Assembly (NCBI GenBank): GCA_913009755.1
Contig: CAJVWU010000046.1
Span: forward strand, 1-32,639
Direction of reading: 5' to 3'
Length of the DNA: 32,639 nt
From: an uncultured Bacteroidia bacterium
Lineage (GTDB): Bacteria; Bacteroidota; Bacteroidia; Bacteroidales; F082
In this document: positions 1-32,639 of the stretch, piece by piece
Position numbering within the stretch: the stretch's first letter is position 1
How the letters are laid out: each line of letters begins with the position of its first letter
The notes under the pieces: model-generated
What the model was told of the DNA's origin: nothing
The model's database searches: none
What the model saw: only the letters and a program-made list of their open reading frames with translations
Made by a program: the position numbers and the translations under genes

Positions 1-3
1 TTT

Positions 4-69
4 CAAGCAGGAGACGGCATACGAGCTAAAGGAATGTGACTGGAGTTCAGACGTATGCTCTTCCGATCT
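4..69. other. Illumina P7/index adapter (sequencing artefact)
   Basis: This is synthetic library sequence. Bases 4-27 match the P7 flow-cell oligo with two mismatches (positions 11 and 26). Bases 28-35 are an 8-base index (AAAGGAAT). Bases 36-69 match the TruSeq read-2 primer with one mismatch (position 55) and end in CTCTTCCGATCT. Genomic sequence starts at about base 70. The three mismatches look like low-quality read-through bases that the assembler carried into the contig end. Nothing biological should be read from bases 1-69, and the gene running off at base 70 is cut by the artefact rather than by a genomic event. Confidence 0.97.
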
Positions 70-192
70 GGTCAGTATTTCCCGGGGGGCTGCCGGTTCT
101 TCTGCAATATAATTGACCGGGATGTTCAGTTCCTCAAAAAAAGACTGTAGTGCGTAATAAAAAGGTTCGGTTTTAAAAACTTGCAGGTTCAT
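70..192 (-). CDS. N-terminal fragment (41 codons) of a gene downstream of the Abi gene; possible methylase/R-M subunit
   Basis: An ATG at 192 opens a frame that stays open for 41 codons until it meets the adapter at base 70. It begins MNLQVFKTEPFYYALQ and continues with a segment containing ELNIPVNYI. The start lies 10 bases after the stop of the Abi gene on the same strand, so the two are probably co-transcribed. The fragment has no catalytic motif and its family cannot be assigned from sequence. From context only (a PLD-SNF2 helicase two genes upstream), a large Eco57I-type DNA methylase or other restriction-modification subunit is a reasonable guess. It was found by reading the minus strand directly; it is short because the contig ends. 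Confidence 0.6.
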
Positions 193-202
193 TGTTTTTG
201 AT

Positions 203-1105
203 CTATTTATTTGACCATATTTTTTCTTTTTCCCAGCCATGCGGAAACCCCATTTGTTTTAAAGGAATTTCAGGATAATCTGAAATGAGTTTACCGAATT
301 TTAGTTTAAAATGGTTTCCTGGGATAATGGTATTTAGCAAATATAAAACAGCCGTTAGAGCCAGGTACATTTTTCCCTGAGGGAAAGAAGTGTTAATGAT
401 CCAGTCACCTTTTGTCACTTTTGGAAGTTTCATTTTGGCAGGGATTTCCCTGTTCCACAGTCTGCCATGGTGCGCACAGATATTACGGATAACAGATAAT
501 GAATGCATCCAGCTTTCCAATACAAAAGGATGTCCCAGATTGAAATTTTTTGCAATGGTTTTTTTCCCGGGGCCGAGTTTCAGGTTTTCATATATCTTCG
601 ACAGCAATCCCAGACTGGTTATTTCCATTGTCATCCAGGCAGGTGGACGTTTGGGAACAGTGTATTTATCATTGTAATGCCTGATAAAAACTTCATTTGA
701 TCTGGATAACTCTTTGTCAATCATTCTCAGGTCATCGAGAAAATATTTTTGACGACGGAAAAGCTCCGGGTTTTCATACCAGTTGCTTCCGTGATGAATG
801 GAATAATGATAAATGATCTGTGTCCGGAAAGCAATTTCGATGCGTTCGATAGCGTCAAAAACAAGCAGCCTTAATTTTCGGTCAAATAAATAGGTGTTGA
901 GAATCTTATTAAAAGTAACACCTTTGTAAAAAGGGTGGTTAGGATCAGTATTGTCCTGATATGTATAAGTATAGGCACGCAGGCGATAAAGACTAATAAA
1001 GGAAAGATAGCGAAATGTTCTTTTTTCGTCATCAATAATCAATCCTCTTTCTTTTAATGTCTGGATTTGCCGGGCAATGGTCAATGGTGGTTTATTGTAT
1101 TTCAT
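203..1105 (-). CDS. Abi-like HEPN protein (AbiD/AbiF, Abi_2 family)
   Basis: This 300-aa protein has the usual length and layout of the Abi_2 family, abortive-infection proteins that act as HEPN RNases or RNase-like toxins. The N-terminus (KPPLTIARQIQTLKERGLII, then RYLSFISLYRLRAY) is the typical family opening. Two RX4-6H motifs are visible, R94-x5-H100 (RTQIIYH) and R207-x4-H212 (RNICAH), the paired arrangement expected of a HEPN nuclease. The gene lies 135 bases after the helicase stop, has its own promoter-like site and a hairpin-rich leader, and is followed after 10 bases by another gene. It starts at ATG 1105. Family knowledge: AbiF-like proteins have been linked to RNA antitoxins and to Cas13 ancestry. 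The family is clear; the actual target and trigger here are not visible. Confidence 0.88.
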   Translation of the reverse strand: MKYNKPPLTIARQIQTLKERGLIIDDEKRTFRYLSFISLYRLRAYTYTYQDNTDPNHPFYKGVTFNKILNTYLFDRKLRLLVFDAIERIEIAFRTQIIYHYSIHHGSNWYENPELFRRQKYFLDDLRMIDKELSRSNEVFIRHYNDKYTVPKRPPAWMTMEITSLGLLSKIYENLKLGPGKKTIAKNFNLGHPFVLESWMHSLSVIRNICAHHGRLWNREIPAKMKLPKVTKGDWIINTSFPQGKMYLALTAVLYLLNTIIPGNHFKLKFGKLISDYPEIPLKQMGFPHGWEKEKIWSNK

Positions 1106-1112
1106 AAGCCCC

Positions 1113-1182
1113 TGAAAAAAGAAAACCTGCCCTGGTGCGCTGTCCCGATAACTATCGGGGTCGGAAGCGTGGCAAGTCTTAT
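1113..1182 (-). ncRNA. Candidate structured leader / small RNA upstream of the Abi gene
   Basis: Downstream of the promoter-like site at 1189-1218, the minus-strand transcript would begin near 1182 and fold into nested stems: TGCC/GGCA (1171-1174 with 1128-1131), CGCT/AGCG (1166-1169 with 1138-1141), and a strong apical hairpin CCCGAT/ATCGGG (7 bp counted with the A-T closing pair, 1144-1159). Directly after it the RNA would carry a U-rich run (complement of 1115-1125), as an intrinsic terminator would. It ends about 8 bases before the Abi start codon. Possible roles are an attenuator, an antitoxin RNA for the HEPN protein, or simply a dispersed palindromic repeat in the leader. The fold is by eye only. 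Confidence 0.4.
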
Positions 1183-1188
1183 TGATTG

Positions 1189-1218
1189 CAAAAGTAATAT
1201 AAAATTTATGTTTTTCAA
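1189..1218 (-). promoter_or_regulatory. Bacteroidota-type promoter for the Abi gene
   Basis: On the minus strand TTG (1218-1216) is followed by exactly 19 bases and then TACTTTTG (1196-1189), which fits the -33 TTTG / -7 TAnnTTTG consensus. The predicted start is near 1182, giving a leader of about 77 bases. The Abi gene can thus be expressed apart from the helicase. Confidence 0.6.
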
Positions 1219-1240
1219 CATGTTATATAAAATATTTTAT

Positions 1241-4200
1241 TTAATTCACCAGAAACCAGGTGATCAGGTCAAAATTATCCGTATTGTATTTGTCGCTTAC
1301 TTTTTCATTCTCTTTGATCCGTTTCAAAGCTGATCTGTCACCCGTTTTAAGTTTTGCTAACAGGTCTTTGGCTTCTTTCCCCATTTTCTTTTTGATCGTA
1401 CCGTCTTCCTGTTTTTCTTCTTCCACCGCTTGTGCCGTCAACCAGTTTTCAATAGCTGTCACCAAAGGCCTGATAGCTTCTTTTTCTCCCCTGTCAATTT
1501 TATCAGGGACAAATCTTGCTTTTTCTTTGTGCCGTGTAAGCGCATCCAACACTTCCTTTTGGTTCATCAGGACGGGATGGCCTTTCATATCAATGTAGAA
1601 CAGGTCAAATGATTGGTATTTGTATTCTCTGGCTTTAGGTGGTTTGGCAGGATATCCCAACAAAGCAATGATACCTTTTTCAGGACATATCTCTTTATCT
1701 CCGATGAACCCGGTATAAACCCCTTTGGGCATTTTCAAATACTTCTGTTTATTTGCATTGAATTCTCCCAGCAAATCCTGACGATATTTTTCAAGAGAGA
1801 GGTCGTCAAACCCAAGTCCCTGTTCGCTTATTTCAATATCATCCCAGGAAGTTTGCATTTGTTCCAGCATACGTGCTTTCATTTTGTTCTCGAAATTTTC
1901 ATCTTCAGCCATTTCCCTGAATGTATCCGAAAATTCAAGCTGAACTTCCGAGCCAGCCAGCTTCATAGCTGCCATCCGTTGTTCAATTCTTCCTTGCAGG
2001 TTCAAATAAGTGTTGATATTATTTGATGGCCAGAAGTTAATTCCGAAAATCCATTTATTTGGTGAACCAAGCCGGTCAATACGTCCCATTCGCTGAATAA
2101 CTCTTACCGGGTTCCAGTGAATATCATAGTTAATGACCATATCGGCATCCTGCAGGTTTTGCCCTTCACTTAAAGCATCAGTTGCAATAAGCAGATCGAT
2201 GGGGTTTTGGATTTTTTGATAGGTTTTCTCATGATTATCGGCTACCCACTTAATCCACTCTTCATATTTTTCCTGTTCTGACAGTGTTTTAGAACCCGGT
2301 TCAAAGTCCCATTCTTTTTCATTAAAAAGTTTAGTGTAAGGAGCGAATCTTTCCAGGATAGATTCAAAATATTTTGTTTCAGTATCGCTTTCATCCGTTT
2401 TAGATCCTGTTCCGCTGACCAGAGCCATTTTATCAAACCCCCGTGCTTTTAACTGGTTGAAAAGATATTCGGCAGTATCGCGATAAACAGTGAAAATAAC
2501 CACTTTTTGATTATTGTTGTTATTGCCTGATTTTCTTTTGGCTTTTATCTTTTCGATCAATACCTGTAATTTGTCATCGGCGCTTTTGTGATTATCTGGT
2601 TTGATGATTTCTTCATTCATTGCGTTACTAAAACGTTGCAAATTCGCCAGTAAATGATCGAGGGAATCAATGTCCTTTTTTAAATCCCGTTTATACCAAT
2701 CCAGATTGCCGGCTTCGTCAATATCCTTTATATTGATTTTTCGTTTTTTCCCCAAAGTAAATTCAATTTCCTCCGGAATATCTTCTTCATCAAACATCTC
2801 TGCTTCCGGTTCCACATCAAGAATATCTGTTTCCTTATTTTCTTCAAAAGCTTTAATTTTATTCAATGCATTTTGATGATGGTTGAGTATTTTTTCAACT
2901 GTTGATTTAAACGAATACCATGAGGATTCCAGTCTTTTAACCATTAAAATGTACATCATCTTTACCAGGAATCGGTCTCTTTGGACTTCGTCCTCAATGG
3001 CTGATATTTCTGTTTCCCCTCTGGCTTTTGCAAACGCTTTTTTTCTTTTCTCTTCCCAGGTTTCGGCATAAAATGCAGGTTGATACCCTGATAACATCGG
3101 AGGAAAATGCTCAAATAACTCTTCAAAGCTTTCAAAGTTACCCAATTCGTTGGGTGTAACAAAAATATTATCGGGTTTTGCTTTTTCAGGAAAGATCAAC
3201 CCCGTTTGTTGTCCTTCAATCATAGACCGTGTGCGGGCAACAGTGAGAGAGTCTGTTAAAGTAAAGAAACTTGCAGGAAGCTTTTTGATAAACTCCCCGA
3301 TCCGAGGATTGTGTTCATCACGCCAATCATTAAAAGCTTTTTGGGCTGCCCTGAAACTATAGTCAATGTTTTTTATGCCAAGTGTTTCGTAAAATCCCTG
3401 GGTATCGCCTTTGACAATCAGCTTAAATTGATTTCGTATGTCTATTAATGAATTATTTATCGGGGTAGCTGATAACATCAAAACTTTTATGTCTTCATTC
3501 TTTTTTAATATTTGGTCCACAAGAAACTCATATCTTTTCGATTTGGAATTTCTCAGATTATGACTTTCATCAATCACAAACAATTTAGGTTTGTCGTTTG
3601 TAAAGAACTTGTCAGCCCGATCATTATATTTTTCCATACGCTCCGGTTGCAAATCCGTATGAAAACGTATGAAATAATCAAACTGATCTTTTTCAAACCT
3701 GGATTCCTGATGTTTTTTGTACCGGTTCCAGTTGTGTTGCAATTTCTTTGGACATATCAAAATGATCTCTCTGCCTTGTTGCTGAAAGAATTTCATTATA
3801 GCTAATGCTGTCCAGGTTTTTCCAAGACCGACAGCATCGGCCAAAATAGCGCCATTGTATTTTTGAAGCATTTTTATCAAGCTTAATGCCCCCTTTTGTT
3901 GAAATTCGTAAAGAGAATGATAAATGACAGAGTTTTCAAGCCGGCCAACCTGCCGGTTAAATTCAGGATCACTAAGATCTTGTAAAATCTGACTGCCAAA
4001 CAGCTCAAAAAGAACCTTATAATATAAATCTTTAGGTGTATATTTTACGAAAATCCTTTCAATTTCTTCAATCAGATATTCTTTAAAAGGCTTTTTATAT
4101 TTTTTGCCATTTTCATCAATCAGGGTTTTTTCTTTATGAGCCTGCTTCTTTTTCCATAGATCATTAAACCATTGCGCAAGTTCTTTGTATTGATTATTAT

Positions 4201-4672
4201 TTCCTGTTTCAGCAATATTCAGTTCAACATTATTGGTTGTTTTCAATCCTATTCCCGCTTCAGTTAAATTTGAACTTCCGGTAATAAAATAAATATTTCT
4301 CTCATCTTTATTTTTTGGACTAAACAGGTACACTTTTGCGTGACAAAAGTTTGGTTCCAGGGTTTTTGCCACAACTTTATCCTGCTTAAGAAATTCAACA
4401 GCTTCTTTAGCCAATCTGCTCAATTCCAAAGCGGCTTCAATTGTAATATTTTCATTAAGCAAATCAAGCGTTCTGTCGTTAACAGCTTCAATATTTACGA
4501 TATCACCAAGAATAAAACGAAATTGACCTATTTTTTCATTGACATTAAATGAAAGATAGGCAAGTGCTCCAACTGTGAAATAACCTGTAACGATATCAAG
4601 TTTTCCTTCCTCAGTGTATTTTGAAATCCATTCGTGAACTTTTAGATTTTTATTTTCGTTATCTAATATCAT
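1241..4672 (-). CDS. PLD-like nuclease domain fused to SNF2-family helicase (defence-type)
   Basis: This 1143-aa protein has an N-terminal phospholipase-D-like domain with a single HKD-type site (H111-A-K113, then G132-S-S-N135), followed by a superfamily 2 SNF2-type helicase. Helicase motifs are GLGKT at 282-286 (Walker A), DESH at 368-371 (motif II), SATP at 401-404 (motif III), ATDALSEGQNL at 830-840 (motif V) and QRMGRIDR at 860-867 (motif VI). A 400-residue insert between the two RecA lobes includes an acidic stretch near 610-640. Proteins of this plan occur in DNA defence loci such as restriction-modification and DISARM-like systems, where they translocate on and cut or remodel foreign DNA. 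Here it heads a minus-strand set with an Abi gene and a truncated third gene. The gene is visibly more AT-rich than the metabolic genes to its right, which suggests transfer. Start is ATG 4672, close behind a good promoter. The exact system type is unknown. Confidence 0.88.
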   Translation of the reverse strand: MILDNENKNLKVHEWISKYTEEGKLDIVTGYFTVGALAYLSFNVNEKIGQFRFILGDIVNIEAVNDRTLDLLNENITIEAALELSRLAKEAVEFLKQDKVVAKTLEPNFCHAKVYLFSPKNKDERNIYFITGSSNLTEAGIGLKTTNNVELNIAETGNNNQYKELAQWFNDLWKKKQAHKEKTLIDENGKKYKKPFKEYLIEEIERIFVKYTPKDLYYKVLFELFGSQILQDLSDPEFNRQVGRLENSVIYHSLYEFQQKGALSLIKMLQKYNGAILADAVGLGKTWTALAIMKFFQQQGREIILICPKKLQHNWNRYKKHQESRFEKDQFDYFIRFHTDLQPERMEKYNDRADKFFTNDKPKLFVIDESHNLRNSKSKRYEFLVDQILKKNEDIKVLMLSATPINNSLIDIRNQFKLIVKGDTQGFYETLGIKNIDYSFRAAQKAFNDWRDEHNPRIGEFIKKLPASFFTLTDSLTVARTRSMIEGQQTGLIFPEKAKPDNIFVTPNELGNFESFEELFEHFPPMLSGYQPAFYAETWEEKRKKAFAKARGETEISAIEDEVQRDRFLVKMMYILMVKRLESSWYSFKSTVEKILNHHQNALNKIKAFEENKETDILDVEPEAEMFDEEDIPEEIEFTLGKKRKINIKDIDEAGNLDWYKRDLKKDIDSLDHLLANLQRFSNAMNEEIIKPDNHKSADDKLQVLIEKIKAKRKSGNNNNNQKVVIFTVYRDTAEYLFNQLKARGFDKMALVSGTGSKTDESDTETKYFESILERFAPYTKLFNEKEWDFEPGSKTLSEQEKYEEWIKWVADNHEKTYQKIQNPIDLLIATDALSEGQNLQDADMVINYDIHWNPVRVIQRMGRIDRLGSPNKWIFGINFWPSNNINTYLNLQGRIEQRMAAMKLAGSEVQLEFSDTFREMAEDENFENKMKARMLEQMQTSWDDIEISEQGLGFDDLSLEKYRQDLLGEFNANKQKYLKMPKGVYTGFIGDKEICPEKGIIALLGYPAKPPKAREYKYQSFDLFYIDMKGHPVLMNQKEVLDALTRHKEKARFVPDKIDRGEKEAIRPLVTAIENWLTAQAVEEEKQEDGTIKKKMGKEAKDLLAKLKTGDRSALKRIKENEKVSDKYNTDNFDLITWFLVN

Positions 4673-4711
4673 TTTTATCTGTTTCAGTTTTAGTTAATGT
4701 CTTAGAGTCAA

Positions 4712-4741
4712 CAAATTTAAAATAAATGTATCATATTTCAA
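4712..4741 (-). promoter_or_regulatory. Bacteroidota-type promoter for the helicase gene
   Basis: Minus-strand TTG (4741-4739), a 19-base spacer, then TAAATTTG (4719-4712) matches the -33/-7 consensus with the same spacing as the Abi promoter. Transcription would begin near 4704, about 30 bases before the ATG at 4672. Confidence 0.65.
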
Positions 4742-4782
4742 TGTAAACAATCATTGTCTAGTTTTTTGCTGTGGAAAGGAAA

Positions 4783-4844
4783 ATTAAGCTCTTTTGGTTT
4801 TTTCGGGTTTGACTGTGTGTCGGCAAAAACCAAAAGTGCTTAAT
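4783..4844. repeat. 20-bp inverted repeat (long hairpin)
   Basis: The arms 4783-4802 and 4825-4844 are complementary at 19 of 20 positions (the only mismatch involves the T at 4790), with a 22-base loop. The outer end reads ATTAAGC and the inner part CTTTTGGTTTTT. It lies upstream of the helicase promoter and outside any gene. No T-run follows either side in a way that would make a standard terminator. It could be a remnant end of an element or a boundary structure. Confidence 0.75.
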
Positions 4845-5265
4845 GTGCGGTGGCATTCTATCCCTTTTATTTGTAACAAAATTTTCAATCAATGTTCTTT
4901 TTTTTCGGCTTATTGGCAACTTCTTATCTGTTCAACTTTTCTGTATATGCCAAACACCCTTCTTTCGGATACACAAACCTTTTGTGGCTTATATTTAAAA
5001 TTCATCAATATTTCCGAAATGATCAAATGAAACAGCATGGCAGATTAATGTTGGCGTATTTACACATCAAATGTAAAAATATATTCAATGCAGGTGTATA
5101 CACAACTTTTAATTTTTACAAATATTCAGCCCATCTCATTCAGTCTATCTAGGGAAATGGCCGGTCTTTTCTTTTTGCCTGGGTTTTCTTTTTCAACGGG
5201 CTCGTAAAAGAAAATGAAGTAGCTGTGGCCGTTTAAATGAAAGAATATTGCCCCGGATAAATCTG
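4845..5265. other. Gene-free AT-rich intergenic DNA
   Basis: With the flanking promoter and repeat regions, this is a 622-base gap between the divergent helicase and glutamine synthetase genes. The short open frames here lack a recognisable start context, family similarity or normal composition. No tRNA cloverleaf, CRISPR or transposase was seen. It may mark the edge of the acquired defence block. Confidence 0.6.
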
Positions 5266-5273
5266 TATGTTTG
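5266..5273 (+). promoter_or_regulatory. -7 promoter box for the glutamine synthetase gene
   Basis: TATGTTTG matches TAnnTTTG and ends 21 bases before the ATG. No good -33 TTTG lies at the ideal 19-base spacing, so it is a half-supported promoter. GGAAAG just before the ATG could serve as a weak ribosome site. Confidence 0.45.
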
Positions 5274-5294
5274 CATTTTTAAAAATCAGGAAAG

Positions 5295-6797
5295 ATGAAG
5301 AATACACTTTCGATGAATCCGAACCCGATTGTTCAGTACCTGAACAAACATCCGGAACAACTGACAAAGGAAGATTTAATCCGGTTCATTGAAGACCATG
5401 ATATTGAGATGATCAACTTCAGGTATGCCGGCTGGGATGGCCGGTTGAAGACCCTGAATTTTGTGATCAACAGCCATGAGCATCTCGACAATATCCTTAC
5501 AGCCGGTGAACGCGTTGACGGTTCCAGTCTTTTTCCTTTTGTTGAAACCGGTTCCAGTGATTTATACGTCATTCCCCGTTACAAGACCGCTTTCGTAAAC
5601 CCGTTTGCCAAGGTGCCCACACTGGATATTCTTTGTGCCTATTACGACCGGAACGGCAATGCCATGGAAGGATCGCCCGAAAGCATCCTGAAAAAAGCCG
5701 GCGACACTTTTAAAAAGGTTACGGGTTTTAAATTTGAGGCCATGGGCGAACTGGAATATTACATCATCAGCGAAGATGACGGCCTTTTTAAAGCGGATGA
5801 CCAGAAAGGGTATCATGAATCATCGCCTTTTTCCAAATGGAACAATTTCAGGACCCATGCCATGAAGCTGATTGCCGAATCCGGAGGCATTATCAAATAC
5901 GGGCACTCGGAAGTGGGTAACTTTACCAAAGAAGGCAAAGTGTTTGAACAAAATGAAATTGAGTTCCTGCCCTGTCCGGTTGAAGATGCTGCCGACCAGC
6001 TGCTGATTGCCAAATGGATCATCCGCACCCTGGCATATCAATATGGGGTTACGGTGACTTTTGCACCGAAGGTCACGGTGGGTAAAGCCGGGAGCGGGCT
6101 GCACATCCACACCCGCGTGATGAAAGACGGCAAAAACCTGATGACCCAAGATGGCAAATTAAGCGATGTTGCCAAAAAAGCCATTGCCGGTTATATGGAA
6201 CTGGCGCCTTCGCTGACGGCATTCGGTAATTTAAACCCGACTTCCTATTTCCGGCTTGTGCCACACCAGGAAGCCCCCACAAATATTTGCTGGGGCGACC
6301 GCAACCGGTCGGTGCTTGTGCGCGTCCCCCTGGGCTGGTCAACGCCTTCCAATATGGTTCATTCGGTCAACCCGCAGGAAAGCGGCGACATTGTTGACTT
6401 TTCCGATAAACAAACCGTCGAGTTCCGTTGCCCAGACGGCTCGGCAGATATTTATCTGTTGCTGGCCGGTCTTACCGTTGCGGCACGGCATGGTTTTGAA
6501 ATGAAAAATGCCCTTGATGTGGCTGAGAAAACCTATGTTGATGTCAATATCTTTGAAAAAGAAAACAAAGACAGGCAATCGCAACTGGACAAGCTCCCTT
6601 CATCGTGTGTGGATTCGGCTGACCGGCTTTTGCAACAGGCAGACATTTACCGGCAATACAATGTGTTTCCGGAATATGTCCTGAAATATCATGCTGATAT
6701 GCTCAAAGCTTTCCGCGACAAAGGCCTCATCGCCAAAATCCAGGATGACGATGAACAGGTGATGGAACTGGTCACCAAACATTTTTATTGCGGTTGA
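5295..6797 (+). CDS. glnA: Glutamine synthetase (type I-like)
   Basis: This 500-aa enzyme joins ammonia to glutamate using ATP. An N-terminal beta-grasp region (about 30-110, with RVDGSSLFPF at 73-82) is followed by the catalytic domain. Active-site landmarks are the metal-binding ELEYY (E152, E154), GSGLHIH at 266-272 (metal-ligand His270), the ATP/glutamate site NRSVLVRVP at 337-345, and the PDGSAD stretch near the C-terminus. It is somewhat longer than classic GSI (about 470 aa), as is usual for Bacteroidota GSI-like enzymes. No NLYDL-type adenylylation tyrosine motif is seen (the region reads KTYVDVN), so adenylylation control is unlikely. It is monocistronic, bounded by two hairpins downstream. 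A related gamma-glutamyl ligase is possible but less likely given the conserved metal and ATP motifs. Confidence 0.88.
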   Translation: MKNTLSMNPNPIVQYLNKHPEQLTKEDLIRFIEDHDIEMINFRYAGWDGRLKTLNFVINSHEHLDNILTAGERVDGSSLFPFVETGSSDLYVIPRYKTAFVNPFAKVPTLDILCAYYDRNGNAMEGSPESILKKAGDTFKKVTGFKFEAMGELEYYIISEDDGLFKADDQKGYHESSPFSKWNNFRTHAMKLIAESGGIIKYGHSEVGNFTKEGKVFEQNEIEFLPCPVEDAADQLLIAKWIIRTLAYQYGVTVTFAPKVTVGKAGSGLHIHTRVMKDGKNLMTQDGKLSDVAKKAIAGYMELAPSLTAFGNLNPTSYFRLVPHQEAPTNICWGDRNRSVLVRVPLGWSTPSNMVHSVNPQESGDIVDFSDKQTVEFRCPDGSADIYLLLAGLTVAARHGFEMKNALDVAEKTYVDVNIFEKENKDRQSQLDKLPSSCVDSADRLLQQADIYRQYNVFPEYVLKYHADMLKAFRDKGLIAKIQDDDEQVMELVTKHFYCG

Positions 6798-6818
6798 TAT
6801 TGGAATCAATTCCAATAT
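6797..6818. repeat. Perfect palindrome at the end of the glutamine synthetase gene
   Basis: ATATTGGAAT, CA, ATTCCAATAT: 10-bp arms with a 2-base centre, starting at the last base of the stop codon. It forms a tandem hairpin pair with the terminator at 6832 between two convergent genes. Confidence 0.75.
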
Positions 6819-6831
6819 TATTATCATAATT

Positions 6832-6859
6832 CCGGATTTTAATCCGGTTTTACCTTTTT
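6832..6859 (+). terminator. Intrinsic terminator after the glutamine synthetase gene
   Basis: CCGGATT/AATCCGG (6832-6847) forms a short stem followed by TTTTACCTTTTT. It sits 35 bases after the stop and faces a convergent gene. Confidence 0.65.
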
Positions 6860-6905
6860 GAAAATCAGACGAACAATAAAGCCGGAAGATAAAATGTAAC
6901 GCCTC

Positions 6906-7961
6906 TTAATCAATTACTTTATATTTCTTTTCTTTTCTGAACACCCTCCGCAACCAGACAGGTAGTACGGCAGCCCCGATGAATAGATAAGGGTAATAGG
7001 AGATCAGCCGCCAGAGGATAGCCAGGGGCACTGTCCATGATGGGTCGGGAATAAAATCACCGAGAAAATCAGTAAAGATGTATTCGGCAATGCCACTCCC
7101 CCCCGGTGTGGGACTGATCAGCAAAATGATCCACATACTCAGTTGCCGGCCATAAATAAGGAACTGGTCCCAAAGGGTGTATCGCTGATAAAAAAAGGCC
7201 ATCAACAGAAAATTAACAACCCAGTAGCGGCCTGTCCAGGCAAAAATAGTGGCCACGGAACTTTTTAACCAGTAAGAAAACGGTTTCCCTTTCAATTCAC
7301 GGGAAGTACGTATTAACTGGTTAGCCGACTTGCGGGCCCGCATCCGCCACCTGACCAAAATAGGAAAAAGAAACACCCATGAAATAAATGATTTAAAGAT
7401 GTGGGGGTTGATAAACAGGGCATAAGCCAAAAAAAGCGTATAGATCAAAATGATGATATACCCACCTAAAAATGCATAGGTAATTTCCACTATCCTGGCC
7501 GACTCGGGTGGGAAGATGTTGTTTCCGTATATCGCATAAACCAACGGAACAGACAGGATGAAGAACATCTCATCCAGAAAAATAGCCGTTAGAACCACTG
7601 CAGTACTTTTCCCCAGGGTGATGCCTTCTTTGTGAAGGAAAAAAATAGCCGGCCCCGTACCCCCGACTACCGATGGGGAAATTGCCGAACTGAACTCCCA
7701 CAACATGATCACGTTGAACGCCTGTTTCCAGTTCATCCGGTTATCGGTAAGGACAATGATGCGGTACATATAGGAAACATCGCGGACAACCATCATCAGG
7801 ATGGCAATAAAAAGAAAGAACAGGACGTGCCAGGTAAATTTGACAAAAGAAAAACTTTCCGTGTTAAAGTTCTTATAAAGCAACAGTCCGCTTGCCAATA
7901 ATCCGATAAGAATAGGCCAAATAATCCTGCGGGGGCGCAAACTGTTGATGATCTTGTCCAA
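6906..7961 (-). CDS. Flippase-like integral membrane protein (LPG synthase TM / UPF0104 family)
   Basis: This 351-aa protein is almost entirely hydrophobic, with about seven or eight membrane spans and a basic N-terminus (PRRIIWP). The stretch FSSAISPSVVGGTGPAIFFL (about 90-109) and the later SPTPGGSGIAEY segment (about 283-294) are the two signature glycine/proline loops of the lysylphosphatidylglycerol-synthase transmembrane family (YbhN/AglD-like). No catalytic synthase domain is attached, so lipid or glycolipid flipping is more likely than aminoacyl-lipid synthesis. The frame begins with TTG at 7961; no in-frame ATG lies between this codon and the upstream stop, and the next Met is after the first membrane span, so TTG is probably the true start. 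It is convergent with the glutamine synthetase gene and divergent from hsp20. Substrate unknown. Confidence 0.85.
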   Translation of the reverse strand: MDKIINSLRPRRIIWPILIGLLASGLLLYKNFNTESFSFVKFTWHVLFFLFIAILMMVVRDVSYMYRIIVLTDNRMNWKQAFNVIMLWEFSSAISPSVVGGTGPAIFFLHKEGITLGKSTAVVLTAIFLDEMFFILSVPLVYAIYGNNIFPPESARIVEITYAFLGGYIIILIYTLFLAYALFINPHIFKSFISWVFLFPILVRWRMRARKSANQLIRTSRELKGKPFSYWLKSSVATIFAWTGRYWVVNFLLMAFFYQRYTLWDQFLIYGRQLSMWIILLISPTPGGSGIAEYIFTDFLGDFIPDPSWTVPLAILWRLISYYPYLFIGAAVLPVWLRRVFRKEKKYKVID

Positions 7962-8039
7962 GAATCCGTGGTTTAGGCGGCTAAATTACAAAACATCATG
8001 GTGATGCATTGTCAAAAAAATATTAAAATAACAGACGTA

Positions 8040-8076
8040 TTGACAGCGTAATGTTTTATTAAGTGTCATATTGACA
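8040..8076 (+). promoter_or_regulatory. Candidate promoter/operator of hsp20: repeated TTGACA and TGTCA-TAT-TGACA palindrome
   Basis: TTGACA occurs at 8040-8045 and 8071-8076, and TGTCATATTGACA (8064-8076) is a perfect 5-bp-arm palindrome with a 3-base spacer. It lies about 95 bases before the hsp20 ATG. This looks like a repressor or stress-regulator site, or a -35-like element; the binding protein is unknown. Confidence 0.4.
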
Positions 8077-8157
8077 GATATTTAACAATATATTCCCGGT
8101 GGAACAAGATTTGAAAAACAAAAGCAGGAAACAAATAAATCATTAACAATAATAAAA

Positions 8158-8164
8158 AAGGAGG
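8158..8164 (+). promoter_or_regulatory. Strong Shine-Dalgarno of hsp20
   Basis: AAGGAGG lies 7 bases before the ATG at 8172. Most genes in this window have weak or no Shine-Dalgarno, as is common in Bacteroidota, so a near-perfect site suggests selection for very high translation on induction. Confidence 0.75.
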
Positions 8165-8171
8165 ATAGATC

Positions 8172-8591
8172 ATGAACTTAGTAAGATTTCAAAAAAGCCC
8201 TGTTTTTTCGGGACTGTTCCGCGAATTTGAAAATGACTTTTTCAGGAATAATGAAGTTGAAAAAGGGGATGTTCCCGCTGTGAACATTCTGGAAGATGAA
8301 AAACAATTTGTTCTTGAAATGGCTGCACCGGGTTTAAAAAAGGATGATTTCAAGATCAACCTTGACAATCAGGTATTAACCATTTCGAGGGAACAGGAAG
8401 AAAAGAAAGAAGAAAAAAATGAGAATTACACCCGTAGGGAATTCTTGTTCAATAGCTTCAGACGATCGTTCACACTGCCAGAAACCATTGATTTCGACAA
8501 CATAAAGGCAGATTACAAAAGCGGCATTCTCAGGATAACATTGCCCAAAGACGAAAAAGCCCGGCTGACCCGCGACATTAAAATACAATAA
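8172..8591 (+). CDS. hsp20: Small heat shock protein, Hsp20/alpha-crystallin family
   Basis: This 139-aa cytoplasmic holdase keeps unfolding proteins soluble until ATP-dependent chaperones act. A short N-terminal arm (1-33) precedes the alpha-crystallin domain (about 34-130), which contains PAVNILEDEKQFVLEMAAPG, the conserved GILRITLPK near the end, and the C-terminal IKI tail (IxI motif) used for oligomer assembly. Length is typical. It is a single-gene unit with a palindromic upstream region, a strong Shine-Dalgarno and its own terminator, all consistent with sharp stress induction. Confidence 0.95.
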   Translation: MNLVRFQKSPVFSGLFREFENDFFRNNEVEKGDVPAVNILEDEKQFVLEMAAPGLKKDDFKINLDNQVLTISREQEEKKEEKNENYTRREFLFNSFRRSFTLPETIDFDNIKADYKSGILRITLPKDEKARLTRDIKIQ

Positions 8592-8611
8592 ACAACGTTT
8601 GACTTTTCATG

Positions 8612-8652
8612 ACCCCGCTATGGTGTGAGATGCCGTGGCGGGGTTTCTTTTT
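8612..8652 (+). terminator. Intrinsic terminator after hsp20
   Basis: ACCCCGC (8612-8618) pairs with GCGGGGT (8638-8644), extended inward by wobble and G-C pairs, and is followed by TTTCTTTTT. It lies 20 bases after the stop. From here to 8875 no gene was seen. Confidence 0.85.
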
Positions 8653-8875
8653 AACCGGCTTCTCACTTTTATCTGATTCCCGACGATGATCAGATTTTTC
8701 AAACAGTTTGAAAATGTCAGGAACGGCAGGATGAGTAGCAGGGTTATTAATGTTTGTTTCATGATTCTTTTTTTTTCACATGTTTTTAAATGTTATAGAA
8801 GGTGTTTGTTGTTTCAGATGGCTACGGGCTTGTTCCCCGCCCTTGCAACACTTTCCTTGACCCGAAAGGTTATCA

Positions 8876-9397
8876 CTACTTCCTACCCTGCTCTTTCACC
8901 TTATATAAATAATGCGCCATATCCCCGAATTTTTCAGCCGGAACATTGATGAACAAACCTTCGGAAGTGGAATAAACGAGATCACCGCTGTATATTTTCC
9001 CTTTTGTAACCACCTTGCGGCCGTCAATTGATTCCACCCAGGCTTCAACCGTTACGACTGAGTTTACCGGAAGCATCTCAATATATTCCACAATAATTTT
9101 TGCGGCAACCACTGTTTGCCCAGCTAACCAGGCTGCAAACCCCATGGCTTCATCCAACACGGCTGCCATGCTTCCCCCGTGTGCATGTCCGGGAGGACCC
9201 TGTGTGGCCACGCCAAAATAAACTTTGCCAAAAAACCGGTTGTCACTTTCACGCGTAAAATATCTGACGGTCAACCGGTCGCCGGAGTGGTCACCAATCA
9301 CAAATGAACGTTGCTTACGATACTCTTCAGGATAATTAACCTCCTTCCAGCCGGGGTCCCCTTTTAAATCGGGTTTGTTTGATTTGTTCATGTCCAT
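8876..9397 (-). CDS. Hotdog-fold acyl-CoA thioesterase (PaaI/4HBT family)
   Basis: The 173-aa product of the ATG at 9397 hydrolyses an acyl-CoA or holds such a thioester. The core motif GHAHGGSMAAVLDEAMG (H71, H73-G-G, then D82/E83) is the PaaI-type HGG motif with the acidic residue on the central helix. The frame is open to a TTG at 9544, but that longer form would overlap the divergent malonyl-CoA decarboxylase start, adds 49 low-complexity residues and lacks an ATG; 9397 or 9391 (two nearby Met codons) is preferred. It is divergent from the decarboxylase gene, with about 130 bases of shared upstream DNA, which suggests a joint role in acyl-CoA housekeeping. Substrate unknown. Confidence 0.85.
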   Translation of the reverse strand: MDMNKSNKPDLKGDPGWKEVNYPEEYRKQRSFVIGDHSGDRLTVRYFTRESDNRFFGKVYFGVATQGPPGHAHGGSMAAVLDEAMGFAAWLAGQTVVAAKIIVEYIEMLPVNSVVTVEAWVESIDGRKVVTKGKIYSGDLVYSTSEGLFINVPAEKFGDMAHYLYKVKEQGRK

Positions 9398-9528
9398 TGT
9401 TTCATAAAAAAAAGGAGTGCAAATATCAAGATAATTGCCCGAAATTAATAATTGCTTTTTGTTATCGGTTAATTTAGCAATGTTTTCGGGTAAGATTTTT
9501 AATCGTTTCCCGTCAGATTGAGAATAAA

Positions 9529-10959
9529 ATGAAAAAACGGACAAAAAAACTCAATTTCGAAATTGATGCTTCCATTGCCGGGGTCAGCCGCCGCACTGTG
9601 GAAAAGATCATGAATGCATGGTACGAATCGGGAAATGCACCCCCAAAAATAGATCCCGATCTGCCCGGGGAAAATAAAGAGTTGCTCGTTCAGCAAATGT
9701 CAGAATGTTTAAATGAAGAAGGGGGTGATATTTCACGCCGGGCCAGGGTTGTGTATTTGGGAATGATTTACATTAACCTGACTACTAAAGGGAAAAAGAA
9801 TTTCCTGATCACACTGGCTACCCAATTTGATGTGGATATTGTTTTACTGGAAGATAAAATAAAAAACCTGCGGCAGACAGAACACGACGAAGACCGCATC
9901 AGGGCAGAGTTTGAATTCAGGGAAGCCCTGATCCCGCCGAGGGTTAAACTGCTGAGGCAACTGATCACTCTGCCCGACGGTTTTATTTTTCTGAAAGATA
10001 TGCGAAAGGATCTCCTGCCGCTGATCAAAGCTTATCCCCGCCTGAAAAAGCTGGATGATGACATCAAAAACCTGCTTGTCACTTATTTTGACATCAACCT
10101 GCTGGATCTGCAGGAGATAGACTGGAACATGCCGGCTGCCACGCTCGAGAAACTTATGGAGTATGAGGCAGTTCACGAAATATCTTCGTGGGACGACCTG
10201 AAGCACAGGCTGCATACCGATCGCCGGGTTTATGCCTTTTTTCATTCCAGGATGCCCAACGACCCTTTGATTTTTGTTGAGGTGGCCCTGGTAAACGGAA
10301 TGCCTGATAACATTCAAAAACTGATAGATGTAAATGCTGAACCTGTTGATCCTGCAACGGCCGACACGGCTATATTTTATTCCATTTCAAATACCCAAAT
10401 GGGGCTGACAGGGATTAATTTCGGGAATTTTCTGATTAAACGTGTCGTTAAAAAATTATCTGCTGAATTAAAAAACCTGAAGTCTTTTGCTACCCTTTCA
10501 CCAGTCCCCCGTTTTATGGGTTGGCTCGTGCCTTACCTGCGTGAAGGGGGCGATCCGCTGTTGTCAAAATCGGAGGCCGGTGAACTAAGTCCTTATTCCC
10601 AAACAGATAACCCCGGTCTGGGTCTGGCAGAAATTCTGGAAGATAAGCACTGGCATGAAAACCGGGAATTGGCGGAAACAGTAAAAAGACCGCTCATGCG
10701 GTTGTGTGCCCATTATCTGATCAACATAAAACGGGGCTTAAAAGCGTATGATCCCGTGTCCCATTTTCACCTTTCAAACGGTGCCCGTATTTTAAATATG
10801 CACTGGATGGCCGATCCTTCGGAAAAAGGAATAGCGCAGTCGGCAGGCATCATGCTGAACTATGATTACGAACACAAAAAGATCGTTCAAAACCATGAAA
10901 ATTACCTCACCAATCACAAAATCAATTCCTCAAAAAGTGTAAGGGCCTGGCTGAAATAG
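9529..10959 (+). CDS. Malonyl-CoA decarboxylase
   Basis: This 476-aa enzyme turns malonyl-CoA into acetyl-CoA and CO2. The N-terminal helical oligomerisation region (about 1-130) is followed by the acetyltransferase-fold catalytic region. TAIFYSISNTQMGLTGINFG (280-299), FLIKRVVKKL (301-310) and the TLSPVPRFMGWL block (322-333) closely follow the eukaryotic and bacterial enzyme. Ser324 in TLSPVP and His414 in FHLSNGA align with the known Ser-His pair. Length matches the family. It starts at ATG 9529. The usual bacterial context is a malonate-use cluster (matABC); no malonyl-CoA synthetase or transporter lies nearby, so the role is more likely control of malonyl-CoA or removal of malonyl groups together with the divergent thioesterase. 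Confidence 0.93.
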   Translation: MKKRTKKLNFEIDASIAGVSRRTVEKIMNAWYESGNAPPKIDPDLPGENKELLVQQMSECLNEEGGDISRRARVVYLGMIYINLTTKGKKNFLITLATQFDVDIVLLEDKIKNLRQTEHDEDRIRAEFEFREALIPPRVKLLRQLITLPDGFIFLKDMRKDLLPLIKAYPRLKKLDDDIKNLLVTYFDINLLDLQEIDWNMPAATLEKLMEYEAVHEISSWDDLKHRLHTDRRVYAFFHSRMPNDPLIFVEVALVNGMPDNIQKLIDVNAEPVDPATADTAIFYSISNTQMGLTGINFGNFLIKRVVKKLSAELKNLKSFATLSPVPRFMGWLVPYLREGGDPLLSKSEAGELSPYSQTDNPGLGLAEILEDKHWHENRELAETVKRPLMRLCAHYLINIKRGLKAYDPVSHFHLSNGARILNMHWMADPSEKGIAQSAGIMLNYDYEHKKIVQNHENYLTNHKINSSKSVRAWLK

Positions 10960-11091
10960 GGAAATAACAACCTGATAGTCGTAATTCAAAATATTTCCAA
11001 AACAGCTACTGAATCAAAATAAAAAGATACTGCCCGTGGAATAAAAACCAGTTTGTTTTTGTCTAACCGGCAAACTTTAATACAAAAAATC

Positions 11092-11907
11092 ATGAAAAAG
11101 ACCATTGTAACCGTATTGACATCATTATTACTTTTTACCGGAACAACTCTTATGGCTCAACCCCAGAATGTTCAGGGAAGGCCTTTGTATCAGGAATTCA
11201 GTGCATATTACGAACAAAACGTAAAACCCGAATTAATCGAACAGCAGGAAAAATTTATGAGCGTGCTGACTGCCAAAGAAAAAGAAGCATTGGAAAAGAT
11301 CAGACAACAGTGGAAAGCCGTTCATGAAAACATGAAGGGTAAAGTGCCGCCCGAAGACAGAAAAAGCACACAAAAAGCCCACTTTGAGGCATTCAACAGC
11401 CAGGTGAAAAAAATAGCCGATGCCCATCCTGCTGAAAAAAAGCAGTACATCAAAGAGATGTCTGTCAAAAAAGAACAGTGGAAAAAAGGTATTCAGTCCA
11501 TCCGCGCCAAATATGACCTGCCCGAAAACAAAAACATGAGGTTTTACGACCGCGTGGACGATCCGGCATTTATCCTGGTGTGGAATCCCGACAGGGCTTT
11601 TCCGCAAAGGGCAATGAAACAAAACAGGAAGAATGCTGCCAGAGTTACGCAGCCGGGAATAAACATCTTCCCGCAACCGGCATCAGCCACGGTCACCGTG
11701 AGGATTGCCGGAATGCTGAATAAAAAGGTTGAAGCCGGTGTTTACAATGCCAGTGGCAAAAAAGTAAAAGATTTGTTTGATGCCACCTCTTCACTTCAGG
11801 TTTTAACCTTTTCATTGGATGTCTCCGGATGGGACAACGGGATGTACACCGTAAAAGCAAAGTTCAACGACCGGAACATGACCATGGATTTCAAGGTGGA
11901 GAAATAA
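11092..11907 (+). CDS. Secreted protein with T9SS type A sorting domain
   Basis: This 271-aa protein starts with a clear signal peptide (MKKTIVTVLTSLLLF to TLMAQ). A charged, mostly helical region (about 25-165) rich in Lys, Glu and Gln follows. The C-terminal 75 residues form a type A sorting domain: INIFPQPASATVTVRI, then a GVYNASGKKVKDL-type turn, then WDNGMYTVKAKF. Such domains direct export through the type IX system and are removed at the surface. The open frame extends 13 codons further to a TTG, but ATG 11092 starts the signal peptide exactly. The middle region matches no family recognised here. It stands alone, 130 bases after the decarboxylase gene. Confidence 0.85.
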   Translation: MKKTIVTVLTSLLLFTGTTLMAQPQNVQGRPLYQEFSAYYEQNVKPELIEQQEKFMSVLTAKEKEALEKIRQQWKAVHENMKGKVPPEDRKSTQKAHFEAFNSQVKKIADAHPAEKKQYIKEMSVKKEQWKKGIQSIRAKYDLPENKNMRFYDRVDDPAFILVWNPDRAFPQRAMKQNRKNAARVTQPGINIFPQPASATVTVRIAGMLNKKVEAGVYNASGKKVKDLFDATSSLQVLTFSLDVSGWDNGMYTVKAKFNDRNMTMDFKVEK

Positions 11908-12021
11908 TAATTATCTAGGTGGGCTTGAATGCCACGACCTGTTTCCTCCGCCAAATGACGGGATACGGCTGGGCAGGAACTTACGTCTATGAAACAACCC
12001 TAAACCACTCTCATTCAGTTC

Positions 12022-12051
12022 CCTGCCCGCCGCTTCGCTTTGGCAGGCGGG
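12022..12051. repeat. REP-like GC-rich palindrome
   Basis: CCTGCC (12022-12027) pairs with GGCAGG (12042-12047), and alternatively CCCGCC (12026-12031) with GGCGGG (12046-12051). It has the look of the short GC-rich palindromes scattered through Bacteroidota genomes. It lies in the 281-base gap before the riboswitch, where no gene was found; a weaker CCGGT/ACCGG hairpin follows near 12099-12116. Confidence 0.55.
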
Positions 12052-12134
12052 TGAGCCATCTTTCGGATGAACAGTGAACTGGCATGCCGTGAGAATCCCG
12101 GTCTTATGAAACCGGCGATATTAAAAAATTCATT

Positions 12135-12142
12135 TACTTTTG
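12135..12142 (+). promoter_or_regulatory. -7 promoter box for the riboswitch-metH transcript
   Basis: TACTTTTG matches TAnnTTTG and lies about 47 bases before the first base-paired nucleotide of the riboswitch. No -33 TTTG is seen at the standard distance. Confidence 0.45.
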
Positions 12143-12188
12143 TTTCATATTTCAAATCTGCTGCCGCTGACCGCCGCAAGCCATTTTG

Positions 12189-12295
12189 ATTTATAAAGAA
12201 GGGTGGAGAGATTAGGCTCTGCGAAACCCTGGCAACCTTCCCGCACGGGAAAAGGTGCCAAGACCTAACCCCGAGGAATCGGGGAAATGATAAAT
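12189..12295 (+). ncRNA. SAM-I (S-box) riboswitch upstream of metH
   Basis: The S-box core is present in order: GGTGGAGAGAT, TTAGG (P2 5' arm), GAAACCCTGGCAACC, a P3 hairpin TTCCCG-CA-CGGGAA, AAGGTGCCAA, CCTAA (P2 3' arm), and the P4 hairpin CCCCGA-GGAA-TCGGGG (12269-12284). P1 is closed by ATTTAT (12189-12194) with ATAAAT (12290-12295). It senses S-adenosylmethionine and should reduce expression of metH, and possibly of the genes behind it, when SAM is plentiful. A SAM-I/IV-clan variant is possible. Confidence 0.93.
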
Positions 12296-12298
12296 TGA

Positions 12299-12370
12299 GT
12301 AACTGTTAGTTTAAAGTTTGGTTAATTATATAATGAGAACAATTCAGTTACCTCGTCCTTCAGGGCGAGG
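12299..12370 (+). promoter_or_regulatory. Candidate expression platform of the SAM riboswitch
   Basis: Right after P1, GTAACTG (12299-12305) can pair with CAGTTAC (12345-12351), and CCTCGTCC-TTCA-GGGCGAGG (12351-12370) forms an 8-bp hairpin. The two share base 12351 and so partly exclude each other. No T-run follows, so a classic intrinsic terminator is not evident; the site may act on ribosome access or on Rho. Confidence 0.4.
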
Positions 12371-12400
12371 AACAATACAAAGAACAACGATACAAAGAAC

Positions 12401-15400
12401 ATGATGAATACCGATATAAAACAAGAACTCTCCCACCGTATCCTCGTCCTCGACGGGGCCATGGGTACCATGATCCAGCGCTACAAGCTGGAAGAAGAGG
12501 ATTACCGAGGGGAAAAGTTTAAAAACATAAAGCAATGGGTCAAAGGCAACAACGACCTGCTGAATATTACACAACCACAAATTATCCGTGAAATTCATGA
12601 AGCTTACCTTGAAGCGGGAGCGGACATTATTGAAACAAATACTTTCAACGGCACACGCATTTCGCAAAGCGATTACGGACTGGAAGACTACGTTTATAAA
12701 ATGAACCTGAAAGCGGCGCAAATTGCCCGTGAAGCTGCCGACAAATTCACAAAATCGGAACCGGACAAACCCCGTTTTGTTGCCGGTGCCATGGGCCCCA
12801 CCAACAAAACCGCATCCATGTCGCCCAAAGTCAGCGATCCCGGTTTCCGTAATGTTACCTTCGATGAATTGTGCAACAATTACTACGAGCAGGTATCTGC
12901 CCTGCTGGAAGGTGGTGCTGACATCCTGTTGGTGGAAACCATTTTTGATACGCTGAATGCCAAAGCCGCCCTTTTCGCCATTAACGATATTATGCGTAAA
13001 AAAAGGAAGAAACTGCCTGTCATGGTTTCGGGAACCATTGCCGATGCCAGTGGCCGTACACTTTCGGGACAAACATTGGAAGCGTTTTTTAATTCTGTTT
13101 CACACATTGACTTGCTGAGCGTGGGCCTGAATTGTTCAACGGGTGCGGAACAAATGAGGCCTTACCTTGAAGAACTTTCCGGAATTGCCCCGTTCAACGT
13201 GAGTGTCTATCCCAATGCAGGCCTTCCAAACGAGTTTGGCGAGTATGATGAAACACCCCTGAAAATGGCCAATCAGATTAAAGACTTTTTGGATAACCGG
13301 TTCGCCAACATTGTCGGGGGATGTTGCGGTACAACACCGGAACACATCCGTGAGATTGCACGGCTGGCCAAAAAGGCTGAACGCAGGATGATCCCCAAAC
13401 ATCACCACATTACAGAAATAAGCGGGCTTGAGCCTTTGAAAATTGACAGGAAAAAGAATTTTATCAATATCGGTGAACGTACCAATGTGAACGGCTCCCG
13501 CAGATTTGCACGGCTTATCCGTGAAGGGAAATACGAAGAAGCTTTAAGCATAGCGCGGGAACAGGTGGAAGGCGGTGCACAAATCCTGGATGTCAACCTG
13601 GACGACGGCATGCTGGACGCCGAAAAGGAAATGGTCAAATTCCTGAATATGCTGGCTTCCGACCCGGAAGTTGCCCGGCTGCCCATTATGATTGATTCAT
13701 CCAAATGGGAAGTGATCGAAGCGGGACTGAAATGTGTTCAGGGAAAGTGCATCGTCAACTCCATCAGCCTGAAAAACGGGGAGAAGGAACTGGTTGAACA
13801 TGCAAAAAAGATCAGGGATTACGGTGCCGCCGTGGTGGTGATGGCTTTGGATGAAAAGGGGCAGGCAGCCACCTATGAACGAAGGATACAGATCTGTGAA
13901 CGGGCTTATAATATCCTGACAGAGAAAGTAAACTTCCCGCCCGAAGACATCATTTTCGACCCCAACATCCTGGCCATCGGAACCGGAATCCCGGAACACA
14001 ACAACTATGCAGTTGATTTTATCAAAGCCACAAAGTGGATCAAAGAGAACCTGCCCTATTGCAAAGTAAGTGGCGGGGTCAGCAACTTATCCTTTGCTTT
14101 TCGCGGAAACGATACGGTGCGCGAGGCCATCCATTCCGTTTTTCTTTATCATGCCATCAAGTCGGGAATGGATCTGGGCATCGTGAATCCGGGCATGTTA
14201 CAAATTTATGACGAGATACCTGCCGATCTGAAAACCCTGGTTGAAGACCTGGTTTTGAACCGCAGAAAAGATGCCACCGAACGGTTGCTGGCTTACGCTG
14301 ACAACATGAAAAAGACGAGTTCAACAACCAGGGAAAAAGTAAGCCAATGGCGCAGGCTGCCCGTTGAACAACGGCTGAAACATGCACTGATCAGGGGTAT
14401 TACCGAATACATTGAAACGGATGTTGAAGAAGCCCGCCAAAAACTGCCCCGTGCCCTTGATGTGATCGAACAGCCGCTGATGGCCGGTATGGATACGGTG
14501 GGTGAATTGTTCGGTTCCGGAAAGATGTTTCTCCCACAGGTGGTGAAAAGCGCCCGTGTGATGAAAAAGGCGGTGTCGTATTTATTGCCTTACATCGAAG
14601 CGGAAAAAACAGGAAAACAATCCAATGCCGGAAAGATTGTGCTTGCCACAGTAAAAGGTGATGTGCACGACATTGGCAAAAACATCGTGGGTGTGGTGCT
14701 GGCCTGCAACAATTACGAGGTAATTGATCTGGGTGTGATGGTGCCGGCTGAAAAAATTCTTGAAGCGGTGGAAAAGGAAAACGCTGACATTTTAGGCCTC
14801 AGCGGGCTGATCACCCCTTCGTTGGAAGAAATGGTGCATGTGGCCCGTGAAATGAAACGGAAAAACATGAACATCCCGCTCCTGATCGGTGGGGCGACGA
14901 CTTCCGAAATTCACACGGCGGTGAAGATTGAGCCCAACTATGCACATCCGGTCATTCATGTGCGCGATGCCGGCAAGGTGACCGGTGTGACTGCCAAACT
15001 GCTTTCAGGGGAGAAAGACAAATACATTGCGGAAATAGAAACCAAATATGAGGCGTTGCGGGAAAAACACCTGAAACGGCAGCAAGATAAAACTTACGTT
15101 CCTTTCAAGCAGGCAAGGAAAAACCGGTTTAAACCCGACTGGCAAGACACAGAAATATCCGAACCTCATTTTACGGGTGTAAAAGTCCTGAAAGCATATC
15201 CGCTGGAAGAGATCAGTCCGTTCATTGACTGGACTTTCTTTTTCCATGCCTGGAAGATGAACGGGAAATACCCGGCTATTTTTAACGACCCGGTTAAGGG
15301 CAAAGAGGCGCAGAAATTGTTTGATGACGCCAATGCGTTGCTGGATACGATCATGAAAGAAAAATGGCTGACAGCCAATGCTGAATTCGGTATCTGGGAG

Positions 15401-16048
15401 GCAAGTACAAAGAATGAAACGGTTGTGCTGAAAAATGAAAACGTAAAATTTGAATTTTTGCGCAATCAGGAAGAAAAACCTGCCGGTGTTCCCAATCTTT
15501 GTTTGTCGGATTTCATTGCTCCCGAAAGTTCGGGCAAAACAGATTACATCGGCGCTTTTGTGGCAACGGCCGGCATCGGAATAGAAAAACACATTGAACG
15601 TTTTGAAAAAGACCACGATGACTATGATGCCATCATGCTCAAAGTGCTTGCCGACCGGCTGGCGGAGGCCTTTACAGAGTTGCTGCATCTGAAAGTCAGG
15701 AAAGAATACTGGGGCTATGCGGCCGGTGAAAATCTGAAACTGAATGATGTTTTGCGGGAAAAATACCGCGGCATCCGTCCGGCGCCGGGCTATCCGGCCT
15801 GTCCCGATCATTCGGAAAAAAGAAAGATTTTCGATCTGCTGGAAGCGGAGAAAAGTCTCGGCGTAAAACTCACGGAAAATTTCGCCATGTATCCGGCGGC
15901 CACAGTGAGCGGGTACTATTTTGCCCATCCCGGTGCGCAATATTTCAATGTGGGCAAATTGCTGCCCGATCAATTGCAAGATTATGCAAGACGGAAAGGG
16001 GTTTCTCTGGAGTTTTTGAAAAAGATCATGCCGGGGAATATGATATAA
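12401..16048 (+). CDS. metH: Cobalamin-dependent methionine synthase
   Basis: This full-length 1215-aa enzyme moves a methyl group from methyltetrahydrofolate through cobalamin to homocysteine. All four modules are present. The homocysteine-binding domain (about 10-330) has zinc ligands C245 and the C308-C309 pair in [10 protein letters not shown]. The pterin-binding domain (about 352-620) opens with [14 protein letters not shown]. The cobalamin cap and Rossmann region (about 650-880) carries the axial-ligand motif DVHDIG at 754-759 (His756). The C-terminal reactivation domain binds SAM, with [12 protein letters not shown] at 1126-1137. It lies behind an S-box riboswitch, matching its role in supplying SAM. 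It has two adjacent ATG codons at the start; 12401 is the first. Next come an AAA ATPase and metF. Confidence 0.98.
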
Positions 16049-16059
16049 TAATAAATTTA

Positions 16060-16067
16060 TATCTTTG
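16060..16067 (+). promoter_or_regulatory. -7 promoter box before the ATPase gene
   Basis: TATCTTTG matches TAnnTTTG, 12 bases after the metH stop. Transcription would begin near the first of three palindromic repeats, so the ATPase (and metF) may have a promoter independent of the riboswitch. Confidence 0.45.
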
Positions 16068-16073
16068 CGAATA

Positions 16074-16117
16074 ATACCACTTGGTATTATACCGATTGGT
16101 ATTATACCACTTGGTAT
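16074..16117 (+). repeat. Three tandem 15-bp palindromic repeats (ATACC-N4-GGTAT)
   Basis: Units at 16074-16087, 16089-16102 and 16104-16117 each read ATACC, four bases (ACTT, GATT, ACTT), GGTAT, with a 15-base period. They end 20 bases before the ATPase ATG. The regular spacing (about 1.5 helix turns) and dyad symmetry suggest an operator array for a dimeric DNA-binding protein, or a set of small RNA hairpins in the leader. Confidence 0.75.
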
Positions 16118-16137
16118 CATTACACTAAATAAGAACA

Positions 16138-17307
16138 ATGTCAGATTCACCTTTCATATATGGAAATACGGTAAGCTCCGAAGCTTTTACCAACCGGAAA
16201 GCTGAAATTAAAAAGCTTTACAACAATCTGATCCAGGGAATAAATACGATGATCATCTCTCCCAGGAGATGGGGGAAAACATCTCTGGTTGAGAAAGTTG
16301 TGAATAATATAAAGCGTAAAAACAAAGATCACAAAACAGTAATCATTGATCTTTTTTCAGTTTCTTCCGAAAAAGAATTTCTGGAAACTTTTGCCGGTGA
16401 AGTCATTAAAGTGTCTTCCAATAAATGGGAAGAATGGATAGACAACAGCAAGAATTTTTTCAGGCAATTGATCCCCAAAATAAGTTTTGGCATTGATCCT
16501 TATTCGGATTTCAGCTTAAGTTTTGAATGGGAAGAGTTACAAAAGCACTCCAATGAAATTTTAAACCTCCCGGAAGTCATAGCCAAAAAGAAAAATATCC
16601 GGTTCATCATTTGTCTGGATGAATTTCAAAACACTGCCTCTTATCCCGGTTTCCTTGATTTTGAGAAAAAAATGAGGGCGGTATGGCAGCGTCAGAAACT
16701 GGTTACTTACTGTCTTTACGGAAGCAAGCGCCATATGATGGCCGATATATTCAACAATCCTTCAAAACCTTTTTACCGTTTTGGAGACATTATCCTTCTC
16801 GAAAAAATTAACACGAAAGACTGGATCAGTTTCATTATTAATAGTTTTGCCAAAACAGGGAAAATGATTGAAAAGACCGATGCGGCAATTATCCCAAAAC
16901 TGATGAAAAACCATCCGTGGTATGTTCAGCAGCTTGCCCATTATACCTGGAATTTGACGGATCAAAAAGCCACCGTTGAGGAAATAAAAAAAGCACTTGA
17001 GGAGGTGATTTATGCCAACACTCCGTTTTATCAAAAAGAAATTGAAACGATGAGCCCTACGCAGATTAATTTATTGAAAGCGGTGGCATCCGGAAAAGTT
17101 CAGCTTACAAGCACGGAAGTGATGCAAAAGTATAAACTGGGTACACCGCGGAATGTGTTGAAAAATAAAAAAATCCTGATAAAAAATGATGTCATTGAAA
17201 ACACAGGGAACACTATTAATTTTTTAGACCCTGCTTTTGAAATCTGGTTTAAAAAGCAGTTTTTTAATCAATCTTTTGAAGAACAGATATGGAAGAAAGA
17301 GTCATAG
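16138..17307 (+). CDS. AAA ATPase of the archaeal-ATPase (PF01637-like) family
   Basis: This 389-aa protein has an N-terminal P-loop domain and a C-terminal winged-helix-like region. Walker A is PRRWGKTS (42-49, with the family-typical SPRRWGKTSL) and Walker B is RFIICLDEFQN (155-165). SEAFTNRKAEIKKL before the P-loop is the usual family lead-in. Such ATPases are STAND-like proteins found in many dispersed copies in archaea and Bacteroidota, often of unclear function and linked to mobile or defence regions. It has no evident role in methionine synthesis, yet it lies between metH (90 bases after) and metF, whose start codon overlaps its last 19 bases. Three palindromic repeats precede it. It is also more AT-rich than metH and metF. 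This points to insertion into an existing met operon. Confidence 0.85.
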   Translation: MSDSPFIYGNTVSSEAFTNRKAEIKKLYNNLIQGINTMIISPRRWGKTSLVEKVVNNIKRKNKDHKTVIIDLFSVSSEKEFLETFAGEVIKVSSNKWEEWIDNSKNFFRQLIPKISFGIDPYSDFSLSFEWEELQKHSNEILNLPEVIAKKKNIRFIICLDEFQNTASYPGFLDFEKKMRAVWQRQKLVTYCLYGSKRHMMADIFNNPSKPFYRFGDIILLEKINTKDWISFIINSFAKTGKMIEKTDAAIIPKLMKNHPWYVQQLAHYTWNLTDQKATVEEIKKALEEVIYANTPFYQKEIETMSPTQINLLKAVASGKVQLTSTEVMQKYKLGTPRNVLKNKKILIKNDVIENTGNTINFLDPAFEIWFKKQFFNQSFEEQIWKKES

Positions 17308-18248
17308 AACATATATCCAAAGCGAAAAGCACCTTGTTTTCGTTTGAGTTGCTGCCACCGCTGAAAGGGCAGGATTTCACCTCAACGGCCAATGCCATTG
17401 ACCTGCTGATGGAGTTCAGCCCGGCATTTATCAACATCACCTATCACCAGGAAGAAGTGGTTTATGAAAACCTCCCCAACGGGTTCATGAAGAAGAAAAC
17501 CGTGAGGAAACGGCCCGGAACGGTTGGAATTGCAGCGGCAATAAAATACCGCTATGGCGTGAATGTTGTTCCGCATATCATCTGTGGCGGGTTTACCAAA
17601 GAAGAAACGGAAAATGCCCTCATTGACTTGCAGTTTCTTGGCATCAACGATGTGCTGGCTGTGCGTGGCGATCCGCAGGTGGGCATGAAAAAATTCATCC
17701 CCGAACCGGAAGGAAACCAACATGCACTGGAACTGGTGGATCAAATCAACAAACTGAACAAAGGCATCTATCTTGATGAAGAATTGCTGAACACGCGCTC
17801 AATGAACTTTTGTATCGGCGTGGCCGGTTATCCCGAAAAACATGCCGAATCACCCAACATGGACAGCGACATCCATTTCCTGAAAAAGAAAATAGAAGCC
17901 GGGGCGCATTATATTGTTACCCAGATGTTTTATGACAACCGTAACTATTTCGACTTTGTGGACTGTTGCCGGGCCGAAGGCATCACTGTTCCCATTATTC
18001 CCGGATTGAAACCCATAACCACCAGGGATCAGATTGTTTCCATTCCCAAAACCTTTAATGTGGACATCCCGGCAGGGCTTGTGAAAGAAATGCTCAAATG
18101 CAAAAACAACAGTGAAGTACGGGAACTCGGCGTGGAATGGGCCATCCGGCAATCCAAAGAACTCATGGAAAAGGGTGTGCCCGTACTTCATTTTTATACT
18201 ATGGGCAAATCGGATAATATTCAGAAGATTGCAAAGGCGGTATTTTAA
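17289..18248 (+). CDS. metF: Methylenetetrahydrofolate reductase
   Basis: This 319-aa flavoprotein reduces methylene-tetrahydrofolate to methyl-tetrahydrofolate, the methyl donor used by MetH. The N-terminus FSFELLPPLKGQDF, the following PGTVGIAAAIKYRYG, VLAVRGDP (an FAD/folate-site loop) and the HYIVTQMFYDN strand are all typical of the TIM-barrel family. Length is slightly above E. coli MetF (296 aa), normal for the phylum. The ATG at 17289 lies inside the end of the upstream ATPase gene, in another frame; homologous N-termini fit this start. It is probably in the metH operon and so at least partly under the SAM riboswitch. Confidence 0.96.
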   Translation: MEERVIEHISKAKSTLFSFELLPPLKGQDFTSTANAIDLLMEFSPAFINITYHQEEVVYENLPNGFMKKKTVRKRPGTVGIAAAIKYRYGVNVVPHIICGGFTKEETENALIDLQFLGINDVLAVRGDPQVGMKKFIPEPEGNQHALELVDQINKLNKGIYLDEELLNTRSMNFCIGVAGYPEKHAESPNMDSDIHFLKKKIEAGAHYIVTQMFYDNRNYFDFVDCCRAEGITVPIIPGLKPITTRDQIVSIPKTFNVDIPAGLVKEMLKCKNNSEVRELGVEWAIRQSKELMEKGVPVLHFYTMGKSDNIQKIAKAVF

Positions 18249-18306
18249 AAATAAGATTTAACCCGTTATAAAAAGATTTTATATGACTATGGTTTTATCA
18301 TTTTTC

Positions 18307-18314
18307 TAAATTTG
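18307..18314 (+). promoter_or_regulatory. -7 promoter box for the GGGP synthase gene
   Basis: TAAATTTG matches TAnnTTTG and ends 15 bases before the ATG, which would leave a very short leader. No -33 match at the usual distance. Confidence 0.45.
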
Positions 18315-18329
18315 CAATAAAGCAACCGC

Positions 18330-19061
18330 ATGAAAACTATTGACCATTTTCTGAAACCTCAAAAACAACTGGCCGTTCTGATTGATCCGGACAAACAATC
18401 ACCTGAGCAACTGGAAAAAACAGCCGGAATTGCCCAAAAGGCCGGGGTTGATTTTTTATTTGTGGGAGGAAGCCTGCTCACCAGTGACATGCTTTACCAT
18501 AGTGTAAGGATACTGAAAGAAAACAGCAATATCCCGGTGATACTTTTTCCGGGAAACACTTACCAGATCGCCCGCAATGCTGATGCCATGCTTTTTCTTT
18601 CGCTTATTTCAGGACGGAACCCGGACATGCTCATCGGGATGCACGTATTGGCAGCGCCATACATCAAACTTTCGGGCCTGGAAACCATCCCGACGGGTTA
18701 TATGCTGATTGACAGCGGCAGGCCCACGGCAGTTTCGTATATGAGCAACTCATTCCCCATTCCCAACGACAAAAAAGACATCGCCGCCTGTACTGCCATG
18801 GCCGGTGAAATGCTGGGGCTGAAAACCATTTTTATGGATGCCGGCAGTGGTGCCGAAAAAACCGTTCCCGAAGAAATGATCGGTTTTGTGAAACAGTCCA
18901 TCGAAGTCCCCCTGATCATTGGCGGCGGCATCCGGACAACGGAAAAACTGAAAAGTGTATTTGAAGCAGGCGCCGATATAGCTGTGGTAGGCAACCGGTT
19001 TGAAGAAAAACCTCATCTTATTTTTGATTTTGCTGAAGTGAAAGCCGGTTTCAAACCCTGA
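18330..19061 (+). CDS. Geranylgeranylglyceryl/heptaprenylglyceryl phosphate synthase family
   Basis: This 243-aa TIM-barrel prenyltransferase joins a polyprenyl diphosphate to glycerol-1-phosphate, giving an ether lipid precursor. LIDPDK at 17-22, DFLFVGGSLLT at 41-51, MDAGSGAEKTVP at 169-180 and the phosphate-binding IIGGGIRT at 196-203 followed by AVVGNRFEE are the family's active-site loops. The archaeal enzyme starts membrane ether lipid synthesis; Bacteroidota carry group II homologues with shown GGGP-synthase activity in some members, but without a full archaeal lipid pathway. No partner lipid gene is adjacent; a secreted hypothetical protein follows. Chain length of the prenyl substrate cannot be read by eye. 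Confidence 0.9.
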   Translation: MKTIDHFLKPQKQLAVLIDPDKQSPEQLEKTAGIAQKAGVDFLFVGGSLLTSDMLYHSVRILKENSNIPVILFPGNTYQIARNADAMLFLSLISGRNPDMLIGMHVLAAPYIKLSGLETIPTGYMLIDSGRPTAVSYMSNSFPIPNDKKDIAACTAMAGEMLGLKTIFMDAGSGAEKTVPEEMIGFVKQSIEVPLIIGGGIRTTEKLKSVFEAGADIAVVGNRFEEKPHLIFDFAEVKAGFKP

Positions 19062-19117
19062 ACGGCATTGTTTTTGCAACGGGTTACACACTGGATTAAT
19101 TAATTATTTCCCTGGTT

Positions 19118-19735
19118 ATGAAAACATTATTGTATCTCGGCATTTTCCTGTTTGCCACAAGCCTCTTAGCACAGGAACAGGATATCAATCCCAAACTTTA
19201 CGAAAAAACCTGGCAGGATAATGAAACCCGGTACTTCAACGGTTTTGCCGTTACCAAAATTTTCGGCCATGTTTTTCATGCCCCGGCAGCATATAATTTC
19301 CTTCCCATTACTGCTGTGGCTTATAAAGACCTGAACCAACTCAACGCGGAATTGACCAAAACAGCAGAAGAAAATAATTGGAGCGACCAACAGCGTGATG
19401 AAGAGTTCAAAAACCTGGAAAAGACTGCAAAAGGTGGCGAACTGGAAATTTATCTCGCACGCGGCGATGAAGAACGGGCCAATTTCAAATGGTTTTTTGT
19501 GATCATCCGCGGGAGGGATGACAAAGGCAAACTCTGGGAGAAAGACCTCAGCTACCAGGCACCCGAAGTTCCTTACGACAGGGGCTGGTGGAATTATACT
19601 ACCGTGAAAATCCCCATTGAACTCACTCCTCCGTTTTATGTTTATTTTAATGATAAACAAAGTCAATATTTATCCGATTTTAAGTTCCTGATAGAAACTG
19701 CATCCGGCAGGAAGGAAGGGAAAAGAACCGATTAG
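19118..19735 (+). CDS. Secreted hypothetical protein
   Basis: This 205-aa protein has a signal peptide (MKTLLYLGIFLFATSLLAQ, cleavage after LLAQ). The mature part mixes helix (about 70-105, rich in Glu, Lys and Asn) and beta segments with many aromatic residues (KWFFVIIRGRD, DRGWWNYTTVKIP). There is no lipobox Cys and no sorting domain, so a soluble periplasmic protein is most likely. No family was recognised. It follows the GGGP synthase gene by 56 bases on the same strand and could share its transcript. Confidence 0.75.
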   Translation: MKTLLYLGIFLFATSLLAQEQDINPKLYEKTWQDNETRYFNGFAVTKIFGHVFHAPAAYNFLPITAVAYKDLNQLNAELTKTAEENNWSDQQRDEEFKNLEKTAKGGELEIYLARGDEERANFKWFFVIIRGRDDKGKLWEKDLSYQAPEVPYDRGWWNYTTVKIPIELTPPFYVYFNDKQSQYLSDFKFLIETASGRKEGKRTD

Positions 19736-19836
19736 TTTACAAGAAAATTGAGAATTTGCCTGTTTTCATTTTCACCGTTTCCGGTTTATAAATAGGGCCA
19801 AGGACAATCATGATAAAATTTATTATGCACGCATTG

Positions 19837-19844
19837 TAATTTTG
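19837..19844 (+). promoter_or_regulatory. -7 promoter box for etfBA
   Basis: TAATTTTG matches TAnnTTTG about 68 bases before the etfB start, in an AT-rich gap. The -33 match is absent, so it is moderately supported. Confidence 0.4.
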
Positions 19845-19912
19845 TAATGATTTTTTTACGATTTTTGTTCATTTCCTTGAGAGTCCAAACCAATTAAATA
19901 AAAAACTGTACT

Positions 19913-20650
19913 ATGAAAATTTTAGTTTTAATAAGTAATGTTCCCGATACCACAACCAAGATCAGGTTTACGGGAGACAACACTGCATTCGACAGCACAG
20001 GCGTACAGTGGATCATCAATCCCTGGGACGAACTGGCCCTGACCCGTGCCGTTGAACTGAAAGAAGCGGGAGCGGTTGAAAAAATAACCGTTGGCAATGT
20101 GGGAAGACAAACTACCGAACCCACTTTGCGAAAAGCCCTGGCCATTGGCGCCGATGAGGCTATCCGTGTGGATGCCGAGCCTGAAGACGCCTTTTTTGTT
20201 GCCATCCAACTGGCAGAGGTCGGTAAAGATTTTGATATCATCATGGCAGGCATTGAGGCCTCCGATTATAACGGTTCTGCCGTTGGCGGGATGCTGGCCG
20301 AATTGCTTGGTTTCAATTCTGTATCCGCCGTTTCCGGACTGAATATTGAAAACGGGGAACTGATTATTAACCGTGAGATAGACGGTGGTTCCCAGGTTTT
20401 AACTATCGCCAGCCCGGTGGTCACCATTGTCCAGAAAGGAATAGCCAAAGAACCGAGAATCCCGGCCATGCGGGGCATCATGATGGCACGTAAAAAACCG
20501 ATGAATGTTGTTTCTCCTGTTGAAGCCAAAGCCAAAACAGAAATGATCAACTTCGAATTGCCTCCTCCGAAAGCAGCCTGCAAACTGGTTGATGAAGAAA
20601 ATGCCAAAGAGCTGATCAGGTTGTTACATGAGGAAGCCAAGGTTCTTTAA
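19913..20650 (+). CDS. etfB: Electron transfer flavoprotein, beta subunit
   Basis: This 245-aa subunit binds AMP and helps shuttle electrons from acyl-CoA dehydrogenases to the quinone pool. The N-terminus MKILVLISNVPDT, the INPWDELALTRAVELKE segment (35-51), GADEAIRVD and DIIMAGIEASDYNGSAVGG (typical adenine-nucleotide loop, about 103-121) place it in the EtfB/FixA family. The C-terminal RIPAMRGIMMARKKP matches the recognition-loop region. It is followed by etfA after 29 bases, the usual order. No acyl-CoA dehydrogenase lies in the window, so this pair serves genes elsewhere. Confidence 0.96.
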   Translation: MKILVLISNVPDTTTKIRFTGDNTAFDSTGVQWIINPWDELALTRAVELKEAGAVEKITVGNVGRQTTEPTLRKALAIGADEAIRVDAEPEDAFFVAIQLAEVGKDFDIIMAGIEASDYNGSAVGGMLAELLGFNSVSAVSGLNIENGELIINREIDGGSQVLTIASPVVTIVQKGIAKEPRIPAMRGIMMARKKPMNVVSPVEAKAKTEMINFELPPPKAACKLVDEENAKELIRLLHEEAKVL

Positions 20651-20679
20651 TTATATGTTAAATCAAAAAACGAAATAAA

Positions 20680-21642
20680 ATGTCAGTATTAATTTATACA
20701 GAAAACTGGGACGGGAAATTTAAGAAATTCAGCTTTGAACTGGTTTCTTACGGAGCCGCCATTGCGAAAGAACTAAGCATTCCGGTTACAGCTTTATCAA
20801 TTGGTAAAGTAGCTGAAGACGAATTAAAAAAATTAGGAAAGTACGGTGCCGACAAAGTGCTGAACGTAAATGATAACCGGTTTAATTCCATAGACAATAA
20901 AGCCTTATCACTTGCCGTGGCCAAGGCGGCCAAAGCCGAAGGGGCCAAAGTGGTCATTTTTGCACACAACAACCTGGGCAAGGCACTTGCCCCGCGGGTA
21001 GCGATAAAACTGGATGCCGGCTTGGTTTCAGGTGTTACCGCCTTACCGTCAGGGTATGATCCCTTTGTGGTAAAAAAGAAAGTGTTTACCGGAAAAGCCT
21101 TTGCCAATGTTCAGGTGGATGCGGATGAAAAAGTGCTTACCTTTTTCCAGAACTCTTATGAACCGGTAGAAACCGAAAACAAGGTCAGTATTGAAGCCTT
21201 CGACCCGCAGGTTGGCGATGAGGAATTTGCCACTACCGTAAAAGAAACAAACAAGATTACAGGCAAAGTACTGCTGACCGATGCTGAGGTAGTGATTTCC
21301 GGAGGACGAGGGATGAAAGGCCCCGAAAACTGGGGTGGGCTCGAAGAACTGGCCGACCTGCTTGGCGCCGGGCTGGCCTGTTCGCGTCCGGTATCGGATG
21401 AAGGATGGCGCGGGCACGAAGAGCATGTCGGACAAACCGGTAAGATTATTGCACCGAACCTTTATATGGCGTTCGGCATTTCGGGGGCTATCCAGCATCT
21501 TGGAGGGGTAAGTTCCTCAAAATTCATTGCAGCCATCAACAAAGACCCCGAAGCCCCCATCTTTGAGGCAGCCGATTACGGTATTGTGGGAGACGCTTTT
21601 AAAGTCATCCCGCAATTGATTGAAGCAGTAAAGGAATTGTAA
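20680..21642 (+). CDS. etfA: Electron transfer flavoprotein, alpha subunit
   Basis: This 320-aa FAD-binding subunit has an N-terminal EtfB-like domain (about 1-185) and a C-terminal FAD domain (about 195-320). The FAD site is seen as [13 protein letters not shown] (207-219), [10 protein letters not shown] (234-243), [20 protein letters not shown] (251-270) and the final [21 protein letters not shown]. Length is standard. It forms an operon with etfB. Two palindromic repeats and an opposing terminator follow. Confidence 0.97.
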
Positions 21643-21669
21643 TCACAACTGTTCCTGTAATTTTACATA

Positions 21670-21729
21670 CCGGCGACTTCAGTCACCGAAACAGGGAGGG
21701 CTATTAAAAACAGCGACTAAAGTCACCGG
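21670..21729. repeat. Pair of REP-like palindromic repeats
   Basis: GCGACTTCAGTCACCG (in 21670-21688) and GCGACTAAAGTCACCG (in 21713-21729) are 14/16 identical direct repeats. Each carries a GACT-NN-AGTC dyad, and the outer ends (CCGG and CCGG) can pair with each other. Their place between convergent genes and their near-identity are typical of REP elements. Confidence 0.6.
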
Positions 21730-21734
21730 TACAT

Positions 21735-21773
21735 TAAAAAACCCCGTGATTCAATGTATTTTTAATCACAGGG
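21735..21773 (-). terminator. Intrinsic terminator of the minus-strand T9SS cargo gene
   Basis: Read on the minus strand: CCCTGTGATT, a 12-base loop, AATCACGGGG, then TTTTTT (complement of 21735-21740). One unpaired base sits in the stem. It is 34 bases after the stop at 21807. Confidence 0.75.
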
Positions 21774-21806
21774 CTGATTGAAGCATAAAATAACTTCAGT
21801 TCGTTA

Positions 21807-23867
21807 TTATTCTTTCATTACTTTGACGGTATAAATTGTGTTGCCATCTTGAACAGTGACCACATAAAGTCCTTTTTGCATCCCTGTCATTGAGATACTG
21901 AACGGCCCTTCCGAATTGATTACTCCCTGCCTGATCTGTCTTCCGTAAATATCAAAAACACAATAAGTAACCTGGTTTCTGCCCGCAGGATAATCAACCC
22001 ATATTTCCGTTGTGGCCGGATTGGGGAAGACTTTCAGCGTATTTTTATTAACGACCTGATGTTCTTTTTCCCCGAGCCACTGGTAACCGTAATAATCCGA
22101 ATTTTTATAGTAACCCTGTTTTACTTCGTCAATATATTGTTTCAGCAGTTCTACCGAAGAGTACGGGCCGTCATCACCTCTGGCTGTAACAAAAGCCAGG
22201 TCAACTTTTTGCACCGATCCGGGTAGGAAAGTAAACGGGCCCATTACGCTCAACCCTCTTCTGTCATCCGGTCTGTTCCCTGCCGTCTCCTCCGTCCAGT
22301 CAACAGGGCCATAAGGTTTTTCACCTCCTGTTCCCCAGTAACAGGGATCTGTTAAGCCGGGAAACATAAAATTGGCTGCCGGACCATAAGCTCCGCTAGC
22401 GATATGACCGTTACCTCCGTACTCCATGGCTGTACTGTCTTTCCAAATGGCTTTCATATAATTATAATATTCATCGGCTTGAAAAGGATCGCCCTGAACG
22501 CCGCTGCTATTATTGAAGTAAATAAATTTTGTCATCCCAAACCGTTCATTGTCCACGATCCCGTCTCCGAATCCCACACCATTAATACTTTCGTCACAGC
22601 CGCCGACAGGGTCGTCCTGGTTGTTCGGGTCCATCAGGGGGCCGCCGAGAATAACAATCCCTTGTGCAGGCGGATTTTCTCCATAGGAATGCGGTTCACC
22701 GTTACCGTCAATATCTTCTCCGTTGTATCCGTAAAAGGCACCTCTTCCTACATCACATCCCACATAATCATCAAAGGCATAACCAATTTCAAAGTCACAA
22801 AATACACCGATGTAAGTATCATTTAAAGTATGGCCCGACCGGTTGAATATTTTATAACTGAAAAATACGGTATTATTCAAAGAGAGGGTATCGGGGTTGT
22901 AAAATTCATAAGCCATTCCATGAATTTCCAGTCCGATTTGTTTACCTTGAGTCTCGGTGTGTTCGCGAACATCGTTATATATGAAAAAAATACACTGATC
23001 TCCGCGTATCAGGGGATAATCCCCTTTCATGGGATCATAAATACTGTCGCCGTCAACATCAACAAACGGAGCCAGATAATCGGCCTGGTTTAATTTCGGA
23101 TCACCGTGGGCAGGCCACGTGGCAATAGCTTCAATCGGCTGATAGCCGGAATCCTTCCAATGATTTTTATGGTAAATGATCTGATCCACATTCAATTTCC
23201 AAACCCTGTGCCATTTCATGACTGTTGAGGTATCAATGGATACCTCCGAACCGGAAATGCTTAACGGACCTTCCCAGAAATCCTTTCCTATACCGCAATA
23301 ACGTTCGGCTGCCAGCCGGAATTGTCCGTTTTCATCCATGCCGCCCACCCAGATATTTTCATTGAATATGGTATTTTTTATGCTGCCTTTGGGATATTCA
23401 TACAATACTGTATCTTCTGGAGGGTAAACAGCAGCCCAGATGTTAGTGGGGCCTTGCCAGAATTGCATTCCCCAGGGATTTATTTTTGCCCGGATATTGT
23501 TCGTATCCAGATATTTCGAAACATTTCCATGGGTATAATAAACATAAACATAGCCCACGCTTTCCTGATAGGAATATCCGTCTTCATCGATCAGGACATA
23601 TTTATAAACAAAATCATTATTTATGCCAAAATAACGATCATAGTCCGCATAATAAGTTATGGTGTTGTCGGTAAAAGAAAAAGAACCCGGCGCCGATTTC
23701 ACCCAGAATTTCCGCCCACCCGGGTGGTAATCGTTTTGGGTCACATTGACCGTTACGAATTCCCCGAGACTCAAATGGGTTGTGTCGTCAACGGCAACCG
23801 GGGCAAACTGGCCCATTAAAAAGTTTGAACTGATGGTGATCAAAGTAAAAAGGATAATTTTTTTCAT
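21807..23867 (-). CDS. Large secreted protein with T9SS type A sorting domain
   Basis: This 686-aa protein begins with a signal peptide (MKKIILFTLITISSNFLMGQ). Residues 22-110 resemble an Ig-like/cadherin-type repeat (PVAVDDTTHLSLGEFVTVNV, then NDFVYKYVLIDEDGYS). The middle (about 110-595) is rich in Gly, Asp, Tyr and Trp with acidic loops such as DVDGDSIYDP and DGNGEPH that could bind calcium. The C-terminal 80 residues are a type A sorting domain (LKVFPNPATTEIWVDYPAG to GMQKGLYVVTVQDGNTIYTVKV). No enzymatic motif was recognised. It should be exported across the outer membrane and attached to the surface or released. It is 105 bases downstream of the gliding-type gene and may belong to the same sigma-factor operon or be separate. 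Confidence 0.87.
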   Translation of the reverse strand: MKKIILFTLITISSNFLMGQFAPVAVDDTTHLSLGEFVTVNVTQNDYHPGGRKFWVKSAPGSFSFTDNTITYYADYDRYFGINNDFVYKYVLIDEDGYSYQESVGYVYVYYTHGNVSKYLDTNNIRAKINPWGMQFWQGPTNIWAAVYPPEDTVLYEYPKGSIKNTIFNENIWVGGMDENGQFRLAAERYCGIGKDFWEGPLSISGSEVSIDTSTVMKWHRVWKLNVDQIIYHKNHWKDSGYQPIEAIATWPAHGDPKLNQADYLAPFVDVDGDSIYDPMKGDYPLIRGDQCIFFIYNDVREHTETQGKQIGLEIHGMAYEFYNPDTLSLNNTVFFSYKIFNRSGHTLNDTYIGVFCDFEIGYAFDDYVGCDVGRGAFYGYNGEDIDGNGEPHSYGENPPAQGIVILGGPLMDPNNQDDPVGGCDESINGVGFGDGIVDNERFGMTKFIYFNNSSGVQGDPFQADEYYNYMKAIWKDSTAMEYGGNGHIASGAYGPAANFMFPGLTDPCYWGTGGEKPYGPVDWTEETAGNRPDDRRGLSVMGPFTFLPGSVQKVDLAFVTARGDDGPYSSVELLKQYIDEVKQGYYKNSDYYGYQWLGEKEHQVVNKNTLKVFPNPATTEIWVDYPAGRNQVTYCVFDIYGRQIRQGVINSEGPFSISMTGMQKGLYVVTVQDGNTIYTVKVMKE

Positions 23868-23972
23868 GGTATTGCGATTTAAAGACTTATTATCTAACCT
23901 GGCTCTTTACACATAAGACGGAAGAAATGATTTTATAGTTGCCCTGTTCAGTAAAATATTAAAAATCAGAGA

Positions 23973-25793
23973 TTACCGGAGCAGAAGTACTGTACCTGTT
24001 TTTTTATTTTCAGTATAATTCTGAACTTGACTAACCGAATAAATAATTTTCCAGCTATATACGCCGATATTCTCCGGTTTTCCCCTGAAATATCCATCCC
24101 ATCCCACATTTGTGTTGTAACTTTCGAATATCACTTTTCCCGACCGGTTGAAAATGATCAGGTGGTAATTTTCCAGCGGTTCGGCAATCACCGGTGCGAA
24201 AAAATCATTGATGCCGTCGCCGTTGGGTGTAAAGGCATTCGGCATATAAACATTGACCGGTCCTCTACTTATTTTTATCGTATCGGAAGCCGTGCAGCCG
24301 TTTTTCCATACAGTAACTGAATAGGATCCCGCATTTTTCACCTCGTAATATTGTAACCGGCTGCCGTCCTGCCATAACCAATCGTCCATCCCGTCGCCGC
24401 CATTGAGTTTGATAGTACAATATCCACAAATGGTTGTATCGTTTCCCAGAAAAACGACAGGCGGATTCTGGATGTTCGCCGTCCGTGTTATCGTATCCGA
24501 TATGCCGCAATGATGAACCAGTAACTCAAGCTGATATGTAGATGCATCAGGATACAGATGATGTATGTTTCCTATCTGTTTTGTTGTTAATGGGGAAGAC
24601 CCGTCGCCAAAATCCCAGGTCAGTGAATCGCTGTTCAGATATTGCGGGAAACTGAAAAACGTCGTGTCACCGTGACATAATCCTCCGGCCGGTATCCGGG
24701 GATTGTAAAAGTAAAACGGCAGAAAATTGGGTAATCCTTTTAACGACAGGCCGCCTGCCAGACCGATGTTATTTTTCCGGTAATCACAGTCAGGTGCATT
24801 TTTATCCGGTGCAAGAATACTATTCAACTCGTTGCTGTTTTCTTTGGCAATGTAAAGTTTTTCATTGGAAGCCAGTTGTAATGCAAAGTTATTACCTGTG
24901 GCTATGAGCTTTGCGGAGTTGTTGATCTCTTGCTCCGTTTCCAGCGTGATATCATATTGCCACAATTTGTATTGTCTCCCGCCTGTACTGATGTACAGCA
25001 GATTGCTGTCCGGTGAAAATTCGATGCCGTAAGCATAAATCACGCTGTCGCGGGGCAGAATTCTAACCGGGTCAAACACTTTCCCAGTCCTGTTTTGAAA
25101 ACGGCAAAGCTCAACCAGAGTCACACTGTTGTTAACAGGCATGGCGATCCTGCTGGAGGCAGGTGACATTTTCATATAACCGATATCTGCCCGGACGTTG
25201 TTTCCTGTTCTGCTGATGACCGGTGTTTTATTCAGACTGTCTGCACTTAACAGGTAGCTGTAGTATCCGTCAAAGCGGTCATGGGCAACTATCCAGATAT
25301 CTCTGCCATTACAATGCCTTGCCCCCGTCAGTTTTTCAACAACACCTTCGGAGAGCAACTGATTTTTCATAACCACATCCCCCAGGCTATCATTCAGTCG
25401 CATATCCAAAACGGAATAATTCATTCCGATGGTATCAAAATCGGCATTCACCGTAAACAAATAATATATATCGGCAGAACCCGACAAAGGAACAATGAGC
25501 GTGTTCTGGTTTAACTTCTGGCTGCCTTTCAGCCCAAAACCATTCGGCATGATTTGATGTTCTTTGTCCCAAATCTTATTGCCGTCGGTGTAAAACTGAA
25601 GCTGACCTGTTTTGTCACTAATAACGGCGCATCCGGCTTCGGCATTCATCCTGCTGTTGGTGATCGCAACCGGTTCCCCGGAATTGAAATCCAGCCCGGC
25701 CTGGTTGCCGAAATACCAAATCGCTGCCTCTTGCTGTGCGATGAGCACATCATTAAACAAAAAAACCAGTGATATAAAAATAAAAATCCTCAT
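23973..25793 (-). CDS. Secreted protein with PKD domain and gliding-motility-type (T9SS type B) C-terminus
   Basis: This 606-aa protein has a signal peptide (MRIFIFISLVFLFNDVLIAQ). A beta-propeller-like region (about 22-350, with repeats such as AAIWYFGNQAGLDFNSGEP and GIEFSPDSNLLYISTGG) is followed by a PKD-like domain (SLTWDFGDGSS, near 390), another Ig-like part (GNDTTICGYC) and a C-terminal CHU_C/gliding-type domain beginning VYMPNAFTPNGDGINDFFAP. The last is a type B T9SS sorting signal. The open frame begins at a GTG (25799); the ATG at 25793 fits a 5-base spacing from AAAGG and is preferred. It follows the membrane anti-sigma/beta-barrel gene by about 30 bases and is probably co-transcribed, so it may be a target or ligand of that signalling pair. 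Confidence 0.87.
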   Translation of the reverse strand: MRIFIFISLVFLFNDVLIAQQEAAIWYFGNQAGLDFNSGEPVAITNSRMNAEAGCAVISDKTGQLQFYTDGNKIWDKEHQIMPNGFGLKGSQKLNQNTLIVPLSGSADIYYLFTVNADFDTIGMNYSVLDMRLNDSLGDVVMKNQLLSEGVVEKLTGARHCNGRDIWIVAHDRFDGYYSYLLSADSLNKTPVISRTGNNVRADIGYMKMSPASSRIAMPVNNSVTLVELCRFQNRTGKVFDPVRILPRDSVIYAYGIEFSPDSNLLYISTGGRQYKLWQYDITLETEQEINNSAKLIATGNNFALQLASNEKLYIAKENSNELNSILAPDKNAPDCDYRKNNIGLAGGLSLKGLPNFLPFYFYNPRIPAGGLCHGDTTFFSFPQYLNSDSLTWDFGDGSSPLTTKQIGNIHHLYPDASTYQLELLVHHCGISDTITRTANIQNPPVVFLGNDTTICGYCTIKLNGGDGMDDWLWQDGSRLQYYEVKNAGSYSVTVWKNGCTASDTIKISRGPVNVYMPNAFTPNGDGINDFFAPVIAEPLENYHLIIFNRSGKVIFESYNTNVGWDGYFRGKPENIGVYSWKIIYSVSQVQNYTENKKTGTVLLLR

Positions 25794-25826
25794 CAGCACC
25801 TTTCACGGTATTTTTTAAACAAAACC

Positions 25827-27167
25827 CTAAAGGTCAACTTTCAATCCAAAGTTAATACCAAATGACCTGAACTTTTGATCAACCGGGTAATTATTTTTAA
25901 AAACTGAATTCAGGTTTTGTTTGTAGAAAGGTGACAGGCTCAAACTCCAGGCAGGGGTGAGGTGATAAGTAAAGCCGGCCTGAAAAATATAATTGAACAG
26001 GTATTTGTTCATTTCATCGTTCAGGTCATTTAATTCTGTAAATCTGTTTTTATCGTTAAGGTCTGGCACGTTGCCCCGGGCATCAAGTAGAAAGCCACAG
26101 GAAAAACCGGTACTGACTTCAAAGCCAAATCGGCCCCGGTTGAATTTGTACCCGCCCGTTAACGGAACTTCCAGGTATTTCCAACGGTTGTATCCTTCCT
26201 GGGTTGTGTTGTAAACCGGGACAAAAATTGTGTCATATCCCAGGATTATCGGTTTGCCGATATCCGGCGGGTCGAATACCCAACCCCATATCGTATCTGT
26301 TTGAAAATAACTGTTCAGGCTGTCAAGTGCCTGAAAGGAGTTGTTGTAATTCCGGGTTTGCCTGAATTCGCTGTATTCCAGTCCGGTTTGGATATACCAG
26401 TTTCGCATATTTAACCTGATGTTGACACCGGTTGAAACGGAAATTGCCGGCCCTTCATGTTCGTTTCTGTATTTTAAATGATCCTCATAACCTGCTGCTG
26501 CTTTTAAGGCAAACCCTGTATAAGAAGGAGCAACATAAAATCCGATGCTGATCCGGTTCTTTTTCAGCTTAATGTCGTAAGGGGTTTTCACAAGGAATCC
26601 GGTATCCAATGCGGCCAATTCAATTTTTTTACCGGCAAGTGAATTTATTTTAAAATCACTTCGTTCGGTGGGTGAAATCCCCGGCAGTCTCTTTACATCA
26701 GTGTTTGCGGTTATTGCAACCTCATTTGTATTATTGGAAATGGTGGTTTCCGGTTCCGGAGGAGTGGCATCGTTTATGATATTCAGGTTATTGTTATTTG
26801 CAGAAAAATTGCTTGTGCCTGGTGTTGAGGCATTTTCCCGGTCTTGGTTACCGGAAGGTTTTGATAAATTACTCTTTTTTGCTTGTGTAATGGCCGGTTC
26901 TGTATATATTGGCCCTGATTCAAATGACCGGGTTGTCATACTTTTTTCTGTCACGGAATTTTGCTGTTCGCTGTTTATGGACCCTGTGAAAAAATAAATG
27001 CCCAACACCAATATTGCCGTAGCGCCAATTCCAAGAATGTACCCCTTGTAATTTAGCCAGAACAGGCGCCAGCGCATTTTGACCCGGGTATAGGCGGAAG
27101 CATTCTGCGTGTGGTTTTTTAAAGCCTTCCTGTAGAATTCGTCTATTTGATTAAAATCATTCTTCAT
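25827..27167 (-). CDS. Inner-membrane anti-sigma-like N-terminus fused to an outer-membrane beta-barrel
   Basis: This 446-aa protein has three parts. Residues 1-40 are a short basic cytoplasmic helix region (NQIDEFYRKALKNH, then RVKMRWRLFWLNY). Residues 42-61 are one strong membrane span. Residues 62-200 are a Ser/Thr/Asn/Pro-rich linker. From about 206 the chain is a PorT-like outer-membrane beta-barrel: alternating strands such as RISIGFYVAPSYTGFAL and WYIQTGLEYSEF, ending GINFGLKVDL. No signal peptide cleavage site was seen. The gene begins 5 bases after an ECF sigma factor and is almost certainly co-transcribed and its regulatory partner. Inference: one protein links both membranes, with the barrel sensing and the N-terminus holding the sigma factor. 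There is no zinc-binding HxxxCxxC motif. Confidence 0.8.
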   Translation of the reverse strand: MKNDFNQIDEFYRKALKNHTQNASAYTRVKMRWRLFWLNYKGYILGIGATAILVLGIYFFTGSINSEQQNSVTEKSMTTRSFESGPIYTEPAITQAKKSNLSKPSGNQDRENASTPGTSNFSANNNNLNIINDATPPEPETTISNNTNEVAITANTDVKRLPGISPTERSDFKINSLAGKKIELAALDTGFLVKTPYDIKLKKNRISIGFYVAPSYTGFALKAAAGYEDHLKYRNEHEGPAISVSTGVNIRLNMRNWYIQTGLEYSEFRQTRNYNNSFQALDSLNSYFQTDTIWGWVFDPPDIGKPIILGYDTIFVPVYNTTQEGYNRWKYLEVPLTGGYKFNRGRFGFEVSTGFSCGFLLDARGNVPDLNDKNRFTELNDLNDEMNKYLFNYIFQAGFTYHLTPAWSLSLSPFYKQNLNSVFKNNYPVDQKFRSFGINFGLKVDL

Positions 27168-27172
27168 TTCCT

Positions 27173-27769
27173 TTAAAATATTTTGCCCGGTTCAACGATG
27201 TTTTTTTTTTCAATAAAAGGTTGTATTTCCGGAATGCTTTCAAGTAACAGCAATTTTTGTTTTAATTTCTTCCTTGCTTTCATCAGTTGCGTTTTCGAAG
27301 TGCTTTCCGTGATATTAAGTTTTTCAGCAATTTCCTTATGCGTATATCCTTCAATGGCATACAAGTTAAAAACGATCCGGTAGCCGTTGGGTAATTCCTG
27401 TATTGTCCGGATAATGTCCTCCAACGAAAAATTATCGGGAATGTAATCAACGCCGGTATCATCTGTTGTGAGATCATCGAAATTTTCAGTAAAATAATGT
27501 TTCAGGTTTTTCCGGTAATTGTCAATGGCCACATTGATCATGATCCTTTTCATCCATCCTTCAAACGAACCTCTTCCGCTGTAATCGTTTATTTTATTAA
27601 ATATCCTTGCAAGTCCCACAAGCAGAATGTCTTCGGCCTCTGCATTGCTTTTTGCATAACGGACACAAATGCCCATTAACACCGGATGATAACGATCAAA
27701 CAGTGCTTTCTGGGCGCGATGCTTACCTCTCCGGCATCCGTTAATAATATACGCCTCGTTTAAGTACAT
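27173..27769 (-). CDS. ECF (sigma-70 family) RNA polymerase sigma factor
   Basis: This 198-aa protein has region 2 (about 10-100, ALFDRYHPVLMGICVRYAKS, then SFEGWMKRIMINVAIDNYRKN) and region 4 (about 125-180, YTHKEIAEKLNITESTSKTQ, then LMKARKKL). The region 2.2 motif usually seen as DILQEGF is here DILLVGL, so the conserved Gln-Glu/Asp pair that contacts core polymerase is altered; the rest of region 2 is intact. It is transcribed away from a second ECF gene and immediately precedes its membrane partner. The ATG is at 27769. Confidence 0.92.
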   Translation of the reverse strand: MYLNEAYIINGCRRGKHRAQKALFDRYHPVLMGICVRYAKSNAEAEDILLVGLARIFNKINDYSGRGSFEGWMKRIMINVAIDNYRKNLKHYFTENFDDLTTDDTGVDYIPDNFSLEDIIRTIQELPNGYRIVFNLYAIEGYTHKEIAEKLNITESTSKTQLMKARKKLKQKLLLLESIPEIQPFIEKKNIVEPGKIF

Positions 27770-28286
27770 TAACCTTCTTATGTTTTTAAGACGATTGAAA
27801 CTGAATAGAAGTTGCCCGCCACAAAATAACTTTTAATGGTATTGTTTTGATTTCTGATTTGCAAATAAGAATTATTGAAAGCCTGTCGGCGAAACTCTCA
27901 GGTGTTAATTTATAATTTATAACCACTAAAATAAACCCTAACATTTTTATTTACTGTTATTTAGAAAGGCTGTGAAACACCGGATCCGTAATTTATTTTC
28001 TTTTTGCAATTATTGATGACATTTTCGCATAGGCCCGATGTATAAGATAGAAAAACATGAATCGTTAAAACACAATTCCCATGAAACAATTAAGAAGTCA
28101 GACGCGACCCCGCCCATATCGGATTCGGGTACAGTGTGCGTTGCATAAAAGAGTAAGCGTTGAAAAAACGCTGGTACCAGAAATATGAATGTTAAAGTTT
28201 TGTTAAAAAACCGTCAGCAATTAAACGAAAACGCAATAAATAAACGGAAAACTAAAATCAGGGTAAAATGTATCGTATAAAAAAAG
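27770..28286. other. 517-base divergent control region between two ECF sigma operons
   Basis: No credible gene is present; a 35-codon frame at 28081-28188 lacks family support. It should hold the promoters of both operons. No TAnnTTTG box with proper spacing was found in either direction, which would fit promoters read by the ECF factors themselves. The AT-rich part (27900-27960) and the palindromes at 28156-28180 are the main visible structures. Confidence 0.55.
28156..28180 (+). promoter_or_regulatory. Hairpin plus CTGGTACCAG palindrome upstream of the CHAT operon
   Basis: AGCGTT-GAAAA-AACGCT (28156-28172) is a 6-bp stem. It overlaps by two bases the perfect 10-bp palindrome CTGGTACCAG (28171-28180). 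Both lie about 110 bases before the sigma gene. A dimeric regulator or a leader RNA structure could use them. Confidence 0.35.
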
Positions 28287-28919
28287 ATGAAAAAACAGTA
28301 TCTTACAGCCGTAATTCCCTCAAACATGGCCAAAGCTGCTACTGTTCTTTATCAAAATACGTTTACCTCCCCGTTGGTTGAGGCCATAAAAGTTAACGAA
28401 GAATGGGCTTTACGAACGCTTTACAAAGACAACTATGAGAAAGTTGAAACATTAATCTTACGAAACAGCGGGACAAAAGAAGAGGCCAAAGACATTTTTC
28501 AGGAAGCATTCATTGCGGCATGGAGAAACATAAAAGACAATAAATTTTTACCGGAAAATAATAGCGCTATAAACGGTTATTTATATACCATAGCAAAAAA
28601 CAAGTGGATGGATTATCTGCGGTCACCGGAATATAAAAAGAAGGTTGCGTTCAATAGCTCAATTGCCGAACCTGTTCATTTACCTGCTGATGGCAAAGGT
28701 GATTCTGAAGAATTTAACAAAAAACTTTCGGTGGCAATGGAAGCATTTGAAAAACTGGGTGAAGCCTGTAAAAACCTGCTGATCAAGTTTTATTTCGAGA
28801 AAAAATCAATGAAGGAAATTGCCGAAGAGCTGCAAATGGATGCTTCATCTGCCAGGAACAAAAAGTACAGGTGCATGCAGGTTTTACGTGAGCTTGCCTT
28901 TGAAAAAGATGTTGAATAA
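28287..28919 (+). CDS. ECF (sigma-70 family) RNA polymerase sigma factor, CHAT operon
   Basis: This 210-aa protein has region 2 with the intact core-binding motif DIFQEAFIAAWRNI (69-82) and YLYTIAKNKWMDYLRS, a linker, and region 4 with SMKEIAEELQMDASSARNKKY. It is closest in style to Bacteroidota ECF factors paired with membrane anti-sigma proteins. A second Met at residue 14 (28326) is an alternative start; the first, preceded by AAAAAAAG, is kept. The next gene, 57 bases downstream, has the look of its anti-sigma; a small TTCCC/GGGAA hairpin (28944-28958) lies in that gap. It probably directs its own operon. Confidence 0.93.
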   Translation: MKKQYLTAVIPSNMAKAATVLYQNTFTSPLVEAIKVNEEWALRTLYKDNYEKVETLILRNSGTKEEAKDIFQEAFIAAWRNIKDNKFLPENNSAINGYLYTIAKNKWMDYLRSPEYKKKVAFNSSIAEPVHLPADGKGDSEEFNKKLSVAMEAFEKLGEACKNLLIKFYFEKKSMKEIAEELQMDASSARNKKYRCMQVLRELAFEKDVE

Positions 28920-28976
28920 TGTATTCGTTAGTAAAAATGACAATTCCCGGTCTGGGAAATCAAATGAAAAAACCGG

Positions 28977-29711
28977 ATGAAAAAGCACAACCAATCACAG
29001 GAAGAGTTTGAACGTATTGAGCGGTATCTTACCGGAAGGATGGACGACAATGAGAAGCCGGATTTTGAAGCTTCCCTGAAAACCGACCCCCGGTTACGAA
29101 AACAAACGGAGGAAGTCAGGGCTTTGCTACATGCCATCGAAGAAAAAAAACTCCGCGAAAAACTGGATGATTTCCATGAAGAACTCACTGCCGGGAACCG
29201 CCGGGTAATCTCTGTCAGGCCTTTTCTGAAGTATGCCATCGCCGCATCTATAGCTTTGCTGATCGGGTTGGGTGTCTGGCTGCTGTCTGTCCGGAAAACT
29301 CCGGACGAAAAACTTTTTTCCCAATACTTCAAGCCCGATCCGGGCCTGGTCACCCCCATGAGTACCACACCCGATTACGAGTTTTACCGGGGCATGGTGG
29401 ACTACAAACAGGGGAAATACAAACCGGCCATCAGGCGCTGGAGGCCCCTGATTGAACAAAAGCCCAAAAACGACACGTTGAATTTTTACCTTGGCGTTGC
29501 CTGGTTAGCACAAGGTGAAAACAAAAAAGCCATTGTTTATCTTTCAAAGGCGGTAAAATATCCGAATAGCACATTTATCAATGAAGCCTGGTATTATTTG
29601 GGCCTGGCGCTCTTAAAAGAGGGCCATTCGGAAAAAGCCATCCACTCGTTCAAAAAAAGCAACCTTGAAAACAGCAATTTGATTTTAAAAGAGATGGGCT
29701 CTGCAAAATGA
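28977..29711 (+). CDS. Single-span anti-sigma-like protein with periplasmic TPRs
   Basis: The first 80 residues of this 244-aa protein are cytoplasmic and have the sequence pattern of anti-sigma domains (FERIERYLTGRMDDNEKPDF, then LKTDPRLRKQTEEVRALLHAI), but without the zinc-binding His-Cys-Cys set. One membrane span follows at about 84-105 (YAIAASIALLIGLGVWLL). Next is a short juxtamembrane stretch FSQYFKPDP (114-122), then about three TPR units (133-165, 167-198, 203-235; for example NFYLGVAWLAQGENKKAIVYL). Topology puts the TPRs in the periplasm. The stop overlaps the start of the TPR-CHAT gene (ATGA), so the two are translationally coupled. Inference: it holds the upstream sigma factor at the membrane and offers its TPR side to the CHAT protein. 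Direct sigma binding is not proven by sequence. Confidence 0.82.
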   Translation: MKKHNQSQEEFERIERYLTGRMDDNEKPDFEASLKTDPRLRKQTEEVRALLHAIEEKKLREKLDDFHEELTAGNRRVISVRPFLKYAIAASIALLIGLGVWLLSVRKTPDEKLFSQYFKPDPGLVTPMSTTPDYEFYRGMVDYKQGKYKPAIRRWRPLIEQKPKNDTLNFYLGVAWLAQGENKKAIVYLSKAVKYPNSTFINEAWYYLGLALLKEGHSEKAIHSFKKSNLENSNLILKEMGSAK

Positions 29712-32524
29712 TGAACTTTAAAAGACAAATAACATTTATATCATACTTTATCGTAATTCAAATCAGCTTTGGACAAGATGCGAAAATCACCGGTACAAAA
29801 CTGATTGACAGCTATTTAAGTAACGGGGAATTTGTCAGGGCCGATTCTGCTCTTCAGCAACAAATTGCCCGGCTAAAATCCCAGCAATTAACAGACTCAT
29901 TAATTGATTACATTTATTATATCGGGAAAGTAAAACTGAAATTAAGTAATACCAGCCAGGCAACAAAAGCTGTTACGGAATTTACTGACGGCATCAAGGC
30001 AAGTACCGTGAAACCCCGCTTGCTGCGTCAACTGTACCTGGAACTGGGTTCTTTTTACAACCTCATTGGCAACCCCCAAAAAGCTTACGAGAGCAACCTT
30101 ACAGCGCTTGATTACACTGTAAAAATAAAAAATGCCACGGGCGAAGATTTCGGGCTTGTCCACAGCAATATGGGCACGTACGCAAAATATATTGGCAATT
30201 TGCACCTGGCATTACAACATCATCGAAAAGCTTTAAAATACTATGAATCGTGGCCCGGAACCGAAAAGTCAAGTTTGTACATTACTTATAACTCCCTGGG
30301 CGGGATGATGTGGTTTTCTTCAAAAATCGACAGCGCATTGTATTATTATAAACTGGCAGGTTCCGTATTGAAAGAATTGCCGCAAACGCCCCTCAACAAA
30401 TATTTCAGGCCGGCGATGCTTAACAACAATATTGCTGCGATTTATGGTAGTCAGGGGAATATGGAAAAGGCCATGCAGTCGATGAAAAGCACGATAAATA
30501 ACTGGATATCCTTTTTAAATTCAGAAGCAAGCGATGATAAAAAAGAATCCGGGAAAAACGCATATTACCAGGCTATCGAAAATTATGCCGGACTTTATAA
30601 AGACCTTGGTGATTATCAGAAAGCCAAAGACTTGTTATCCTATGCATATCATGAAAAGCTGAAATCCCTTGATGCTGACAACCCTGAACTGTTCAAATCA
30701 AAAATACTTTTGGGGCAAATTTACCTCGCCCTGAAAGAATACAAACTGGCGGATGAGTATCTTGACGCAGGCATAGCCCATATTGCAAGTATCCCAGGTG
30801 CCTTTTATTTTTGGGATGCCGATGCACATTATTACAAAGCCACGGCAAACGAAGCATTGGGAAAAACAGAGATTGCAGCAAGGTATTATGCACAAGCCCA
30901 AATTCTTTACGACAAAGCCCTGCAAGGCGCTTACGATGAAATTTACCTGGAATTTATTATCAAGGCATCCTACTTTTATGCGAAAAGCGGTGAGCGCGAC
31001 AAAGCCCTTGAAATGGCACATAAAGCCTACGACTACATTGTGGAGAATCAGGGGGAGAAAACCATGTTCGAGTTTCAGCAGGTGCTGAATCTGGGCGAAA
31101 TTTACTATGTCCTGGGTGATTACGAACAGGCCTTGATGAAAAGTACCAGGGCGCTGAACCTATTGAAAGACCGCATGTATTCAGGGGATACAGCTTTGGA
31201 TTCTGTTTTTATCCTATTTGAAAAACCGCAGGCAGTTTTGTTGAAAGTAAAGTCAGCTTTCCATTTGACGCCTGAAACCGATACGGTTTTTCTGAAGGGC
31301 GCACTTGACGAGATGCAGGAAGCCCTCACAATCCTGGAACGCAGAAAACCTTTTCTGGGCGACAACAACAATTTATCCGTCCTTATAGCTGACAACAACA
31401 GCATTTTTGAATTTGCCAAAACCCTGGCTTTGGAATTATTTAAACAAACCGGGAACGAAGCTTATTTAAACATCATTTTCGGCATGCACGAGTCCAGCCT
31501 GTACAACAGGATAAGGTCGAGGCTCGGCATACAGGTTTCCATGTCTTACAAAGATCTGCCTGAAGAAATTCTGGCTCAGGAAAAATCACTTAAGTCAGCT
31601 TTGCGGAACGCATTGAACCAACAAAATGGTATTGATGCGTTTTTTGTGGCCAATATCAAATGGAAATACTTTTTGAACACCTTAAAAAGGGATTATCCCG
31701 AATACTACAGATTGCAGTATGCATCAATTGCAGAATCAGAGGATAACATTTGGCCGGAGGTTCCGGGAAACACGACCGTTGTCAGGTATGTTTTTATTTC
31801 GGACAGTCTGTTTGTTTTGGTATTTGACGGCACCTCCAAATACATCTTTAAATTACATCAGGACGACCTGGCCGGGCAAATAGCCAAAGCCATTTCCGAT
31901 TCAATTTCATTTGAAGAAGTTTCAGACGTGCTCCGGCAACTCTATAATTCACTATGGAAGCCCATTGAAAACAGGGTGAAAACAAAACGTGTCATCATTA
32001 TCCCCGACAGGGAGCTGTTCAATTTAAGTTTCGAGATTTTGACTCCCGAACCCATTACGTCCTGTGCCGGTTTGGCCGAAAACAGTTTGCTATCGCGGCA
32101 TTCCATCGCTTACGAATACAGTTTGTTGCTGGTAAACCATGACAAAAGGGCTACCAAATTCAGTAACAACTTTGTTGCTTTCGTTCCGGAGTTTAACGAT
32201 AAAATGAAGGAAGATTATAAAATTTCAATTGCCGATTCCCTGCTTCTTGACAAAACCTACCTTACCCTGTTGCCCCAGCCGTTCAGTCTGAGCCTTGCAA
32301 AAGCATCGGTACGATTGTTCGATGGCAAATCGTTCCTGAACGGGCAATCCACTAAACAAATTTTTATGAACAGTGCCGGTGAGCATAAAATCATTCACAT
32401 CGGTACCCATGCCGAGTCCAACAATTTAAGCCCCGAATTGTCCCGGCTGGTTTTTGCAAAATCGTTGAAAAAAGGCGGTTCGGAAGAAGATAACTCCTTG
32501 TTTGTTTACGAAGAAGTTGTTTAA
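29708..32524 (+). CDS. Secreted TPR-CHAT (caspase-like) protein, C-terminus truncated before the catalytic Cys
   Basis: The 938-aa reading frame starts with a signal peptide (MMNFKRQITFISYFIVIQIS, cleavage near FGQ), so the protein is exported. Residues about 40-560 are many TPRs (for example YKDLGDYQKAKDLLSYAYHE and YYKATANEALGKTEIAARYY). From about 690 a CHAT domain begins (TVVRYVFISDSLFVLVFDG, then VIIIPDRELFNLSFEIL), reaching the His motif HIGTHAE (897-903, catalytic His901). The chain then stops 37 residues later at SLFVYEEVV. In the family the nucleophile lies further on in an SACETG-type motif, followed by 80-100 more residues; all of this is missing. Shifting frame gives at most six more residues. 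The sequence beyond 32520 is palindrome-rich and non-coding. So this copy is interrupted or misassembled. It overlaps the anti-sigma-like gene by 4 bases. Confidence 0.85.
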   Translation: MMNFKRQITFISYFIVIQISFGQDAKITGTKLIDSYLSNGEFVRADSALQQQIARLKSQQLTDSLIDYIYYIGKVKLKLSNTSQATKAVTEFTDGIKASTVKPRLLRQLYLELGSFYNLIGNPQKAYESNLTALDYTVKIKNATGEDFGLVHSNMGTYAKYIGNLHLALQHHRKALKYYESWPGTEKSSLYITYNSLGGMMWFSSKIDSALYYYKLAGSVLKELPQTPLNKYFRPAMLNNNIAAIYGSQGNMEKAMQSMKSTINNWISFLNSEASDDKKESGKNAYYQAIENYAGLYKDLGDYQKAKDLLSYAYHEKLKSLDADNPELFKSKILLGQIYLALKEYKLADEYLDAGIAHIASIPGAFYFWDADAHYYKATANEALGKTEIAARYYAQAQILYDKALQGAYDEIYLEFIIKASYFYAKSGERDKALEMAHKAYDYIVENQGEKTMFEFQQVLNLGEIYYVLGDYEQALMKSTRALNLLKDRMYSGDTALDSVFILFEKPQAVLLKVKSAFHLTPETDTVFLKGALDEMQEALTILERRKPFLGDNNNLSVLIADNNSIFEFAKTLALELFKQTGNEAYLNIIFGMHESSLYNRIRSRLGIQVSMSYKDLPEEILAQEKSLKSALRNALNQQNGIDAFFVANIKWKYFLNTLKRDYPEYYRLQYASIAESEDNIWPEVPGNTTVVRYVFISDSLFVLVFDGTSKYIFKLHQDDLAGQIAKAISDSISFEEVSDVLRQLYNSLWKPIENRVKTKRVIIIPDRELFNLSFEILTPEPITSCAGLAENSLLSRHSIAYEYSLLLVNHDKRATKFSNNFVAFVPEFNDKMKEDYKISIADSLLLDKTYLTLLPQPFSLSLAKASVRLFDGKSFLNGQSTKQIFMNSAGEHKIIHIGTHAESNNLSPELSRLVFAKSLKKGGSEEDNSLFVYEEVV

Positions 32525-32545
32525 AGTTAACTACCACATAATCAA

Positions 32546-32614
32546 TCAACATTTAAATGTTGAAAAGAAAGAATGATACAAGAATATCGAAAATCAATAC
32601 TTTGTACCATTCTT
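32546..32614. repeat. Palindrome cluster at the contig end, possible insertion-element terminus
   Basis: TCAACATTTAAATGTTGA (32546-32563) is a perfect 18-bp palindrome. Directly after it AAGAATGATACAA (32569-32581) pairs with TTGTACCATTCTT (32602-32614) at 12 of 13 positions around a 20-base loop. CTACCACAT (32531-32539) and ATGTGGTTAG near 32634 are a further imperfect inverted pair. They lie just after the point where the CHAT gene breaks off and just before the contig stops. Subterminal hairpins and an assembly break both suit a multicopy element, but no transposase is in view. Confidence 0.5.
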
Positions 32615-32639
32615 CCAAAAAAAAATGTGGTTAGACAAA

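Follow-up and report, generated by a model that had tools for sequence, protein, structure and literature searches.

Three co-directional genes in the window, which denotes the whole analysed stretch of 32,639 nucleotides and constitutes the entire contig C46, encode an ECF sigma factor, an anti-sigma-like membrane protein with TPRs (gene 2) and a TPR-CHAT protein, and we give about an even chance to the proposal that they form a trans-envelope signalling module, in which cutting of gene 2 by CHAT frees the sigma factor. The N-terminal part of gene 2 would hold the ECF sigma factor on the cytoplasmic side of the inner membrane, while the gene 2 TPRs and the TPR-CHAT protein, equipped with a signal peptide and a C-terminal anchor, would reside on its periplasmic side. 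An envelope signal would be sensed via the TPR array of the CHAT protein, the caspase-like CHAT site would then cleave gene 2 outside the membrane, and further proteolysis would release the sigma factor for transcription of its genes, so that external signals may switch genes on through proteolysis. The gene trio is kept in many Bacteroidota-type bacteria, and CHAT cleavage of the anti-sigma factor is the likeliest candidate mechanism.

The order of sigma factor, one-span TPR protein and TPR-CHAT protein on one strand, as given in the preliminary description, was confirmed by the ORF list and Pfam; the gene calls come from a greedy longest-ORF list, from which small genes can escape. The first gene product is an ECF sigma factor that matches Sigma70_r2 above the Pfam cut-off (1.8e-11) and the sigma70-ECF model TIGR02937 (4.3e-21, 75.2 bits vs a cut-off of 42.9), while its match to region 4_2 (1.0e-4, 22.3 bits) lies below the Pfam cut-off of 25.7. 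This gene had been assigned a start at 28287 (210 aa), but it probably begins at 28326 (28326..28919, plus strand, 197 aa), because five homologues have no counterpart of the first 13 residues and because the element TATCTT (28299..28304, plus strand), picked out by eye as a candidate -10 box for the promoter driving the operon, would fall inside a coding part begun at 28287. By eye, TATCTT also occurs 5' of the sigma factor gene in the loci L002, L003, L004, L005, L007, and L070.

Gene 2 (28977..29711, plus strand) encodes a 244-aa protein with a TPR_2 match (8.6e-13) and weak matches to the anti-sigma profiles NF052375 (6.2e-6) and PRK13920 (3.4e-4), both below cut-off. Across six gene 2 members, NF052375 and NF047528 each match three, weakly, and the match in the window is under the cut-off. 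The predicted layout, with topology taken from relatives, comprises a helical cytoplasmic N-terminal part, a single TM helix (residues 87-103 in the close homologue from L002), and a periplasmic TPR domain. In agreement with this orientation, charge counts give a higher K/R content before the TM helix than after it in 46 of 47 proteins; this and all other TM, signal and orientation calls were made by scripted hydropathy and charge counts. The structure model of gene 2 (mean pLDDT 76) places helices at residues 8-18, 27-36, and 38-71, followed by the TM helix. Among the 50 of 1308 Foldseek matches listed, most are TPR-type and designed helical proteins, and none carries an anti-sigma title; in the gene 2 linker, no strongly conserved cleavage motif was found. 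Gene 2 is likely a membrane-bound inhibitor that would bind the sigma factor.

The TPR-CHAT gene starts at 29708 and thus shares an ATGA overlap with the end of gene 2 at 29711, as first described for the window; the overlap fails as a conserved hallmark, however, since the gene 2-CHAT gaps range from -1 to 111 bp in the ten other operons with gene 2 directly before CHAT (L073 included, start codons chosen by script). The window holds the N-terminal part of the gene (29708..32512, plus strand), which encodes a signal peptide, a TPR array (TPR_12, 1.7e-16), and the CHAT domain through the catalytic His region (PF12770, 4.1e-10, spanning profile positions 2-173 of 289 only). Comparison of the window with its own genome demonstrated that the gene is broken at 32513 by one end of an insertion sequence present in multiple copies (IS; 32513..32639, plus strand), at which the contig terminates and which is found at 100% identity on the ends of five other contigs; the ORF continues to 32524, inside the IS. 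The missing part lies on another contig of this genome (G000:C132, about 125-556, with the C-terminal part located at 125-544), includes the catalytic Cys and a C-terminal hydrophobic tail, and adjoins an inverted 15-bp IS end, with GAA flanking both sides. The CHAT ORF of the window therefore lacks the Cys because the IS interrupts the gene, a break that the preliminary description had missed. As the protease gene is interrupted, the pathway in this genome is presumably locked in a single state, except in any part of the population that retains an intact CHAT.

All 104 aligned CHAT domains other than the window copy retain the Cys-His pair expected in intact homologues, and in a set of 40 aligned domains both residues are likewise invariant (40/40); the family thus has a CHAT domain with a His-Cys dyad and predicted protease activity. 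A PDB search with a profile built from 40 diverse CHAT domains retrieved, at about 3e-9, chains named 'CHAT domain protein', among them 8d9f and 7x8a, which represent the TPR-CHAT of Craspase, and both catalytic residues are aligned with the solved CHAT chains in the alignments shown. The same profile matched the chain named Csx29 (7y9x) at 0.0021, and a PDB search with six close CHAT proteins returned mostly TPR-type chains and no CHAT-named chain. The AlphaFold model of the L002 CHAT protein, based on 6 rows, is usable in its TPR part, whereas its CHAT half has pLDDT <50 over residues 788-989 and is too poor for use. Among known anti-phage defence systems, PADLOC-DB gave zero matches for the three window proteins, and a generic TPR model as the sole match for the L002 CHAT protein.

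Close intact CHAT homologues end in a C-terminal TM helix with a basic tail in most of them; K/R content is higher after this helix in 37 of 45 proteins by charge counts, and hydropathy detects an N-terminal hydrophobic stretch in 40 of 45. Because the intact relatives end in a TM helix, we predict that the protease part of CHAT is attached to the membrane and faces the periplasm, as do the gene 2 TPRs. Of the initial proposal of a secreted TPR-CHAT protein, the signal peptide was retained, whereas simple secretion gave way to probable anchoring in the inner membrane, judged from the relatives; the proposed location of CHAT and the gene 2 TPRs on the same membrane side agrees with the topology predicted from charge counts.

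The trio was found to recur, with CHAT within five genes of an anti-sigma relative in 47 other loci, 42 of which also have a sigma factor. These loci fall into four arrangements (21 convergent, 11 operon, 8 with CHAT flanked by sigma and gene 2, and 7 divergent), thus the linkage outlasts rearrangement. Systematic sampling placed an anti-sigma relative no more than three genes away from 15 of 21 C-terminally anchored CHATs vs 0 of 31 unanchored ones (Fisher p=1.2e-8), at least two of these 31 resembling undetected cases; the contrast persists upon collapsing by family (4/7 vs 0/12, p=0.009), and at a radius of five genes the counts are 17/21 and 6/31. Sigma factors alone provide a weak contrast (13/21 anchored vs 9/31 unanchored, p=0.024), and six of the 21 anchored CHATs have no anti-sigma relative within three genes. 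A strict confinement of the linkage to anchored CHATs was softened on recheck: unanchored CHATs in L080 and L087 are accompanied by both an anti-sigma relative and a sigma factor, and those in L074, L086, and L130 by a sigma factor and an unrecognised one-span gene. The L006 CHAT has neither a sigma factor nor an anti-sigma relative within six genes, and in 19 loci an anti-sigma relative occurs without CHAT in the fetched stretch.

Covariation of CHAT with its neighbour extends to paralogues that share a genome: the distance correlation between the two is 0.82, a value attained in only 2 of the 20,736 partner swaps made within genomes, one of the two being the true pairing. It is very improbable that the genes are chance neighbours or reflect an ancestral gene order devoid of function; an anti-sigma relative does lie within three genes of 31 of 209 genes located at least four genes off a sampled CHAT, but the enrichment at anchored CHATs, the four arrangements, and the paralogue-specific co-inheritance speak against this. 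The partial correlations that link the CHAT domain to parts of gene 2 are low (0.03 and 0.18), thus co-inheritance of the cassette is no proof of contact. Paired inheritance and same-side predicted topology would also be expected if the gene 2 TPR domain inhibited CHAT, one membrane protein restraining both sigma factor and protease, a scheme that we regard as improbable.

Gene order bears on a further alternative, which we hold to be unlikely although the strongest of the competing ones, namely that CHAT is the output of the pathway: the released sigma factor would raise CHAT expression, and CHAT would act on envelope targets in stress clean-up or cell death. CHAT lies 3' of the sigma and anti-sigma genes on one strand in 11 of 47 loci, as such a role would predict; however, CHAT and gene 2 are on opposite strands in the other 36. 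Moreover, GTTACC, GGTTAAC, and GGTAAAC, the sole candidate sigma promoter words detected and themselves weak evidence, occur 5' of the sigma factor gene in nine non-operon loci but 5' of the CHAT unit in just one of these nine, so that inclusion of CHAT in the sigma regulon via a shared promoter word is unsupported. A less probable scenario still has CHAT cutting a third exported protein, the product or the CHAT TPRs then binding the gene 2 TPRs, which would make gene 2 a receptor rather than a substrate. In separate units, CHAT often follows a small gene whose product begins like a lipoprotein, and S8 peptidases, called by a two-sequence profile or motif and then confirmed by Pfam, are encoded directly 5' of CHAT in L007, L100, and L163 (3 of 45 anchored CHATs); ECF54 loci with subtilase, carboxypeptidase, and CHAT genes, as described in passages of PMC8999054, point the same way. 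Nevertheless, the slot 5' of CHAT is variable, by eye housekeeping-like in several loci, or absent, and on this ground we rejected the idea that the same third effector gene always stands before CHAT. Cleavage of gene 2 by CHAT remains our preferred reading.

The window locus resembles the output arm of Craspase (CASP, type III-E; Csx29, Csx30, and CASP-sigma) in its set of TPR-CHAT protease, sigma inhibitor, and ECF sigma factor, and the CHAT profiles are related according to the search against PDB chains. The sigma factors have no special kinship: the window protein scores 38.0 bits against the CASP-sigma model NF041236 (cut-off 100) and among the 10 matches within its own genome it ranks no higher than second, which counts against a close type III-E tie and leaves such a kinship unsupported. 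A gRAMP (Cas7-11) is one protein, far longer than 210-648 aa, and in agreement with its previously noted absence, PF03787 matches in this 98% complete genome comprise only four ORFs of that length range on C26. Craspase is RNA-activated via Cas7-11 and intracellular, whereas the window module has a signal peptide, an anchor, and a membrane-spanning TPR inhibitor. Passages of PMC10028731 report that inhibitor cleavage by Craspase is demonstrated and that relief of sigma inhibition is a supported model.

A membrane anti-sigma factor with an outside part, an envelope signal, and a proteolytic trigger are shared with the RseA/DegS/RseP and RsiW-type systems, as outlined in part of PMC10028731. In ECF54, for which the sections of PMC8999054 used here list a model from Geodermatophilus, the ECF gene is linked to CHAT and subtilase genes and proteolytic control is proposed; ECF54 is described there as having no anti-sigma factor, whereas the core of the window module includes an anti-sigma-like gene. 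The EACC2-caspase systems of PMC8195603 likewise bring together a caspase-fold protein, an ECF sigma factor, and a TPR protein, but the excerpts describe a DUF1822 TPR protein and variable C-terminal domains, and the word CHAT is absent from the main text of that paper. The site-1 protease of the RseA/DegS/RseP and RsiW-type systems, for its part, is a PDZ serine protease, whereas the window module has a predicted cysteine CHAT protease encoded with its sigma factor. No description of the trio was found in titles, abstract starts, and passages of the open-licence literature. Two elements are already known separately, namely regulated anti-sigma proteolysis and the control of a sigma inhibitor by CHAT, the latter previously only in an intracellular, CRISPR-governed form as far as the searched literature shows. 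The module would offer a control mode for Bacteroidetes ECF sigma factors, of which only 6% adjoin a class I anti-sigma domain according to excerpts of PMC7406223; if the proposal is true, it would provide a caspase-fold site-1 protease whose substrate can be put to the test, and a context outside CRISPR from which the logic of Craspase may have come. With somewhat less than even confidence, we propose that anchored periplasmic CHAT proteases form a widespread undescribed class of site-1 proteases acting on TPR-bearing anti-sigma factors, an envelope-spanning analogue of the output arm of Craspase that is possibly near the stock from which CRISPR recruited its own set of TPR-CHAT, inhibitor, and sigma factor.

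The end of the window (28287-32524) is filled by three genes on one strand, as the preliminary description had stated. The first encodes an ECF sigma factor, as identified by Pfam and profile models; its start, previously placed at 28287, was moved to 28326 because five homologues begin at residue 14 or later. The gene 2 product has a helical N-terminal part, a single transmembrane (TM) helix and C-terminal TPRs, and its putative anti-sigma role is based on its position and topology together with profile matches that are weak. The gene 3 product starts with a signal peptide, continues with TPRs and breaks off in its CHAT domain, which matches the profile only up to position 173 of 289. Next to the operon and divergent from it is another ECF sigma gene (minus strand, within 25827-27769), followed by a gene for a 446-aa one-span protein that matched no Pfam family at 0.01 and by two genes whose products carry type IX secretion tails.

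The final 127 bases of the window (32513-32639) are the end of an insertion sequence that is present in several copies and has inverted ends of 15 bp (GAAGTTGTTTAAAGT); 100% identical copies occur at the ends of five more contigs of the same genome (C97, C81, C51, C141, C144), and weaker copies (82-93%) on three further contigs. The C-terminal part of the CHAT gene was located on contig C132 (125-544; 76% identity to the close relative at locus L007), and upstream of this remainder lies the inverted form of the 15-bp end, with GAA on both flanks. We read the CHAT gene as interrupted between the catalytic His and Cys by an insertion sequence whose insertion duplicated 3 bp. Neither half contains a stop within its matched part, which suggests a recent insertion, and the element has probably been recently active in this genome. 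Genome searches at 1e-3, 10 and 1e-60 found no other close CHAT copy besides the two halves; the assembly may conceal that some members of the population carry an intact gene.

A contig scan of genomes yielded six close loci, in five of which (L002-L005, L007) sigma, gene 2 and CHAT follow in this order on a single strand; in L007 a subtilase gene (3823-5685) separates gene 2 from CHAT. The CHAT of L006 has neither a sigma nor a gene 2 relative within six genes. The CHAT domain is the best-conserved part among these relatives, and all six CHAT proteins have a predicted C-terminal TM helix, with basic residues beyond it in most. The L007 CHAT gene (5742-8963) consists of two ORFs in one frame, split by an in-frame stop that is either natural or from assembly. 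A gene for a DUF6090-type membrane protein follows CHAT in the closest relatives (L002, 11350-12078; L007, 8970-9719; C132, from about 565), as called by Pfam in L007 and by resemblance in L002 and C132, where the gene is apparently cut short.

At the level of the phylum, the CHAT alignment has matches in 22 of 395 genomes at 1e-60 and the gene 2 alignment in 28 of 395 at 1e-15, while the CHAT family PF12770 has matches in 97 of 198 genomes at 1e-15, the window's genome being included each time. We took 50 stretches around matches to the two alignments (51 counting C132) and, as a systematic sample, every third PF12770 match among the matches listed, which covers stronger matches only. This sample comprises 50 matches in 49 loci (46 of them L121-L166, the other three shared with the loci taken before), which contain 52 CHAT genes, two of them not drawn themselves; 14 hand-picked loci were excluded from the statistics.

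The co-occurrence recurs in other genomes, as the earlier description had asked to be checked: beyond the window, 47 loci have a CHAT gene within five genes of a gene 2 relative. The set consists of 44 loci above the TM threshold (45 genes, L175 having two) plus three admitted by name, namely L073, whose hydrophobic CHAT tail was judged by eye, and the unanchored L080 and L087, that is, without a C-terminal TM helix. Across the 47 there are four arrangements: 21 convergent, 11 operonic, 8 with CHAT flanked by sigma and gene 2, and 7 divergent. Sigma adjoins gene 2 on the same strand in 34 loci and lies beyond CHAT in 8; none was found in L076, L078, L118, L152 and L160, the last two near a contig end. 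The motif TGTTACC, a possible autoregulation site, occurs about 50-65 bp ahead of sigma start codons (e.g., L101, L110, L112, L116, L120, L162 and L175); GTTACC is present upstream of 13/59 sigma genes vs. 9/306 other upstream regions (raw counts, multiple words tried).

In the systematic sample, a gene 2 relative lies within three genes of 15/21 anchored CHATs, compared with 0/31 unanchored ones, and within five genes of 17/21 and 6/31, respectively. Counted by taxonomic family at radius 3, the figures are 4/7 and 0/12 (p=0.009); the contrast is weaker for sigma within three genes (13/21 vs. 9/31, p=0.024). As background, 31 of 209 genes at least four genes away from a sampled CHAT have a gene 2 relative within three genes, and 19 loci contain a gene 2 relative with no CHAT in the fetched stretch. 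Anchored CHATs are thus strongly enriched beside the sigma/gene 2 pair. Anchoring is not a strict rule, because unanchored CHATs accompany a recognised gene 2 relative in L080 and L087 (outside the sample) and a candidate one in L074 and L130 (2 of the 31 unanchored) and L086 (outside the sample). In the latter three loci (L130 at 549-5945), a one-span gene of 244-267 aa (249-267 aa in L074 and L130) lies between sigma and CHAT; these one-span genes were missed by the anti-sigma profile, and that of L130 has no Pfam match. They possibly represent additional families of anti-sigma factors that pair with CHAT. L075, L077, L082, L083 and L085 contain another CHAT class that lacks a C-terminal TM helix, with two copies near each other, all from one family (f25); upstream lies a 317-aa gene, FtsY-like (SRP54 GTPase) in L077.

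The Cys-His pair expected of intact homologues is kept in 104/104 aligned CHAT domains, anchored and unanchored, a count that leaves out the window's CHAT and three fragments. A 40-row CHAT alignment shows no variation at two His, one Trp and the Cys. Its profile matched PDB chain 8rot best (2.9e-12); it also matched 8d9f, 7x8a and other chains that bear the name CHAT domain protein (about 3e-9) and one named Csx29 (0.0021). In the alignments shown, His and Cys align to the CHAT domain protein chains; we take 8d9f and 7x8a to be the TPR-CHAT of Craspase. Lys and Arg are more numerous before the TM helix than after it in 46/47 gene 2 relatives (equal in one). Among the 45 CHATs that have a tail, a set without L080 and L087, they are more numerous after the helix in 37, equal in 6 and fewer in 2, and 40 have an N-terminal hydrophobic stretch. 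The simplest reading of these sequences is that gene 2 is N-in, C-out and CHAT a type I membrane protein whose protease part faces outwards, so that the TPR parts of both are predicted to share a compartment. CHAT had been described as a secreted periplasmic protein; the outside location agrees with this prediction, whereas the close relatives are predicted to be C-terminally anchored.

Across the 47 loci, CHAT-domain and gene 2 distances correlate at 0.82, a value reached by 2 of 20,736 within-genome paralogue partner swaps of gene 2, the true pairing among them. In the 34 loci with sigma adjacent to gene 2, the correlation of the CHAT domain is 0.71 with sigma and 0.66 with the gene 2 TPR part, both higher than the 0.50 with the cytoplasmic part of gene 2; partial correlations are small for the gene 2 parts (0.18 and 0.03) and 0.27 for sigma. 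The pairing of CHAT TPRs with the gene 2 cytoplasmic part is not significant (322/3456). The sequence distances show that the three genes are inherited together as a cassette, co-inheritance being no proof of contact.

We consider cleavage of gene 2 by CHAT the most likely mechanism, with about an even chance of being correct: the protease would cut the putative membrane inhibitor of the sigma factor. This ranking is given because rearrangements have not separated the protease from the putative membrane inhibitor, both being predicted to lie on the same side, and because the catalytic pair is intact and the TPR-CHAT of CASP, the type III-E CRISPR system, cuts a sigma inhibitor (PMC10028731). 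The softened claim on anchoring leaves the estimate unchanged, since it rests mainly on linkage and co-inheritance. That CHAT is instead an output of the sigma factor is less favoured, because CHAT lies on the strand opposite to gene 2 in 36/47 loci.

Excerpts of the literature matches listed contained no description of the sigma/gene 2/CHAT trio. The nearest published precedent found there is the ECF54 loci, which have CHAT and subtilase genes and, according to the excerpt, no anti-sigma factor (PMC8999054). The trio does not belong to type III-E, because its sigma falls outside the CASP-sigma family in a profile test and a search of the window's genome found no RAMP gene of gRAMP (Cas7-11) size, in line with the absence noted earlier. 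RAMP-family matches cluster in four ORFs of 210-648 aa on contig C26 (2075-6721), a separate part of the genome that probably encodes a conventional type III CRISPR set. The trio would work like protease-gated anti-sigma pathways, and its parts list resembles the output arm of Craspase.
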